NCBI GenBank assembly: GCA_024742875.1
Contig: JANSXP010000004.1
Location: 62,001 to 126,000, forward strand
Length of the DNA stretch: 64,000 nt
DNA from: Planctomycetaceae bacterium
GTDB taxonomy: Bacteria; Planctomycetota; Planctomycetia; Planctomycetales; Planctomycetaceae
Direction: 5' to 3'
Shown here: piece by piece, positions 1 to 64,000 of the stretch
Position numbering within the stretch: position 1 is the first letter of the stretch
Layout of the letters: each line of letters starts with the position of its first letter
Position numbers and translations under genes: made by a program
Notes under the pieces: generated by a model
What the model saw: the letters and a program-made list of their open reading frames with translations, nothing else
The model's database searches: none
Told to the model about the DNA's origin: nothing

Positions 1-180
1 CATACCTTCTGCAGCAAACTGATCGATGTGGGGGGTCTGCAGTTCAGGATGCTGCATATGAGAAGACTCAAAATAGCCCCACTCATCCATCATCAGATAG
101 ATAATATTGGGCCGATCCGCCTCGGCAGAAGCGCGACATACAGCGATCAGGCACAGCAGAAACAATGGAAGTCGGTTCAC
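1..180 (-). CDS. Sulfatase, N-terminal 60 residues only
   Basis: This is the beginning of a secreted sulfatase whose remainder lies left of the window. The frame is open from a GTG at 180 to base 1. A short signal peptide (about residues 1-19, hydrophobic 'PLFLLCLIAV') is followed by 'ADRPNIIYLMMDEWGYF', the first metal-binding strand of the alkaline-phosphatase-like sulfatase fold, and then 'TPHIDQFAAEGM', the usual next block. The catalytic Cys would lie just beyond the window edge. The GTG is preferred because a GGAG lies 6 bases upstream of it and it places the signal peptide at the N terminus. The first acidic pair reads D-E rather than D-D. The gene diverges from the small gene at 365. 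The family call is firm; the substrate is unknown. Confidence 0.85.
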   Translation of the reverse strand, partial: MNRLPLFLLCLIAVCRASAEADRPNIIYLMMDEWGYFESSHMQHPELQTPHIDQFAAEGM

Positions 181-364
181 GGGAATCTCCACACAACTCT
201 CTATACAGAAAAAGGATCCCATCAAAACACCCGGAGAGTGTGCACAATCAGCACACGGAAGTATCAGCTCGTTTACGCCTGGTGGTCGAGGCCTGAAGGC
301 GCAGGGTTGTTCAAGGGCAATTGCAGGCCAGCCTGCGTGATATCTACACAATCAGGAGTATCAC

Positions 365-574
365 ATGGCGAAGTCCAAAACCGACATTATCAAAGAGTAT
401 CTGGAAAAGAATCCCAGCGCGAAGGGCAAAGAGGCAGAAGCTGCGCTCAAAAAGCATGGGATCAGTGCTCAGTACTTCTACACCATCAAGAGCAGTCTCT
501 CCAACCGTAAGAAACGCGCCGGTAAAAAGAAGGCGGGGCGCAAGCCCGTGGTTGCCTCTGGCTATTCAACCTGA
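365..574 (+). CDS. Small basic protein of 69 residues, helix-turn-helix-like
   Basis: I do not recognise a named family. The protein is 69 residues. Residues 1-45 look like a compact helical unit ('DIIKEYLEKNPSAKGKEAEA', then 'KKHGISAQYFYTIKSSL'), which resembles a helix-turn-helix where a second helix would read DNA. The C-terminal third is a lysine/arginine-rich tail ('RKKRAGKKKAGRKP') with a GRKP segment like an AT-hook. An AGGAG lies 6-7 bases before the ATG. The gene stands alone between a divergent sulfatase and a downstream sulfatase 200 bases away. A nucleoid-associated or regulatory DNA-binding role is an inference from charge and helical pattern only. The good ribosome binding site and ordered composition argue that it is a real gene. 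Confidence 0.7.
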   Translation: MAKSKTDIIKEYLEKNPSAKGKEAEAALKKHGISAQYFYTIKSSLSNRKKRAGKKKAGRKPVVASGYST

Positions 575-774
575 ATGTGCCGCCTGCGCAATGCTCTCTG
601 TCGTGCTCAGTGCTCACATCGGACCGGTTGCCGTTTCTCGCACTCCCCGGGTTGCGTGAAGCGTGCCTGTTTCTCCCGGCAGACCATGCAGTTGCCCATT
701 CGCCTGGGTCCGACTACGCTCGTGGCCTGAAACGCAGGCCGCCGCCTGTGCCATGACCGCCGGAGAACCCAATC

Positions 775-2247
775 ATGTGCTGCCGTCTCGCCCTGTGTGT
801 TCTGTCCATCATGCCGCCACTGACAGCGGTCTGCCGTGCTGAAGATCGGCGGGCGCCCAACATCCTCTGGATTGTGGCAGAAAACCTCTCCAACGACCTG
901 GCCTGCTACGGCCAGGCCAACGTCCGCACGCCGGTGCTGGACAAACTGGCCGCCGAAGGAGTTCGCTACACCCACGCTTTTGCCACGTCCCCCGTGTGTG
1001 CGCCCAGCCGCTCGTGCTTTATGCTGGGGATGTATCAGACGACCACTGACACGCACCACATGCGGTCTCACCGAGACGATGACTTTCGACTGCCGGCCGG
1101 CATCCGTCCGCTCACACACCGCCTGCGCGACGCCGGCTACTTTACGGCAAATGTGACACACCTGACGGACGAGCGGACAGGTACCGGCAAGCTGGATCTG
1201 AATTTCGTCAACGAAGGACGGCTGTATGACTCCAAACAGTGGGACGACCTGAAAAGCCATCAGCCATTCTTCGCACAGATCAATTTGCCGGAGGCCGAAT
1301 ACGATATCTACGACCGTAAGTCGGCCGAAAAGCTAAGGGTGCCGTGGGTGGGAGAGGAATGGCATCCACAGATCGCGACAGAAGACAATGTCAATCCGCC
1401 GCCGTTCTACCCGGATCATCCCATCGCCCGCCAGGAATGGGCTCGCTACCTGAACTCGATCAGCGGCATCGATATCCGTGTCGGAAAGATCCTCGACAGG
1501 CTTAAGCAGGACGGGCTGGCAGACAATACCATCATTATCTTCTTCGCTGACAACGGCCGACTGACGGCCCGTGGAATCCACTGGCCGTTTGATCAGGGTC
1601 TGCGGGTGCCTCTCATCGTCAAAGATACGACCAGCCTTCCTTTTCTCAAATCCACTGGACAGCGGGGCACTGTCAGCAATCAGATTGTCAGCCTGCTGGA
1701 TTTAACAGCCACCACTCTCTGGATGGCGGGCATTGAACGTCCGGCCGGTATGCAGAGCCGCGTGTTTGTGGGGCCCAGAGCAGACCCGCCACGCAGATAT
1801 GCGTTTGCCGCTCGTGATCGCATTGACGAAACGCAGGTCCGTATGCGGGCCGCCTACAATCAGCGATTTCACTATATCCGCAACTACACCCCCGGCGCCG
1901 GCTTTGAAACGCTGAACCGCTATAAGGAAAAGTGCTTTCTGGTCAAACCCCTGATGCGACGCTTAAAGGCGGAAGGCAAACTGACAGGCGCTGCGCTGCA
2001 ACTGATGCAGCCGTTTGGGAAAGAGATGCTGTTTGACACCCAGTCTGATCCCCAGGAGATTCAGAATCTCGTCGAGTCTGATGACGCCGAACACCGGGCG
2101 GCCCTGCAGGAACTCAGAGCCGCCATGGACACGTGGCAGGTGGAAACCGGCGATCGGGGACACATTCCGGAACCGCCGGAGATCGTGGCCCCGTTTCTGA
2201 AAGAGATGGAAGACTGGTTCGGCACGCCCGCCTGGGCCACGAAGTGA
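775..2247 (+). CDS. Secreted sulfatase, sulfamidase-like (family S1 type 8)
   Basis: A 490-residue member of the alkaline-phosphatase-like sulfatase family, expected to hydrolyse sulfate esters or N-sulfates of polysaccharides outside the cytoplasm. A signal peptide covers about residues 1-22. The modification motif is C75-A-P-S-R, so the Cys can be converted to formylglycine. A later metal-site block reads 'FFADNGR' and the C-terminal half has the 'FAARDRIDET' segment common to heparan-N-sulfatase-like planctomycete proteins. Oddly, the first metal-binding strand reads 'IVAENLSNDLACYG', where most sulfatases have an Asp pair. GGAG lies before the ATG. It resembles the sulfatase at 3283, and the two flank a membrane-protein gene. 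The natural substrate cannot be told from sequence. Confidence 0.9.
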   Translation: MCCRLALCVLSIMPPLTAVCRAEDRRAPNILWIVAENLSNDLACYGQANVRTPVLDKLAAEGVRYTHAFATSPVCAPSRSCFMLGMYQTTTDTHHMRSHRDDDFRLPAGIRPLTHRLRDAGYFTANVTHLTDERTGTGKLDLNFVNEGRLYDSKQWDDLKSHQPFFAQINLPEAEYDIYDRKSAEKLRVPWVGEEWHPQIATEDNVNPPPFYPDHPIARQEWARYLNSISGIDIRVGKILDRLKQDGLADNTIIIFFADNGRLTARGIHWPFDQGLRVPLIVKDTTSLPFLKSTGQRGTVSNQIVSLLDLTATTLWMAGIERPAGMQSRVFVGPRADPPRRYAFAARDRIDETQVRMRAAYNQRFHYIRNYTPGAGFETLNRYKEKCFLVKPLMRRLKAEGKLTGAALQLMQPFGKEMLFDTQSDPQEIQNLVESDDAEHRAALQELRAAMDTWQVETGDRGHIPEPPEIVAPFLKEMEDWFGTPAWATK

Positions 2248-2278
2248 TTATCAGGCTGCCACAGCAGAAAGCACTCGC

Positions 2279-3214
2279 ATGCCCGATTTTTCTTTCATCC
2301 TGATCCCTCTGCTGCTCTGTGGGCTGTTGATGATGCTCACGCCCTTACCGGCCATCATCTGCTTTTGCATGGCGCTGGATCAGAAGACCTCACCGGGTCG
2401 CTCCACCTTCACGCGTCTGTTTCAGACTGTCCCGACGTGTATCGGCCCCGTCTGCCTGCTGGCTTTGTATGCGGTGGAGTCAGAACCTGACTGGCGGGAT
2501 CAGGGAACATCAGCGTGGCCCTATATGACACGAGGGGACGCCGCGTGGATCTATTTCCCGCCTTATGTGATGGCGAATTTCCTGGTCGCTCGCGTGGTGA
2601 TCAGTCCCGACTTTGCGGAACACACCTGGCTGCCACGACTCAGTTTTATCACCTGCATTCTGATCAGCCTGCTGTTTGTTGCAGGTTATAACGCAGAACC
2701 TTTCACACGCGTGTATCCGGCGTCCACGGCGATCGCGTATGCTGTTGGCACCATGGTCTATTGCCGGGGGCGACCGCGACCTGGTGCCAGTCGCTGGCAA
2801 ATCAGCCTGCTCACGGCGTGGCTGACGAGTGGTGTATCCACCGTTTATGTGAGCGTCCTGCAGGCCCGACGCATGGTGGCCGAACTGCCGGACACTGCCC
2901 CGCCGGGTTGCTTTATTGTGACGGCCGCCGCGCGGGGGCATCGTCGGTATGTGGGCAGCCGTATTGATCCATCCACAGGGCACATCACCAATCGACAACT
3001 GATCGTGTTTCGTGCCTTTGAAGCATGGCTCCAGCGGAACGCCACACAGCTGCACGCCATTCTGAGGCGACTCTATAATCGATTTGGGCCCGTTGTGGCC
3101 CGACAGATTCGTCGTCGCTGGCAGGCGGACCTGGTTTACACCATGCTGAAGCCACTGGAATGGCTGCTGCGTGGACTGGGATTTGCCTTTAGCCTGTTCC
3201 CCGACCGGAGATGA
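2279..3214 (+). CDS. Membrane protein, DUF6688-like
   Basis: A 311-residue protein. The N-terminal half has about five hydrophobic segments (residues 5-30, 45-62, 90-105, 120-142 and 150-160). The C-terminal half is soluble and contains 'CFIVTAAARGHRRYVGS' followed by 'TNRQLIVFRAFEAWL'. That Cys-Phe-Ile...Ala-Arg-Gly-His block matches my memory of DUF6688-type proteins; the family name is from memory and moderately certain. Function is unknown. It starts 31 bases after one sulfatase and ends just before another, so it is probably in the same transcript. The stop overlaps an in-frame ATG of the next reading frame (ATGA at 3211), though the next gene more likely begins at 3283. Confidence 0.75.
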   Translation: MPDFSFILIPLLLCGLLMMLTPLPAIICFCMALDQKTSPGRSTFTRLFQTVPTCIGPVCLLALYAVESEPDWRDQGTSAWPYMTRGDAAWIYFPPYVMANFLVARVVISPDFAEHTWLPRLSFITCILISLLFVAGYNAEPFTRVYPASTAIAYAVGTMVYCRGRPRPGASRWQISLLTAWLTSGVSTVYVSVLQARRMVAELPDTAPPGCFIVTAAARGHRRYVGSRIDPSTGHITNRQLIVFRAFEAWLQRNATQLHAILRRLYNRFGPVVARQIRRRWQADLVYTMLKPLEWLLRGLGFAFSLFPDRR

Positions 3215-3282
3215 TCTGCTCCAGCATGGAAGCTCACCTGCGACCGACCCTGACTCAGCGTAATCACGACACGGAAAAAGCG

Positions 3283-4863
3283 ATGCGAAAAATCTGTTTG
3301 CTGATGCCCCTCGTGTGGATGGCACTTGTTACCACCGTAATGTCTGCGGCAGGCTCCGTGCCTGAGACTGCGAAACAAGCTCACGATACGCGTCCCAACA
3401 TTCTGTGGATCACGATCGAAGACTGGTCGGCCGATCTGTCCTGCTACGGAACGAAAGGCATCCATACGCCCCACGTGGACCAGCTGGCCGCCGAGGGAGT
3501 CCGCTATCAGTACGCTTTTACGACTTCTCCCGTCTGCTCCACCTCACGGTCTGCCATGATGACGGGCTTCCACCAAAACTATATTCACGCTCATCAGCAC
3601 CGGGAACACGACAAACAGCCATTGCCGCACGGTGTGAAGCCGATTCCCCATCTGCTGGCGGACGCCGGATACTTTACGGCGCTCATGAGCAATAAGACCG
3701 ACTGCAACTTCACCCCCAACACCAAAGCCGAACTGTTTCAGGGCAAAGACTGGTCGCAGCGCAAACCCGGCCAGCCTTTCTTTGCCCGAATCACATTTGG
3801 CGGCACACATCGTTCCTGGAAACGCGACCCTGAACGGCCCATCGCCATCGAAGATGTGGAGCTGCCGCCTTACTATCCGGACACGCCCTTTGTCAGACGG
3901 GACTGGGCCAATGGCCTGGAGCAGATGCAGCTCGTCGATCGTCAGGTGGGAGAGTTGCTGGAGCGACTGGATCGAGAGGGGCTGCGCGAGAACACGATCG
4001 TATTTTTCATCGGCGATCACGGCCGCTGTCACATCCGTGGCAAGCAGTTTTTATACGACGGAGGTCTGCGAATTCCCATGCTGATGCGCTGGCCCGGGAA
4101 GGTGGAACCGGGAACGGTGAGCGAAGATCTGGTGATGTCGATCGATATCTGTGCCACAGTGCTGGCGGCAGCGGGCATCCGCCCGGCCGTTGCACTGCAT
4201 GGTCAGGATCTGCTGGGAGCCGCCATCAGGGATCGCAAATACGTGTTTGCGGCGCGTGATAAGATGGATGAAACGCACGATGCGATGCGGTCGATTCGCT
4301 CACACGACTTTAAGCTGATTCACAACCTGATGCCCGAACGGCCATGGTGTCAGTACAACCGCTACAAGGAAGGTGCCTATCCCATGCTGGCCGAACTCAA
4401 TGTGCTGCACATGGAGGGTAGGCTGTCGCCCGTGCAGGCGCGTTTCCTCGCCGCCAGCAAGCCGGAATACGAACTGTTCGATCTTGAGCACGATCCGCAC
4501 GAAACACGCAATCTTGCAGACGATGCAAAGTACGCGGCCGTGAAATCACGCCTGCAGCAGGCACTTTCCGACTGGCGGGCGAATGTGATTGAGGATCAGG
4601 GAGTCACCGACGAATTTCGGGCTGCAGACGTCTTTCCGGCGACGTGCCCGATGGACAAGGTGGACGACTGGGTGTTCGCCAATCAGGCGAACTTTGACTT
4701 CAATCGCTACGGCTGGCCGGCGTGGTATCCCACCAGATCACTCGCGCAGTGGCGGGCTGCCCGCGAACAGTGGGTGCCTTACGTCTTTCGCCAGCCGGAC
4801 GAAAACGTGGCCCGCCCGGTGATCTCACACCCTCGCAGGAAGACGCCAAAAAAGAAACGCTGA
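3283..4863 (+). CDS. Secreted sulfatase, sulfamidase-like, with atypical CSTSR motif
   Basis: A 526-residue sulfatase from the chosen ATG at 3283, which puts a clean signal peptide at the N terminus ('KICLLMPLVWMALVTTVMS'). An ATG 72 bases upstream overlaps the previous stop but would bury that signal peptide. Family blocks are 'ITIEDWSADLSCYG', 'TSPVCSTSRSAMMTG', 'FFIGDHGRCHIRGK' and 'FAARDKMDET', the last two typical of sulfamidase-like planctomycete enzymes. The modification site reads C85-S-T-S-R: a Thr sits where the formylglycine consensus C-x-P/A-x-R has Pro or Ala. The first acidic pair reads E-D. The extreme C terminus is basic (RRKTPKKKR). Whether this enzyme is matured and active is an open question. 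Confidence 0.88.
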   Translation: MRKICLLMPLVWMALVTTVMSAAGSVPETAKQAHDTRPNILWITIEDWSADLSCYGTKGIHTPHVDQLAAEGVRYQYAFTTSPVCSTSRSAMMTGFHQNYIHAHQHREHDKQPLPHGVKPIPHLLADAGYFTALMSNKTDCNFTPNTKAELFQGKDWSQRKPGQPFFARITFGGTHRSWKRDPERPIAIEDVELPPYYPDTPFVRRDWANGLEQMQLVDRQVGELLERLDREGLRENTIVFFIGDHGRCHIRGKQFLYDGGLRIPMLMRWPGKVEPGTVSEDLVMSIDICATVLAAAGIRPAVALHGQDLLGAAIRDRKYVFAARDKMDETHDAMRSIRSHDFKLIHNLMPERPWCQYNRYKEGAYPMLAELNVLHMEGRLSPVQARFLAASKPEYELFDLEHDPHETRNLADDAKYAAVKSRLQQALSDWRANVIEDQGVTDEFRAADVFPATCPMDKVDDWVFANQANFDFNRYGWPAWYPTRSLAQWRAAREQWVPYVFRQPDENVARPVISHPRRKTPKKKR

Positions 4864-4976
4864 CCGCCCGTGCATGGGATCTGGCAGAACAGAAGTCTGC
4901 CAGCCCGGCCTCGATCGGCGAGTCCTGAGAGACGCCTGCCCGGATGGCGCCACCCTGATTCCAGAGCGCCCGGCTG

Positions 4977-5612
4977 TCAGTTGGATCCTGAAGCAGATCC
5001 GGAAGCAGACTCTGGCGTCTGTGCGGGCGATTCGCCGTCTGTGTTTTCCACGGCAGCATCGCCATCCTGACTCGAATCCGCATCGATGACAGCTCCCAGG
5101 AAGAATGTCTGGAGTTCGTCAGAGTCTTCCGCCAGCGGCTGGTAGTCTTCCAGCCCCATCCAGTCGGCGTCAATCTGCAGTTGCCTGACCTCCAGGGCGT
5201 CCCCGGATGTCTTCAGCAGAAACACGTTGCCGGCCGCCAGCGAGTACTGCTGATCGCCAATGGCAACCGTCGCCACGCCCTGAGCATCCAGATCCACTTC
5301 GATGTCCGAAACACCGTCGGCCGCAGTCAGGGACATCTGGAACATTCCGCCGGAATTCCCCGACGAGCTCTTCATGCCTGACAGACAGTCGGTCGCATCT
5401 GCCCAGAAGACGACCGTTTGCGGCACACCATTTTGCGAGAGAGTGATCACATTCACTTCTCCCACGGTGATGCCCGGTTTCGGTTCTGTCCCGCCCGACG
5501 ACCACGAGCGGCCCTTCATGGACGAACTGGTGGAGGATGACAGACCGCAGCCGGCTGCCACAAACGCCACACAGGCCACCAAACTCAGACTTCGCCAACT
5601 TGAACTGATCAT
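4977..5612 (-). CDS. Putative lipoprotein of 211 residues, unknown function
   Basis: The N terminus is a lipoprotein signal: a hydrophobic run 'SLVACVAFVAAGCG' with a lipobox A-A-G-C at Cys22, followed by a Ser-rich linker ('SSSTSSSMKG'). This predicts a membrane-anchored exported protein. The middle (about residues 47-175) looks beta-rich, with 'GITVGEVNVITLSQNGVPQT' and 'VATVAIGDQQYSL', and it has one Cys in 'ATDCLSGM'. The C-terminal 30 residues are acidic and low-complexity (Asp, Glu, Ser, Ala, Gln). I know no family for it. It diverges from the Dps gene at 5835 across a 222-base control region and converges with the sulfatase ending at 4863. Confidence 0.75.
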   Translation of the reverse strand: MISSSWRSLSLVACVAFVAAGCGLSSSTSSSMKGRSWSSGGTEPKPGITVGEVNVITLSQNGVPQTVVFWADATDCLSGMKSSSGNSGGMFQMSLTAADGVSDIEVDLDAQGVATVAIGDQQYSLAAGNVFLLKTSGDALEVRQLQIDADWMGLEDYQPLAEDSDELQTFFLGAVIDADSSQDGDAAVENTDGESPAQTPESASGSASGSN

Positions 5613-5834
5613 ATGTTGCCTTTACTCAACAGCACGCCTGCCGCAGAGACTGGCCACCGCTACGAGCCAGTTTGTCTTCCCGCGTGCAGATTACGGACAC
5701 GATTTTTGATTCTGCGGCAGTTTCCTGAAAGGTACTGTCTGTTAGGAACGTCACCACAACATACCGTGGTTAAACAATTCCGAAAAAAGCCACAAGTTCA
5801 GCATAGCCAACTCAGAAAGGCGTCAGGTCACCCC
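5613..5834. promoter_or_regulatory. Divergent control region between lipoprotein and dps
   Basis: 222 bases separate two divergently transcribed genes, so both promoters must lie here. I see one inverted repeat, ACCAC at 5753-5757 and GTGGT at 5766-5770 with an 8-base spacer, about 65 bases before the Dps start. It could be an operator but is short enough to occur by chance. I see no confident sigma-70 boxes. Confidence 0.3.
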
Positions 5835-6308
5835 ATGACTGCGTTCAAACGATCCATCCTGTCTGCGGAATCCACCAACAAAGTTGCCAGCGAACTGCAG
5901 CAGCGGCTGGTTGACCTGATCGATCTGGCGCTGCAGCTCAAGCAGGCCCACTGGGCTGTTGTGGGTAGCGGATTTCAGCCGGTGCACGAACAGCTGGACA
6001 GCATCCTTGATGACGTTCGCGATGCCAGCGATGAAGTGGCCGAGCGCGTGGCCACGCTGGGCGTTGCGCCCGATGGCCGGGCGGCCACTGTGGCAGCCAG
6101 CAGTAAACTGCCTGGACTGGACGGCGGTTTCACGGACTATCAAAGCACGGTCACTGCCGTTGCCGAACTGCTGCATGCGACCATCAGCGGACTGCGGGAG
6201 TCCATTGAACCACTGGGCGATCTGGACCCTATCAGTGAAGACCTGCTGATCGGCATTTCCGCCGGACTGGAAAAGCACTTCTGGATGCTGCAGGCACAGG
6301 AACTTTAG
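5835..6308 (+). CDS. dps: Dps-family ferritin-like DNA-protection protein
   Basis: A 157-residue Dps-type miniferritin, the normal family length. Such proteins form 12-subunit shells that oxidise ferrous iron with hydrogen peroxide and may coat DNA under stress. The inter-subunit ferroxidase ligands are present with the canonical spacing: H39 and H51 (12 apart), then D66 and E70. The surrounding blocks 'QAHWAVVG' and 'VHEQLDSILDDVRDASDEV' are typical. The frame is open further upstream to 5613, but the ATG at 5835 gives the normal Dps start and follows an AAGG. Its stop overlaps the last bases of the convergent antiporter gene by 4 bases. It is likely stress-induced, by family analogy. Confidence 0.9.
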   Translation: MTAFKRSILSAESTNKVASELQQRLVDLIDLALQLKQAHWAVVGSGFQPVHEQLDSILDDVRDASDEVAERVATLGVAPDGRAATVAASSKLPGLDGGFTDYQSTVTAVAELLHATISGLRESIEPLGDLDPISEDLLIGISAGLEKHFWMLQAQEL

Positions 6309-8146
6309 TCCGCCTTTTCGATCGCCGCAGACACCGAGTCGCTGCCTGAGTCGTCCGCAGAAGCGGTCGCTCCCACCAGCGCGATCACCGTCTGACCGGC
6401 AGAGGCCGTGACGGTGGCGTCTGTCGTCAAGATCGTGAGTTTGTCACTGCCGGACGCCACAAACAGCATCAACGCCTCCGGGTACTGCCGCTGGAAATCA
6501 TCCATAGTGAACTCCTCGGAGATCCGGGTGGCCTTGATGGTGTGACCGGCGGCGAAGCGGCGATCCAGTTCGTCGTATGTGGCGTCATCAGAAAACAGCA
6601 CGCGACCGGCCAGCACATCGTGCCCCGCATCTCGCCGACTGGTGCCCGTGCTGTTGATGCTCAGCCGATAGCTTTCTCTGCCGCCAAACAGCTCAGCCGC
6701 CCGCGCGACGGCCAGCAGATTCACTTCGTCGTTGCGCGTCAGCGCCAGCATGCGGCCCAGGCCTCCCAGTTCCAGATCATGAATGTCTTCTGACAGGATG
6801 TTGGCAAACAGCGTCGGCAGCCCCTCCATGCGGGCGACCCGCGTATTGGCCGCATTGGTGTCGACCAGGCACACGGGAAAGCCCTGAGCCTGCAGTGCGG
6901 AAGCGATCGCCCGCGCCCCAGGATGAGCGCTGGCGATCAGCACGCCCTGAGGGTTGGCGACACTCAGACCAAGACGCCTCGCCAGCGGGCCGGCCGTCAG
7001 CCCATAAACCACAACCGTGCCGACAATCACCAGGAATGCGGCGGCGACAAAATCGTCAGCGTTGCCCAGTTCCAAAGCGAACACCGAGGCCACGGCGGCC
7101 GCCACGATGCCACGCGGCGCCAGCCACGAAAGAAACAGACGTTCGGCCATGGTCAGTCCGCAGCCTATGGTGGAAACCATCACGCTCGCCGGACGCACCA
7201 CCAGCAGCAGGAACACAACAAAGGCCGGACCGCGCCAGCTGAACGCCACAAACTGCGACAGATCAAGCCGAGCCGTCAGCACGATGAACAGACTGGAGAT
7301 CAGCAGCACGCTCAGGTTCTCTTTAAACCGAACGATATGCCCTACAGACACCTGATGCTGGTTGGCGAGCAGCAGTCCCATCACGGTGACGGCCACAAGG
7401 CCGGATTCGTGATGCAGCAGATTGGACGCAGAAAACACGAGTACCACCAGCATCAGTGCCACGGGATTCTGCAGATGATCACTGACCAGGTGCTTTTTCA
7501 GTGCCAGCCAGAGCACGCCTGCGCCCATCAGGCCCAGTACGGCTCCGGTCAGGAACGTCTGTACAAATCCAATCAGTCCGCTCATCGCGGCATCTTCCAG
7601 CGGAGCCACTTCAACAGCCTGCGCCCCACCGAACGCCAGCACGGCCAGCACAGCGCCGATAGGATCAACGACGATCCCCTCCCAGCGGGCCAGAGGGCCC
7701 ACGCGGCCGACCGGACGAATATGCTGCAGCAGTGGCCCCACCACCGTGGGCCCGGTGACGGTCAGAATGGCCCCCAGCAGAATGGCGCGGGTGAGATTGA
7801 AATCCAGCAGGAAATAGGCGCCGGCTGCCGACAGCACGCCCGTGACGATCACTCCCACTGTCAGCAGCAGAAACAGGGGGCGGCCGATTTCGTTCAGTTC
7901 CGAAATCCGCAGCGTCATTGCGCCTTCGAACAAAATCACGGCCACTGACAGCGAGACGATCGGCAGCAGGATTTCGCCAAACAGAGCGTCAGGATCGATC
8001 AGTCCGGTGACGGGTCCGGCCAGCACGCCGGACAACAGCAAAATCAGAATGGAGGGAATCCGCAGACGGCCGCCAATCCACTGACTGCCCACACCAAACA
8101 CAAGAATCCCGGACAGGGCCACTAAGATACGTTCGCCGGGATCCAC
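6305..8146 (-). CDS. CPA1-family cation/proton antiporter with C-terminal TrkA-N domain
   Basis: A 613-residue inner-membrane transporter. Residues 1-390 hold about 12 hydrophobic segments with the CPA1 hallmark 'TVTGPTVVGPLL', followed by 'EGIVVDPIGAVLAV', whose Asp is the family's transport residue. Residues 395-510 form a Rossmann-like TrkA-N domain ('GVLIASAHPGARAIASAL', 'VCLVDTNAANT', 'LALTRNDEVNLLA'), and a further C-terminal regulatory part follows. Family members exchange Na+ or K+ for protons; the nucleotide-binding domain suggests gating by NAD(H). The start is an ATG at 8146 near a divergent CorA gene. The gene converges with and overlaps dps by 4 bases. Ion specificity cannot be read from sequence. 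Confidence 0.9.
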   Translation of the reverse strand: MDPGERILVALSGILVFGVGSQWIGGRLRIPSILILLLSGVLAGPVTGLIDPDALFGEILLPIVSLSVAVILFEGAMTLRISELNEIGRPLFLLLTVGVIVTGVLSAAGAYFLLDFNLTRAILLGAILTVTGPTVVGPLLQHIRPVGRVGPLARWEGIVVDPIGAVLAVLAFGGAQAVEVAPLEDAAMSGLIGFVQTFLTGAVLGLMGAGVLWLALKKHLVSDHLQNPVALMLVVLVFSASNLLHHESGLVAVTVMGLLLANQHQVSVGHIVRFKENLSVLLISSLFIVLTARLDLSQFVAFSWRGPAFVVFLLLVVRPASVMVSTIGCGLTMAERLFLSWLAPRGIVAAAVASVFALELGNADDFVAAAFLVIVGTVVVYGLTAGPLARRLGLSVANPQGVLIASAHPGARAIASALQAQGFPVCLVDTNAANTRVARMEGLPTLFANILSEDIHDLELGGLGRMLALTRNDEVNLLAVARAAELFGGRESYRLSINSTGTSRRDAGHDVLAGRVLFSDDATYDELDRRFAAGHTIKATRISEEFTMDDFQRQYPEALMLFVASGSDKLTILTTDATVTASAGQTVIALVGATASADDSGSDSVSAAIEKAD

Positions 8147-8366
8147 TCCTCACCTTTCTGCTAATCGGCCGCAGTCAGAAATTTGACGTTTGCGGCAGCT
8201 CTGATTTTTTAGGACGCCATCGGCTGGAATTCAATTGCCCTGGAAAGATAACACCGCAGATATTCCCTCACTGTTTCAGGGCGGATCGACTTTCGGCATA
8301 CGCCGCAGGCAGGTATTCTCGGACCTGTTTCCCACTTCCCAGGTCGCCGTTCAGCTGCAAATCTCT

Positions 8367-9539
8367 ATGACGGACGCTCCCAATGACAATCCTGGCTGGA
8401 TCGCCGATCAGCTGGAAGACATGCAGAACCGTGGAGAACCGGGCGCAGTACCAGGTGAGGTGACGGCGGAAAAAGGGGACGTGCCGGTCGACGTGCAGAT
8501 TATTCAGTACGATGCCGACAGGCTGGACGAGGTCCAGATTAACAATCTTCAGGACGTGCAGCGGTACGCCGCACTGCCATCAATGACGTGGGTGAATGTC
8601 ACGGGCATTCACGACAGCTGGGTGGTGTCTGAGATTTGTCGCTCCTTTGGCGTTCACGGCCTGGTGATTGAGGACATCGTCAACCCCCATCAGCGGGCCA
8701 AGCTGGAAACCTACGACGACGTCACCTACATCGTGGCGCGGATGGGGGAACTGGACGGCGGATTTGATTCCGAACAAATCAGCATCGTGCTGTGCGATCG
8801 GGCTGTACTGACCTTCCAGGAACGAACGGGCGACTGCCTGGAACCCATTCGCAGGCGGCTGAGAACCGGTCGCGGTCGCATCCGCACACGTCGACACGAC
8901 TATCTCGTGTACGCCATTCTTGACTCCATCGTGGACGCCTACTTTCCTGTACTGGCCACTATCGGCGACAAGCTGAATCAGATTGAGCAGGATCTCACCG
9001 AAGACCCGTCCGTGGATGCGGTGGCCATGCTGCAGAGAATTCGCACCGTTCTGTTTATGATCCGCGCGGTCATTGCCCCGCATCAGGAAGCTGTCGCCCA
9101 TCTGATTCGTGACGAACGTCTGATCACAGAAGACACCAAAGTCTACCTGCGGGACTGCGCGGACCACATTCACCAGGTGCTGGAAGCGTGTGACACCACG
9201 CGGGAACTGGCGGCCGATTTGCGGGACTACTGTTTTGCGGAGATGAGTTTCAATCAGAACGAAACCATGAAGACGCTGACGGTCATCGCCAGTGTCTTTA
9301 TTCCTCTTAGTTTCATTGCCGGCTTTTACGGCATGAACTTCGATCCGTCCGCTTCCTCGTGGAACATGCCGGAAACTCGCTGGCGATACGGATACGCCTT
9401 TGCCATTGGGCTGATGGGCACGGTCACCGCCATCACGCTGATCGGACTGAAGTGGATGTCGGCCTCCCGTCGCAGAAATCGACGCCGCCGTTTCCGCCGC
9501 ACAAAAACCTTCCTCGACTTCGGCACGAGTCCGCATTAA
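8367..9539 (+). CDS. corA: CorA-family magnesium/divalent cation channel
   Basis: A CorA-type transporter of 390 residues from the ATG at 8367. The cytoplasmic N-terminal domain (to about residue 300) includes 'TWVNVTGIHDSWVVSEICRS' and 'FGVHGLVIEDIVNPHQR', typical of CorA. A long stalk helix follows, and then two membrane helices. The signature 'YGMNFD' (G322-M-N) closes the first membrane helix. The extracellular loop is 'SSWNMPETRWRYG' and the C terminus is very basic (SRRRNRRRRFRR). The frame is also open from a TTG at 8235, adding 44 residues with no evident role, so the ATG is preferred although no clear Shine-Dalgarno precedes it. Mg2+ is the usual substrate. Confidence 0.9.
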   Translation: MTDAPNDNPGWIADQLEDMQNRGEPGAVPGEVTAEKGDVPVDVQIIQYDADRLDEVQINNLQDVQRYAALPSMTWVNVTGIHDSWVVSEICRSFGVHGLVIEDIVNPHQRAKLETYDDVTYIVARMGELDGGFDSEQISIVLCDRAVLTFQERTGDCLEPIRRRLRTGRGRIRTRRHDYLVYAILDSIVDAYFPVLATIGDKLNQIEQDLTEDPSVDAVAMLQRIRTVLFMIRAVIAPHQEAVAHLIRDERLITEDTKVYLRDCADHIHQVLEACDTTRELAADLRDYCFAEMSFNQNETMKTLTVIASVFIPLSFIAGFYGMNFDPSASSWNMPETRWRYGYAFAIGLMGTVTAITLIGLKWMSASRRRNRRRRFRRTKTFLDFGTSPH

Positions 9540-9808
9540 GGGTGAAAGTCGGTTACCGTGAATTGCAGATTGGTACAAGTATCCCTGTATCGGCTGTGAT
9601 CCCAGCACAGAGACGACGCGGTGGCAACCAGCAATGCTGTCAGGAAATTCGGGGGAATAAAGGGAGTCCCCCTTTCCAACAGAAGAGTGTCTCCCAAACA
9701 ATCCGCCCCGGCTGCTGTGGAGTCGGACGAGACCAGTCCGTTCCCACCCGCAAAGCAGCCAGACAGCCTGCCGCTGTAACCGATCAACCGGGCCGCACGG
9801 ATTCCAGA
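9540..9808 (+). promoter_or_regulatory. Hairpin-rich leader before the Crp/Fnr gene, possible structured RNA
   Basis: 269 bases between corA and a Crp/Fnr gene hold an unusual density of short perfect hairpins. They include AAAGGG with CCCTTT (near 9659-9676), GGCTGCT (9710-9716) with AGCAGCC (9754-9760) enclosing CGGAC with GTCCG, and ACAGC with GCTGT around 9763-9777. The stretch 9757-9772, AGCCAGACAGCCTGCC, resembles the B12-box end of cobalamin riboswitches except for the four central bases. CCCGCAA just before it also resembles that family. Other conserved riboswitch blocks are not convincing. I call it a structured element of unknown kind. Confidence 0.3.
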
Positions 9809-10519
9809 ATGAACTCTCTCGAAGTGACTCTGCAGTCATGTCCGGTTTTCTGTTCGCTGATTCCTTCTCAGGTAAGCGACCTCGCCGAGACCTGCCGGGA
9901 ACATCTGGTGAAGGCGGGACGGCGACTGTTCGAATGCGGTCATCCGGCGTCCCACGTCTACCTGCTTAGGGACGGCCAGCTGCAACTGAGCCATCAGGAC
10001 AGCCGCCAGCGACGGGCCATTGTGCGTTCCATCTGGCCTGGCGATCTGTTTGGGGAGTCCGCGCTGACTCCGGCTGCGGAACGAAGGCTTAGCTGCGACA
10101 TAGCCAGAGACTCCCGTGTGATCCAGATTCCCGCCATCGGGCTGCGGAAACTGATGACCGTGAATACGCACTTCGCCATGGATCTGGTGAGCCTGCTGGC
10201 AACCGAGACAGTCGGCCTTCGCTGCGAGCTGGTTTCCGCCATGCTGCACTCCAAGCGACAAAGACTCATCACGCTACTGCAGACACTGGCAGAGACACAG
10301 GGCGTGACACACAAAGAGGAAACGACGATGCCGCTGATTTCTCATCAGGAGCTCAGCGAAATGATCGGGGCCTCCAGAGAAACGGTCACGACCGTGCTGG
10401 GCCAGCTCAAACAGCAGCAGGTGCTGCATTTTGAGGGGCGACGCATCGTTCTGGCCAGTCGTCGGTTTGCGACACTTGCGGCCTCCCAGGACCAGACTGC
10501 CGGGCGGCTGCTGCCGTAA
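9809..10519 (+). CDS. Crp/Fnr-family transcriptional regulator
   Basis: A 236-residue regulator of normal family length. Residues 10-125 form a cyclic-nucleotide-binding-type beta-roll ('LVKAGRRLFECGHPASHVYL', 'SIWPGDLFGESALTP', where the GE..L turn is conserved). A dimerisation helix follows. The C-terminal winged helix includes the recognition helix 'ISHQELSEMIGASRETVTTV' at about residues 170-190. There are no clustered Cys residues of the Fnr iron-sulfur type, so an oxygen-sensing cluster is unlikely. Whether it binds cAMP or another ligand is unknown. The ATG at 9809 is chosen because the upstream extension reads as noise antisense to nothing recognisable. The unusual leader upstream may control it. 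Confidence 0.88.
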   Translation: MNSLEVTLQSCPVFCSLIPSQVSDLAETCREHLVKAGRRLFECGHPASHVYLLRDGQLQLSHQDSRQRRAIVRSIWPGDLFGESALTPAAERRLSCDIARDSRVIQIPAIGLRKLMTVNTHFAMDLVSLLATETVGLRCELVSAMLHSKRQRLITLLQTLAETQGVTHKEETTMPLISHQELSEMIGASRETVTTVLGQLKQQQVLHFEGRRIVLASRRFATLAASQDQTAGRLLP

Positions 10520-10605
10520 CGGATCCGTTGGCCGGCTGTCAGTAACGCGCCTTCCGACAGCGTTCTGCAATGCCAACCCGCGTTTCCGCCGCCCGGTCTC
10601 CGACC

Positions 10606-10661
10606 GCCCGGTTTCCAACGGGCCGGTTTCCAACGGGCCGGTTTCCAACGGGCCGGTTTCC
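10606..10661. repeat. 15-bp tandem repeat, about 3.7 copies
   Basis: Units at 10606-10620, 10621-10635, 10636-10650 and a partial one to 10661 follow the pattern GSCCGGTTTCCAACG. A related but diverged sequence precedes them (near 10590). There are no unique spacers, so this is a simple tandem repeat and not a CRISPR. It lies in the gap between the Crp/Fnr gene and the acetolactate synthase gene. Confidence 0.85.
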
Positions 10662-10686
10662 TGCTGCGCGATGGGCTTAGCCAGTC

Positions 10687-10715
10687 AGCCCCGTGGGCAC
10701 TATGCGCACGGGGCT
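10687..10715. terminator. Strong hairpin after the Crp/Fnr gene
   Basis: AGCCCCGTG at 10687-10695 pairs perfectly with CACGGGGCT at 10707-10715 across an 11-base loop. No T-run follows on either strand, so it is not a classic intrinsic terminator. It may end the Crp/Fnr transcript or form a leader structure for the next operon. The rest of the 364-base gap from 10520 to 10883 holds the tandem repeat and nothing else I recognise. Confidence 0.45.
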
Positions 10716-10883
10716 CACAAAAACGGTCGATTTTCAGACGGCTGCGTAAGGAACCTTACGCCCGCAGCGACCTAAGGTTGTCCGCTGGCTGTTTCAGAAA
10801 CATGACCGGTGTTTGACAGCAGACCAGCCGGCCTGCCAGGCTGCAGAAACTCAAAGTCACGTTCACCGCAAAGAAAGATCAGC

Positions 10884-12530
10884 ATGAAGGCTTCCGACCT
10901 GTTTGTGAAAGCGCTGGAGGCGGAAGGTGTCGAATACATCTTCGGGATCCCTGGCGAAGAGAACCTCGACTTTCTGGATTCGCTGGTGGACTCCAGCATC
11001 AAGCTGGTGCTGACACGTCACGAACAGGCGGCCGGATTCATGGCAGCCACGTATGGACGCCTCACAGGCAAAGCGGGCGTGTGTCTGTCGACACTGGGCC
11101 CGGGGGCCACCAACTTCGTCACGGCCGCCGCCTACGCGCAGCTGGGCGGTATGCCCATGATGATGATCACCGGTCAGAAGCCAATCAAAAGCAGCAAGCA
11201 GGGGCAGTTTCAGATCGTCGATATCGTGGCCATGATGGAGCCGCTCACAAAGTACACACGGCAACTGGTCAGTGGCGCCAACATTCCCTCACGCGTTCGC
11301 GAGGCGTTCCGCCTGGCTCAGGAAGAGAAACCGGGCGCCGTGCATCTGGAACTTCCCGAAGACATCGCGGCCGAAGACACCACCGAAACTGTCGTGCCGG
11401 CAAGCCTGGTGCGTCGCCCGGTGGCAGAGGAAAAAGCCATTCGCGCGGCGGTGCAAAAAATTCAAAACGCGCGGCACCCTTTGCTGGTGGTGGGAGCGGG
11501 CGCCAATCGCAAGCTGACGTGCAACATGCTGCGAGCGTTTGTGGAGTCCTTCGGCATTCCCTGTGTGACCACGCAGATGGGCAAAGGGGTGGTGGATGAG
11601 TCACACTCGCTGTTTCTCGGGAATGCGGCCCTGTCTTCGGGCGACTTTGTGCATCGCGCACTCGAAGAAGCCGATCTGATCATCAATGTCGGACATGATG
11701 TGGTGGAAAAGCCGCCATTTTTCATGCATCCCGGTGGCGTGGAAGTGATTCACGTCAACTTCTTTTCGGCCGCCGTGGACCCGGTGTATTTTCCGCAGGT
11801 CGAAGTCGTTGGCGACATTGCCAACAGTTTCTGGCAGATCAACGAACGACTTGAGAAGCAGGACCACTGGGACTTCTCAAAGATCATGGAAGTCAAACGG
11901 CACGGCGATGCACACCTGCAGGAAGGTGCCGACGACGATCGCTTCCCCGTGTACCCTCAAAGGCTGGTGGCCGACGTTCGCAGGGCCGTCAAAGATCAGG
12001 GCATCATCGCTCTGGACAACGGCGTTTACAAAATCTGGTTTGCCCGCAACTACAAGGCACACGCGCCCAATACGGTGCTGCTGGACAACGCTCTGGCAAC
12101 GATGGGAGCCGGGCTGCCATCCGCCCTTGCCGCCAAACTGGTGTATCCGGATCGGACGGTGACAGCTGTTTGCGGTGATGGCGGCTTCATGATGAACTCT
12201 CAGGAGCTGGAAACCGCCGTGCGACTGAAGCTGGACCTCGTCGTCATCATTCTGCGAGACAACGCTTACGGCATGATCAAATGGAAGCAGTCCAACATGG
12301 GGCTGACAGAGTTCGGCCTCGATTACGACAACCCGGACTTCGTGGAATACGCCAACAGTTACGGAGCCCGCGGACACCGCGTGGGCAGCGCGTCGGAACT
12401 GCTGCCACTGATACAGCGGTGCCATGATCAGTCAGGCGTTCACGTGATCGAAGTCCCCGTCGATTACTCAGAAAACGATCGCATCCTCAACCTCGAAATC
12501 CGGGAACTCAGCGCGGCCATCAGTCTGTAG
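10884..12530 (+). CDS. alsS: Catabolic-type acetolactate synthase (thiamine-diphosphate enzyme)
   Basis: A 548-residue ThDP-dependent enzyme that by family condenses two pyruvates to acetolactate with CO2 release. The N-terminal Pyr domain has the catalytic Glu in 'LTRHEQAAGFMAATYGRLTG' and 'LSTLGPGATN'. A central domain spans about residues 190-330. The C-terminal PP domain has the metal/ThDP motif 'CGDGGFMMNSQELET...RDNAYGMIKW'. The ending 'VIEVPVDYSEND' and overall pattern resemble AlsS more than the biosynthetic IlvB, and no small regulatory subunit gene is adjacent. The start at 10884 gives the standard N terminus ('KASDLFVKALEAEGVEYIFG'). A dehydrogenase gene follows after 28 bases, so the two are probably co-transcribed. 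Another 2-oxoacid could be the substrate. Confidence 0.85.
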   Translation: MKASDLFVKALEAEGVEYIFGIPGEENLDFLDSLVDSSIKLVLTRHEQAAGFMAATYGRLTGKAGVCLSTLGPGATNFVTAAAYAQLGGMPMMMITGQKPIKSSKQGQFQIVDIVAMMEPLTKYTRQLVSGANIPSRVREAFRLAQEEKPGAVHLELPEDIAAEDTTETVVPASLVRRPVAEEKAIRAAVQKIQNARHPLLVVGAGANRKLTCNMLRAFVESFGIPCVTTQMGKGVVDESHSLFLGNAALSSGDFVHRALEEADLIINVGHDVVEKPPFFMHPGGVEVIHVNFFSAAVDPVYFPQVEVVGDIANSFWQINERLEKQDHWDFSKIMEVKRHGDAHLQEGADDDRFPVYPQRLVADVRRAVKDQGIIALDNGVYKIWFARNYKAHAPNTVLLDNALATMGAGLPSALAAKLVYPDRTVTAVCGDGGFMMNSQELETAVRLKLDLVVIILRDNAYGMIKWKQSNMGLTEFGLDYDNPDFVEYANSYGARGHRVGSASELLPLIQRCHDQSGVHVIEVPVDYSENDRILNLEIRELSAAISL

Positions 12531-12558
12531 GCGGCGACATCCTCAATGGAGAACTCTC

Positions 12559-13992
12559 GTGACCATCAAATCCGAATGGCCCTTTTATCTGGCCGGCAAA
12601 CCGGTCGCTCCCAATTACGACCTGGAAGTGACCGACAAGTATTCCGGCGCTGTGGCGGCCCGCGTGGCGATGGCCGACCCTGCCACCATCGACACGGCAA
12701 TCGCAGCGAGCGTTGCCGCCGCTGAGCCGATGGCCGAAATGCGGCCTTACGAACGCCAGCAGGTGCTGATGCACTGCGTGCAGCGTTTCACGGAGCGATT
12801 CGACGAACTGGCGGACGCCTTATGTGTGGAAGCCGGAAAGCCCATCAAGGACGCACGAGGGGAAGTGTCACGCCTGATTGACACGTTTCGCATTGCGGCT
12901 GAAGAATCCGTGCGCATCAACGGTGAGGTCATGAATCTGGAGATCTCTCCCCGTGCCAGGGGCTACTCGGGAATGTGGAAACGCGTTCCCATTGGTCCCT
13001 GTTCGTTCATCAGCCCTTTTAACTTTCCTCTCAACCTGGCAGCCCACAAGGTGGCGCCCGCCATTGCCGCCGGCTGTCCGTTCGTGATGAAACCGGCCAG
13101 TCGCACGCCCCTGGGCGCCCTGATTATCGGTGAAGTTCTGGCGGAGACGGACCTGCCTGACGGCGCCTTTTCCATCCTGCCATGTTCCCGTGACGGAGCG
13201 GACCTGTTTACTGAAGACGATCGACTGAAGCTGCTGAGTTTCACGGGATCGCCGGAGGTCGGCTGGCAGCTCAAAGCTCGCTCGGGCAAAAAGAAGGTGG
13301 TGCTGGAACTGGGAGGCAACGCGGCCGTCATCATTGATGCCGACGCGGATCTGACAGATGCGGTGGAACGGGTGGTCATCGGAGCCTTCTATCAGTCGGG
13401 CCAAAGCTGTATTGGCGTGCAGCGGATCATCATCCACGAATCGATCTATGACGACTTTAAACAGCGTCTGGTTCAGGCAACTTCCACGCTGATCGCCGGA
13501 GACCCCAAACGGGAAGACACGTTCATTGGTCCTATGATCTCAGAAAAAGAAGCCACGCGGCTGCATGACTGGGTGAACGCGGGCGTAGCGGCCGGCGGCA
13601 CACTGCTGTGCGGGGGACAGCGCGAAGGCAGTATGCTGCAGGCCACATTACTGGAAAACGTACCGGCCGATCAGGACATCTGCCGCAAAGAGGCGTTTGG
13701 CCCGGTGGCAGTCCTGAGTCGTTTCTCCGACTTTGACGAAGCGCTGAACACTGTGAACGACAGTGACTTTGGCCTGCAGGCCGGCATCTTCACCCGCGAT
13801 CTTTACAAAGCGCAGCGAGCGTGGGACAGGCTGGATGTCGGCGGCGTCGTAATTGGCGATGTGCCATCCTGGCGGGTCGACAACATGCCCTATGGCGGCG
13901 TGAAAGACAGTGGGCTGGGCCGCGAAGGCATCCGCTTTGCCATGGAAGACATGACGGAAATCCGCAACCTCGTGATTCGCACGCCTCAATAA
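12559..13992 (+). CDS. NAD(P)-dependent aldehyde dehydrogenase
   Basis: A 477-residue aldehyde dehydrogenase superfamily protein that oxidises an aldehyde to a carboxylate. The cofactor-binding block 'GPCSFISPFNFPLNLAAHKV' contains the oxyanion Asn. The general base Glu is in 'VVLELGGNAAVI' and the nucleophilic Cys in 'QSGQSCIGVQR'. The C-terminal 'MPYGGVKDSGLGREG' block is intact, so the enzyme should be active. The GTG start follows GGAG at good spacing. It lies 28 bases after the acetolactate-synthase-like gene. That pairing suggests a pathway where a ThDP enzyme makes or rearranges a 2-oxo compound and this enzyme oxidises an aldehyde. The substrate is unknown; lactaldehyde- or glyceraldehyde-3-phosphate-type members are similar in layout. 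Confidence 0.9.
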   Translation: MTIKSEWPFYLAGKPVAPNYDLEVTDKYSGAVAARVAMADPATIDTAIAASVAAAEPMAEMRPYERQQVLMHCVQRFTERFDELADALCVEAGKPIKDARGEVSRLIDTFRIAAEESVRINGEVMNLEISPRARGYSGMWKRVPIGPCSFISPFNFPLNLAAHKVAPAIAAGCPFVMKPASRTPLGALIIGEVLAETDLPDGAFSILPCSRDGADLFTEDDRLKLLSFTGSPEVGWQLKARSGKKKVVLELGGNAAVIIDADADLTDAVERVVIGAFYQSGQSCIGVQRIIIHESIYDDFKQRLVQATSTLIAGDPKREDTFIGPMISEKEATRLHDWVNAGVAAGGTLLCGGQREGSMLQATLLENVPADQDICRKEAFGPVAVLSRFSDFDEALNTVNDSDFGLQAGIFTRDLYKAQRAWDRLDVGGVVIGDVPSWRVDNMPYGGVKDSGLGREGIRFAMEDMTEIRNLVIRTPQ

Positions 13993-14049
13993 CGAGGGCC
14001 CTCCCGCGGTTGAGTCTGCAGCGGTGGGACAGCTGTAGTGAAACAGAGG

Positions 14050-14565
14050 CTAACGTCTGCGCTCGTACTGGGTCAGCTGATAGCTGCCGCGGTCTTCGTT
14101 CAACAGCACGCGCCAGTCTTCTGCCACGATCGGTGGAAAATACGTTTCACCCGTCCAGTCACCGGGGATGACGCTCAGCAGCATACCGTCTGCCGCGCTG
14201 ATCGCCTGCCGGTAGATCTGCCCGCCGCCCGCCACGTAAATGTGGCGATCAAACGCACGCGCCCGTTCGATGGCCTCCTGCAGACTGGCCACCGCGATAT
14301 CATCGGCTGTCGTCCGTGATGGCGTCAATTGATCCGGCTGACGCGTGATGACAAAACAGCGGGCACTGGTCAGTGTGGGGCCAAAAATCTCATAAGATCG
14401 CCGCCCCAGGATCAGTGTGGCGTCCCGTGTTGTGTCCAGAAAGTGCTGATACTCTTCCGGTACGTCCCACGGCATACCCTCACCGCTGCCGATGACTCGG
14501 TCGGCCGACATGGCTGAGATCATTACGACCTGCGGGCCAGGAGCACTCCACGAAAACACGTTCAC
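14050..14565 (-). CDS. folA: Dihydrofolate reductase
   Basis: A 171-residue protein (157 from the internal ATG at 14523), the normal size for bacterial DHFR, which reduces dihydrofolate to tetrahydrofolate with NADPH. Visible blocks are 'VMISAMSADRVIGSGEGMPW' (first strand and Met20-type loop), then 'DVPEEYQHF' with the active-site acidic residue, 'LILGRRSYEIFG' (NADPH-binding, normally MGRxTxxxxG) and 'HIYVAGGGQIYRQAI'. The GTG at 14565 has its GAAAGG directly abutting. The ATG at 14523 follows AGGTC and begins nearer to the usual position, so the start is uncertain. The neighbour is pgk, transcribed in the same direction. The central 'GRRSYEIFG' is slightly unusual. Confidence 0.88.
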   Translation of the reverse strand: MNVFSWSAPGPQVVMISAMSADRVIGSGEGMPWDVPEEYQHFLDTTRDATLILGRRSYEIFGPTLTSARCFVITRQPDQLTPSRTTADDIAVASLQEAIERARAFDRHIYVAGGGQIYRQAISAADGMLLSVIPGDWTGETYFPPIVAEDWRVLLNEDRGSYQLTQYERRR

Positions 14566-14672
14566 CCTTTCTCGGGCTCCACGGAAAGGCGAAGCCCACC
14601 GAACAGCCCCATCACACGTGCCGGTCGTCGGCTGACGATCGGCACGCGCTGCTGAGGGCTGAACTCACGTCT

Positions 14673-15857
14673 TTAGGCTTCGTCCAGCAGCTCGACCGCG
14701 GCAAACGTCTTACCTTCGAGCATCGCGAGGCTGGCACCGCCGCCGGTGCTCACGTGGGAAACTTTGTCTTCGAAGCCCAGCTGGCGAATCGCGGCGGCAC
14801 TGTCACCCCCACCGATAATGCTCAGGCCGGAACCATTGGCCAGGGCTTCCGCGACAGCGCGGGTGCCTTCGTCAAACGGCTCCATTTCGAACACGCCCAT
14901 CGGCCCGTTCCAGACAACCGTGGCTGCGCCTTCAACAATTTCGGAATAGATGGCGGCCGTCTGGGGACCAATGTCCAGGCCTTCAAAGCCATCCGGAATT
15001 TCGCCGGCGCTGACGACCTCCTTGTTGCACGCGCTGTTAAAATCATCACCGCAGTGCGTGTCGACTGGGAGCACCAGCACGTCCCCACCGGCTTCCATCA
15101 GTTCCTTCGCCAGTTCCACCTTGTCTTTTTCCACCAGGCTCTCGCCGACCTGGCCACCTTTGGCCAGTGAGAAGGTGTAGGCCATGGCCCCGCCGATGAG
15201 CACCTTGTCGCAGATGCCCAGCAGATTCTTGATGACCTGAATCTTGTCAGACACCTTGGCGCCACCCAAAACGGCCACAAAGGGACGGGCGGGCGTTTCA
15301 ATGGCATCCGTCAGGTACCTGATCTCTTTCTCGACCAGGAAGCCCACCACCCGAGGCTTGCCATCCATCGCCTGGGGCACAGCCACCATCGATGCGTGCT
15401 CACGGTGACAGGTGCCAAACGCATCGTTGCAGTAGATGTCTCCGAAGGCGGCCAGCCTGGCGGCAAATTCTGCATCCCCCTTTTTCTCTGCGTCATCAAA
15501 CCGCAGGTTTTCCAGCACGACGACCCCGCCATCCGTCAGCGCGCCCACTTTGGCCGTCGCATCGTCGCCCACCGTGTCAGCCGCCATGGCGACGTCGGTT
15601 CCCAGATGTTCGGCCAGTTTGGCGGCAGCGGGAGCGAGGCTGTATTTGCTGTTGTCCTCACCCATTTTGGGGCGCCCCAGATGACTCATCAGCACCAGGC
15701 GACCACCGCGGTCGACAACTGACTTGATGGACGGCAGGGCCATACGAATACGCCCGTCGTCTGTCACGGTGGTCCCATCCAGCGGCACGTTGAAGTCCAC
15801 TCGCATCAGGACTGTTTTGCCCGCAACATCAACATCAGCAATTGTCTTTTTGGCCAT
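14673..15857 (-). CDS. pgk: Phosphoglycerate kinase
   Basis: A 394-residue enzyme of glycolysis and gluconeogenesis, transferring phosphate between 1,3-bisphosphoglycerate and ADP. Signatures are clear: '[16 protein letters not shown]' at the N terminus, 'LMSHLGRP' with the substrate-binding His/Arg, '[20 protein letters not shown]' mid-protein, '[15 protein letters not shown]' and the C-terminal nucleotide loop '[12 protein letters not shown]', followed by '[17 protein letters not shown]'. Length and motifs match the family exactly. The ATG at 15857 gives the standard N terminus. Upstream is a 354-base divergent gap, so it is probably the first gene of its transcript, with folA downstream. 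Confidence 0.98.
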
Positions 15858-16211
15858 GGCGGCTCGCTCTTCCTTCTACCTTCTGCCGGTACCTTCCAGC
15901 GACGCGTAACTGTGCGGACGGAGGGGACCCAAAAATCAAAATGCAGCTCGTTCCTGCCTGAATCGAGCGGATTCTGGCGAATCGTGTGGCCGATTGAAAT
16001 CCACATCAGGAGCCACCCCGTTTTTCGACCGAATTGCCGACATTCGGCGAAATGAGGCCCCCTGTTTTCTCGTCAAAACGAAGAATCAACCGATTTTTGT
16101 CGTCTGATCGGGCAGACACAGCGTTCGTTTGTGCCCGGTTCCCTGCGGCCTTATCTTCCACAAAAATTCATCACGACGACGCGTCCGCCGGACGCAGCGA
16201 AAGCGATCTGT
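15858..16211. other. Intergenic, divergent promoters expected; nothing recognised
   Basis: 354 bases lie between pgk and a divergent hypothetical gene. Both promoters should be here. Short open frames are present, but none has a ribosome binding site or a recognisable product. I see no strong hairpin. Confidence 0.5.
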
Positions 16212-16697
16212 ATGTCTGACTTCGACGACCGACTCCGCAAAGCCATCAACCGGGGGCAGAAATCCCGGGAAGCCGACGGCGAGGCTGCCGGCCAGAAACA
16301 GGCCTCGGAAGAAGATCTGCGCAGCGTACATTCCGGCCTGCGACTGACGGTCAGCGAGCACATTGAATCGTGCCTGCGGAAACTGTGTGATCATTTCCCG
16401 GGCTTCGAGTACGAAACCGTCATGAATGAAGACGGCTGGGGCGCTCGCATCACCCGCGATGACATCAACCTCAAACAGGGCGTGAACCGCAATCTTTACA
16501 GCCGGCTGGAGATGCTGGTCAAGCCGTTTTCATCGGCCCACATTCTGGAAGTGTCCACCAAGGGAACCATCCGCAACAAGGAATCCCTGAACCGCAACAA
16601 CTTCAAGTTCCTCAGTGAAGCCACCGAAGAAACGCTGCTTGAAATCGTGGACAACCTGGTCATTGAGTTCGCTCAGCAGTATTCCGCCAACGGATGA
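16212..16697 (+). CDS. Conserved-looking hypothetical protein, 161 residues
   Basis: I do not recognise a family. The protein is hydrophilic, without signal peptide or membrane segments, so cytoplasmic. Residues 1-40 are charged and probably flexible ('KSREADGEAAGQKQASEED'). The rest (about 45-161) looks like one folded alpha/beta domain, with 'CLRKLCDHFPGFEYETVMNE', 'DGWGARITRDDINLKQG' and a C-terminal helix 'ETLLEIVDNLVIEFAQQYSA'. The ATG at 16212 is chosen over an upstream in-frame start because the extension is not protein-like. It converges with the thioredoxin-like gene ending at 16725. Function is unknown. Confidence 0.75.
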   Translation: MSDFDDRLRKAINRGQKSREADGEAAGQKQASEEDLRSVHSGLRLTVSEHIESCLRKLCDHFPGFEYETVMNEDGWGARITRDDINLKQGVNRNLYSRLEMLVKPFSSAHILEVSTKGTIRNKESLNRNNFKFLSEATEETLLEIVDNLVIEFAQQYSANG

Positions 16698-16724
16698 AGG
16701 CCGCTTCGGGAATTGCGTCTGTCG

Positions 16725-18032
16725 TTACGACCCGTTCAGCCACTCGCGACGTTCCTTAACGAGTCGCCGCAGTGTGCCTTCCCGAAACGCATTGTCAAAA
16801 CTGCCGTCGGGACGACCGTCGAATTTTTCCGGCGCGATGATGCGGGCGATCTGTTTGCCAAACCCAATCGTCGGGTTCAGATAGAACGACATCGTCGCGT
16901 GCTCCACGCGCAGCTCCTGACTGGCCGCGCTGCGAGACAGTTGCAGATAGACCTGACTAAGCAGCACGGCCGAAGCACCACCGGCTGTCGCCACCTCCCG
17001 AGGCTCAACACCGGCAATCGACTGACGGAGCAGGGCGTACGCTTTGTCCCGCAGCCCGAGGGCGATGTATCGGGACGCCAGCTGCACGGCCGCATTCTGA
17101 TCGGTCGGGTCTTGAGCATTGGCCGCCACCAGGGCCGAGACGGACGAAGACGCCAAACGGGCTGAAGCAGACTGAAACTGCTCGCGAATCTGAGGTGTGA
17201 CGGGTTTGAGCGGTCCCAGTTCTTTGATCGTGTTTTCCCAGTTGCGTGGCGACAGGACAACACCGTGCTCATCAATCAGAAAGGTCTTGGGGACGGCGCC
17301 AAATTTGGTGGCGTAGTTGGGATCCACCAGCGCGGGAAACGTCACGCCAAATTCCTCGTAATAGCGTTTGGCCGGTGGAATGCCTTCCGCATCCAGAGCC
17401 AGTCCCACAACGGTGAAGTCTTCGCCACCCAATTCCTCAAACTTTTTCTGCCACCCGGGCAGATTGTTGCGGCAGAATCACCAGCTCGCCCAGCAGTAAA
17501 GAATGTAACGCCTGCCGAGAAACTCGGAAAACCGCACTTCGCGACCGTCAATCATCGTCAACGGAATATCGGGAACCGTATCCCCCGTGCGGAAGCCGCG
17601 CCCCTGGGGCCAGTCTGCATTATAGCCGACGTCGGCAGCGGCCGGCTGCTCGCCCGGCTCCACAGACACGGAGGCCGTGTCACCGTCGACAGTGACGGTC
17701 ACGGACAGCGCACTTTCAATGGCTGCCACGGCCAGATAATCGCGTCCCTGCACCTGCAGAAAATTGTCCGCGTTCAGCTGCACGGGAATGCAGATGGCCT
17801 GCTCACCTTCAGAGCAGTAGGTTGCCAGTTTGCCGGCCTGCACCACTTCAAACTTCAATGCGGTCGCCCGGCCAACAGCGGCAGCATCCACAAACGTGGT
17901 GCCCCCCTTTAATTTCACACCGATCGACTCATCGGCGGAGACAACTGCGGGCTCAGCGATGGGAAAGCGAATCGCCTTCGCCTGTGCAGGCATCACGGCA
18001 GTGAGTGCGGCGGCGAACAGGACTTTGTGCAT
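16725..18032 (-). CDS. Exported thioredoxin-like protein with in-frame TGA at the redox motif
   Basis: One continuous 435-codon frame is broken only by TGA at 17478-17480 (codon 185). Before it come a signal peptide ('KVLFAAALTAVMPAQAKA'), a beta-rich domain of about 110 residues, and a redoxin start 'GDTVPDIPLTMIDGREVRF...YILYCWASW'. After it comes 'FCRNNLPGWQKKF', then a normal redoxin body ('FTVVGLALDAEGIPPAKRYY', 'FGAVPKTFLIDEHGVV') and a helical C-terminal region. TlpA-like proteins have W-C-x-x-C-R here, so the TGA stands exactly where the first catalytic Cys should be. The spacing is one residue short (TGA-Phe-Cys-Arg). Either selenocysteine is inserted (a hairpin follows directly) or a small deletion created the stop. 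GGAG precedes the chosen ATG at 18032. It diverges from a Nudix gene. Confidence 0.8.
17446..17480 (-). other. TGA codon plus SECIS-like hairpin
   Basis: In the transcript of the thioredoxin-like gene, UGA (17478-17480) is followed at once by UUCUGCC, which pairs perfectly with GGCAGAA at 17446-17452. An alternative inner hairpin pairs UCUGCC with GGCAGA around a CGGGU loop, with the loop starting 21 bases after the UGA. Bacterial selenocysteine insertion elements are hairpins directly downstream of UGA with an apical loop about 16-37 bases away and a G in its first two positions, and the inner hairpin fits that description. The match is by eye; no fold energy was computed and such hairpins are not rare in GC-rich DNA. 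Confidence 0.4.
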
Positions 18033-18131
18033 GAGAAATTCTCCACAACACAGCAAGACAAACGTACGGGCCAGGCCCGCCTGCTACCATAGGGCCCCTC
18101 ATCATAACTCGACTGCAAAGAGAGACTCACT

Positions 18132-18671
18132 GTGAGCCCGGTGATTCCCATCAAAGATTCCTGGAAGTTTTGCCCGCAGTGTGGCGCCGCCACAGATGTT
18201 GTGGGACAGCACCCGTTTCACTGCCGCAAGTGTGAATACCGTCACTATTTCAGTCCCTGCACGGCTGTGGGAGCGCTCATCGTCGATGCGGCCGGCCACA
18301 TGCTGTTTATCGTCCGAGGCAAAGACCCTGGTGCCGGCAAGCTGGGTTTACCGGGCGGTTTTGTGGATGCCCAGGAAACAGCCGAACAGGCACTGGTGCG
18401 GGAAGTCGGGGAAGAGCTCAATCTGCAGGTCACAGAATTTTCCTACCTGGCGTCGTTCCCCAACGTCTATGCGTTCGCAGGCGTGGTCATCGACGTCACC
18501 GACCTGTTCTTTGTCTCTCGTGTGGCGTCATTCGACGGCATCGCGGCGCAGCAGGGAGAGGTGACTGACTGGAAATTCGTGGCCCCGCAGGACGTCTCGA
18601 GCGATCGGCTGGCCTTTGACACCCATCGCCTGGCCATCGAGGCGTATCTGAGTGCAAGCCACGCGGGCTAA
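18132..18671 (+). CDS. Nudix hydrolase with N-terminal zinc ribbon
   Basis: A 179-residue Nudix protein, hydrolysing a nucleoside diphosphate linked to another moiety. A zinc ribbon has four Cys (C14, C17, C31, C34) in the pattern CPQC...CRKC, as in the NADH-pyrophosphatase (NudC) group. The Nudix box at about residues 76-97 reads 'GFVDAQETAEQALVREVGEE', with the G-x5-E-x7-REV-x-EE spacing complete, so metal-dependent catalysis is expected. The start is a GTG at 18132 just after a divergent gap of 99 bases from the thioredoxin-like gene. The protein is shorter than true NudC and lacks its N-terminal domain, so the substrate is not assigned. Confidence 0.9.
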   Translation: MSPVIPIKDSWKFCPQCGAATDVVGQHPFHCRKCEYRHYFSPCTAVGALIVDAAGHMLFIVRGKDPGAGKLGLPGGFVDAQETAEQALVREVGEELNLQVTEFSYLASFPNVYAFAGVVIDVTDLFFVSRVASFDGIAAQQGEVTDWKFVAPQDVSSDRLAFDTHRLAIEAYLSASHAG

Positions 18672-18734
18672 GTCCCGGCTGCTCCGCCTGGTACCGACGG
18701 GGATCGACAGAAGCCCCAGGGATCGACAGAAGCG

Positions 18735-19493
18735 TCAGGGATTTCGTTCTCGCAGATTGGCGTACATCTTCCTGTAGGCATTGGGCGTGATGCCCACCGA
18801 GCGTTTGAACTGTCGGGTGAAGGTACTCTGATCAGAGTATCCGCAGTCGTGCGCGATGAAGCTGATCGGCTCTGTGGTGCGTGTCAGCTTATAGCGGGCC
18901 GCCTCAATTCTTGTCCGAATGATGTACTGCGCGGTGGTCACTCCAAAGATTTCCCCGAGTCGCTTATCCAGCTGGTACACGGACAGATCGGCCAGCTGCG
19001 CCAGCAGTTCGGGAGACAGTGGCTCTTCCATATGCCCATTCACGTGATCCAGAGCCCGCGCCACTCCGCCCAGTTCATCGCGTGCAACGGGCAGGTGGGG
19101 CGGCAGATCCCGACTGAGCCCCGCGAGCCCCAGTACGCGTCCGTCCGTCCCAAACAGCGGTTCTTTCCAGGTCAGACACCAGTCTTTCTGACCGGTCGGG
19201 TACAGGTGTAGCTCAAGCCGGCTGCGAATGATGCGTTGGCCACGCAGCACGCTGCGATCCTGCTCGGCGTAATTCTGGCCGAGTGGGCTGGCAAACAGCT
19301 CATCCACACGACGGCCAATCAACTGGTCTTTGCGTTCGAAACCACAGCGACTCACCAGGGTGGAATTCACATCGACGTATCGCCCCGTTTCGTCCTTGAC
19401 GAAAAAGACGGTGTCAGAGATGGAGTCGAAGACTTCCGTCAGCGAACTGGGTATGCCGTTCAGTTCGATCGAGAGCGAGGGGGGGACGTTCAT
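18735..19493 (-). CDS. PAS-domain AraC-family transcriptional regulator
   Basis: A 252-residue regulator. Residues 12-130 are a PAS sensor domain ('LTEVFDSISDTVFFVKDETG', 'YVDVNSTLVSRCGF', and a closing 'GTDGRVLGLAGLSRD'). Residues 150-245 are an AraC-type double helix-turn-helix, with 'SPELLAQLADLSVYQLDKRL' and the family signature 'AHDCGYSDQSTFTRQFKRSV' followed by 'GITPNAYRKMY'. The PAS ligand is unknown. It is transcribed divergently from the cytochrome/DUF1549 gene beginning at 19837, which makes that operon its most obvious candidate target, though this is inference from position only. The ATG at 19493 gives a complete PAS domain. Confidence 0.9.
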   Translation of the reverse strand: MNVPPSLSIELNGIPSSLTEVFDSISDTVFFVKDETGRYVDVNSTLVSRCGFERKDQLIGRRVDELFASPLGQNYAEQDRSVLRGQRIIRSRLELHLYPTGQKDWCLTWKEPLFGTDGRVLGLAGLSRDLPPHLPVARDELGGVARALDHVNGHMEEPLSPELLAQLADLSVYQLDKRLGEIFGVTTAQYIIRTRIEAARYKLTRTTEPISFIAHDCGYSDQSTFTRQFKRSVGITPNAYRKMYANLRERNP

Positions 19494-19836
19494 AAGACCA
19501 TAGCGTTCACTGGCATTCCGACCCCGAATGCACCAATTCTGGACGATGTGTCAGTCTTAAGTCGTTTGCCGCCTGGCTCAACGGAAACCCTGATCACCTG
19601 TTGTGAAATGGGGACATCATGACGACAGGTAGAGGCATCGTGGCACCTGCAGCGTCTGCTCAGGTGAGGAAGAAGAGGAAACCCTGAAAGGGATGTCGTG
19701 CATTCTACGCTTCGACTTGGCCCGGAACAGTGGGTATCATCTCTCACCACAGTTCGTGATTACCGCCATCATGGATTCCTGAATTCGAAGAGTGACTGTC
19801 ACGAGGTACGATTTGCTGCCCACGTATGACTCACAC
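19494..19836. other. Intergenic, divergent control region; nothing recognised
   Basis: 343 bases lie between the PAS-AraC regulator and the divergent PSD1-type gene. Promoters and an operator for the regulator would be expected here. I see no convincing repeat pair, and short frames in the region have no recognisable product. Confidence 0.5.
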
Positions 19837-22800
19837 ATGACCACTGTGCGAAGTGGATTCTCGCTCCACCTCCCTGCGTGGCTAGCCCTTGCCCTGGGAG
19901 TTGTCGCGAGTGCAACGTCGGTTGGGGCTGACGAGAATCGGCGTCTGTTTGACGGCGCGGCGGCCGTCCTCCAGGAGCACTGCCTTTCCTGTCACAGCGG
20001 CAAACAGCCCAGGGGACAGTTTTCTGTTGAGACCGCCGATGAGTTCTTTGCGGACGGGTACGTCACGCCCGGTGAGTTCGCAGACAGCCATCTGGCGGAC
20101 GTCGTCACGCCGATCGACGGACAAGCCCGGATGCCCCGGCATCAGCCCCCTTTGACAGCAACGGAAAGGGCCGATCTGGCAAACTGGATCAGCGCCGGAG
20201 CGTGGTGGCCGCCACAGCACAGGATCGAGGATGCCGTGGTGGCCGACTTTGATGCGTGGTCGTATCGTCCGCTCTCTGCGGTCGACTGCCCGTCCGCCGA
20301 CAGTGACTGGGTGCGCACGCCGATTGATGCGTTCATCGCGCAGGGACACAAACAACAATCCCTCACGCCCGCTCCAGTCGCCGATCGCCGAACACTGATC
20401 CGTCGACTAACGTTCGATCTGACGGGACTGCCACCGACGCCCGAGCAGGTGGAGCAGTTTGTCAACGACGATTCGCCCGACGCCTGGCAGACGGTGGTCG
20501 ATCGACTGCTCGACTCACCGCACTATGGCGAACGCTGGGCGCGTCACTGGCTGGACGTGGTCAAATACGCGGACACCCACGGATACGACAAGGACAAGCT
20601 GCGACACAACGCCTGGCCCTACCGCGACTATGTGATCGATTCTCTCAACGCCGACAAACCATACGCGCAGTTTGTTCAGGAACAGCTGGCAGCGGATGTG
20701 CTGTTTCCTGACAGGCCGTCCGCCATCCGCGGACTCGGTTTTCTGGCCGCCGGCCCGTGGGACTTCATTGGGCATGTGGAAGTGCCCGAGTCCAAACAGG
20801 ACGGACTGGTGGCCCGCAATCTGGATCGCGACGATATGGTGTCCAATACGCTCAACACCTTCTGCAGCCTGACGGTGCAGTGCGCACGCTGCCATAACCA
20901 TAAGTTTGATCCCATCACGCAGCGTGACTACTACGGACTGCAGGCGATTTTCGCAGCCGTGGACCGGGCCGATCGTCCGTTTGATGATTCCTCAAAGACG
21001 GGGCAGCAGCGACAGGATCTTCTGGCGAAAAAGCGGCAGCTCGAAGCACGCCTGACAGAACTGACAGCAGCCGTCGCGCTGTCAAATGACGGGCAGCACG
21101 TGCAGTCTCAGATTGCCAGGTTCCATGCGGTGCCCGTTCGCAAGTCACCACAGTTCGGCTACCACAGTCGTATTGCCGCCTCGCCCGATGAACAAAAGTG
21201 GGTGCAGCTGCAGTGGGATCAGCCACAGGCGATCTCCCGGTTAATCCTGCACCCCTGTCATGATGAGTTCGCCGGAATTGGTCACGGCTTCGGATTCCCC
21301 CGTGAACTTCAGGTTGATGTGCTCGCAGGATCGAACTGGAAAACGATCTGGGAATCTTCAACCGTCCATCGGGAGGCCGGAGTGGCGGCTGTGACGGTGC
21401 CCATCGGTCAGGACGTCACCGCCATCCGGGTGGTGGCCACGCTGCTCGCCCCGCGAAAAAACGATTACATCTTTGCCCTCGCCGAACTGGAGGCGCTCAG
21501 CGAGCAGTCCCGCAATCTGGCAGACACGGCGACCATCACGGCCAAAGACAGCATCGAAGCGCCTCCGCGATGGCAAACGAGCCACCTCAGCGATGGCCGT
21601 TTTCCGCAGGTCGGCACGCGCGAACAGCAGCAGCACTATGAGCGGCTGTTCGAGCGTTATCGAGTGGCCCTGGCGGCGGCATGGACACCACAGCGAACGG
21701 CAGAACGCCTGCAGCTGAAGGAACAGATCGCCCGCGTGACGGCTGAGCTGGAATCGCTGTCCGATCCGCAGATGGTGTACGCCGCTGCCACGACGTTTGA
21801 GCCGCAGGGGAATTTTCGTGCGACCAATGGAAGCCTGCGACCGATCCGCCTGCTGCATCGCGGCAATGTGGGGCAGCCCGGCGAGCTGGTTGCCCCCTGC
21901 GTGATCCCCACAGGGGCGGGGGACGCTCATCATCTGTCTTCAGAACTCTCCGAAGGCGAACGCCGAGCCGCGCTGGCGAGGTGGATCACCAGCACAGACA
22001 ACCCGTTCGTGTGGCGTTCCATCGTTAACCGAGTGTGGCAGTATCACTTTGGGCGCGGGCTGGTGGCGTCCCCCAATGACTTTGGACGCATGGGACAGCA
22101 GCCGTCGCACCCGCAGCTGCTGGACTGGCTGGCGATCCACTTTCGTGACTCAGGACAGTCACTCAAGAGTCTGCATCGTCTGATCGTCACCAGCAGTGTG
22201 TACCTTCAGTCCTCGGCGAATCATGTCGGCAATGCGGACATCGACAGCAGCAACCGTTTCCTGTGGCGTTTTCGGCGTCGGCGACTGGATGCTGAGGAAA
22301 TCCGAGACAGCATGCTGGCTGTCAGCGGTGTGCTGAACAAAAAACGCGGAGGCCCTGGCTTTTATCTGTTCGCGCTGGAACGCACTCAACATTCGCCGCA
22401 CTATGAATACCACCAGTTCGATCCGGCCGATCCGGCGTCGCACCGCCGCAGCATCTATCGATTCATTGTGCGTTCTCAGCCTGACCCGTGGATGACATCG
22501 CTGGACTGCGCGGATTCCTCGCAGAGCACGCCCACACGCACAGAAACCGTCACCGCACTGCAGGCGCTGTCACTGATGAACAGTCGTTTCACCGTGACCA
22601 TGGCCGACCTGTTTGCCGGGTCAATCGCGGAGAAAACGGACGACCTGCCGCAGCAGATCGAACTGGCACTGCGGCTCACCGTGCAGCGGCCGCCCCACCC
22701 GCAGGAATTGGAGCAGCTGACCGCCTATGCCCGGCAACATGGCCTGAGCAATCTGTGCCGACTGTTGTTCAATCTCAGCGAGTTCGTTTATGTGGACTAA
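19837..22800 (+). CDS. PSD1-type protein: cytochrome c, DUF1549 and DUF1553
   Basis: A 987-residue exported planctomycete protein. After a signal peptide (about residues 8-30) comes a planctomycete cytochrome-c domain with heme motif C49-LS-C52-H. DUF1549 follows (about 130-355; 'LIRRLTFDLTGLPPTPEQVE', 'HYGERWARHWLDVVKYADTH') and contains a second C349-AR-C352-H. The middle includes a beta-sandwich-like segment and a charged coiled part. DUF1553 is at about 680-980 ('RAALARWITSTDNPFVWRSI', 'NRVWQYHFGRGLV', 'LDAEEIRDSMLAVSG'). The ATG at 19837 replaces a GTG 45 bases upstream because it starts at the signal peptide. Three bases after its stop comes the DUF1501 gene, its usual partner. Biochemical function is not established; degradation of complex carbon is often proposed. 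Confidence 0.92.
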   Translation: MTTVRSGFSLHLPAWLALALGVVASATSVGADENRRLFDGAAAVLQEHCLSCHSGKQPRGQFSVETADEFFADGYVTPGEFADSHLADVVTPIDGQARMPRHQPPLTATERADLANWISAGAWWPPQHRIEDAVVADFDAWSYRPLSAVDCPSADSDWVRTPIDAFIAQGHKQQSLTPAPVADRRTLIRRLTFDLTGLPPTPEQVEQFVNDDSPDAWQTVVDRLLDSPHYGERWARHWLDVVKYADTHGYDKDKLRHNAWPYRDYVIDSLNADKPYAQFVQEQLAADVLFPDRPSAIRGLGFLAAGPWDFIGHVEVPESKQDGLVARNLDRDDMVSNTLNTFCSLTVQCARCHNHKFDPITQRDYYGLQAIFAAVDRADRPFDDSSKTGQQRQDLLAKKRQLEARLTELTAAVALSNDGQHVQSQIARFHAVPVRKSPQFGYHSRIAASPDEQKWVQLQWDQPQAISRLILHPCHDEFAGIGHGFGFPRELQVDVLAGSNWKTIWESSTVHREAGVAAVTVPIGQDVTAIRVVATLLAPRKNDYIFALAELEALSEQSRNLADTATITAKDSIEAPPRWQTSHLSDGRFPQVGTREQQQHYERLFERYRVALAAAWTPQRTAERLQLKEQIARVTAELESLSDPQMVYAAATTFEPQGNFRATNGSLRPIRLLHRGNVGQPGELVAPCVIPTGAGDAHHLSSELSEGERRAALARWITSTDNPFVWRSIVNRVWQYHFGRGLVASPNDFGRMGQQPSHPQLLDWLAIHFRDSGQSLKSLHRLIVTSSVYLQSSANHVGNADIDSSNRFLWRFRRRRLDAEEIRDSMLAVSGVLNKKRGGPGFYLFALERTQHSPHYEYHQFDPADPASHRRSIYRFIVRSQPDPWMTSLDCADSSQSTPTRTETVTALQALSLMNSRFTVTMADLFAGSIAEKTDDLPQQIELALRLTVQRPPHPQELEQLTAYARQHGLSNLCRLLFNLSEFVYVD

Positions 22801-22803
22801 CCG

Positions 22804-24258
22804 ATGAATCGACCTGGCACACCTCGCAGACAATTCGTCCGGCAGCTGGGCAGCGGCTTTGGTGGCCTGGCGCTGGCGATGCTGGAGCGGACCACGGCCG
22901 CCGAAGATTCAGGCGCCATGCGGGTGCTGCATCATCCGCCGCGCGCCAAACGTGTCATTCAGCTGTTCATGGGGGGAGCTGCCAGCCATCTGGACCTGTG
23001 GGATCACAAACCGCTGCTGGATCAGCGGCACGGTCAGCCATCGGACTTTGGCGAACACGTGGAAGCTTTTCAGAACGGGCTGGGCCCGTGGATGAAGTCA
23101 CCGTTTCGATTTCGTCCCTGTGGAGAATGCGGCCACCGCCTCAGCGACGTGGTGCAGCCCCTGGCAGACTGCGTGGATGACATGGCGTTCGTCCACAACA
23201 TGGTGGGCAAAACGGGCGTTCATTCCCAGGCCACCTACCTGCAGGCAACGGGTTTTGACCGCCCCGGATTTCCGGGCATGGGATCGTGGATCAGCTATGC
23301 GCTCGGTTCACTCAATGAGAATCTGCCCACCTTCGTGGTCCTGCCGGACCACCGCGGATTCGCCAGCAACGGTCCGAAAAACTGGGGGTCCGCCTTCCTG
23401 CCGGCCAGCAGCCAGGGCACGGCCGTGTTTCCTCAGCGAACCAACCCCATCGAAGATCTGATTCCGCAGGCCCCCTTCATCAACGCCGGCAGCGAACGGG
23501 CCACGCGGCAACTGCTGCAGAAAATGAACGGACACTTTCTGGCCAATCGCCCTGATGACTCACGGCTGGAAGCTCGTCTGCGAACTTACGAACTGGCGGC
23601 CCGGATGCAGCTGAGTGCCCCAGAGGCGCTGGATCTTTCGCAGGAACCGAAACACATCCTCGCGATGTATGGACTCGATCGCCCTGGTGCCACCTATCCG
23701 TCGCATATCAATCCGGAAGAAGAAGCCGAGTATTTTGGACGCAAGTGTCTGATCGCCCGTCGGCTGGTCGAGCGGGGCGTTCGGTTTGTGCAGATCTGGT
23801 CGGGCAACGACAACAGCTTCCCCAGACGCAACTGGGACTCTCATGAAGACATTGCCCGCGACCACGGGCCGCTGGCGCACGGGATGGCGGTTGGTGCAGC
23901 CGCGCTGCTCAAAGACCTCAAACAGCGGGGCCTGCTGGAAGACACCATTGTGCTGTGGACGACAGAGTTTGGCCGCATGCCCAGCACGCAGGGCAGTCGC
24001 GGTCGGGACCACAACCCGTATGTATTTACCAACTGGCTGTGTGGTGGCGGCATTCGCGGCGGCATCACCGTCGGAGAGTCCGACCAGTGGGGTTACAAGC
24101 CACTGGATCGCGACAACCCCACACAGGTTTACGACATCCACGCCACGATCCTGCATCTTCTGGGCATCAATCACAAGCAACTCACAGTGCGGCACGATGG
24201 CATCGATCGCCGGCTCACGGATGTTCACGGACACGTTATCGAACGACTGACTGCCTGA
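22804..24258 (+). CDS. DUF1501 protein with Tat-type signal
   Basis: A 484-residue DUF1501 protein, a sulfatase/phosphatase-fold relative found in planctomycetes beside DUF1549/DUF1553 genes, as here. The N terminus 'PRRQFVRQLGSGFGGLALAM' is a twin-arginine signal, so it is probably exported folded. Family blocks are 'VIQLFMGGAASHLDLWDHKP', 'MAFVHNMVGKTGVHSQAT', 'RLVERGVRFVQIWSGNDN', and near the C terminus 'TIVLWTTEFGRMP' with 'GRDHNPYVFTNWL', giving metal-binding-type Asp/His residues. No Cys-x-Pro-x-Arg motif is present, so it is not a formylglycine sulfatase. It is almost certainly co-transcribed with and works alongside the preceding protein; the exact reaction is unknown. Confidence 0.92.
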   Translation: MNRPGTPRRQFVRQLGSGFGGLALAMLERTTAAEDSGAMRVLHHPPRAKRVIQLFMGGAASHLDLWDHKPLLDQRHGQPSDFGEHVEAFQNGLGPWMKSPFRFRPCGECGHRLSDVVQPLADCVDDMAFVHNMVGKTGVHSQATYLQATGFDRPGFPGMGSWISYALGSLNENLPTFVVLPDHRGFASNGPKNWGSAFLPASSQGTAVFPQRTNPIEDLIPQAPFINAGSERATRQLLQKMNGHFLANRPDDSRLEARLRTYELAARMQLSAPEALDLSQEPKHILAMYGLDRPGATYPSHINPEEEAEYFGRKCLIARRLVERGVRFVQIWSGNDNSFPRRNWDSHEDIARDHGPLAHGMAVGAAALLKDLKQRGLLEDTIVLWTTEFGRMPSTQGSRGRDHNPYVFTNWLCGGGIRGGITVGESDQWGYKPLDRDNPTQVYDIHATILHLLGINHKQLTVRHDGIDRRLTDVHGHVIERLTA

Positions 24259-24448
24259 AGACTGTGTCGCAACGTCGCCACGACCGCCCCGCTCCTGCAA
24301 TGACGCGCTTCCGTCCGGGCAGACTCAATTTGACTCGGAACCGTTTCCACCTGCGCCCTGAGGCTTCGAATTTTCGACTAAGCATGGCGGAAGCTGTATC
24401 GGTGCGTTAGAAACAGGCGTTCGAATTTCGTTTGGGGTTGAGGTGAGT

Positions 24449-25948
24449 ATGCGATCTGGTCAATTCTGCCTTTTTCTGCTGGTTCCGCTGCTTCTGTCGA
24501 GTCTGCCACAGCCGTCGGCTGCCGCAGAATCCTCCGGGGACCACAGCCCACCCAATGTGCTGCTGATCATCACAGACGAGCACAACTTTCGCACGCTGGG
24601 CTGCTATCGCGATTCCCTGCCCCGTGAGCAGGCGGAAATGTGGGGGCTGGGTGCCACAGTCCCCACGCCACATTTTGACCGCATCGCCAGCGAAGGGGTG
24701 CTGTGCACACGCGCTTATGCCACGTCTCCTGTCTGCTCTCCGTGTCGGGCGGCGATGATCACCGGTCGGTATCCTCACAGGACGGGTGTGCCCACCAACA
24801 ATGAGGTTCTGGATCGATCCATTCCCACGCTGGCCGACCGCCTGAATAACGCCGGTTATCGCACGGCATTCATCGGCAAATGGCATCTGGCGGGCGACGG
24901 CAAACCAGAGTGGTCGCCCCAGGTGGATGGTGGGTTTCAGGACAAGCGGTTCATGTACAACCGGGGGCACTGGAAGAAGTTCGGTCTGGAGGACGGCCGG
25001 CCGCGGGTGGCGGCACGCAGGAAAGGCCAGCCCAGTTACGATGTCGCAGGCGCCGATGAAACATCGTTCGCCACAGACTGGCTGACCGATCGTGCCATCG
25101 ACAGTGTCACCGACACGTCCACCAATCAGCCATTTTTTACCGTTGTCAGCTACCCGGATCCGCATGGTCCCAACACGGTCCGCACACCCTATGACACACG
25201 GTTTGACAATCTGCCCTTCATGCCGCCTCGCACCTACCAAACAGGCAGGCCGGCCCCCAAATGGCTGGGAGGCGGCAAGAATCACCCCATCTTTCGTGGC
25301 AAAGACATGAGCCGTTATTTTGGCATGGTGCAGTGTCTGGATGACAACATGGGACGCCTGCTGGCCGCGCTGGAGAAGGCGGAACGGCTGGACAACACGC
25401 TGTTCATCATGACCAGCGATCACGGCGATTTGTGTTACGAACACGACCGCCAGAACAAAGGCAACCCATACGAAGGCTCAGCGCGGGTGCCCATGCTGCT
25501 GCGATTCCCACCACAAATTGCGGCCGAGCAGGTTTACACGCAGCCGGTGGGCACCGTTGACATCACGCCCACTGTGATGGGCTTTCTGAACCTGCCGGCC
25601 AGCGAGCAGGACCAGGGTCGCGACCTCTCGGGCCAACTGGCCACGGCCGGTAAGTCTTCGTCGCAGCCTGGCATGACGTTCCTGAGAAACTCGGGCAAAG
25701 CGGCCGGCTGGGTGGCGGCAATTGACTCCCGCTACAAGCTGATCCTGTCGGTGAATGATCAGCCGTGGCTGTTCGATGCCGTCGAAGACCCGGATGAACT
25801 GGAGAACTTCTTCGGGCGCCCCGGCACCGAACAGGTCACTCAAAAGCTGGCGGCTGGACTGCGGCAGTACGGTCAGGACAACGACGATCCTCATCTGACC
25901 AACCCGAAGATTGCCGCCTCGCTGCAGCAGATCCTTGACGCCAACTAA
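24449..25948 (+). CDS. Secreted sulfatase
   Basis: A sulfatase of 499 residues. A signal peptide covers about residues 1-26 ('FCLFLLVPLLLSSLPQPSAA'). The catalytic site is C96-S-P-C-R, which satisfies C-x-P-x-R with a second Cys inside the motif. The first metal block is 'LLIITDEHNFRTLGCY', with Asp-Glu in place of Asp-Asp. 'FIGKWHLAGDGKP' carries the Lys/His pair and 'MTSDHGDLCYEH' the later Asp/His. A GTG at 24443 is in frame two codons earlier; either could start. AGGTGA lies immediately before. It is the first of three same-strand genes (sulfatase, sulfatase, DUF1080 protein). The layout resembles choline-sulfatase-like and S1 exo-sulfatases, but the substrate is not assigned. Confidence 0.9.
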   Translation: MRSGQFCLFLLVPLLLSSLPQPSAAAESSGDHSPPNVLLIITDEHNFRTLGCYRDSLPREQAEMWGLGATVPTPHFDRIASEGVLCTRAYATSPVCSPCRAAMITGRYPHRTGVPTNNEVLDRSIPTLADRLNNAGYRTAFIGKWHLAGDGKPEWSPQVDGGFQDKRFMYNRGHWKKFGLEDGRPRVAARRKGQPSYDVAGADETSFATDWLTDRAIDSVTDTSTNQPFFTVVSYPDPHGPNTVRTPYDTRFDNLPFMPPRTYQTGRPAPKWLGGGKNHPIFRGKDMSRYFGMVQCLDDNMGRLLAALEKAERLDNTLFIMTSDHGDLCYEHDRQNKGNPYEGSARVPMLLRFPPQIAAEQVYTQPVGTVDITPTVMGFLNLPASEQDQGRDLSGQLATAGKSSSQPGMTFLRNSGKAAGWVAAIDSRYKLILSVNDQPWLFDAVEDPDELENFFGRPGTEQVTQKLAAGLRQYGQDNDDPHLTNPKIAASLQQILDAN

Positions 25949-25990
25949 ACAGACGCAAAGCGCCCGATCTTCCCCTCTGCGGATCATACG

Positions 25991-27463
25991 ATGAAATCTG
26001 TTTTCGGACTGACGCTGCTAAGCAGCCTGGTGTTCGTACCGACGTGCCTGGCAGATGAGACAGGTCACAGCCAGCGACCGCCCAATCTGATCTTCGTACT
26101 CAGTGACGACATCGCCCAGGGCGACCTTGGCTGTTACGGGCAGCGGCTGATACAGACGCCCCGACTCGACCAGATGGCGGCCGAAGGCACCCGCTACCTG
26201 CAGGCTTACTGTGGCACCAGCGTCTGCGCGCCCAGCCGGTCTTCATTTTTCACGGGACTGCATACCGGGCACTGTCCGGTTCGCGGCAATTACGAAGTGC
26301 CACCCGAAGGTCAGCTGCCACTGCCCGATCAGACGGTCACCATTGCAGAAGTCGCCAAAGCCGCCGGCTATGCGACGGCCACCTTTGGCAAATGGGGCAT
26401 GGGATTTTTTGACAGCAGCGGCGCCCCGGCGAAGCAGGGCGTGGACCATTTTTTTGGCTACAACTGCCAGCGACATGCGCACAGCTACTTCCCCACGTAT
26501 CTGTACAGCGACGAGCAACCCTACATCCTGCCGGGCAACAACGGTCGTGATGTGGGGCAGACGTACGCTCAGCAGCTGATTCAGGATGACATGATCGGCT
26601 GGGTGCGGAAACAGGGCGACCAGCCCTTCTTCCTGTTTTACGCCATCACTTTGCCACACGGGCGTCACGAGATCGACGACTATGGGATTTACGAGGACCG
26701 ACCGTGGACCGACAAACAGAAGGCGTACGCCGCACAGGTCACCCGCGTCGATTCGGACATGGGACAGCTGGTCGACACACTCAAAGAACTGGGCATCGCA
26801 AAGCACACACTGATCATTTTCACCGGTGACAACGGTTCATCGTTCAGTCCGTCGTCAGAAATCGGCAAACGCTTTGACCAGGCGAGTAACGGCCTGCGAG
26901 GCTTCAAGCGAGGGATGTACGAAGGCGCCCTCCGTCAGGCGGCGCTGGCCTGGTGGCCAGGCACGGTGCCGGTTCGCGTGGACGATCAGCCCTGGGCGTT
27001 CTGGGATGTTCTGCCCACATTTGTGGAACTGTCCGGTGTGACACCGCCGAAGGGCTACGAAACAGACGGACATTCGCTGGTGAGTTATCTCAAAGGCGGA
27101 CCGGCCCCTGAGCGAGACTATTTTTACTGGGAACTGCATACGGGCAATCCCATTCAGGCGGCGCGTTTTGGAGACTGGAAGGCTGTTCGCAACGGAATCG
27201 ACCGTCCTGTTGAAATCTACAACCTCAAAAACGATGCTGCCGAATCTCAGGACCTGGCCGATCAACGGAACGACCTCGTGCAGCGGGCTGAAGAGATTTT
27301 TTCCGCAGCACATCGTCCCGATCCGAACTGGCCGCTGACCGGCCATGCGGCCGATCACAAGCGACTGGCCAAACAGGCCTGGGCCATCAAAAAAGAACGA
27401 GACAGGAAAGGCTGGATTCCGGAACACGCCAGGCCACTGTCTGATCTGCCTGCACGAAAATGA
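25991..27463 (+). CDS. Secreted arylsulfatase-type sulfatase
   Basis: A 490-residue sulfatase with signal peptide (about residues 1-21). It has the canonical Asp pair in '[16 protein letters not shown]', the modification motif C79-A-P-S-R, and '[10 protein letters not shown]', where Gly replaces the His seen in many relatives after Lys-Trp. The later metal/phosphate block is '[12 protein letters not shown]'. '[17 protein letters not shown]' is typical of the planctomycete arylsulfatase group. It follows the previous sulfatase by 42 bases. Its stop overlaps an ATG of the following frame, and the DUF1080 protein follows. The C terminus is charged. All three probably act together on a sulfated glycan, an inference from clustering. 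Confidence 0.92.
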
Positions 27464-27558
27464 TGAAACGTCGCCAGTCCCCCGCGTTTGTCATCGGGCT
27501 CGGCGACTGGATGCGTATCACAGACTCACCTTTTTCCCACCCCCTCAGCCAAATCATC

Positions 27559-28311
27559 ATGCAAAAAAACAAGACACTCACGCTCCTGCTGATCCTCACA
27601 TTCACTGCCCCCGCGGTGAACGCCGGTGAAGTCGACAAGGCGCAGGCCCGGTGGTACGAAAAATACCGCAAGCAGGACAACGCGCCGCAGCCAGCCGATA
27701 TGCTGCTGAACACCGACAAAGAACCCAACGTCACTGACGGGTTCACGCCGTTGTACAACGGCAAAGATCTGTCCGGCTGGACGCCCAAAGGCGGCACCTG
27801 CAAATTTGAAGCACAGGGCGAACTTCTCGTGGGCACCTGCGTCCCGGGTTCGAACAGCACCTATCTGAGCACCGATAAAGTCGACTACCGCAACTTTGTC
27901 TTCAGCTGCGACATGAAGTGGGAAGTCGACGGCAACTCGGGCGTGATGTTTCGCGCCCAGACAAAGCCTGGCAAAAAAGGGGAAGTCGTCTTCGGCCCCC
28001 AGGCGGAAATGGAAGGCATCACGGGTGATCGCTATTGGTCCGGCGGCATCTACGGGCAAAGCTGTGGCGGGTATTTTTATCCGGTTTGGCTGAAAGAGCA
28101 CGCGGACGCCCGTCAAGCGCTCGATCGGGAGGGCTGGAATCGCCTGACCATCGAAGCCAAAGGCGATGTGGTCAAGACATGGATCAACGGTATACCGGTC
28201 GCTCACTGGGTCGACGACGGCACTTACAGCAAAGGTTTCTTTGGCCTTCAGATCCACAAAGGAACCAAAGGCAAAGTGCTGTGGAAAAACATCCGTGTGA
28301 AGGAGCTGTAA
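27559..28311 (+). CDS. DUF1080 (3-keto-disaccharide hydrolase-type) exported protein
   Basis: A 250-residue exported protein with a signal peptide ('LTLLLILTFTAPAVNAGE'). After a short helical linker, residues 55-250 form a DUF1080 concanavalin-like beta-sandwich: 'GFTPLYNGKDLSGWTPKGG', 'FVFSCDMKWEVDGNSGVMFR', 'GGIYGQSCGGYF', 'WNRLTIEAKGDVVKTWINGI' and 'GFFGLQIHKGTKGKVLWKNI'. Members are glycan-active or glycan-binding proteins; some are 3-keto-glycoside hydrolases. The frame is open from 27460, overlapping the preceding stop, but the ATG at 27559 starts right at the signal peptide. Two hairpin terminators follow (28358 and 28541). It is most likely the last gene of the sulfatase transcript. 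Confidence 0.9.
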   Translation: MQKNKTLTLLLILTFTAPAVNAGEVDKAQARWYEKYRKQDNAPQPADMLLNTDKEPNVTDGFTPLYNGKDLSGWTPKGGTCKFEAQGELLVGTCVPGSNSTYLSTDKVDYRNFVFSCDMKWEVDGNSGVMFRAQTKPGKKGEVVFGPQAEMEGITGDRYWSGGIYGQSCGGYFYPVWLKEHADARQALDREGWNRLTIEAKGDVVKTWINGIPVAHWVDDGTYSKGFFGLQIHKGTKGKVLWKNIRVKEL

Positions 28312-28357
28312 GACGCTTTGAGAACGCACGCTTTGTGCACACACGCTTTGCTTCAGG

Positions 28358-28384
28358 AATGCCGACGTGGGTCGGCATTTTCTT
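28358..28384 (+). terminator. Intrinsic terminator after the DUF1080 gene
   Basis: AATGCCGAC at 28358-28366 pairs perfectly with GTCGGCATT at 28371-28379 around a 4-base loop, and a T-rich run (TTTTCTT) follows. Its position, 47 bases after the DUF1080 stop, fits transcription end for the 24449-28311 genes. Confidence 0.8.
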
Positions 28385-28434
28385 GCACCTTCCGTCCACC
28401 AACAGATCACGTCAGCGCGGCCGATCGCTCATTG

Positions 28435-30180
28435 CTACTGTGGCTGCCTGCCTGTCGGGCGGCTGCCCTGCTTGCGGACCGCTGGCTTGCATTGCGGGCC
28501 CCCATTTTTGGGGGCCGCATTTTTTGGGGCCGCATTTTTTGGGGCCGCATTTTTTGCGGCCCCTTTTTTCTTTCCCGCAGGCTTCGGATACACGCCGGCA
28601 CGCAGTGACCACGCGTGCCAGGCGGCCGCCAGTCGCTGCACCACATCCGGGTGCTGACCGCTCAGGTCGTGGGTTTCCGTGCGATCCGCCCGCATGTCGT
28701 ACAGTTCCCATTTGTCGGCCACCACGCCACGAGCGGCCGCGACGCCGCGCCCCACCAGCTTCCAGTCACCCTCCCGCACAAACGCATTGTTTTCGTGTTC
28801 GATAAACAGTGGGCCGCTGCGCTGCAGAGATTTCGAGGTAAACGCAGGACGCAGCGAAATGCCGTCCAGAGGCGGAATCTCATGCGACCGAAACCGCTCT
28901 GGATAGCTGGCTCCCGCCACATCAATCAGCGTGGGCATCACATCAATCAGCTGGGCCGGTTCGCGATACCAGTCCGCCTGCGGCGAAATACCGGCCGGCC
29001 AGTGCATAAAGAAGGGCGTTGCCGTGCCGCCTTCATGCGCGTAATGCTTGTACAGTCGAAACGGCGTCGCGCTGGCATTGGCCCAGGCTTCGCCATAACT
29101 GTTGGCGGATGCCAGATTGCGGCGTTCGACGTTTTGAAATTCGCCCCGTCCCAGCAGCCCGCCTTCGGCACAGGCTCCGTTATCCGACAAAAACATGATC
29201 AGCGTGTTGTCAAATAAATGGCGAGACTTCAGAAACTCGACGAGTCGCCCCATGTTCTGATCCACACGGTCCACCATCGCCGCATAGATGGCCATCTTCA
29301 GGTCCATCTCGTCCTGCTGCTGCCTGGTCAGCGAATTCCACTTGGGGATATTCGGTGTGGGCGGCGAAAGCTCCCACTCGGCTTTGATCAGACCCAGTTC
29401 CTTCTGACGTTCGAATCGCTGCTTTCGCAGGGCCTGCCAGCCAGCTCGATATCGTCCGCGATAGCGGGCAATGTCATCTTCAAACGCCTGCAGCGGCCAA
29501 TGGGGCGCGGTGAAGGCCAGGTACAGAAAAAACGGATCACCGGAGTGCTCTCGTCCGTGATCGTCCACAAACTGCATGGCGTAATCCGTGAAGGCATCGG
29601 TTGTGTAAAAGGCCTCTTCCGTTGTGCTTTCAGGCACGTCTATGGGAGTGTTGCCGAGCGTCATTCCCCGCGGATGTTCCGGAAAGAAGAATCGCGTAGC
29701 GCCCGGCAGCGAACCGAAGAAACGATCGTACCCCCGCTGCCGCGGCCACAGTGTCTCGTCGTGCATACCGAGGTGCCACTTGCCGGCCATGAGTGTGCGA
29801 TACCCGGCCGGACGCAACACCTCGGCAATGGTCACACACTGATCGTTCAGAAAACCCTGATAGCAGGCGGGGCCCGGCTTTGGCCCCCTGCCAGGCGCCG
29901 AAGTCATATGCCCGATGCCAGTCTGGTGCGGATGCAGACCAGTCATCAGGGTGGCGCGTGTCGGACAGCAGCGTCCACTGTTATAGAACTGGCTGAACCG
30001 CACTCCGTCGGCAGCCAGAGCATCGATATTTGGCGTTTGAATCTCACCGCCCCAGGCCCCCAGATCGGAAAAGCCCATATCGTCGACCATCACAAGAATG
30101 ATGTTGGGGCGTTCCGCCGCATGCAGAATCGCCCCCCACCACAGTAACCACAGACACACAACGGTTCTCATTCTGATCAT
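28435..30180 (-). CDS. Secreted arylsulfatase with repeat-built basic tail
   Basis: A 581-residue sulfatase of the type 4 arylsulfatase group. A signal peptide covers about residues 1-22. It shows the canonical Asp pair in 'ILVMVDDMGFSDLGAWG', the modification motif C71-C-P-T-R in 'NSGRCCPTRATLMTG', 'LMAGKWHLGMHDET' with the Lys/His pair and 'LIMFLSDNGACAEGG'. The last 45 residues are not part of the enzyme: they consist of tandem N-A-A-P-K units plus other Lys/Gly/Pro/Arg-rich sequence, encoded by a 15-bp DNA repeat (28511-28555). The same DNA forms a terminator on the opposite strand. It lies downstream of the XylR-like regulator in the same orientation, 163 bases after it, so it may be under that regulator's control. 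Confidence 0.92.
   Translation of the reverse strand: MIRMRTVVCLWLLWWGAILHAAERPNIILVMVDDMGFSDLGAWGGEIQTPNIDALAADGVRFSQFYNSGRCCPTRATLMTGLHPHQTGIGHMTSAPGRGPKPGPACYQGFLNDQCVTIAEVLRPAGYRTLMAGKWHLGMHDETLWPRQRGYDRFFGSLPGATRFFFPEHPRGMTLGNTPIDVPESTTEEAFYTTDAFTDYAMQFVDDHGREHSGDPFFLYLAFTAPHWPLQAFEDDIARYRGRYRAGWQALRKQRFERQKELGLIKAEWELSPPTPNIPKWNSLTRQQQDEMDLKMAIYAAMVDRVDQNMGRLVEFLKSRHLFDNTLIMFLSDNGACAEGGLLGRGEFQNVERRNLASANSYGEAWANASATPFRLYKHYAHEGGTATPFFMHWPAGISPQADWYREPAQLIDVMPTLIDVAGASYPERFRSHEIPPLDGISLRPAFTSKSLQRSGPLFIEHENNAFVREGDWKLVGRGVAAARGVVADKWELYDMRADRTETHDLSGQHPDVVQRLAAAWHAWSLRAGVYPKPAGKKKGAAKNAAPKNAAPKNAAPKNGGPQCKPAVRKQGSRPTGRQPQ
28511..28555. repeat. 15-bp tandem repeat inside the arylsulfatase tail
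   Basis: Three perfect copies of GGGGCCGCATTTTTT at 28511-28525, 28526-28540 and 28541-28555 (plus strand). In the minus-strand gene they encode the N-A-A-P-K repeats of the arylsulfatase C terminus. The unit length is a multiple of three, so copy-number change would keep the frame. Confidence 0.92.
28541..28569 (+). terminator. Intrinsic terminator embedded in the convergent sulfatase gene
   Basis: On the plus strand GGGGCCGC (28541-28548) pairs perfectly with GCGGCCCC (28556-28563) around ATTTTTT, and TTTTTT follows directly. This has the form of a near-ideal intrinsic terminator for plus-strand transcripts, and would back up the hairpin at 28358. It lies entirely inside the coding sequence of the minus-strand arylsulfatase. 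Confidence 0.75.
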
Positions 30181-30343
30181 CCTGCTGCCGGTTTCAGAGT
30201 CGCCAGCCTAAACGGTATCCTTAATGAGATATATTGCCACGCGAATGTTTGCAGGAATTCGACGTTTTGACGCCATTTTTTTTTGATTGAATGCGATGTT
30301 GCTGAGCGTGTCCACACTTCACGTACGGAATTCCCCAGGATAT

Positions 30344-31525
30344 TTATCCACGTCCGGAGCTGGACTTTTCTGCGGCTCCGGACGTACGTCGGAATCGGCC
30401 CGGCGGACATCCCACCGCCTTCCTGAAGGCAACCGATAAGTACTCGTCATGCTGGTAGCCGGTCCGTGCGGCAATTTCTGACAGTGTCAGATCAGTTTCC
30501 AGCAGCAGTTGTTTGACGCGGCCAATCCGCAGACGATTGATCTCCTCGTGCGGCGTGCGACCGATCGAACGGCGAAACCGCTTCTCCAGCACACGACGGG
30601 TCAGGGGCACCACACGCAGCACGTCGGCCACGTTGATCCCCTGCCACGCATGCTCGCGAATGAATCTCAGCGCGGCGGCGATATCCGGATCTTCAATTGC
30701 CAGTGTTTCCGTTGACTGACGTGTGGCGACACCAATGGGCTTGAGCAGTGTGGCCTGGCCACCAATTTCTTCACCGTCCATTTGCCGCTGCAACAGCGAA
30801 GCGGCAAGGTAGCCTGTGCGATGAGTGTTGCAGATGACGCTCGTCAGGGGAGGCTCTGCCAGTTCACACAGCAGTTCATCGTTATCGACCCCGATGACGG
30901 CCATTTCCTCGGGAACTCCGATGTCCTGTTCACGGCAAATATCCAACAGCTGCTGCGCCCGGATGTCGTAGCAGGCGATCACGCCAATGGGCGGCGGCAG
31001 CCGTTTCAGCCAGCGTTTCAGACCGGCGCGGACGCGAGGCCAGGAGTAGCCTGGCGACGATCTGGCCGCCGTTTCATGCACAAAGCTGCGGGCGCCGCGC
31101 TGTCTGACAATCTCCGTGAAGTACGTCTGCCGCCAGACCGACCAGTTGAAACCGGCATCACCACAGAAGGCCAGACTTTGAAATCCCCGATCCAGCAGGT
31201 GTTCCACGGCAAGTTCCACAACGCTGCGATCATCGGTTTCCACCCACGGAACATTCTTCAGATAGCGACCGGCACTGACGTCGACCACTGGGCAGCCCAC
31301 ACGTGTGATCGCCCTGGCGATTTCCGGCGTTTCGATGCGTGCGATGATTCCGTCCCCCTTCCATCCCCTGAGCCATTGCGGCGGATCGGCGCCGCGTCCC
31401 TGCTCCTGGACGACAATGGACCAGGGCTCATGGTGTCGGACGAATTCGACAATCCCCCGGGTAACTCCCCGCGCATAAGCGTTGGACGTCTCAATCAGCA
31501 AAGCAACTCGGCGACGCTTCTTCAT
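30344..31525 (-). CDS. XylR-like transcriptional regulator (LacI-type sensor, AraC-type DNA binding)
   Basis: A 393-residue hybrid regulator. The N-terminal two-thirds is a periplasmic-binding/LacI-type sugar-sensor domain ('KRRRVALLIETSNAYARGVT', 'RGIVEFVRHHEPWSIVV', 'GVIACYDIRAQQLLDICRE', 'VIGVDNDELLCELAEPPLTS'). The C-terminal 100 residues are an AraC-type double helix-turn-helix ('INVADVLRVVPLTRRVLEKR', 'TLSEIAARTGYQHDEYLSVA'). This is the xylose-regulator architecture common in planctomycetes. The ATG at 31525 is chosen; an upstream GTG at 31630 adds 35 non-homologous residues. It is divergent from the Gfo/Idh/MocA gene, with a repeat pair between them, and upstream of the arylsulfatase. 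It probably senses a sugar; which one is unknown. Confidence 0.92.
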   Translation of the reverse strand: MKKRRRVALLIETSNAYARGVTRGIVEFVRHHEPWSIVVQEQGRGADPPQWLRGWKGDGIIARIETPEIARAITRVGCPVVDVSAGRYLKNVPWVETDDRSVVELAVEHLLDRGFQSLAFCGDAGFNWSVWRQTYFTEIVRQRGARSFVHETAARSSPGYSWPRVRAGLKRWLKRLPPPIGVIACYDIRAQQLLDICREQDIGVPEEMAVIGVDNDELLCELAEPPLTSVICNTHRTGYLAASLLQRQMDGEEIGGQATLLKPIGVATRQSTETLAIEDPDIAAALRFIREHAWQGINVADVLRVVPLTRRVLEKRFRRSIGRTPHEEINRLRIGRVKQLLLETDLTLSEIAARTGYQHDEYLSVAFRKAVGCPPGRFRRTSGAAEKSSSGRG

Positions 31526-31598
31526 GGACCAATTCCTCAACAGAACCACGAACCCGCAAAAGAGTATAGATGGCCCATCTCTCTTTTTTGCCGTAAAA

Positions 31599-31615
31599 CG
31601 TGCACAAATCGTGCA
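31599..31615. promoter_or_regulatory. Candidate operator in the divergent regulator/oxidoreductase region
   Basis: CGTGCA occurs twice 11 bp apart (31599-31604 and 31610-31615). The same sequence contains a perfect inverted pair, TGCAC and GTGCA with a 5-base spacer. AraC-type domains often bind direct repeats one helical turn apart. It lies 74 bases upstream of the regulator start and about 150 bases before the oxidoreductase. This is a by-eye candidate. Confidence 0.4.
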
Positions 31616-31766
31616 GTGACGCAAATTCACAGCCGGTAAAATATCTCAAATTATTAAACCAACAAACACATGGCGGATCGCCTGGGGCCGCGCAATACTC
31701 ATGAGGTCTAGGACCACAACCGTGGCCTTCAAATTGCCGGCAAACCATTCAGCGGGAGAACACAGC

Positions 31767-32885
31767 GTGAGCAACTCAGTCAACGGGGCGATGATCGGCC
31801 TTGGTTTTGGGGCCGAGTTCATCCCCATCTACGCCGCCCATCCCAATGCCGCCATCACGGCGATCTGCCGAAGGAACGAAGCGGAACTGAATAAGACGGG
31901 CGATCAGTTCGGAATCGAGAAACGCTACACCGATTATGAACAGGTGCTGGCAGATCCCACGATCGACTTTGTGCACATCAACAGCCCGATCCCGGATCAC
32001 GCGTGGATGTCCCTGAGAGCACTGGAGGCCGGTAAGCACGTGATGTGTACGGTGCCTATGGCCACCACCATCGAGGAATGCCGGCAGATTGTGGAAAAGG
32101 TCAGGGAGACGGGACTCAAATACATGATGGCGGAGACCGTGGTCTACAGCCGCGAGTTTCTGTACATCAAAGACCTCTACGAAAAAGGCGAACTGGGAAG
32201 AATCCAGCACCTCGCCGCCTCCCACCCACAGGACATGGATGGCTGGCCCAGCTACTGGGAAGAGATGATCCCCATGCACTATGCCACGCATGTGGTGAGC
32301 CCGTGCCTGGGCCTGATGAACTCCCTGGCGGAGCAGGTCAGCTGTTTTGGCTCGGGCACAGTCCGTGACGACATCGCACAAAAATCGGGCAATAAGTACG
32401 CCGTCGAAAGCTGCCACATCAAGCTGAAAGACAGCGACGTCACGGCCCACATCTGGCGATTTCTGTACGACGTCGCGCGACAGTACCGAGAGAGCTTTGA
32501 TGTGTATGGCACCAAAAAGAGCTTCGAGTGGACGCTGATCGAGAACGAACCGCACGTCATCCATACAGCCAAGAAGCCAGAGCCGGAGATCCCTGAGAAG
32601 ATCGAGATTCCTGACTTCGCTCACCTGCTGCCAGAGCCGATTCAGAAGTTCACTCTGCCGGCAGAAATTCACGACGCCGAACACCTGTCGTTCGTGCAGG
32701 GCGGAGGGCACGGTGGATCACACCCGCACCTTGTTCACGACTTTGTCTCGGCGCTGCTCGAGGATCGCGACCCATGGCCCAATGCAGTGACGTCCGCCAA
32801 CTGGACGTGCGTGGGCATCTGTGCCCATGAGTCGACCCAGAAGGGTGGCGAAATCGTCAAGCTGCCAGAGTTCACTCTGGGATAA
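31767..32885 (+). CDS. Gfo/Idh/MocA-family oxidoreductase
   Basis: A 372-residue NAD(P)-dependent oxidoreductase of the glucose-fructose/inositol dehydrogenase family. The Rossmann start is 'GAMIGLGFGAEFIPIYAAHP', followed by 'ITAICRRNEAELNKTG' and 'DFVHINSPIPDHAWMSLRAL'. The family's catalytic-type block, usually E-K-P, here reads 'GKHVMCTVPMATTIEEC', so the typical Lys is absent, as in some subgroups. The C-terminal alpha/beta domain carries 'MHYATHVVSPCLGLM' and 'GGGHGGSHPHLVHDFVSALL', the latter usual in sugar-acting planctomycete members. The GTG at 31767 is preferred because GGGAG precedes it; the frame extends to 31701. It is divergent from the XylR-like regulator. The substrate is probably a sugar or sugar acid. 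Confidence 0.9.
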   Translation: MSNSVNGAMIGLGFGAEFIPIYAAHPNAAITAICRRNEAELNKTGDQFGIEKRYTDYEQVLADPTIDFVHINSPIPDHAWMSLRALEAGKHVMCTVPMATTIEECRQIVEKVRETGLKYMMAETVVYSREFLYIKDLYEKGELGRIQHLAASHPQDMDGWPSYWEEMIPMHYATHVVSPCLGLMNSLAEQVSCFGSGTVRDDIAQKSGNKYAVESCHIKLKDSDVTAHIWRFLYDVARQYRESFDVYGTKKSFEWTLIENEPHVIHTAKKPEPEIPEKIEIPDFAHLLPEPIQKFTLPAEIHDAEHLSFVQGGGHGGSHPHLVHDFVSALLEDRDPWPNAVTSANWTCVGICAHESTQKGGEIVKLPEFTLG

Positions 32886-33318
32886 CCCCCTGTGAACGAC
32901 GGGGCTCTGTCGCGGTCCACGTGGTGGCGGTGCGCCGTGTTTTTGCGGCGCGTCACCACCGGACCAGCGTCACCACCGGACCAGCGTCACCACCGGACCA
33001 GCGTCACCATGGCGGCAGCGTCACGAAAGCCATCATCGTGCTTTCAGAGCAGCAGCAGCAGTGGATGGGTGAGACTGACATCTGCTGATCTGCCGGGGCA
33101 TGGCAGGGGCGCTGGCATCACCAATCTCTGACAACACGGATCTCGCGAGTCTCTGCCCGACAAAACTCCCCGGTCGAGGCGGGACCCTGATCGGCGTTCA
33201 CCATTGTCATGACGCAACCTTACCGCACCATACACCACACACGCGTGACGCCTGCACAGCAAACGTGTGAACCGAATCCAACCTGGGCCGCCGCATTCCT
33301 CAACAAAGCACCTACGAT
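32886..33318. other. Intergenic, 433 bases, holds a short tandem repeat
   Basis: No gene is supported here; small frames lack recognisable products. The only structure I see is the 17-bp tandem repeat at 32951-33018. The promoter of the large ThuA/propeller/cytochrome gene should lie toward the right end. Confidence 0.5.
32951..33018. repeat. 17-bp tandem repeat, three perfect copies and one diverged
   Basis: CGTCACCACCGGACCAG is repeated at 32951-32967, 32968-32984 and 32985-33001, with a diverged fourth copy at 33002-33018 (CGTCACCATGGCGGCAG). There are no spacers. Seventeen is not a multiple of three, so this is not protein-coding repetition. Confidence 0.9.
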
Positions 33319-36300
33319 ATGCGACTGAACCGCCACTTCTCCCTCCTCCCCATCATTCCTGTTTTCGGATTGCTCACCTGCCTGTCGCTGCCGTCAGCAC
33401 ACGCGGAAGAGCCAAGACTGCTATTCCTCGGAGACAATGGTCCGCACCACCCCGAAGCACGTTTCCAGCAGCTGGCGGCAGCACTGGAGCCGCGAGGGAT
33501 CAAACTGCAATACACGGACCGAATGGAGGATCTGACCAACGGCCTCGAAGATTTTGACGGCCTGCTGCTCTACGCCAATATTGGCCGCATCAGTGACGAG
33601 CAGGCAGACGCGGTTCTACGATTTGTCCGCAGCGGAAAAGGGTTTATCCCCGTGCACTGCGCCACATACTGTTGGCGCAACAACGACGACATGGTGGCCC
33701 TGATGGGGGGGCAATTTCAGCGGCACGGTCGCCGCGTGTTTTCGACTCAGGCGGCTGTGCCCGATCACCCGATCATGGCCGGTTACACGAGCTTCTCCAG
33801 CTGGGATGAAACTTACGTTCACCACAAGCACAACGAGAAAAATCGGACGGTACTGGAGTACCGCTATGAAGGCACGCAGGCTGAAGGTCACCGTCGCGAA
33901 CCGTGGACGTGGATTCGCACAGAGGGGCAAGGGCGTGTGTTCTATACGGCGTGGGGACACGACGAGCGAACTTTTGGACAGCCGGGATTCCACAATCTCA
34001 TGGAACGCGGCATTCGCTGGGCGGTCGGAGGGGACCCGTCGGTCGTGCCCGAGTTCGCAGGTGATCCTGCCCACTTTCCTATTCCACAGATGACGGCCGT
34101 CGATCCGACACTACCTGAATTTGAGTACGTGGATGTCGGGCCAAAGATCCCCAACTATCGCCGAAAACAGCAGGGCGGCCGGCAGGGGGAACCGATGACC
34201 ATGATGCAAAAACCGCTGCCCGCTGCAGAATCCGTCCGCCACTTTGTCACCCCCGAAGGCCTCGCTGTACGGCTGTACGCTGACGAAACCGAATTTCAGG
34301 CCAAGCCCATCGCCATGAACTGGGACGAACGAGGTCGGCTGTGGGTGTGCGAAACAGTCGACTATCCCAACGAGCTGGGCACGGGCCGAGATCGCATTCG
34401 CATCTGTGAAGACACAGACGGAGATCATGTGGCGGACCGCTTTACGGTGTTTGCGGATGGCCTGAGCATTCCCACGGCCATCATGATCTTCCGCGGGGGT
34501 GCGGTGGTGCAGAATGGGACAGAGACGATCTACCTCAAAGACACGGATGGAGATGATCGCGCTGACCAGCAGACCACGTTGATCAGTAACTGGACTCTTG
34601 GCGACACTCACGGGGGCGTGAGCAACTTCCGCTATGGGATGGACAACTGGGTCTGGGCCATGCAAGGCTACAACAACAGCACGCCCCACATTGAGGGTGA
34701 GGCGCAGCAGTCATTCCGTATGGGTTTCTGGCGATTTCGCCTCAGTCAATCAGATCCTCCCAAGGTGACGGATCTGGAATTCATCCGCTCCACGAATAAC
34801 AACACGTGGGGACTGGGGATCAGTGAAGAAGGCCTGATCTTCGGATCCACGGCCAACCACAATCCCAGCACGTTTGTCCCCATTCCCAACCGATACTACG
34901 AACGCGTGAAGGGCTGGGCGCCTTCGACGCTGGGTTCGATCGCCGACACTCATCTGTTCCAACCCATCACGGAAAACGTCCGCCAGGTCGATCAGTTTGG
35001 TGGCTACACGGCAGGAGCCGGCCACGCACTGTACACGGCCCGTACGTTTCCGCCGCAATACTGGAACAGCACAGCGTTTGTCTGTGGCCCCACGGGACAT
35101 CTCGTCGGCACATTTGCCTTGCGACCGCTGGGGGCCAATTACTCCAGCACGAGCCCAGCCAACCTGCTGGCCAGTGATGACGAATGGAGCGCCCCCATCA
35201 TGGCAGAGGTCGGTCCTGATGGTGCCGTGTGGGTGATCGACTGGTACAACTACATCGTGCAGCACAATCCCACACCTCACGGTTTCAAAACGGGCAAGGG
35301 GCATGCTTACGAGAGCGATCTGCGTGATAAAAAGCACGGTCGCATCTATCGTGTTGTCCCCACAGACAGCATGTCGAGAGGCATCCAGCCCCACGCGGAC
35401 GACATTGTCCATACGGTCTCCGATCTGTCGCAGGCCAGCAACGAGGAACTGGTCAACACGCTGCAGCACCCTTCCATGTCATGGCGCCTGCAGGCGCAAC
35501 GCCTGCTGGTGGAACGCAACGCCCGCGATGTGTTTGAATCGCTGTCAACGCTGGCCGCATCTCAGGAAATGGACGAAGTCGGGCTCAATGTTGGTGCCAT
35601 CCATGCACTGCACACCCTCGCCGCGCTGGGCGATCTGAACCTTGACCGCAGTCTCAAGCGGGCCTCCGTCTCACTCTCCACGCTCAACGCTGCGCTGCAG
35701 CATCCCTCCGCGGGCGTGCGTCGCAATGCGATTGCTGTCTTGCCACACAACGAACAGGGGCGAGCTGCGCTGCTGGCAAATCCACACGTAATGACCGACG
35801 CCCATCCCCAGGTGCGACTACAGGCCATGTTGACGATGGCAGACCTGCCCACCGGAGGAGGGTTGGGGACTCTGACTTTCGATTTCGCTCAGGAGACCCA
35901 CGGCGATCCCATCATCTATGACGCACTCACGGCTGCGGCCGCCGCACACTCTTTCGAATATGTAAAGCGACTCTCTGACGTGCTGCACAGCGGTGGGCAG
36001 GTGTCGGCTCACAACGCTCAAATTGCACGACGCGTTGCGGAGAACCTCGGTCGTTCCCGACCGAGCCAGATCGAAGTCCAGAAACTGCTGGCCGCCGTGC
36101 GGGGTGGCACCGCCGCAGAACTGCTGCTGGATGGTCTGATTGCGGGGCTGCCAGCGGCAGAATCCCGCGAATCATCGCCGGCACTGGAGAGAACGTTGAT
36201 ACAGTTGCTGCAGAATGCTCCCGCGGCATCCCGCAGCAAAGTCGCGCGGCTGGCCACACTGCTGGGCACCAACGCCCTGGAAGCTCATCTGGGAGATCTG

Positions 36301-37770
36301 ATTGCTGACATGCTCGACACTGTTGCTGACGCCGACGCTCAGCGAGACCTAAGGCTGCAGAATGCGGTGGACGTCATTCAGTTCCGCCCACTTGACCTCG
36401 ATGTAGCGACGGCCGTCGCCGAACAGCTCACATCTCAGATCGACGTGGAGTTTGGCAACGGACTGCTGTCCGCCCTGCAAAACAGCCAGGCCGATGAGAC
36501 GGCCGCTCTGATTCTGGAGCAGGTCCCGCAGCTGACTCCGCAGCTGAAAAAACGAGCCATCCAGCTGGCACTGAGCCGTCCCAGCTGGGCAAACGGACTG
36601 CTGGCAGCCCTGGAGGCAGGCGATATCCAGCTGTCCGATCTGTCACTCGATCAGCGGCAGACGCTGCGAAACTATCCCGATTCCGGGGTCAATAAGCGAG
36701 CAGGCCGAGTGTTCCGCAGCAAGGGAATGACCATTGATGCGAACCGGGACAAAGTGCTGAAATCGCTGCTGCACATCACGACCAAAACGGGCAATTCTGA
36801 ATCCGGTCGAGCGATGTTCAAAAAGCACTGCTCCAAATGTCATCAGCACGGTGACATGGGGAAGCAGATTGGTCCCAACCTGACCGGCATGTCGGTGCAT
36901 CCGAAAGCTGAGCTGCTCACCCATATCATCGACCCCTCACGGAGCGTGGAGGGCAATTTCCGCATCTACACGGTCGTCCGTAACGACGGACGAGTGGCCA
37001 ATGGAATGCTCACGTCAGAATCCCGCACCAGCATTACGCTCATCGACACCGACGCCAAGGAAACGGCGATCCCCCGGGATGACATTGAGGAACTGCTGGC
37101 ATCTCGCAAATCTCTGATGCCGGAGGGGTTTGAAAAACAAATGACCGAGGCCGAACTGACGGACCTGCTCGAGTTTCTGACCGACAAGGGGCGGTTCGTC
37201 ACCATTCCGCTGGATGCCTATGCCACGGCTATCAGTACGCACGCTTTGTTCCACGGCCGCGGCCCCACGGATCGCGCAGATCGCATGGTCTTCGAAGAGT
37301 GGGGGGCCAAGACGTTTAACAACGTTCCGTTCCTGGTATCCGATCCGGAAGAAGGCACGCGGCCCAACATCATCCTGCTGAATGGCCCTAATGGTTCGTT
37401 GCCGCCGGAAATGCCGAAAAGCGTATCGCTCGACTGCAACACACCGGTCGCTCGCCTGCATCTGCTTGGCGGCGTGGGGGGCTGGAATTTTCCGGCATCG
37501 GCCAAAGGAGAAAAGTGCATGATTGTGCGGTTCCACTTTGAAGACGGCGGCACGGAGGACCACACGCTCATCAATGGAGTGCACATGGCAGACTACATCC
37601 GCCGCGTGGACGTCCCCCAGAGCGAATTCGCGTTTGCATTGGGGCGGCAGCAACTGCGATACCTGAGTATCCAGCCGAAGCGACAGGATCTCGTGCAGAC
37701 GATTGAGCTGATCAAAGGCGAAGGCCCTTCGGCGCCGCTCGTGATGGCCGTCACTGTGGAAACGCCATAA
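33319..37770 (+). CDS. ThuA / PVC-type propeller / HEAT / cytochrome c multidomain protein
   Basis: A 1483-residue exported protein. After a signal peptide (about 1-29) comes a ThuA-like glutamine-amidotransferase-fold domain (residues 30-245; 'FDGLLLYANIGRISDEQADA', 'GKGFIPVHCATYCW'), then a PVC-type beta-propeller dehydrogenase domain (about 300-700; 'GLAVRLYADETEFQAKPIAM', 'NWDERGRLWVCETVDYPNEL', 'VWVIDWYNYIVQHNP'). A long helical region with HEAT-like repeats spans about 710-1130. A cytochrome c domain has heme motif C1171-SK-C1174-H, and its distal part contains 'IIDPSRSVEGNFRIYTVVRN' and a closing beta domain of about 200 residues. It probably oxidises a sugar-type substrate at the cell surface, passing electrons through the heme. 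It stands alone, after a 433-base gap. Confidence 0.92.
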   Translation: MRLNRHFSLLPIIPVFGLLTCLSLPSAHAEEPRLLFLGDNGPHHPEARFQQLAAALEPRGIKLQYTDRMEDLTNGLEDFDGLLLYANIGRISDEQADAVLRFVRSGKGFIPVHCATYCWRNNDDMVALMGGQFQRHGRRVFSTQAAVPDHPIMAGYTSFSSWDETYVHHKHNEKNRTVLEYRYEGTQAEGHRREPWTWIRTEGQGRVFYTAWGHDERTFGQPGFHNLMERGIRWAVGGDPSVVPEFAGDPAHFPIPQMTAVDPTLPEFEYVDVGPKIPNYRRKQQGGRQGEPMTMMQKPLPAAESVRHFVTPEGLAVRLYADETEFQAKPIAMNWDERGRLWVCETVDYPNELGTGRDRIRICEDTDGDHVADRFTVFADGLSIPTAIMIFRGGAVVQNGTETIYLKDTDGDDRADQQTTLISNWTLGDTHGGVSNFRYGMDNWVWAMQGYNNSTPHIEGEAQQSFRMGFWRFRLSQSDPPKVTDLEFIRSTNNNTWGLGISEEGLIFGSTANHNPSTFVPIPNRYYERVKGWAPSTLGSIADTHLFQPITENVRQVDQFGGYTAGAGHALYTARTFPPQYWNSTAFVCGPTGHLVGTFALRPLGANYSSTSPANLLASDDEWSAPIMAEVGPDGAVWVIDWYNYIVQHNPTPHGFKTGKGHAYESDLRDKKHGRIYRVVPTDSMSRGIQPHADDIVHTVSDLSQASNEELVNTLQHPSMSWRLQAQRLLVERNARDVFESLSTLAASQEMDEVGLNVGAIHALHTLAALGDLNLDRSLKRASVSLSTLNAALQHPSAGVRRNAIAVLPHNEQGRAALLANPHVMTDAHPQVRLQAMLTMADLPTGGGLGTLTFDFAQETHGDPIIYDALTAAAAAHSFEYVKRLSDVLHSGGQVSAHNAQIARRVAENLGRSRPSQIEVQKLLAAVRGGTAAELLLDGLIAGLPAAESRESSPALERTLIQLLQNAPAASRSKVARLATLLGTNALEAHLGDLIADMLDTVADADAQRDLRLQNAVDVIQFRPLDLDVATAVAEQLTSQIDVEFGNGLLSALQNSQADETAALILEQVPQLTPQLKKRAIQLALSRPSWANGLLAALEAGDIQLSDLSLDQRQTLRNYPDSGVNKRAGRVFRSKGMTIDANRDKVLKSLLHITTKTGNSESGRAMFKKHCSKCHQHGDMGKQIGPNLTGMSVHPKAELLTHIIDPSRSVEGNFRIYTVVRNDGRVANGMLTSESRTSITLIDTDAKETAIPRDDIEELLASRKSLMPEGFEKQMTEAELTDLLEFLTDKGRFVTIPLDAYATAISTHALFHGRGPTDRADRMVFEEWGAKTFNNVPFLVSDPEEGTRPNIILLNGPNGSLPPEMPKSVSLDCNTPVARLHLLGGVGGWNFPASAKGEKCMIVRFHFEDGGTEDHTLINGVHMADYIRRVDVPQSEFAFALGRQQLRYLSIQPKRQDLVQTIELIKGEGPSAPLVMAVTVETP

Positions 37771-37797
37771 ACTGTGAAGCAGGATTGTGTGGGCCGG

Positions 37798-39333
37798 TCA
37801 GGGGGCTGGCGGAGCCGGAACGGCCTGCACATAGAAGGCGGCCAGGTCTTTGCGGAGCCGTTTGAGCGACGGCTCGTGAATGTACATCATATGGCCGCCT
37901 TCGTAATGCCGCACCGTGACATTCTCACGAGCCGCTGCGCCCAGACCCAGATGATCGAGCGTATACTTCATGGCGAAATGCGGGGTCGCCAGGTCGTAGT
38001 AGCCGCAGGCGACGAAGAGTTTGAGATACGGATTGGCGGTCATCGACTTGCGAAGGGTTTCAGACGCATCGACGTATCGCCCTTCAAACGATTCGTAATT
38101 CCACGGCTGCACCTGACCGGTAAGAATTTCGTAAACACGACGGTCACGATACTTCAGCGTTCCGCGAATGTAATCGTTCAGGCAGGCAGTAAACGGGCCA
38201 AAAATGGCCGCCCCACTGGCGTCAAACTCGTAACGTTCGCCGACAGAATCGCGATCGGCGCCGGTATAACGACTGTCAAATCGCCCTACCGTTCGTTCCG
38301 TATCACGCAGCAGTTCTTTGCCGAATCGGGACATCGACACCCGCAGGCGAGCGGCCCTGACATACGAGGCGGACAGCCCCGTTAGCTCGGCGTACCGGGC
38401 AGCGATCTCATCAGTCTCCTCGTCTGTCAGTGAGGTGCCCTTCAACAGGGCGGGCGCGTATTCCTGATAGGCAAACTGTTCAGCCAGGGCCACCACGTCC
38501 GCCACCGGCAGTTGCTGCAGTTCGTCATCCAGCTGACCGTGATACCAGGCCGTTGCCGCATAGGTGGGCAGAAACGTAATGAATGGCAGATCATTACTGG
38601 TGGAAAAACGAAGCGTCTGAAAGTTGATGGCACCGCTAATCACCACGACACCATTCAATTCCATATTGTACTCATCCTGCAGATAGCCGCTGAGCCCGGC
38701 CGCACGCAGGCCCCCATAGCTTTCGCCGAGGACAAATCGTGGAGATGACCACCGCTCGTAGAGCGTCGTGTAGGTGTGAATAAACTGAGCCACACTGCGC
38801 ACGTCTTCGCGATAACCATGAAAGTCGCTTTTGGCCACATCTTTGGCCGGTCGACTGTAGCCGGTGCTGACCGGATCGATGAATACCAGGTCGGTCAGAT
38901 CGAGCAGGCTGTAGGGATTGTCATTCAGATGATAGGGAGGCCGCAGTGGAGTGCCGTCTTCAGGAAACCGCACAATCTTTGGCCCCAGCATCCCCAGATG
39001 CAGCCAGACCGAGGACGATCCCGGTCCGCCGTTAAAGCAGAACGTCACAGGACGCCGGCCCGGCTGTTCGCCGTCTCTGGTGTAGGCGACAAAGAACATC
39101 TCGGCCTGCGGACTGCCTGCGTCGTTCTCCATCACCAGCCGACCGGCGGTGGCCGTGTAACCGATCTCCGTGCCGCCAATCGTCACCTTGTGTTTCGTTT
39201 TTGTCGTTTTGTCAGCCAGCTGTTCGGAGTCTTCGTCGGCCGCCTCATCGGCCGACGCGGCGGGCAGGGCGGCAACGCCGATGGTGCAGAACAGCAGGAA
39301 TAACCACACGTGTTTCCGGGAAATTTGTTGCAT
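37798..39333 (-). CDS. Exported serine carboxypeptidase-like protein (peptidase family S10)
   Basis: A 511-residue alpha/beta-hydrolase-fold protein of the S10 family, removing C-terminal residues from peptides. A signal peptide covers about residues 1-28. 'CFNGGPGSSSVWLHLGMLGP' is the oxyanion-hole signature, and the nucleophile Ser is in 'FVLGESYGGLRAAGL'. The catalytic Asp is probably in 'YYDLATPHFA' and the His in 'YEGGHMMYIHEPSLKRL'. All triad blocks are therefore present. Residues 29-48 are acidic and low-complexity. It converges with the preceding multidomain gene (27-base gap) and follows homoserine dehydrogenase on the same strand after 212 bases. Confidence 0.93.
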   Translation of the reverse strand: MQQISRKHVWLFLLFCTIGVAALPAASADEAADEDSEQLADKTTKTKHKVTIGGTEIGYTATAGRLVMENDAGSPQAEMFFVAYTRDGEQPGRRPVTFCFNGGPGSSSVWLHLGMLGPKIVRFPEDGTPLRPPYHLNDNPYSLLDLTDLVFIDPVSTGYSRPAKDVAKSDFHGYREDVRSVAQFIHTYTTLYERWSSPRFVLGESYGGLRAAGLSGYLQDEYNMELNGVVVISGAINFQTLRFSTSNDLPFITFLPTYAATAWYHGQLDDELQQLPVADVVALAEQFAYQEYAPALLKGTSLTDEETDEIAARYAELTGLSASYVRAARLRVSMSRFGKELLRDTERTVGRFDSRYTGADRDSVGERYEFDASGAAIFGPFTACLNDYIRGTLKYRDRRVYEILTGQVQPWNYESFEGRYVDASETLRKSMTANPYLKLFVACGYYDLATPHFAMKYTLDHLGLGAAARENVTVRHYEGGHMMYIHEPSLKRLRKDLAAFYVQAVPAPPAP

Positions 39334-39545
39334 AAGTCACAGACCAGAACCAAAAAAAGCGTGGCACAGCATGAAGGCGGCAGGGCGGCAACAGGCTGAA
39401 TCAGCCACAGCGTTCGCCGCGCAAACGGTACCGACCGCGTTGCCCCAAACGCAACGAGCGACCCACAAAGACCAGAGAACGACCGAATTTGGACGAGTGC
39501 GGACGACAGAAAGCGGACAATCAAAAAACGCGGCCGCGGCGCCCC

Positions 39546-40844
39546 CTATTCGGCCACCGGCAGGCGAATACTGGTGCCTTTGATACATTCCAGCCGGGCC
39601 AGTTCCACATCCGCGTCCGCCAGACAGCCTTCCGTCGTCTGGTGGGTCATGATCACCAGGCGAGCATAGTCGTGCCCGTCACGCCGCGCGTCCTGTCGCA
39701 CCGACAGAATACTGATGCCGTGACGCCCGAGAATGTCGGCAATGTCGGCCAGCACGTGCGGCCGGTCTTCCACATGAAACCGCAGATAAAAGCGACGCTG
39801 CAGCGCTTCCTTCGGCTGGATGGCAATCCCCGTTTGCTGTGACGCATCCACAATGGAAGGAAACGTGACGGCCGTGCGACCGGTTGCAAAGTCGACGATG
39901 TCCGCCACCACAGCGGACGCGGTCGGCAGCTGTCCGGCGCCCGCTCCTGAATACGTCGTACGGCCGACAGCATCACCCAGGATGGATACGATGTTATCCG
40001 CACCGTCGATCTGCGCCAGCGTGCGGTGACGCGGGATGAGTGTGGGCTGAACTGAGACTTCCAGCCCATCACCATTCAGACGTGATGTGGCCAGCAGTTT
40101 GATCTTGTACCCCAGTTCCTGTGCAACCTGCAGATCGAGCAGTTCCAGACCATCGATTCCCTGCTGCACAATCGACTGCAGAGTCACACGGGTGGAGTAG
40201 GCCAGCTGCGTCAGAATCGAAAGCTTCTGCGCGGCATCGGTGCCATCGACATCCATGGCCGGATCGGCCTCCGCATATCCCAGCGCCTGAGCTTCCTTCA
40301 GAACATCCTCATATGACTGCCCGTGGTTGAGCATCTGCGTGAGGATGAAGTTACTGGTGCCGTTGAGGATTGCTTCGATGGACTGAACCTGATTGCCCGT
40401 GAGCGACTGAGTCACAGCCGCAATGACGGGAATACCGCCCGCGACGGCCGCCTCAAAACCAATCGTGCGCCCCTGACGAGCGGCCTGCTCGAACAGCTCA
40501 CGCCCGCACTCGTAGATCAGGGCCTTGTTGGCCGTCACCACGTCCCTGCCGGCATCGAGAAACCGTGTCATGTATTCCCGAGCCGGAGACAGTCCGCCGA
40601 TCAACTGGACTACGAGTGAAATCTGATCATCGTCGATCACCGACTGAATATCGTCCGTCACTTCCACACCTGCCGGCATGTAGTCACGCGCCCGAGCCGT
40701 GTCACGCACAACAACACGACGAATCTGTACCTGTCTGCCCGCCCGACGGGCAATGCTGGCGGCCTGGTCGGTGAGGATGCGAGCGACTCCGGAACCGACG
40801 GTCCCAAAACCAACAAGGGCGATTTGCAAAGGGTCTGCTGTCAT
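39546..40844 (-). CDS. hom: Homoserine dehydrogenase with C-terminal ACT domain
   Basis: A 432-residue enzyme that reduces aspartate semialdehyde to homoserine in threonine/methionine synthesis. The NAD(P)-binding start is 'IALVGFGTVGSGVARIL', then 'VVTANKALIYECGRELF' with the active Lys region, and 'EAAVAGGIPVIAAVTQSL', followed by 'NQVQSIEAILNGTSNFILTQ' and 'EAQALGYAEADPAMDVDGTD', the classic signature. The C-terminal 80 residues are an ACT domain ('RFHVEDRPHVLADIADILGR'), consistent with feedback control by threonine. Length and motif order match monofunctional bacterial Hom proteins. The ATG at 40844 is the standard start. It appears to be transcribed alone. Confidence 0.97.
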   Translation of the reverse strand: MTADPLQIALVGFGTVGSGVARILTDQAASIARRAGRQVQIRRVVVRDTARARDYMPAGVEVTDDIQSVIDDDQISLVVQLIGGLSPAREYMTRFLDAGRDVVTANKALIYECGRELFEQAARQGRTIGFEAAVAGGIPVIAAVTQSLTGNQVQSIEAILNGTSNFILTQMLNHGQSYEDVLKEAQALGYAEADPAMDVDGTDAAQKLSILTQLAYSTRVTLQSIVQQGIDGLELLDLQVAQELGYKIKLLATSRLNGDGLEVSVQPTLIPRHRTLAQIDGADNIVSILGDAVGRTTYSGAGAGQLPTASAVVADIVDFATGRTAVTFPSIVDASQQTGIAIQPKEALQRRFYLRFHVEDRPHVLADIADILGRHGISILSVRQDARRDGHDYARLVIMTHQTTEGCLADADVELARLECIKGTSIRLPVAE

Positions 40845-41128
40845 ATCGATGAGCCGCTGCTCAATACTGAGGGCTGGAGTTGTGAACGATGATCACCACA
40901 GAAAATTTCATGCAGCATGAGTGGTGGCAACCGGCGTTGTGACGATTCCATGTCACTTATGACAGACTGATCTGTCCACAGTTCGGAAAGTCCCAACCAT
41001 AAGAACCCGACTGAGCGTCCATGCAGGAATGCGTGCGGGATTTTGCCGCGGGAGCAGGCCCGAATTCGAACTCGGTCGCTGCGCTGTCCCGCATGGGACA
41101 CGTCGCGATCTGCCGCCTGAAACGACGG

Positions 41129-41947
41129 TTAGCTCAAGCGAAAGTTGGGAGACTGACTAAGAAACGTCTGCGGATTGTCATACGTCACTTTGTCGATCAC
41201 ATCTTCGCTGTGGCCGCGACGTCGCATCTCCAGGCGGGCTTTCGGCACAGCGAGCGGATCACTGCAGCCCCAGTCACCGGCCGAATTCATCCAGATGCGT
41301 TCGTTGCCGTACATCTCAATGATGTCAGCCGCCCGCTGCGGCGTGACTTTGGTGTCGGGATAGAGCGTCATGCCTGCCCAGAAGCCACGATCAAGCACTT
41401 CCGCAACCGTGTGCTCTTCAACATGATCGATGAGAATCCGCCCCGGGTCGATGGAGCTGGCCGACAGTGCATCCATGATGAGGCGTGTGCCTTTGAGCTT
41501 GTCTTCCAGATGGGGCGTGTGCACCAGCACCATCTGGTTGTGGGTTTCCGCCAGTTCAATCTGCTCTTCCAGTATGATCAACTCGTTTTTGGTGTTCTTA
41601 TTCAGCCCGATCTCGCCAATCCCCAGCACATTGCCGCCAAACAGTCCCTCTTTGCTGTTGAGAAAGTCGGGGATCAGCGAAATGACTTCACGAGCGAAGC
41701 CGGGATCGTCAGCCTCCTTCGGATTGATGCACAGCCAGGTAAAGTGCTGAATACCGGCTGCCGCCGCACGCTTAGGCTCGTACTCGGTCAACTGGCGAAA
41801 ATAATCAAAGAATCCCTGAGCGGACGAGCGATCATACCCAGCCCAGAAGGCAGGTTCGGTGATGGCCACACATCCGGCCTGTGCCATCCGCTGATAGTCG
41901 TCTGTGGTTCGCGACACCATGTGAATATGAGGGTCGATGTACTTCAC
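41129..41947 (-). CDS. TatD-like metal-dependent hydrolase
   Basis: A 272-residue amidohydrolase-superfamily TIM-barrel protein. The N-terminal metal motif '[11 protein letters not shown]' gives H-x-H. '[16 protein letters not shown]' carries the carboxylate typical of TatD proteins, '[15 protein letters not shown]' the next His, '[20 protein letters not shown]' another, and '[18 protein letters not shown]' the final Asp. Together these suggest a two-metal hydrolase. The ATG overlaps the stop of the upstream 114-residue gene (ATGA at 41944-41947), indicating translational coupling. EboB proteins of the ebo cluster are TatD-like and similar, but the other ebo genes are not visible here. The substrate is unknown. 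Confidence 0.87.
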
Positions 41948-42288
41948 GATGCGTCACCTTCCACAGAAGACGTTGCTGCGAACGCCACAGCGCCCGCAGC
42001 GCCCTTCATGCCCTCGGCGGACTGCGGAATCTGCGTCGTGTGATCGCTGAACAATTCGAGAATTCGCTTTGCGCGGTGTGTCTGCCCGTCCGTGAGTATG
42101 GCGATGGCTTTACGAAACGCCACATCGCGGAAGTCATCGGGGAACTCGCCCTGACCGCGATCAATGCGATCCAGATAGGCGGCGATGTCCACCAGTTTGG
42201 CTCGATGCTCCATAAAGTAGGTGTCGATCACCTGCTGCGCCGTTTGAGGGCTTGTTCCGGTCACGTCGGCCAATTTTCCGTTTCCCAC
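41944..42288 (-). CDS. Small protein of 114 residues, partner of the TatD-like hydrolase
   Basis: No named family is recognised. The protein is helical and soluble. The best-ordered part is '[20 protein letters not shown]' with '[20 protein letters not shown]', which reads like a conserved four-helix unit and carries two Arg/His-Arg-Ala-Lys positions. The Ala-rich C terminus ('[14 protein letters not shown]') is low-complexity. It shares the sequence ATGA with the start of the TatD-like gene, so the two are almost certainly made together and may act together. Function is unknown. It is the first gene of its transcript, with a gap of about 500 bases upstream. Confidence 0.75.
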
Positions 42289-42784
42289 CTGAACTGTGTC
42301 TGCCGGTACCCAGTGCGGTGCGGCTTCTGAAAATCACTGTACCGGCTGACAGAAATCCTCACCAGCGAGGTCGCCGCAGATTCACAACAATCGTGAGTCG
42401 CGTTGAGGCAAAATCTTCCAGGTGGGGGGTGGACGAATCTGTCATCCAGCGATTTGGTGACTTTGTCTTCGAATCGCCGGGACACAGAGAATTTGGCAAG
42501 CGGCTCGCTGGGCAATGACAGCCAGCCGCCAGGAGAATCGATCCCTCCCCGCGGATCTTTCCAGCCTTCACAGGAGATCTGGAAAGTGTGGCGGACGACA
42601 TCCCGGTTCGCCGTCTCAGGACCGGGCATTGCCCGGAAGAAACAGAAGGGCTGACGCATCGGTTCGAAAACCGTCTTCCGAACGCTACACTACCGCCGCC
42701 TCGGAGTGGGCCCCGGCCGCTGACCGGACTCCCCTCATCTGTGAAGTCACGAGGCAACGCGTTCACCCGCGTTTTCTCTGAAAT
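42289..42784. other. Intergenic, 496 bases; nothing recognised
   Basis: Frames exist in several phases but none has a product I can relate to a family, none has a good ribosome binding site, and they overlap one another on both strands. The promoters of the leftward small gene and of tRNA-Leu should be here. A decayed gene cannot be excluded. Confidence 0.5.
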
Positions 42785-42870
42785 GCCCTGGTGGCGGAAT
42801 TGGTAGACGCACCAGACTTAAAATCTGGGGTTCCGTAAGGAGCGTGCGGGTTCAAGTCCCGCCCGGGGTA
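42785..42870 (+). tRNA. tRNA-Leu (anticodon UAA)
   Basis: An 86-base type II tRNA. The acceptor strand GCCCTGG at 42785-42791 pairs with the 3' strand ending at the discriminator A (42870), allowing G-T pairs. The D arm is GGCGGAATTGGTAGACGC. The anticodon stem CCAGA/TCTGG encloses loop CTTAAAA, so the anticodon is TAA. A long variable arm and a T arm GCGGGTTCAAGTCCCGC follow. The long variable arm and anticodon both indicate leucine, decoding UUA and UUG. CCA is not encoded. Confidence 0.97.
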
Positions 42871-43075
42871 ATACAAACGCTGGTGGAATGCGCCTCACCA
42901 AAATTCAGCGAGTTTCCCGTTCACCTCGCAGTTCACCTCCTGAGATTTGACGCAGCTTCAGCCACTCGCCAAAGCAGCTTCCCAGCCTGTGCCTGCAGCC
43001 TGACGGCATACCCTCCACTGCTCAAAACGGTCTTGTGGCGTATCGACGGAGTTCTTCCGCGATATGGTCACCGGG

Positions 43076-43666
43076 TCAGGCTCCCTCCCTGGCCGTCTGA
43101 CCGTGATAAATCGCGAATATTGTCTTTCGGCCCGACGGCGATAAGATTCGCAACACACCGTTACACCCCGGTGATTTGGTGCGGCCCGCCATCTCCCGCA
43201 GGCGATTTCTATGTTCTGGTGACAGGCCCTCGCGTCGTGCAAACACGCCCGCCAGGCCTCGAAGGCTGCCACGCACCAGTGGTCGCGGGACCGCAGCGCC
43301 AATGAGTCGGTTGATGCGAAATCCTCGTGATATTGTGCCAGCCGTTCGATGACTGGCGATCAGAGCAAGTGTCCGCGGAGGCGGCAACAGCTTCTCACGC
43401 ACGATGCGGCGGGCCATCTCTACCGCCAGCGATCCGCCAAACGACATGCCTCCCAAAACGTAGTCGGACTTGCCGTCCAGCAAAGATGTCAGACGCTGCA
43501 GGAAGGCTTCGGCCGCGGTTTCCATTGACGGTTTTTGCTGCCAGAGTGAGTCAGCACCCGGGTCATCAAGAACAAACAGTCGTTCACCGAAGTGCTCTTG
43601 CTGTGGATAGAACGGATCTTTGTCGGCACCAAGTCCGGGTATCAGAATCAACTGAGGGATCGACAC
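43076..43666 (-). pseudogene. Alpha/beta hydrolase, C-terminally truncated
   Basis: The frame from a GTG at 43664-43666 begins like a small alpha/beta hydrolase ('PQLILIPGLGADKDPFYPQQ'), with the nucleophile elbow 'YVLGGMSFGGSLAVEMARRI' containing the Ser. It continues to 'LSPSGRKTIFAIYHGQ' and stops eight codons later. In this fold that strand should be followed by the catalytic Asp and, further on, the His, and neither remains in frame. I therefore read it as a gene that has lost its C terminus, by frameshift or erosion. About 197 residues remain. The frame is open further upstream to 43876 but the extension is not protein-like. A working protein with a different architecture is less likely. 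Confidence 0.6.
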
Positions 43667-43942
43667 GCATCTGACCTTCGATTTGACATAACGCACAACG
43701 CGCGAATTCACAACTGCGAACGCACAACGCACGGACGAACGCAGGAGAAATTTGGGCGGGCCAGGAAGTCGAGCCGACCGGCCATGAACACGCGGCTGTG
43801 CGAACATGTGGCAGACACACCAGTCCAATTTTCCACTCCGAACAGGTATTCGGTGATCAGACAGATTGTCGCACATTCACTGGCCGCCGCTACAATGTCG
43901 TGTCAGGTCGCCTGAAGACGTCGATGGTTGCGATAAAGAAGG

Positions 43943-44440
43943 ATGCGAGTGCCCGCGCTGACGGATTTGATTGAAGAGTTCGTGCAACTGGCACGCGCCG
44001 CTGCAACAACCCGCGGCTGCCGCCTGCAAATTGAACGTTCCCACCCCACCGAGGCCGTCTACCTGCGGCTTTGGCGGGACGGCTACTGGTTCGGACTGCG
44101 AATCGCCGCACATCGCCCGGCCTATGCCTGCTCGGCCGACTTTCAGCAACTGTTACTGCCAGTCAGCGAAACACCGCCGGAATTTTGCCGGCATGCCGCC
44201 GGCACGGTGGAGCGTTTCGTGCGCGATGGCGGTTGTGTCGTGGCGGATCCTGTTGAAGTCCAGCAGGCGGTGCAGCTGTTATTTGTCAATTCGTCCACTT
44301 TGGGGCGACGACGCTGGCCCTCCACGGCCGAAGTCTGCGCTGTGCGCCATCGCCTCAACATGCGGGCCGCCTGGGGCTACGAAATCGAAACGGGACACTC
44401 CGCGCAGTGTCCGCCAGCCAGCTGCGACGCACGCGGCTGA
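43943..44440 (+). CDS. Hypothetical protein, 165 residues
   Basis: No family is recognised. The sequence looks like a real soluble protein: an N-terminal helix 'ALTDLIEEFVQLARAAATTR', a beta-rich middle 'VYLRLWRDGYWFGLRIAAHR', 'SADFQQLLLPVSETPPEF' and a C-terminal part with several aromatic and Arg residues. A second frame of similar length overlaps in another phase (43971-44522) but has noise-like composition. A GTG two codons downstream (43949) has AGAAGG at better spacing than the ATG, so either may be the start. It opens a run of uncharacterised genes with good spacing between them. Confidence 0.65.
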   Translation: MRVPALTDLIEEFVQLARAAATTRGCRLQIERSHPTEAVYLRLWRDGYWFGLRIAAHRPAYACSADFQQLLLPVSETPPEFCRHAAGTVERFVRDGGCVVADPVEVQQAVQLLFVNSSTLGRRRWPSTAEVCAVRHRLNMRAAWGYEIETGHSAQCPPASCDARG

Positions 44441-44562
44441 TTGGCTCGCTCTGTGGATAAGGGCGCCCTGCGTGCCACCGATTTGTCCCGGCGTGTTGCG
44501 CTGGCCGCTCTCCTGCGGTTAGCCTCTGCAGCCACTTCGATTCTTCATGCAGGTGATGCTCC

Positions 44563-44814
44563 ATGAAAGCCAATGTCCCACAATTGAGCGTACTCATTGA
44601 AGGCCCCTGCGGCGTCATGGAGGTCCAGGTGGCAGCGATGCAGCTGAACGACCATGTGGCCTTCTTTCCCGTCAGCGCGGCGCCCCGATCAGGCCAGCCG
44701 TGGACACCGAACCGCGGTCAGATTCGGGACGCCCTGAAACTGCTGAGGTGGTCGGAGGATCACGTGCGAGTTTTCTCCGGCATGGTCTCTCCCAGCACCG
44801 GTTTGCAGAATTGA
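44563..44814 (+). CDS. Hypothetical protein, 83 residues
   Basis: An 83-residue soluble protein of unknown family. AGGTGATG precedes the ATG at plausible spacing. The pattern of short strands ('LSVLIEGPCGVMEVQVAAMQ', then 'DHVAFFPVSAAPRSG') with a helical end ('GQIRDALKLLRWSEDHVRVF') is protein-like. It lies 122 bases after the previous hypothetical gene and 100 bases before a membrane-protein gene, all on the plus strand. No function can be proposed. Confidence 0.5.
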   Translation: MKANVPQLSVLIEGPCGVMEVQVAAMQLNDHVAFFPVSAAPRSGQPWTPNRGQIRDALKLLRWSEDHVRVFSGMVSPSTGLQN

Positions 44815-44914
44815 TGGACGTCCCGCGTCATGTGTGTCGACAGCGGCATCCACGTCGTTCCTCTCACAAAAGCAACGCCGGCAGTGACGCACCACGCGGG
44901 CAGAAAGACGACTG

Positions 44915-46075
44915 ATGAGTATCACAGCCTCCGCTTCCGAACTGGCCACTGAGCGGCGACCAACAATGACCTACGCCCAGGCACGTCTGTGGGTGGGGAT
45001 CTGCTGCGTTGGCTTTCAGGTCCTGCTCGCGACGACCGCACTGTCGACAGAACTGCCCGAGCGACTGGTGCCGGCTTTGACAGCTCGTTTTGAAAACACG
45101 GGGGTGTCCACGTTTGTCCTGTTCACCCTGCTCGCAGCCATGCTGCTGCCATTTGATGTTTTCGGCGGCTACATTCTGCCGCGGCGTTTTGCGCATACAG
45201 GCCCGACGGCCTTTGTCTTCGCACTGCGCCTGCTGCGAGGGGTCTTCGTGCAGGTGATCATCTTCACAGCGTCGTTTGCACTGTATGGCTGGCTGGGGGC
45301 GGTCTGGGGGACGGCGAGTGTGCTGTCTGCGTTCGCGGCAACGCAGCTGACACTGCTCGCACTGCAGCGGCACGTCGCCGGCTGGACGGCCAGACTGCGG
45401 ACCAGTACTCGCACCTCGTCTGCCATACCGACCGTAATGCACAGCGAGGACACGGGCTTCACGGGCGGCATCACGGGGCTGCCCGGATGGGACCGCGTCG
45501 TAACTCCGCAAGCGTGGCAGGAGACGTATTCTGACGAGCTTCGTGAAGCGGCCGTCATTCGTCGTCAACGGATCGTCACATCCGGTCTGCGGCGGCGGGG
45601 CGTTATGGCAGCCGTAACGTGGAATACCGTTCTGCTGGCGTTCGCCCTTGGGCTGCCCGGTGGCGGTTGCGAGTCACTGGTTGCTCTGGCCAACTCGTTT
45701 CTCTACTTCTCACTGCTGAGTTTTGGAGGTCTGCTGGTGCTGCCTGTGCTGAGCCGACGAGCCGTTTTTGCCGCCGATCACCTGGCGGCGGAGCACAGCG
45801 GAACAGCCATCGCTTCCCAACTGGCGGCACATGCTGATCAGGTGCCAGAGGGAGAGCCGCTGCGTTCCGTCCAAAAGGAGTCCATTTTTCATCCGGTGCC
45901 CTGCGGCGCCAGACGCAGGGCTGCACTGGAGTCAAGCGAACCAGCAACCGGCGGCTTTTGGAATGTGGCCCGCACCGTGCTGTTTTGCTCGTGGGCTTTC
46001 GGCGGTCCGCTGTCACGCAGCGTTCACTGTAACATCGGTCGGCCAGACCTTTGGGTGCTGTTGCCAACGGACTAA
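44915..46075 (+). CDS. Polytopic membrane protein, function unknown
   Basis: A 386-residue membrane protein. Hydrophobic segments are seen at about residues 26-48, 65-90, 100-130, 135-152, 230-250 and 260-285. The central loop 'GITGLPGWDRVVTPQAW' and the C-terminal 'FHPVPCGARRRAALES', then 'VHCNIGRPDLWVLLPTD', read as conserved blocks. The stretch 'SRRAVFAADHLAAEHSG' before the 'HPVP' segment recalls M48 peptidase C-terminal regions, but I find no HExxH zinc motif, so catalytic activity is not supported. It follows the 83-residue gene and precedes a divergent/convergent boundary at 46106. I believe similar proteins occur in other planctomycetes, from memory only. Confidence 0.75.
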   Translation: MSITASASELATERRPTMTYAQARLWVGICCVGFQVLLATTALSTELPERLVPALTARFENTGVSTFVLFTLLAAMLLPFDVFGGYILPRRFAHTGPTAFVFALRLLRGVFVQVIIFTASFALYGWLGAVWGTASVLSAFAATQLTLLALQRHVAGWTARLRTSTRTSSAIPTVMHSEDTGFTGGITGLPGWDRVVTPQAWQETYSDELREAAVIRRQRIVTSGLRRRGVMAAVTWNTVLLAFALGLPGGGCESLVALANSFLYFSLLSFGGLLVLPVLSRRAVFAADHLAAEHSGTAIASQLAAHADQVPEGEPLRSVQKESIFHPVPCGARRRAALESSEPATGGFWNVARTVLFCSWAFGGPLSRSVHCNIGRPDLWVLLPTD

Positions 46076-46105
46076 AGACGGCCGCGAATGGACCTCCTCG
46101 GGGAG

Positions 46106-46522
46106 TTAATCAATCTGAAACGACAGGCTGCGAAGACGAGCCGCCCCGCCGAAAAACAGATGCGTGTTTTTCTCGTGCAGTACGGGCACAAACTCGCGAA
46201 GGCTGGGAATCGTCCGCTGCATATCATCGGGCGAAGGGCCGTCGTTATCGGCATCGATTTCAAAACTCAGCCGGTCGCCACGTTTGCGAATGCGGACAAG
46301 GTGCGGGCCGACAGATGTCAGTCTGCCCAGCGGTGTGCCGTAAGACACCGGGCGGTTGGACAGGCCAATTTCTCCCTTGAGCTGCAGGGCCGTCATCCGC
46401 AGATAAGCGGCGCGTTTCGGTTCTTCGCAGGCCGCTCGGTCCTGCGTACCGATACCCACGAAATACATCTGGCCTCCAACACAGCACACGCCGCCCGAGT
46501 TGGTCGTCCAAATGGGCCACAC
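46106..46522 (-). CDS. Hypothetical protein, 138 residues, possibly an N-terminally truncated remnant
   Basis: The frame encodes a beta-rich, protein-like sequence ('AAYLRMTALQLKGEIGLS', 'VGPHLVRIRKRGDRLSFEID', 'REFVPVLHEKNTHLFFGGAA', 'RLRSLSFQID'), resembling the last part of a concanavalin-like sandwich domain. It begins almost immediately after an in-frame TGA, at a GTG with no ribosome binding site and no signal peptide. This suggests the 5' part of the gene has been lost or lies in another phase. I cannot name the family. It converges with the membrane-protein gene and diverges from the gene at 46744. Confidence 0.5.
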   Translation of the reverse strand: MWPIWTTNSGGVCCVGGQMYFVGIGTQDRAACEEPKRAAYLRMTALQLKGEIGLSNRPVSYGTPLGRLTSVGPHLVRIRKRGDRLSFEIDADNDGPSPDDMQRTIPSLREFVPVLHEKNTHLFFGGAARLRSLSFQID

Positions 46523-46743
46523 GTGTCACCGAATCAACTTTCATCCACAGCCACTGCGTCATGGCATGGCATCCCACGGCCGATAAGACAGGTTACTCAG
46601 CACAGGTGACCAGCGGACAGCCCGGGGGCAGGAGAATCCCGCAAATCAGCCCCTGAAATGCCTCCGTCCTTCGTTTTGGGAGGGATGTCGGAGAAAATGG
46701 AGGCTCTTGAACTGCTGCCATACTGTTTATTCTGAGGATCACC

Positions 46744-47727
46744 ATGTTCCGCCGGAAACTTATCCGTGAACTCAAGCTTTCTCAGGGCCGGACGCTGCAG
46801 GAGCTGGCGGATCGGGAAGGCATTGCCACAGCTGATGCCCGGCAGATCGGCACAGACGTCTTCGAATCGCTGTGTCGTCGGGCGGTCGCAGACAATGTGA
46901 TCAATCCCCAGGAACGCCGATTTTTGAAACGGGCCGCACGACAGCTGGGCTTTTCGCCCGCCCATCGCAACCGACTGATTCGCAGCGTTAGTGCCACACA
47001 CATTGCCGAGATCGAACAGGGCGCCCAACTGCTCGGCGGAATGATCGAAGCGGAAGCCGAAGAACTGAACGTGCTTCGCGAAGCCGTGGGGCTGCCGCTT
47101 CGATTGAACGAAAACACCCAAACGGCAAACGCGGCCGCAGACGAGCCGACTGTTTCTCCTCTTCAGCGGCGATTGACCCGCTCACACAGGATACTTCTGG
47201 CATTTGGTGGTGTGCTGGCGGTGTGCAGCGTGGCGGCTGTCGGCGTAGTGATCTGGCTGTTTGCCGGTCATGGACCACGGAACTCCAGCCAAACGCTGAC
47301 TGTGGTGGGAGTGACGATCGGCTGGGTTCTGTCCATGGGACTGTTTTACGCCTGGAAGAGTCAGCACGCCGTGCTGGTGAATAAGCTGTCGATTCGAATC
47401 CTGGTCGTCCACGTGCTGTCGCGGGATCGAACCGAAAACGTGGCCTACTCGCAGCGGACTTATCACGACGAAGAAGAAGGCGTCGTTCGGAGCGTCAAAG
47501 ACCCGGGCTACTGCGCATCCACCTTTGGCTACACTGTGTACTGCGAAGGCATTGGCGATGTCAGTGTCCGTCGCAAACTGTATTTTCAACTGGATCCGGG
47601 GGAATGCTATCTCGTCAGCATCAATACGATCGGCCCACCGGAGATCAGCAAGGTGATCCGCTCAGCTGACGTTCAGGAGTATGCCGTCCAGCAGGCTGGG
47701 AAAGGCGCAGCGGGCAGGTGTGGATGA
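46744..47727 (+). CDS. Membrane protein with helical N-terminal domain
   Basis: A 327-residue protein. Residues 1-120 are helical and charged, with 'NVINPQERRFLKRAARQLGF' and a pattern reminiscent of tellurite-resistance TerB-like helical domains; that is a resemblance, not an assignment. Two membrane segments follow (about 150-178 and 185-207), then a C-terminal soluble domain rich in beta strands ('VAYSQRTYHDEEEGVVRSVK', 'ASTFGYTVYCEGIGDVSVRR', 'KLYFQLDPGECYLVSINTIG'). GAGG precedes the ATG. No family name is known to me. It could be a sensor or a scaffold at the membrane. Confidence 0.75.
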   Translation: MFRRKLIRELKLSQGRTLQELADREGIATADARQIGTDVFESLCRRAVADNVINPQERRFLKRAARQLGFSPAHRNRLIRSVSATHIAEIEQGAQLLGGMIEAEAEELNVLREAVGLPLRLNENTQTANAAADEPTVSPLQRRLTRSHRILLAFGGVLAVCSVAAVGVVIWLFAGHGPRNSSQTLTVVGVTIGWVLSMGLFYAWKSQHAVLVNKLSIRILVVHVLSRDRTENVAYSQRTYHDEEEGVVRSVKDPGYCASTFGYTVYCEGIGDVSVRRKLYFQLDPGECYLVSINTIGPPEISKVIRSADVQEYAVQQAGKGAAGRCG

Positions 47728-47927
47728 AACGAAACTGAGCCAAGCTGGAATGTCAATCGGACAGACATGAGAGAAAAGCGGAATGCTGACGGTGACGGGT
47801 ACCGTGACGCCGTCTATCGTTTGCCCGTGTTCGCTGAGTACCCATGTCTTGAGGTGTTCTACAGCTCAGCGATACATCTGGCCACTTTCTCGACGTACGC
47901 GGGCAGTTGTCTTTTCTTTGACAGGCC

Positions 47928-48512
47928 ATGAATCAGCAAACGAAAATTCGGAGTTTCTGGTCGTGGTTTGAGTGCCACCTGACAGAAATTACCAGGGCGT
48001 GCGAGCAGAGCGACACCGCGTGGCTGAATCACGCGATCACCCCTCAGGTCCGCGATCTGGGACCGTCCATCAACTGGGAATTCGGACCGTACCACAATCC
48101 GGATCAGACATTCGTCCTGTCACCAACTGTCCGCGAGAACCTGCCGATCACACGAGCTGCCGCCGCAGCGGCCCCGGTCATTGATGGCTGGCACTTCCTC
48201 CCCGCACGCCCTCGCAAGCCACTTCAGCAACTGGTATTCGAAGCGCGGGGGATCACCGTGTCCGCCGATGGCTGGCAATACGCACTGACATCGTACAACG
48301 ATGGCGAATTTGTGGACGTGGCGATCGTACTGGACCACCCAATCGACCACGCACAGCTGTTTGCCGAACTGGTCGTCGAGGCGCTTGTTGGTGAACAGCG
48401 ACGACTGGAAAGGATTGGCCAACTGACCACCACTCACCTGTCTTCAACGCCACGAGACCAACTGACCGACGTACAGCATCTGCACGACCATCTGAATCTG
48501 GTGCTCCGCTGA
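47928..48512 (+). CDS. Hypothetical protein, 194 residues
   Basis: A soluble 194-residue protein of no recognised family. It has a plausible fold: 'TKIRSFWSWFECHLTEITRA' as N-terminal helix, then strands 'DLGPSINWEFGPYHNPDQTF' and 'QQLVFEARGITVSADGWQYA', and a C-terminal helical segment 'AQLFAELVVEALVGEQRRLE'. The arrangement, a small domain containing paired aromatic positions and an acidic segment, recalls immunity-type proteins of bacterial toxin systems, but I see no toxin gene. The ATG follows AGG. It converges with the formylglycine-generating enzyme gene ending at 48540. Confidence 0.65.
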   Translation: MNQQTKIRSFWSWFECHLTEITRACEQSDTAWLNHAITPQVRDLGPSINWEFGPYHNPDQTFVLSPTVRENLPITRAAAAAAPVIDGWHFLPARPRKPLQQLVFEARGITVSADGWQYALTSYNDGEFVDVAIVLDHPIDHAQLFAELVVEALVGEQRRLERIGQLTTTHLSSTPRDQLTDVQHLHDHLNLVLR

Positions 48513-48539
48513 AACCAGCGCGATCATCTCAAACGAAGA

Positions 48540-49346
48540 TCAGTCGCAGGAGCCTGCAGGCGGATGTTCGCGTAGCACGCGAAACCCCACATCGCTGGTC
48601 GCCATTGTCGGGTCTCGATAGAACCGAGTCGCTGACCGGCACAGATCGGCCGAACAGTGCCAGCTGCCACCGCGAATCACACGCTGCCGGCCCAGAGCGG
48701 GTCCTGTCGGATCGACCGTCTCCGCAGGATGCGGTGTGTACCAGTCCGCGCACCACTCCCACTGATTGCCGTGCATGTCATGCAGCCCGAAAGCATTTGG
48801 TAGTTTTCGCGCCACAGGGTGGGCGTACACGGCTCCCACGGCCATCGTGTTCGCTTCGCAGAACGCGTGCCGCGGCAGTTCATCAGCGTCCACGCCAAAC
48901 GAGTATGCGGTCTGAGTCCCCGCTCGACAGGCACACTCCCATTCCGCCTCAGTGGGCAGACGGTAGACGCGATTCTCCAGTCGACTCAGTTTCCGACAGA
49001 ATGCCACTGCCTGGTGCCAGTTCACATAGGCGGCCGGACGATCGGGTCCCAGCTTCACCGAACGCTTCCCCCGCCACGGAGCAGTCTTCATCACGACAGT
49101 CCACTGCTGCTGAGTGACTTCCGTTTGGCTGATCAGAAACGGGCGAGTGATCGTCACCTGTCGCGGCCGTTCATCCGTGCGTTTCCCGGACTCTGCCGAC
49201 GGTGCGCCCATCGTGAACGTGCCGGCAGAAACGGGCCGCAGCACGATGTCGACTGAGTTTCTCAGAACTTTCGACTCATTGCCTCGTGCGGTGCCAGGTT
49301 CATCGGCAAACGCGAATACGCACAGCATCAGCGCAACACAGGTCAT
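48540..49346 (-). CDS. Formylglycine-generating enzyme (sulfatase-modifying), exported
   Basis: A 268-residue FGE/SUMF1-type protein. Members with the paired active-site Cys oxidise the Cys of C-x-P-x-R in sulfatases to formylglycine, using oxygen and copper. Visible blocks are 'VSAGTFTMGA' at the start of the domain, 'ISQTEVTQQQW', 'PAAYVNWHQAVAFCRKLS', 'YRLPTEAEWECACRAGT', 'GLHDMHGNQWEWCADWY' and 'RVIRGGSWHCSADLCRSATR'. The last contains C231 and C236 at the same four-residue spacing as the catalytic pair of bacterial aerobic FGE. The ATG at 49346 follows AGGAG and starts a signal peptide ('TCVALMLCVFAFA'). It could alternatively be one of the many FGE-fold proteins with other roles, but the Cys pair and six sulfatases nearby favour maturation. 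Confidence 0.85.
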   Translation of the reverse strand: MTCVALMLCVFAFADEPGTARGNESKVLRNSVDIVLRPVSAGTFTMGAPSAESGKRTDERPRQVTITRPFLISQTEVTQQQWTVVMKTAPWRGKRSVKLGPDRPAAYVNWHQAVAFCRKLSRLENRVYRLPTEAEWECACRAGTQTAYSFGVDADELPRHAFCEANTMAVGAVYAHPVARKLPNAFGLHDMHGNQWEWCADWYTPHPAETVDPTGPALGRQRVIRGGSWHCSADLCRSATRFYRDPTMATSDVGFRVLREHPPAGSCD

Positions 49347-49544
49347 AATTCTCCTGCACTCAGCCAGCATTTCCCCGCCCCCATCATGGCCAGTGAATCA
49401 TCAAAATTGCAACCGATCGTTCGTCCAGCATTCGACAACCTCATTGTGCCACTGATGATATCTGACCACAATTCAGAACGGGCGGACTCCTGGGCACAGG
49501 GAGTCCGACAAACGGATCCCACATGTCGTTTGAAACTGTCTGAG

Positions 49545-50786
49545 ATGTCTGACCCGATCGCCAACAGCAGCGTCGTGATTGCCGCCACTGCCATTACGCT
49601 GCTGGTCCTGTTTCTGCCACGCGTCGTCAACTCGACCACGTGGCGAGCAACCGTCACGCCGCTGGCTTCCATCATTGGCAGCGGCTTTCTCGTACTCGGT
49701 CCCATCTTAAAGCACGGCTTCGGTGAATGGGGCATCCTGGTGATGGGTTTGCTGTGTGGCATCGCCTACCTTTTTGGTGAAGCCATCCGTTTCAATATCG
49801 CCCAGTACGAGCAGTACAAAAAGCAGACGTTGCAGGGCGAAACAGGCTCGTTGGGTGCCATCCCCGGCCTGGCGCAGCGACTGGAATCTCTGGCGTCCAT
49901 CGCCCTCACGATCGCCTACGTGGTGTCCATCGCCTACTACCTGAATCTGTTTGGCGCTTTTGCCGTCAGCATGACGTCGGTGGATGATGAAACGCACGCG
50001 CGGATCGTCACAACAGCCGCCCTTGCATTTGTCGGTGGATTTGGGTGGCTGAAGGGATTTTCCGCGCTGGAACGGCTCGAAGAAGGCACGGTCGGGCTGA
50101 AACTGGCCATCATCTGCGGTCTGCTGGTGGGGTTTGTCGCGTTTTTCATCGAACGACTGCGAGGCGACGGCCTGTATTCTTCCCCCGATATCCCCTTCGA
50201 CTGGCAAACCCTCACCGTCGCTCTGGGGCTGGTGATCACGGTGCAGGGGTTCGAAACATCCCGCTATCTGGGGGGCGAGTTTGATGGGGCCACCCGCATT
50301 CGCACGATGAAAATGTCGCAGTGGATTTCCACCAGCATCTACGTCGTCTACATCGCTCTCACCACCTACTGTTTCACCGACGACCAGGTGCCCGAGAGTG
50401 AGACGGGCATTATTGGCATGACCCAACTGGTGGCCCCTGTGCTGCCGGTGCTGCTGGTGGTTGCCGCATTGGCCGCGCAGTTCAGTGCGGCCGTGGCAGA
50501 CACGGGCGGCTGCGGCGGGCTCACCGAGGAAGTGACTGGCGGCAAAGTGAAGTCCGGCACCGCTTTTCTGATCATCGCTGCTGTTGGCATCGCACTGACC
50601 TGGGTGGCCGACATCTACTCGATCATCGCCTATGCGTCTCGGGCGTTTGCCGCTTACTACACGCTGCAGTGCGGCGTGGCGTCCGTTTTTGCCCGTCGAC
50701 AGGGACAGACGCTGCGGACTCTCTGGTACACCGCGCTGTCTGCGTTTGCCGTTTGCATCGTGATCTTTGGCAGTCCGGCCGAATGA
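49545..50786 (+). CDS. APC-like polytopic transporter, substrate unknown
   Basis: A 413-residue membrane protein with about 11 hydrophobic segments, the first at residues 7-25. The layout ('ASIIGSGFLVLGPILKHGFG' early, 'GLKLAIICGLLVGFVAFF' mid-protein, 'VQGFETSRYLGGEFDGATR' then 'PVLLVVAALAAQFSAAVADT') resembles amino-acid/polyamine/organocation transporters. The GFE(T)SRYLG block is like the conserved G-F-x-E of that superfamily. The substrate cannot be told. The start at 49545 is preferred to earlier in-frame ATGs because it begins just before the first membrane segment. An Imm11-like gene starts one base after its stop, so they are co-transcribed. Confidence 0.75.
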   Translation: MSDPIANSSVVIAATAITLLVLFLPRVVNSTTWRATVTPLASIIGSGFLVLGPILKHGFGEWGILVMGLLCGIAYLFGEAIRFNIAQYEQYKKQTLQGETGSLGAIPGLAQRLESLASIALTIAYVVSIAYYLNLFGAFAVSMTSVDDETHARIVTTAALAFVGGFGWLKGFSALERLEEGTVGLKLAIICGLLVGFVAFFIERLRGDGLYSSPDIPFDWQTLTVALGLVITVQGFETSRYLGGEFDGATRIRTMKMSQWISTSIYVVYIALTTYCFTDDQVPESETGIIGMTQLVAPVLPVLLVVAALAAQFSAAVADTGGCGGLTEEVTGGKVKSGTAFLIIAAVGIALTWVADIYSIIAYASRAFAAYYTLQCGVASVFARRQGQTLRTLWYTALSAFAVCIVIFGSPAE

Positions 50787-50787
50787 C

Positions 50788-51714
50788 ATGCACGCGCTGT
50801 TCACCATCAAACCCATTTTCGATGATGCCCGCTACGGACGCTTCTTCCTCTCCGAAGACGAACCGTCGGTGCTGGGGCGCACATCGCTGGCGGCCGATCT
50901 GAACGCCGAACCGAGTTTCGCGGACGGGCGACCGATTCCCTCACTCAAAGACGTCTGGCCGACGCCCACGGTGTCCGGAGACATCGGCGACAGCAACGAC
51001 TATCCCTCGATCTACCCGTGGCCAGTGTTCAGCGGCCGGGCGATCAGCCTGCTGAAACCTCTGCTTTCGCCATACGGAGAGTTTCTGCCACTGAATACGC
51101 CGATCGGACAGTTCTCTGTCTTTCACGTTCGCACTGTTCACGATGTGCTGGACACTCGCGCTTCCGCTATTGTGTTTGATCACGGCTCTGACCGACGGGC
51201 GCTGGCTGTAGAGCATTTCGTTCCTGTGGCATCAAAGCTGGCAGCGGTCACCAGTGACATCTTTCGCATTCCGCAGTTGCCCCAGGAGACATTCGTCAGC
51301 CCTCGGGTGTACGAACTGATGCGGGACAGTGACCTGGAGGGGATGGAGTTTTATCGTGCTTACCCTGTGCGGGCGCATGAGCCGATCTGGTACGCCCATC
51401 CGTTTACCGGTCCCTCGGATCAGCCGCCGGCAGCGCTATACGGCCTGCGACTGGAGTTTTCTCTGAAGCAGGCAGAGCCGTCTGTCGTGGAATCACGTCG
51501 CTTCGCAAACGTCAGTCAGGAAATCGCCTGCGTTGTGGCAAAGCAGGCCGCCTGTGAACTGCGATCACCGGTTCCCGGCCCCGGTCGGCTGCTGCTGGAA
51601 GTCACCTGCGGCCATCAAACAACACTGCAGTCGCTGCAGTCAGAGCTGATCGACTATCTGCGTCAGCAGAAGTGGTGGACGGCACAGCACACCTGCGAAC
51701 TGCTGACAGACTGA
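50788..51714 (+). CDS. Imm11/DUF1629-like protein, function unknown
   Basis: A 308-residue soluble protein. Residues about 145-200 include 'TSDIFRIPQLPQETFVSPRV' and 'YELMRDSDLEGMEFYRAYPV', which resemble Imm11/DUF1629-type domains that accompany toxins in some bacteria. This is a by-eye resemblance. The N-terminal part ('ALFTIKPIFDDARYGRFFLS') and the C-terminal part ('SRRFANVSQEIACVVAKQAA') look independently folded. Its ATG comes one base after the stop of the transporter gene, implying coupled expression. No toxin is seen nearby, so an immunity role is speculative. Confidence 0.6.
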   Translation: MHALFTIKPIFDDARYGRFFLSEDEPSVLGRTSLAADLNAEPSFADGRPIPSLKDVWPTPTVSGDIGDSNDYPSIYPWPVFSGRAISLLKPLLSPYGEFLPLNTPIGQFSVFHVRTVHDVLDTRASAIVFDHGSDRRALAVEHFVPVASKLAAVTSDIFRIPQLPQETFVSPRVYELMRDSDLEGMEFYRAYPVRAHEPIWYAHPFTGPSDQPPAALYGLRLEFSLKQAEPSVVESRRFANVSQEIACVVAKQAACELRSPVPGPGRLLLEVTCGHQTTLQSLQSELIDYLRQQKWWTAQHTCELLTD

Positions 51715-51768
51715 ACAGTAGCCGTTGTACGCGGTCCGCAGGCCTTTTGACGAACGTCTCAGCGTCCC

Positions 51769-54700
51769 TCAGAACGCGCGATACAGGCCAAACCAGAAGA
51801 CGCCCGTGTCGTTGGTGACCGAGTAGCCGTATTCCGTCCGCACGGTCAGGTTCTCGACCAGGCTCAGCAAAGGAATCTGCCAGTAAAGTCCCAGGCCCAC
51901 CGCGTGGTCGACCTTTCCCTGAGCCTGATCCAGCAGATACGAACGGCCCACGTCATAAAACAGCGAGCCGTTGATCGAATGCAGCGCGGCCGTGTTGTCC
52001 AGCACTTCCATGTCCAAATCACTGACAATGGGAAATCGCCATTCCAGCGACGACAGCCAGAACGCGTTGCCCTCGGTCGCAACCGCTTCGCGTCCTCGAA
52101 ATCGACCGGGGCCGCCGAAGCGGAAGTGCTCGCCGTTGTCGTTCCACCCATAACCGCCCGCAATTCGCCCGGCCACGCGCGTGCGTCGCAGCCAGCCGTC
52201 GGCAAACGACAGTCGCTGCACGATGCTCATCTGGCCGGACACACGATCATAGGAAGCCCCGCCACCGAACGCCTGAAAGCCGTGTTCGTAGTTGGCGTCA
52301 ATCTTCATACCACGATCCGGATTCCAATAGGGCAGCTGCGAATCGGCGTGATAGTCAATGCCGAACGCCCGCACGTTGTCGAACTGCTCGATGCGGGGAT
52401 CGGGATTGATGGTGTTGTCTTCATCGGGAAAGAAGTTGTCACCAAACCGCGTGTAAAAATCGATGTAGCTGAGATTGGGATAGATCAGACTGGTCGTGTA
52501 GTTGATCACGCGCCGCAGCGCGATGCGGGCCTGGTGTCCGGGATCATTGGCCAGTGTGGACAGCAGCGCGTGTTCGTAGCGAGCCATCAGCTGCCAGTTG
52601 GAGTTGGGCACATTGTAAAAGACGGCATCAATGCCGGCTGAAATGTGATCGTCGTTGCGGGTTGCGGTGGCGGCCGTGTAGGCCAGAAAGGGCGAGATGC
52701 GATAGCGATTGCCGGCAATCGCCGAAGCTCGCAATCCAATGCGACCGTCCTGATCAATGCCGAAGCCAGCCACCAGGCCGTGCTGATTCCACGGCTGCAT
52801 CAGGGCCGCTTCATCAACCGGTGTGTACAGCGGACTCACGCGGACCTGGTAGCTGGGTCGCCACGAATTGTTGTACGGATCCACATCCACCAGATAGCCG
52901 TCCGGATCCAGCGTCAGCTGTGTGGGCTCGTGGGGTGACGTGAGCGACACCAGCCACTCTCGATCCGAGCGGCGGGTGACACGAATCTCATCGGAGCCGC
53001 CGCGAGCCGCCGCGGACAGGCTGGGAATTCGCAAAGGAGCCGCGTCACTGTCAAACTGAATCTCCAGATCCAGATCCGCATCGATGGACTCCGACTGCGT
53101 CACGACCGCTTCGGTCACATAGCCGCCCTCCGTCTTTGTGACCTCCACGTCCTGGACGCTCCAGTCCGGCTGCACGTTGCTTTCCAGCCACGTCTTGAAA
53201 AACGGGGTCCAGTCTTCCCCCGTCCAGACTTCCAGTTCGCGTTTGAAGTCAGCCACCCGCAGCACACGAAAGCGGTAGCGACCGTAAACGTGTTTCATGA
53301 ATCGCAGAAATTCGTCGCGGCCCATGCGTTTTTGAATCATGCCCGTCACGCGGGCACCTTTGTCGTACACCAGCGAAAACAAATTGTGCAGGTGGCCAAC
53401 GTCATCCAGCGTGCCGTTGGCAATGCCCTCTCCACCGCGGCCGCGATAAGCGTCGTAGCCACTGTGCACGAGACTGCGATACTGAATGTTGGGAAACTGA
53501 AACGGGCCGTAGCCGGGAAACTCCAGCACCTCGGCGTCCCGCCCGTACTTCTCTTCCATCTTCAGGCGTGTGAACCAGGTGACCAGACCTTCGTCCATCC
53601 ACGGTTCATGGTAGCCGTCTGTCCCCACGGCCGAGTACCACCACTGGTGGCAGATCTCGTGACTGACCAGGTGCTCCACATAGCGTGCCGCGTACTTTGG
53701 CGTGTCAAAAATTCGCGCGTCCACCATGACGACCCCGGACGACTCGTTGCCATTCCAGCCAAAGTACGACTCGGTGAGCTCGAATTCTCGATACGGATAA
53801 GGGCCAAACCACTGTTCATATAGCTGGATGGACTCCACAGCCGTCTGCAGCGCCACTTCCGCGTGCTCTTTGTGATCGGGCAGATAGAGCACCCGAATCG
53901 GAGTCTGGCCCGCCTGACCGCGGAGCACGGACAGTTCACTGCTGCAGATCACGGTGAAGTCCCGCAGACCGTCTCCGCGAATCTGGAGCGTCTGGTAACC
54001 GCTGGCATCTTTCGATCGCTGCACCACATGGCCGCCAGTCACCACGCGCTGATCGGCGGGCAGCCGCAGCTTGACCCGGTAATCACCCACCTCGTTGAAC
54101 CACGGTTGATGCCACGGGATGTAGGGCACCGGTTGCCAGTCCTCGCCGGAGTGGAAGGCCAGTACGGGATACCAGTTGAGCAGATTGGTCACACCACGGT
54201 GCTGTCCAAGCCGCCCCATCACGGGAGGGATATCGATCCAGAAGGCGATTTTGACACAGACCGACTCTCCGGGAGCGACAGCGTTCGGCAGTTGCACATA
54301 CAGATGCGTGTCGTGCTCCGGATCGAACGAGGCTTTGACCCGCTCTCCCTGGACCGTGGTGGCCGTCAAATGAAAACGATGGCCTTCGTAGTCGATCGAA
54401 CCTTCCGGCTCCAGACGCAGCGACTCAACCGTGCGTTCTCCGGCGGCGATCATTTCTTTCGACAGCGTGTGATTGGAAGGCACCTGAAACACGAGGCGGT
54501 CAGTCGCACGACGGCCGGAGTTCGTCCACGTCACGGTCTCAGAAACCTGCACACGGCGTTTGGAGGGCTCCAGCAGGATGTCCAGCTCGTAGTGATTGCG
54601 GGCCGCAGGCGTTGCGGCTGGGGCAGCACCGTGATTTGCAGTGACTGACCGTGCGTCCGCCGCTGTTGAGGCCGCACGGCGTTCGACGGTTGCGTCAGCG

Positions 54701-55002
54701 GGCACAGCGAGGGGGCGCACATCACTGGTGGCCAGCGGGCGAATCAGCGGAACAGCGGTGCCGTCCGCTGGGGGATGAGAATCCGAGGCACTCAGCGGCG
54801 CACTGCCCGACGGTGGACCGGCTTCCACAGGTGGCAACGCAATCAACCGGCCAGGAAGGTCGGCCGCTATGCCGCGGCCCCCCGCCCGGTCATCCTGTGC
54901 GAAGGCACACGAACAGCCAATGACCAATGTCATGGCCATAAGTGCTACGCTGCGGCACAGTCGTCGTGTCGGGCCAGTTGCCGTCACAGTGAGGGTTTCC
55001 AT
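51769..55002 (-). CDS. M1-family metallopeptidase fused to an outer-membrane beta-barrel
   Basis: A 1077-residue protein. After a signal peptide and a low-complexity linker (about residues 40-130), an M1 aminopeptidase-like region follows. The zinc motif is H448-E-I-C-H452 with the third ligand E471 18 residues later in 'WMDEGLVTWF', an intact site. Residues about 720-1077 read as a beta-barrel. They alternate aromatic strands ('GLRASAIAGNRYRISPFLAY', 'GGYGWNDNGEHFRFGGPGRF'), include 'RGREAVATEGNAFWLSSLEW' as in BamA/D15-type barrels, and end 'TGVFWFGLYRAF' with terminal Phe. The likely arrangement is a peptidase domain anchored by its own barrel in the outer membrane. It is probably transcribed alone and ends near the Imm11-like gene. 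Confidence 0.85.
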   Translation of the reverse strand: METLTVTATGPTRRLCRSVALMAMTLVIGCSCAFAQDDRAGGRGIAADLPGRLIALPPVEAGPPSGSAPLSASDSHPPADGTAVPLIRPLATSDVRPLAVPADATVERRAASTAADARSVTANHGAAPAATPAARNHYELDILLEPSKRRVQVSETVTWTNSGRRATDRLVFQVPSNHTLSKEMIAAGERTVESLRLEPEGSIDYEGHRFHLTATTVQGERVKASFDPEHDTHLYVQLPNAVAPGESVCVKIAFWIDIPPVMGRLGQHRGVTNLLNWYPVLAFHSGEDWQPVPYIPWHQPWFNEVGDYRVKLRLPADQRVVTGGHVVQRSKDASGYQTLQIRGDGLRDFTVICSSELSVLRGQAGQTPIRVLYLPDHKEHAEVALQTAVESIQLYEQWFGPYPYREFELTESYFGWNGNESSGVVMVDARIFDTPKYAARYVEHLVSHEICHQWWYSAVGTDGYHEPWMDEGLVTWFTRLKMEEKYGRDAEVLEFPGYGPFQFPNIQYRSLVHSGYDAYRGRGGEGIANGTLDDVGHLHNLFSLVYDKGARVTGMIQKRMGRDEFLRFMKHVYGRYRFRVLRVADFKRELEVWTGEDWTPFFKTWLESNVQPDWSVQDVEVTKTEGGYVTEAVVTQSESIDADLDLEIQFDSDAAPLRIPSLSAAARGGSDEIRVTRRSDREWLVSLTSPHEPTQLTLDPDGYLVDVDPYNNSWRPSYQVRVSPLYTPVDEAALMQPWNQHGLVAGFGIDQDGRIGLRASAIAGNRYRISPFLAYTAATATRNDDHISAGIDAVFYNVPNSNWQLMARYEHALLSTLANDPGHQARIALRRVINYTTSLIYPNLSYIDFYTRFGDNFFPDEDNTINPDPRIEQFDNVRAFGIDYHADSQLPYWNPDRGMKIDANYEHGFQAFGGGASYDRVSGQMSIVQRLSFADGWLRRTRVAGRIAGGYGWNDNGEHFRFGGPGRFRGREAVATEGNAFWLSSLEWRFPIVSDLDMEVLDNTAALHSINGSLFYDVGRSYLLDQAQGKVDHAVGLGLYWQIPLLSLVENLTVRTEYGYSVTNDTGVFWFGLYRAF

Positions 55003-55278
55003 TCCTTACGTTGAGGCGATCTGGTTTCCCGCCCCATCCTGATTGTGTACATCGACGGGCGGTCGAATTAACCGTGGTGAATTCACCAGCCTGATCACCT
55101 CTTTGACTGTGGTTGCCCGCATGGTTTAACGCGCCCCCGGAACCTGACGTTCATGATTCGTCCCGCCTTGCAGCTGGTTAGTCGAATGTGGCAAGTATTC
55201 CAGGTTCCTGCAGCGGTGGCCCCGGCAGCGGCAATTTCTGCAGGTCACTGCCGAACACAGTGCACGCGGGCGCTGGGC

Positions 55279-56184
55279 TCACCCGGCGGCACGAAACTTG
55301 AGTGATGGTTTTTCAATGGTCACGATGGTGTTCGCTGGCACACTGCGACTGAGGGTCACTCCGGAGCCAATCAGAGATCCGGCTCCAATTACCGTATCGC
55401 CTCCCAGAATGGACGCGTTGGAATACACGGTCACGCCGTCTTCCAGCGTGGGATGTCGTTTCTGATCACGGATCAGGTTGCCCGCTTCATCCCGCGGGAA
55501 CGACCAGGCGCCCAGTGTGACGCCCTGATAGAGCGTGACGCCCGAACCGATCACACACGTTTCACCGATGACTACTCCCGTGCCGTGATCGATGAAAAAA
55601 CTGGGACCGATATTGGCGCCCGGATGGATGTCGATGCCCGTTTCCCGGTGGGCCCACTCAGACAGCATTCGCGGCAGGTACGGCACTCCGAGTGTGTGCA
55701 GCTGGTGCGCGATGCGATAGGCGGTCACCGCATCAATCCCCGGATAGCACAGCACAATTTCGGCACTCGTTTTGGCGGCCGGGTCTCCGTCGAACGCGGC
55801 AGACACGTCTTTGCGCAGATCGTCTTTCAGCCGCGGCAGCGAAGCAAGGAAGGCGTCTGTTAACTGCTGACGACAGGGTCGGGCGCTGTCTGATTCGGCG
55901 GTGTGCAGTTTCAGCGACAGTCGCCGATCCGCTTCGAGCGCTCGCCCAATTTCAATTCGCAGGCGACTTTCGATGTGCCGCAGCAGTCGCAGCGACTCGA
56001 CGAAGCGTTCATCCCCGCCCACGCTGCGGGAGCGACCGTATCCGGGAAACAGCAATTCCCGCAGGTCACGAGCGATCGCCACCACGCCATCCAGGGACGG
56101 CAGGTTGGGAACATCAAAAAACGGCGGCTCACCAACCAGAACGTCGGCCACCGCCTCCAGACTGGCGTAGTGCAGATTCTCCAT
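55279..56184 (-). CDS. cysE: Serine O-acetyltransferase
   Basis: A 301-residue enzyme that acetylates serine with acetyl-CoA, the first step of cysteine synthesis. The N-terminal helical region ends in 'IVLCYPGIDAVTAYRIAHQL'. Left-handed beta-helix hexapeptide repeats follow from about residue 190, containing the signature 'IDIHPGANIGPSFFIDHGTG', 'VVIGETCVIGSGVTLYQGVT' and 'HPTLEDGVTVYSNASILGGD'. Catalytic His/Asp positions of the family (DHGTG and the preceding His) are present. It resembles the EpsC-like group of bacterial serine acetyltransferases. There is no O-acetylserine sulfhydrylase gene beside it. The divergent upstream neighbour is a CPBP protease gene. Confidence 0.93.
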   Translation of the reverse strand: MENLHYASLEAVADVLVGEPPFFDVPNLPSLDGVVAIARDLRELLFPGYGRSRSVGGDERFVESLRLLRHIESRLRIEIGRALEADRRLSLKLHTAESDSARPCRQQLTDAFLASLPRLKDDLRKDVSAAFDGDPAAKTSAEIVLCYPGIDAVTAYRIAHQLHTLGVPYLPRMLSEWAHRETGIDIHPGANIGPSFFIDHGTGVVIGETCVIGSGVTLYQGVTLGAWSFPRDEAGNLIRDQKRHPTLEDGVTVYSNASILGGDTVIGAGSLIGSGVTLSRSVPANTIVTIEKPSLKFRAAG

Positions 56185-56513
56185 AATTCTGTCTCGCTCA
56201 GCGTCCCTGCTGTCAGTGCGGAAGTCACAGACGTTTGATTCTGCGCTCGGGCAGTGTCATCGGCAAAACCAGGCAATTCTCATCACGACGGGCGCCGTCG
56301 ATCAGATCCCTGCGGTAACTGTGTTCGCTGCACGCGGCTTACGCGTTGCGACTCGAAGACTCACCCCCACCCTTCCCGAATTTCCCGACCCGCAGACTTT
56401 ACCGCCCGCAGTCTGGCGATCCTGCCTGACAATCAGAGATTCGCCGGTCGGCTGCATTCCCCGCCGACGGCGGTCGATAAGGGAAGAGGCACTCGACTCA
56501 CCGGTATCCTGAT
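56185..56513. other. Intergenic, divergent promoters expected; nothing recognised
   Basis: 329 bases lie between cysE and the divergent CPBP gene. The overlapping short frames are not protein-like. I see no clear repeat, riboswitch-like structure or terminator. Confidence 0.5.
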
Positions 56514-57284
56514 ATGACGCAAACGGCCCCTCGGCAGATTCCGCTCGACTACTGGCAGGACGCACGCCGTCCGCTGTCGTGCCTGCTGTTTCTGCTGCCA
56601 TGGATTGCCGTTTACGAAGCCGGCATCCTGATGCTGGCAGAATCAGAGCCATCGCAGATTCGCAATGGGGCGGACTACTGGCTGCGGTCTTTGCTGTCGG
56701 CCGTCGGAATGGGGCAGTTACTGCTGCTCCCGCTGCTGGTCGTCAGCGTCCTGCTCGTTTGGCACGTCGTGCGAAAGCATCCCTGGCAACTACGCGTGGA
56801 CACGCAGATCGGCATGCTGGCCGAAAGCCTCCTGCTTGCCATCGTCCTGGTCGTGGTCGGACAGGTGCATCAGTTGCTGTTCCTGAGTCTGCAGCCAGCC
56901 GCAGCGGACGCGAGATTGCTCACACTCAGCACCGGCAGTCTGACACAGGCTGTGTCGTTTATTGGCGCGGGTGTCTACGAAGAATTTATGTTTCGGCTGC
57001 TGCTTGTGCCGGCAGCCTTCTGGGGCTTTCGACTGTTCGAATTCCCAGCCCGCTATGCGGCCATCATGGCGGCCGTGTCGACCGCTTTCGTGTTTGCCCT
57101 GGCCCATCACGTGGGGCCACACGCCGACGCATTCAACCTGTTCACATTTTCATTTCGCGCAGCGGCCGGCGCGTTCTTTGCCGCCATCTTTTTCCTGCGT
57201 GGCTTTGGCATCACGGTTGGCTGTCATGCGGCCTACGATCTGCTGGTGGGACTGATTCTGATCTCGCCGGAAGCATCGGCCTGA
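56514..57284 (+). CDS. CPBP-family intramembrane metalloprotease
   Basis: A 256-residue polytopic membrane protein of the CAAX-protease/bacteriocin-processing (CPBP, Abi) family. Motif 1 is 'GAGVYEEFMFRLLLVP' with E-E-x-x-x-R, motif 2 'FALAHHVGP' with His, and motif 3 'FRAAAGAFFAAIFFLRGFGI', followed by 'GCHAAYDLL' with the final His/Asp. All catalytic positions are therefore present. Hydrophobic segments occur at about residues 20-40, 62-85, 100-120, 140-160, 175-200 and 225-250. No bacteriocin or lipoprotein substrate gene is adjacent. The start ATG lacks a strong Shine-Dalgarno, which is common in this window. Confidence 0.9.
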   Translation: MTQTAPRQIPLDYWQDARRPLSCLLFLLPWIAVYEAGILMLAESEPSQIRNGADYWLRSLLSAVGMGQLLLLPLLVVSVLLVWHVVRKHPWQLRVDTQIGMLAESLLLAIVLVVVGQVHQLLFLSLQPAAADARLLTLSTGSLTQAVSFIGAGVYEEFMFRLLLVPAAFWGFRLFEFPARYAAIMAAVSTAFVFALAHHVGPHADAFNLFTFSFRAAAGAFFAAIFFLRGFGITVGCHAAYDLLVGLILISPEASA

Positions 57285-57374
57285 CGCCGGGGCTGTGACA
57301 ACTGAGCAGTGCCCAGGTGATGCGGTGATCAGTGCGGCTTCAGTATGAAGTCGTGCGGACACGACACCCCAAAA

Positions 57375-58532
57375 TCACTTCAGAACCGCTTCAATGCGCT
57401 TGTCCAGTTCGGCCTGCTCGGGCACGGCATGCCACAGCAGCCTGCCGTCGCGACCGACGAGAAAAACGTGCGGCAGTCCCACTACGCCGTATTTCAGCGA
57501 CAGCTGACTGCCGGTCCCCACGACATAGTCCATCGGCTGACGCTTCAGGAAATTCTCAATCCCGTGGCGACTCTGATCGGTGAATGAGACAATCGTCAGG
57601 CCCTGATCACCGTACTTTTTCTGCAGCTGGTTCAAATGAGGAATCCCGGCCACACAGGGACCGCACCAGGTGGCCCAGAAATCCAGCAGCACGACACGGC
57701 CCTTCAAACTGGCCAGTGTGGGCGGTGTGTCGGCGTTGATCCACGAGGCGGCCAGAAGTTCGGGTGGAACGCTGCCGACAGCCGGCATCGGTTCCGGCGT
57801 TCCCCGCTGCACGGCCGGCCGATCTTCCCGTCCGGCCGGTATGGCGGCGACATCAAGTTTCGCTTCACTGGCCGTCAGCGAATACTCATGGAACAGGTCA
57901 TAGGGCAGACTGCGAGCGTAGTACACCGGACGAGGGCTCTTATAGCCGACAGAGTTGGCGACGAATTCGGGAACAGTTGATGAAACCAGCACGGCCAGTC
58001 GCACCGTTTGCCCGATGGTCGCACCGATTTCTTCCAGAGGAATCACATAGGTGTCCACACGGACGGTCGCTGTGCCGGATTTCTGCAGGCGAATACAGCC
58101 GCGCCCTGTTGAGTCTCCCTTGATGTGAGACGAGGCATTGCGTTCATAGGGGATTGTATAACGCAGTCCGGGAATCGTGGGCCAGGGGTTGAGCGTGTAG
58201 CTGCGGTCGACGCGGGGAGTCCGCTTTCGGTCGCCATCGACATCGAGGACGAGGGTGCCGCGATCACCAATTTTCCGTCCGTCGACAGTCTCCCCCAATC
58301 CATCATCACCATCCTGCCAGGCGACCGCCTGCACGACCAGGTGAACATCGTCGTGCCAGGCCTGCACCCGCAACTGCGACGTTTCGCACAGCGTCCTGCC
58401 GGCAGACAGACTCAGTCCGTGAGCCGCGGCTGTTTTCAGATCATCGGCCGTCGCCCAAAGAGCCGGCTGTAGACATGCCGCAAGCAGCAGGGGAGCGACG
58501 ACACGGTGGCGGGCGGGAAGCAATGACAGCAT
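57375..58532 (-). CDS. Exported TlpA-like thioredoxin with N-terminal beta-sandwich
   Basis: A 385-residue exported thiol-disulfide protein. After a signal peptide (about 1-29) residues 30-215 form a beta-rich domain ('VQAWHDDVHLVVQAVAWQDG', 'GTLVLDVDGDRKRTPRVDRS') resembling CBM9/DOMON-type sandwiches. Residues 265-385 are a TlpA/redoxin domain with an intact C290-G-P-C293 in 'VLLDFWATWCGPCVAGIPHL', then 'GVVGLPHVFLVGRDGRLLWH' with the cis-Pro. It probably reduces or rearranges disulfides in the periplasm or handles a bound substrate. The ATG at 58532 is chosen over one 165 bases upstream because GGAGACCCTCC precedes it and it starts the signal peptide. It is useful for comparison with the TGA-interrupted redoxin at 16725. 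Confidence 0.9.
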   Translation of the reverse strand: MLSLLPARHRVVAPLLLAACLQPALWATADDLKTAAAHGLSLSAGRTLCETSQLRVQAWHDDVHLVVQAVAWQDGDDGLGETVDGRKIGDRGTLVLDVDGDRKRTPRVDRSYTLNPWPTIPGLRYTIPYERNASSHIKGDSTGRGCIRLQKSGTATVRVDTYVIPLEEIGATIGQTVRLAVLVSSTVPEFVANSVGYKSPRPVYYARSLPYDLFHEYSLTASEAKLDVAAIPAGREDRPAVQRGTPEPMPAVGSVPPELLAASWINADTPPTLASLKGRVVLLDFWATWCGPCVAGIPHLNQLQKKYGDQGLTIVSFTDQSRHGIENFLKRQPMDYVVGTGSQLSLKYGVVGLPHVFLVGRDGRLLWHAVPEQAELDKRIEAVLK

Positions 58533-58957
58533 GGAGGGTCTCCTGTCCGGAATGTTGCGCGGCGTAGTGTACTCATGGCGGGCGGACGGTCTGCGGCGGG
58601 AAAAGGCGAATTCCGAAATTCGCGAAGGACACTGTTCGAGCGTGCGAATTCCGGCAGACGACCGGTGACACCTGGCAGTGGCACAGAAACCCGCCATTTT
58701 CCGCGTGTTTGCGTGAGTTTCCGGCCACCTCTGGTTTGGAGAATCTCAGCATTTTCTGAGCCATGGCCGCACTTCGCCAATCTCGGTCGCTCATACTTTC
58801 GGACCACTGGCAAAGCGGAAAAAGGGGCCTAGAATCCTGCTCAGTTGCGTTCCGCGACCGGGTCGGGCACTGGCTTGACCGTCTACCGACCGGCGGCGTT
58901 CTGTCACTGCCGTCCCATTTTTCAGATCTCTGAAAACGATCCCAAGGAGTTATTCAC
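58533..58957. other. Intergenic, 425 bases, divergent control region with a palindrome
   Basis: This region separates the leftward thioredoxin gene and the rightward superoxide dismutase gene and must contain both promoters. The clearest structure is GCGAATT (58606-58612) with AATTCGC (58617-58623), a 7-base perfect inverted pair. GCGAATTCCG recurs at 58644-58653. Otherwise I see no gene. Confidence 0.45.
58606..58653. repeat. Inverted and direct repeat of GCGAATTCCG
   Basis: GCGAATTCCG occurs at 58606-58615 and 58644-58653, 38 bases apart. The first copy forms a palindrome with AATTCGC at 58617-58623. It lies 74-121 bases upstream of the thioredoxin-like gene start, a reasonable operator position. 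Confidence 0.5.
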
Positions 58958-59569
58958 GTGGCCTATTCACTTCCCGATCTGCCCTATGCCTACGATGCCC
59001 TCGAGCCGCACTTCGATGCACGCACGATGGAAATCCATCACACGAAGCATCACCAGGCCTACATCAACAAAGTGAACGCCGCTCTGGAAGGCACGGACGA
59101 CGCCGACACCTGCATCAACGAAGTCATGGGCAAGCTGAGCTCTCTGCCCGAAGGCATCCAGGGCGCTGTGCGCAACAACGGCGGCGGTCACGCCAACCAC
59201 AGCCTGTTCTGGACCGTCCTGTCTCCTGAAGGAGGCGGTGAACCCGCGGGTGAACTGGCGGACGCCATCAACGCCGCCTGTGGCAGCTTTGACGCTTTCA
59301 AAGAAGCGTTCGCCACCGCGGCTGCCACACGCTTCGGCAGTGGCTGGGCCTGGCTGTCCGTCAACAGCGACGGCACGGTTGTTGTGGAGAGCACGCCCAA
59401 TCAGGACACCCCACTGTCGGAAGGTCGCACTCCCATCCTGGGACTGGATGTCTGGGAACACGCCTACTACCTGCACTACCAGAACCGCCGTCCGGATTAT
59501 GTGGCCGCATTCTGGAATGTCGTGAACTGGGACGAAGTCGCCCGCCGATTCGCGGAAGCCAAAGGTTAA
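58958..59569 (+). CDS. sodA: Superoxide dismutase, Mn/Fe type
   Basis: A 203-residue cytoplasmic superoxide dismutase converting superoxide to oxygen and hydrogen peroxide. Metal ligands are H27 ('[13 protein letters not shown]'), H81 ('NHSLFW'), D164 and H168 ('[15 protein letters not shown]'), all in place. '[13 protein letters not shown]' and 'TPNQDTPL' favour the manganese subtype, though cambialistic enzymes exist. Length is normal. The GTG start follows AAGGAG at good spacing. A strong terminator follows the stop. With Dps and two thioredoxin-like proteins in the window it forms an oxidative-stress theme; no signal peptide is present. Confidence 0.97.
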
Positions 59570-59587
59570 TCGTCGGACTCACCTCAA

Positions 59588-59627
59588 GAACCACTGGCAG
59601 TCACACTGTCAGTGGTTCTTTCTGTTT
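59588..59627 (+). terminator. Intrinsic terminator after sodA
   Basis: GAACCACTGGCAGT (59588-59601) pairs with ACTGTCAGTGGTTC (59605-59618) around a CAC loop, with one G-T pair, and a T-rich tail (TTCTTTCTGTTT) follows. It is placed 19 bases after the sodA stop. It would separate sodA from the following oxidoreductase gene. Confidence 0.9.
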
Positions 59628-59680
59628 GCACGCGGCGACAATCCGCACGTCATCGATCAGCAGCGCCACGGAACCACAGA

Positions 59681-61141
59681 ATGCCGAAGGACTTTCTGAA
59701 GAACACCAAAGACGAGTACGACGTTGTTGTCATTGGCAGCGGTCTGGGAGGCCTGACGTCGGCCAACATTCTGGCGCGACAGGGGTACTCCGTGCTGTTG
59801 CTGGAGCACCATTATCAGCTGGGAGGGATGGCCACATGGTTCAAACGTCGCAACGGTCATATTTTTGATATTTCGCTGCACGGCTTTCCGCACGGCATGA
59901 TCAAAAGCTGCCGCAAGTACTGGACGAAGGATATTGCCGACTCCATCGTGCAGCTGAAGGGTGTGCGATTTGAAAACCCGCAGTTCTCGGTTCGAACCAC
60001 GTTTGACCGCAAAGACTTCACTCAAATCCTGACAGAAGACTTTGGCATTGAAGAGGCGACCGTCAAAGCGTTCTTTGACAAAGCCCGCAGCATGAACTTC
60101 TTCGACGATCAGCAGATGACTGTCCGCGAGCTGTTCGAAGAGTTCTTCCCAGGGCGTGATGATGTTGTACGCATGCTGATGGAGCCGATCACGTATGCCA
60201 ATGGGTCCACGCTGGAAGATCCGGCGATCACCTACGGCATTGTGTTCTCCAATTTCATGAGCAAAGGCGTCTACACATTTGAAGGTGGTACCGACGCACT
60301 CGTGGGCAAGATGAAGGATGAACTGCTCCGCAACGGTGTGGATCTGCGAATTCGCACTCTGGTGGAGAAAATCGAAGTCACGCCCGAGCGTCAGGTGGAA
60401 GCGGTAGTCGTGAACGGCAAACGCATTAAGTGCCGCTGCGTCGTGTCCAACGCCAACCTGAAGTCCACCATCCTGAAAATGGTGGGCGAAGAACACTTCG
60501 ATGATCAGTTTATTGAAGACACCAAAGCTGTGCGGCTCAACAGCAGCAGCTGTCAGGTGTATATGGCCTTAAAGCCGGGTGAATCGTTTGACGAAAGCTG
60601 CGGCGATCTGCTGTTTCATTCGGAGCACAACGGGTTTGACATTGAAGCCATGCTCAGCATGGACGTCAGCAGTCGCACGTTCAGTTTCTATTATCCACAG
60701 ACGCGACCAGGCAGTGATCGCTACCTGATTGTGTCATCGACCAACGCCAACTACACGGACTGGGCCGATCTGCCGGAGGACGTCTACCAGCAGGAAAAAC
60801 GCAATCTGGAAGAAACCACTCTGCAGTGTCTCGAACAGTACGTGCCTGACATCCGCCAGAAGCTGGACCACATCGAAACGGCGACCCCGCGAACGTTTGA
60901 GCACTACACCAGACATATCGCCGGATCCTCTTTTGGCACGAAGTTTGAAGGACTGCAGGTCAGCAAGGATCTGCCTTTGCAAATCGGTGGCCTGTTCCAC
61001 GCCGGTTCTGTCGGCATCATCATGTCCGGCTGGCTGGGCGCCGTGAATTATGGCGTGATCGTGAGCAACGACGTCGACAAGTTTCTGCTGTCCGGCCCGT
61101 CGGTCTCCGCGGCTGATGGTAACCAGCCGGCGAACGCCTGA
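59681..61141 (+). CDS. FAD-dependent oxidoreductase, phytoene-desaturase-like
   Basis: A 486-residue flavoprotein of the carotenoid/retinol desaturase-reductase superfamily. The N-terminal dinucleotide fold reads '[20 protein letters not shown]', then '[20 protein letters not shown]'. The mid-protein '[20 protein letters not shown]' and the C-terminal '[20 protein letters not shown]', which closes the FAD site, are typical of CrtI/CrtN-type and all-trans-retinol saturase-like proteins. It has no signal peptide. The ATG at 59681 gives the standard N terminus; the frame is open to 59612 inside the sodA terminator. No carotenoid genes are adjacent, so the substrate (carotenoid or another polyprenoid) is open. 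Confidence 0.85.
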
Positions 61142-61251
61142 AACAGGTCCGTCTCGCGACAGCCCCTTTTCACAGGTTGGACGTCTGCGTGACGCAGACG
61201 ACCGAAATGTTCATTCTGGCGGTGCTGGTGGAGCGGACAGGCAGGCAAACG

Positions 61252-63429
61252 CTACGGTGCATCCTCGCCCACCAGACGCATGCTCCACATCTTCCGCACC
61301 AGTTCCCGCGCCACCGGCCCGGCCGCACGACTGCCTGATCCACCGTGCTCCAGCACCACCACGAAACTGTACTGTGGATTGTCGGCCGGCACGTATCCGG
61401 CAAACCATGCGTGGTCATGCTCGGTCGCCCCAGTTTGAGCGGTTCCCGTTTTGCCGGCGATGGCAACCTGCGGCAGTTGGACCGTGCGATGACCGCTGCC
61501 ACCCGGCTGCACCACGGCCGCCAGCCCATCGCGGATTTCCGCCAGAGTTTCGGCGGATAACCCGGCAATCTTCTGGCGGGTTACCTGACGCGGACGATCA
61601 TCCACTTCGTCGGTGGTGCGTGCCATGCCATCGGGACTGACGACGTGCGGAGTGACCAGCCAGCCTCCATTGGCAACCGCTGCCATCATGCGTGCCATCT
61701 GCAGTGGCGTCACCAGCACGCGCGACTGCCCTATGGCCAAACCGAGTGTCTCATTCTGGTAGCGGTCCGCATCGGATGGTCGTCCGCTGCCCGGCAGATT
61801 TCCCGCCCGTTCAAATGGCAGGTCGATCCCACTGCGCTGCCCCAGACCGAATCGTGTGGCCCAGTCTCGCAGGCTGCGAAACCCCATCTTCCGAGCGGCG
61901 GAGAAAAAATACACGTTGCAGGACTGCGCAAGGGCCTGCTGCAGTCGCAGTGTGCCGTGCCCGCGACCGTAAAGTCGGTAGATCAGACAGCGATGCTGGT
62001 CCGGACGATCCAGATACCCCTGGCAGACAAACGGCTCGTCGGCCGTGATGGTGCGTGTTTCCAGGGCGGCGGCCGCCGTGATGACTTTCATGAGCGAGCC
62101 GGGTGGCAACCGCGTTTGAATGGTGCGTGACAAAAAGGGAAACCGGGGATCAGCATTGACAGCCTGCCAGTCAGCAGCGTCACCGTCCGTGTACAACCTG
62201 GGCGAAAACGCGGGCGCACTGGCCGCCGCCACCACGCGACCGGAGGCCGCCTCCATCACCACGATACTGCCACCGGTGGGAACGGGCTGCGGTTGACTCT
62301 CATCCGTAGCGGGCAGGAATCGCCGGGGGGTCTCCAGCAGGCATTCTGCCAGCAGCGCTTCAGCGTGCTGCTGCAGCCGCACGTTGATCGTCAGCAAAAG
62401 GTCACGACCGCTGACTGGCGCCCGCTCAATTTCCGTGGACACGATTTCCATCCGGCGGTTGCGAACGACACGTCGTCTCCCGGGCACTCCCTGCAGCTGC
62501 AGTTCGTACTCGCGTTCGACGCCGAACCGCCCGACAGCAGGCCTCCAGTCAATCAACCGCTCATCAGACTCAGCCGTCTCTTCGTGATCAGCCGCAGGCG
62601 TGCGGGTGCCCACAATATGGATGGCCGTGCTGTCGAGTGGGTAGGTTCGCTGGTTACTGGTGACAACGCGGACTCCCGGATAGCGTGCCGGACTTTCAAT
62701 GATCGCAGCTGCGACTTCCAGTGGCACGTTACGAGCCATCATGTGGTAGGACTCTTCTTCCCGCACGACAATCCGGCCGACACCGGACCGGGCTGGACTG
62801 GTCGTGAGTGCCTGTCGCAGCTGCGCCGCAAATCGGAAATACCACTGCTGTGGCAGCGGCTGCACGGTCGCGGCTTTCTGTCCGCGGCGACGATTGACCG
62901 CATCCGCCACCCGCTCAACAGAGGTCTGTATTTTCTCACGACGCTCCGAAAACGCGGCTTCATTGAGCCCCGTCACATTCATCACGGCCGACCACATGTC
63001 GCTGCGCTGCCGCTCGATGTCCTGCTGCCGGGATTCCAGCAGGCCGTCATCGCGTCGTTCGCTGCGAGACAGGCTGCTGCGTGCCGTCCGTCGCAGCCAC
63101 GTCTCATCAACGGGCTCCTGCAGCCAGCGATAGTGGACTTCGATGGAATACTGATCCACATCTGTGGCGAAAACTTCGGACGTGGCACTCAATATGCGAC
63201 CATCCCGCGCAGAAATGGTCTCGTATTCTGTTGTCGTCTCCTGGAGCACCTCCAGATATCGCCCCTGCAGTTCATACTGCACCCAGGCAATCCGCAGCAG
63301 GACCACCACGGCCGGAAGGGCAAACGCCGCCGCCAGCAGGCGAAATCGCAGCGATGCCGGTGGATCGATCAATGACGATCGTCCACCAGGCGCGGAGCGG
63401 CCCAGATCATGAAACGGCTGATTTCGCAT
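61252..63429 (-). CDS. Class B penicillin-binding protein (peptidoglycan transpeptidase)
   Basis: A 725-residue bitopic membrane protein. One membrane segment (about residues 28-52, 'RLLAAAFALPAVVVLLRIAW') is followed by a dimerisation region and a transpeptidase domain with all three active-site motifs: S445-L-M-K448 ('PPGSLMKVITAA'), S503-C-N505 ('AQSCNVYFFSA') and K660-T-G-T663 ('AGKTGTAQTG'). It crosslinks peptidoglycan, in elongation (PBP2) or division (FtsI); the choice is not clear because no mreB, rodA, ftsW or mur genes are beside it. The large insertion between residues 100 and 230 is rich in Arg and Glu. Planctomycetes were once thought to lack this wall, so the intact motifs are notable. 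Confidence 0.9.
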   Translation of the reverse strand: MRNQPFHDLGRSAPGGRSSLIDPPASLRFRLLAAAFALPAVVVLLRIAWVQYELQGRYLEVLQETTTEYETISARDGRILSATSEVFATDVDQYSIEVHYRWLQEPVDETWLRRTARSSLSRSERRDDGLLESRQQDIERQRSDMWSAVMNVTGLNEAAFSERREKIQTSVERVADAVNRRRGQKAATVQPLPQQWYFRFAAQLRQALTTSPARSGVGRIVVREEESYHMMARNVPLEVAAAIIESPARYPGVRVVTSNQRTYPLDSTAIHIVGTRTPAADHEETAESDERLIDWRPAVGRFGVEREYELQLQGVPGRRRVVRNRRMEIVSTEIERAPVSGRDLLLTINVRLQQHAEALLAECLLETPRRFLPATDESQPQPVPTGGSIVVMEAASGRVVAAASAPAFSPRLYTDGDAADWQAVNADPRFPFLSRTIQTRLPPGSLMKVITAAAALETRTITADEPFVCQGYLDRPDQHRCLIYRLYGRGHGTLRLQQALAQSCNVYFFSAARKMGFRSLRDWATRFGLGQRSGIDLPFERAGNLPGSGRPSDADRYQNETLGLAIGQSRVLVTPLQMARMMAAVANGGWLVTPHVVSPDGMARTTDEVDDRPRQVTRQKIAGLSAETLAEIRDGLAAVVQPGGSGHRTVQLPQVAIAGKTGTAQTGATEHDHAWFAGYVPADNPQYSFVVVLEHGGSGSRAAGPVARELVRKMWSMRLVGEDAP

Positions 63430-63578
63430 AGGGGGAAGCTAGCAGGCCAACCGGTGATCGACGAGGCTGTTTGCCGCAGGGGGCCGACGGGCAAACGGCC
63501 TGATTCCCGGTTCCCGCAAATGCCGATAACAGGTACAGTTTGTCACACGCTCAGCAAGGGAATGCTCTGGAGGCGACG

Positions 63579-64000
63579 ATGAAACGGATTTTGATGTGGG
63601 TTGGCTGTACTCTGGCCATTTGTTTTCTGGTTGCCGGAACTACCACGCTGCACGCCTGTCCCTTTTGCCTGGCCCCCCTGCAAACCTGGTCTGAAGTCGT
63701 CCGCGACGCTGACGTCGTTTGCCTGGCAAAGCTGATTTCTGCCGACGCTGGGGAAGACGGAGGCACCGCATCGGCCGTGCTGCAGGTCACCAAATCGCAC
63801 AAGGGCCGTCAGTTTGCAGGCGGTCAGACAATCCACGTTAAACAGTATGTCTATGGCAAGCCGGGCGATCTGTTTTTGATGACCGGCCAACTGAAGGTGC
63901 CGGAGTCACGAACGCTGGTGGAGACCTTTGCGACGGACGCCGACGGCAATGCAGTGGCAGGTTCCGAGACCGATCGCGGGCAGGGCCCCATTCCCACGAA
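63579..64000 (+). CDS. Exported protein, N-terminal 140 residues only
   Basis: The frame is open from an ATG at 63579, preceded by GGAGG at ideal spacing, to the end of the window. A signal peptide ('ILMWVGCTLAICFLVAGTTT') precedes a C-P-F-C motif ('LHACPFCLAPLQTWSEVVRD') and then a beta-rich domain ('DVVCLAKLISADAGEDGGTA', 'VLQVTKSHKGRQFAGGQTIH', 'KQYVYGKPGDLFLMTGQ'). I recall planctomycete exported proteins with the CPFC start, but the family is not named to me and the remainder is not seen. The paired Cys may bind metal or form a disulfide; that is inference. Confidence 0.8.
   Translation, partial: MKRILMWVGCTLAICFLVAGTTTLHACPFCLAPLQTWSEVVRDADVVCLAKLISADAGEDGGTASAVLQVTKSHKGRQFAGGQTIHVKQYVYGKPGDLFLMTGQLKVPESRTLVETFATDADGNAVAGSETDRGQGPIPT

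Follow-up and report, generated by a model that had tools for sequence, protein, structure and literature searches.

The minus-strand gene at positions 16725..18032 of the window (the whole 64,000-nucleotide stretch of Planctomycetaceae bacterium DNA that was analyzed) is very probably a real selenoprotein gene. With a probability of about 95%, we conclude that it encodes a three-part, probably exported protein in which one in-frame UGA is read as selenocysteine (Sec), by means of a hairpin and SelB, and forms part of a U-x-C redox center. The TGA is conserved, the genome holds a complete set of Sec genes, the hairpin is conserved, a homologous Cys form exists, and the product has a recognizable domain make-up. 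The gene apparently represents a divergent and undescribed branch, with the motif U[FST]C, of a known selenoprotein type.

Reading frame and domain make-up

A preliminary description of this DNA had noted a 435-codon frame broken by a single TGA at 17478-17480, and both the coordinates and the frame were borne out, on the minus strand. The frame begins with an ATG at 18032, preceded at a distance of 8 nt by a GGAG (18041..18044) which, from its sequence, is likely to be the ribosome-binding site, and it ends with a TAA at 16725..16727. Its sole internal stop is the TGA at 17480-17478, codon 185 (U185, the predicted Sec), which gives the local protein sequence YCWASW-U-FCRNNLPGW. The codon for Cys187, the second residue of the UxC motif, lies at 17472..17474 and shows no variation in alignments A1 and A3. 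Reading with translation table 11 splits the gene into frames of 192 aa and 235 aa, and the active site is lost; the read-through product, by comparison, has 435 aa and can be aligned with homologues over its length. The TGA occupies the position of the first redox Cys, as had been proposed: it aligns with the first Cys of the WA(T/S)WCxxC motif in ordinary CxxC relatives.

Three parts can be distinguished in the read-through protein, behind an N-terminus which, judged by eye, resembles a signal peptide. A strand-rich N-terminal domain with Cys73 and Cys81 (residues about 35-130; 17643..17930, minus strand) was delimited from the AlphaFold model and the alignment. It is followed by a thioredoxin-like domain of the AhpC-TSA/Redoxin, ResA-like kind (residues about 148-270; 17223..17591, minus strand), recognized by Pfam, NCBIfam, and Foldseek, and by a C-terminal helical, TPR-like part (residues about 275-432; 16737..17210, minus strand), defined by helices in the AlphaFold model. 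The Pfam matches to AhpC-TSA (E 2.9e-13) and Redoxin (E 6.3e-11) are above cut-off and both span the TGA. Matches to TPR_20 and TPR_19 fall below the Pfam cut-off in the window protein, whilst TPR matches lie above it in two relatives (L087 and L090). The AlphaFold model, built with 8 sequences, has a mean pLDDT of 76.2 and a pTM of 0.74; block values are 77-91 in the N-terminal domain (residues 41-130) and a moderate 55-88 in the thioredoxin-like domain, with 60 at the active-site block. The top Foldseek matches in the PDB are thiol-disulfide oxidoreductases, including ResA (E about 1e-6); the peroxiredoxins AhpE and Bcp, and complexes of TlpA with its partners, are also listed.

Relatives with selenocysteine, cysteine or neither at the active site

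When 150 genomes of the same family were searched with the protein, 13 had a match at E <= 1e-10; in seven of these (the window's own genome included) the match is long, and in six it is to the thioredoxin domain. Profile searches returned seven matches at E <= 1e-30 among 170 family genomes, and two at E <= 1e-40 among 392 genomes of the phylum, namely the window's own genome and G222. A single-protein query against genome contigs found no relative; an alignment query against genome contigs confirmed eight loci. Five of these share a tested 400-base stretch with loci found earlier; the other three are L038 (isolate NIOZ-UU7), which is a new full member, L043, a partial member at the edge of its contig, and L044, which has CxxC.

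The U[FST]C branch comprises eight sequences with a TGA in one column (the window gene, L021-L025, L038, and L043). The motif is UFC in 6/8, USC in L023, and UTC in L038, and the other seven members are 45-69% identical to the window protein. On either side of the TGA, codon positions 1 and 2 are more conserved than position 3 in the five pairs compared. The window gene, L021, L023, L024, and L038 align in frame through the N-terminal domain. In the other three members, all from draft assemblies, the N-part is missing or unreadable: L022 has no readable N-domain, L025 has frame shifts in this part, and that of L043 cannot be read in frame. Such damage may be due to assembly error or to decay. 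The contig of L043 is titled as a Bacteroidetes MAG and belongs to a 2.6 Mb bin (G535); since a bin with this title and with no tRNA-Sec above cut-off carries a planctomycete-type gene, L043 is likely to be a binning stray. Two further loci were excluded from the motif counts, because the thioredoxin domain is absent from both. At L046, in G222, the reading frame continues from the N-domain, Cys pair included, into the C-part, whilst at L026, in G127, a similar gap leaves a frame shift; G222 retains tRNA-Sec and selB.

Among NCBIfam models the best match is NF041054 (WAxxUGC_long, 'ResA-like WAxxUGC motif-containing protein'), at 91.5 bits. This is below the cut-off of 300 bits, so that the window protein falls outside the family as curated, and its WASWUFC does not match the WAxxUGC motif. 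The order of parts (N-domain, ResA-like domain, TPR-like tail) is, however, the same, as seen in the alignment with L083-L087 and L089. None of the 150 family genomes has an NF041054 match above 300 bits. The 392 phylum genomes contain eight matches at E <= 1e-25; two are stop-free, and each of the other six has a single in-frame TGA. The six read WASWUGC, apart from FASWUGC in L085, and only L083 (306.6 bits) exceeds the cut-off. One of the stop-free genes, L090 in G308, is a Cys form with WASWCTC. The other, L088:1447-2715, has the same build with FASWDNS and no Cys pair in the N-domain, and is, to judge from its sequence, a redox-dead relative.

Taken together, the alignments place a TGA in the same column of 14 sequences, and a Cys in L090. 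The preliminary description had argued that chance decay would be unlikely to strike precisely this codon, a view that gained support from the same-column TGA in 7/7 covering branch members and in the six UGC relatives; rather than scattered stops only, the homologues have the TGA at this very codon, together with a Cys form of CxC spacing. It had also remarked that the motif is one residue shorter than CxxC, which is correct, and had suggested a three-base deletion as a possible origin, which did not hold. UxC or CxC is present in 15/16 aligned rows, the exception being the DNS of L088, and this spacing thus appears from the alignment to be an old, shared trait of the family. Therefore, a private three-base deletion in the window gene is not indicated, and this idea was rejected. 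NF041054 also matched 24 loci (L059-L082) that have no in-frame TGA at this motif; L069 gave no row, and all 23 aligned sequences have CxxC and were set aside as ordinary.

A tree of the thioredoxin domains was built from 29 rows, 13 of them CxxC outgroups picked from those available. The eight U[FST]C rows group together in a single clade (support 98/96), and the combined set of U[FST]C, UGC, CxC, and DNS rows is separated from 12/13 CxxC rows (99/96). The remaining CxxC row, L044, has a very long branch and lies inside the set as the neighbor of the U[FST]C clade (88/79, unstarred). With respect to the DNS row, the UGC rows do not group as a single clade.

Selenocysteine genes, the candidate SECIS hairpin and other readings of the TGA

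The search for Sec genes that had been proposed as a check on the candidate selenoprotein was positive. The window's genome (8.18 Mb in 168 contigs, 98.1% complete) contains a tRNA-Sec (77.8 bits, cut-off 47; anticodon tca according to ARAGORN), selB (334.8 bits, cut-off 242.25), selA (485.5 bits, cut-off 267.9), and selD (256.3 bits, cut-off 125). The selA frame and a frame for a Pyr_redox_2-SelD fusion are adjacent, with a four-base overlap (L033:5588-9207). Curated cut-offs were used because, at loose E-values, the models for tRNA-Sec, selB, and selD also found matches in all 14 control genomes. Among the 150 family genomes selA occurs in 65, compared with 7/7 genomes that have the branch gene or a remnant of it (six with the TGA gene, and G127, with only the domain-less remnant). 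This association is confounded by ancestry, since three genomes of the same genus (G042, G077, and G098) have selA without a match to the branch profile. selB was present in 8/8 further genomes tested, G222 and G127 included, and tRNA-Sec was above cut-off in 8/10 genomes tested; the two exceptions are G120, in which selA and selB are present, and the L043 bin, G535. Within the window, Rfam gives a single match at the gathering score, an ordinary tRNA on the plus strand (42785-42870).

Downstream of the UGA there is a candidate bacterial SECIS hairpin, UCUGCC-CGGGU-GGCAGA (17447..17463, minus strand), with a loop of 5 nt that starts 20 nt after the UGA, a stem of 6 bp, a G at loop position 2, and an energy of -7.9 kcal/mol. 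These values agree with the bSECIS rules in the accessible text of a 2026 review (PMC13188914), which are a loop of 3-9 nt, an upper stem of 4-16 bp, a G in the first two loop positions, a distance of 16-37 nt from the UGA, and an MFE <= -7.5. The hairpin can be written CTGCC-(5 nt)-GGCAG, and its loop is at the same place in 13/14 UGA genes, with 4-6 bp; in the 14th, L085, it is slightly shifted, and the same arms pair best around a loop of 3 nt. Over six base pairs and 14 sequences, 80/84 cells are paired. The outermost pair occurs as U-A, C-G, and G-C, and is the only one of the six with a two-sided change. When partners were shuffled, the observed pairing and covariation score was reached in 0/500 cases, whilst the counts of changed pairs and of pair types were reached in 448/500 and 445/500, respectively.

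The coding sequence itself was taken into account by a synonymous-codon null, in which 5000 runs were scored for paired cells, Watson-Crick cells, and sequences with the inner five pairs intact. For all 14 genes, 0/0/0 of the 5000 runs were as high as the observed values; for the eight branch genes the numbers were 7/23/34, and for the six UGC genes, which played no part in suggesting the hairpin and have 35/36 cells paired, they were 0/0/2. In an initial run with the eight branch genes and 1000 replicates, the observed number of paired cells was reached once, that of intact stems twice, and the consensus energy 10 times. This null ignores relatedness among the sequences. In a control that keeps relatedness, 241 gapless 48-nt windows were ranked by stability, and each of the first ten includes the hairpin; the control covered 7/8 members (L043 was excluded because it is partial) and scored only those stretches with letters in all seven. 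For the 48 nt of the window gene, a different hairpin, with a 14-nt loop, gives the lowest energy (-12.9 kcal/mol) and makes use of the same 3' arm. Taken by itself, the conserved hairpin does not reach -7.5 in 8/14 genes, the weakest being that of L023 (-3.4, 4 bp). L088 and L090 were excluded from the hairpin counts because they lack a UGA. The conserved hairpin is absent from both, and their protein sequence there differs too; L088 has another hairpin (-5.6) that conforms to the loop, stem, distance, and G rules, so that geometry alone is not specific.

The TGA could in principle mark a pseudogene: a thioredoxin-like gene that once had CxxC and either suffered a nonsense mutation or lost three bases. 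Such decay would fit the damaged-looking N-parts of L022, L025, and L043, and the loss of the thioredoxin domain from L046 and L026. However, the TGA column is common to 14 sequences, conservation persists downstream of it, the stop-free homologue L090 has CTC at equal spacing, and Sec genes are present in the genome, and we regard the pseudogene reading as very improbable. Equally improbable is some other decoding of the TGA, whether by near-cognate suppression or because TGA is a sense codon. Any UGA can leak, but TGA terminates 3/9 neighboring genes checked, among them a DUF1501 gene (22804-24258) for which the Pfam model is matched over positions 1-389 of 390; this gene is complete and ends in TGA, and therefore TGA is not simply a sense codon in this genome. 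The conserved hairpin and the full set of Sec genes, moreover, fit Sec insertion. A sequencing or assembly error at the TGA is the least probable of all: although draft assemblies are the source of the window and of most relatives, TGA stands at this codon in separate records and assemblies. The reading of the gene as a selenoprotein gene, first put forward as a candidate in the preliminary description, is supported by the Sec genes of the genome, the TGA-bearing relatives, and the Cys form.

Predicted function and comparison with known systems

As a selenoprotein, the product would consist of a signal-like N-terminal stretch, the N-domain with its Cys pair, the ResA-like thioredoxin domain, and the TPR-like tail. 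During translation, SelB carrying Sec-tRNA(Sec) would bind the hairpin 20 nt after the UGA, and the UGA would for this reason specify selenocysteine rather than termination. Sec185 would act outside the cytoplasm, where it would attack disulfides (or peroxides); the selenenyl-sulfide that it then forms with Cys187 would be re-reduced by a partner. The protein is thus predicted to be an extracytoplasmic thiol/selenol-disulfide reductase in which Sec185 attacks and Cys187 resolves. The thioredoxin-like part might instead work as a peroxidase, or reduce metal-site partners in the manner of TlpA, more than serve as a general disulfide reductase; this seems less likely to us but deserves mention, given that the best Pfam match is AhpC-TSA and that AhpE, Bcp, and TlpA-partner complexes appear beside ResA in the Foldseek results. 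Against it, the top family and most of the top structures are ResA-like or other thiol-disulfide oxidoreductases, and the TxxU motif of Sec peroxiredoxins, as given in the accessible text of PMC13188914, is absent.

The Cys73/Cys81 pair is present in 12/12 aligned rows that have the N-domain and a U or C active site, and absent from the DNS protein L088. We tentatively consider that it might be an internal partner that resolves or re-reduces U-x-C, in which case the protein would be a self-sufficient selenoenzyme outside the cytoplasm, its substrates guided by the TPR part; this is a rather doubtful proposal, and L046 and L026, which keep the Cys pair without a thioredoxin domain, speak against such a relay.

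The gene context gives no function, since no close neighbor is shared between the window gene (window 10001-26000) and loci L037-L043, compared over flanks of about 4 kb or less. Two ORFs at L041 show 27-29% identity to ORFs of the window, one with a DUF1501 match (about 22.8-24.3 kb) and the other with a sulfatase match (about 24.4-25.9 kb); they lie at different distances from the gene, and we take them to belong to large families. L037 and L042, which come from one genus, share neighbors with each other. The nearest genes in the window (NUDIX, PGK, DHFR, and an ORF without a Pfam match) suggest no redox operon. A neighboring 188-aa ORF at 16131-16697 has no Pfam match at E <= 0.01.

In the literature, our searches found no paper on the WAxxUGC motif and none on Fuerstiella with selenocysteine, and for selenoproteins with a redoxin, TlpA, or UGC motif they found only the 2026 review (PMC13188914). 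Table 1 of that review lists a 'UGC-containing TlpA disulfide reductase family protein' among selenoproteins, which is probably NF041054; no U[FST]C ResA-like entry was found in its accessible text, where the same build counts as a separate subfamily when its Sec motif differs. Sec machinery and selenoproteins occur in other planctomycetes, according to the accessible text of PMC4807772, and the supplementary candidate table of that paper may contain a branch member. The accessible text of the Global Ocean Sampling survey (PMC2398784) describes 'Prx-like (UGC-containing)' selenoproteins, which have an AhpC-TSA/Prx-like domain and U-x-C as in the window protein, but with UGC. One 'Prx-like' UXC sequence was reported from the Sargasso Sea (PMC1088965). 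It is U-x-C like the window protein, and since its middle residue, which is not visible in the accessible text, could be that of either form, it is possibly an earlier sighting of U[FST]C.

With ResA and TlpA (PDB 3c73, 1st9, 4nmu, and 1jfu), the window protein shares the thioredoxin-like fold; however, these proteins have CxxC and no Sec, whereas the window protein has UxC in place of the CxxC active site of the superfamily, and it scores 47.6 bits against the ResA model NF002854 (cut-off 170). L090 is of the same build, N-domain Cys pair and TPR-like tail included, but has Cys for Sec, no stop, and no conserved hairpin. The closest known system is NF041054, with which the window protein has in common the part order, the Cys pair of the N-domain, the WASW-U-x-C spacing, and the hairpin distance. 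The two differ in the middle residue, which is G in NF041054 and F, S, or T in the window branch, and the branch has an extra stretch in its C-part and forms its own clade. With the U[FST]C branch, a known Sec family reaches further than its curated model, and UxC is seen not to require Gly in the middle. Versions of one build with Sec, with Cys, and with no redox residue offer material for learning what Sec adds in U-x-C.
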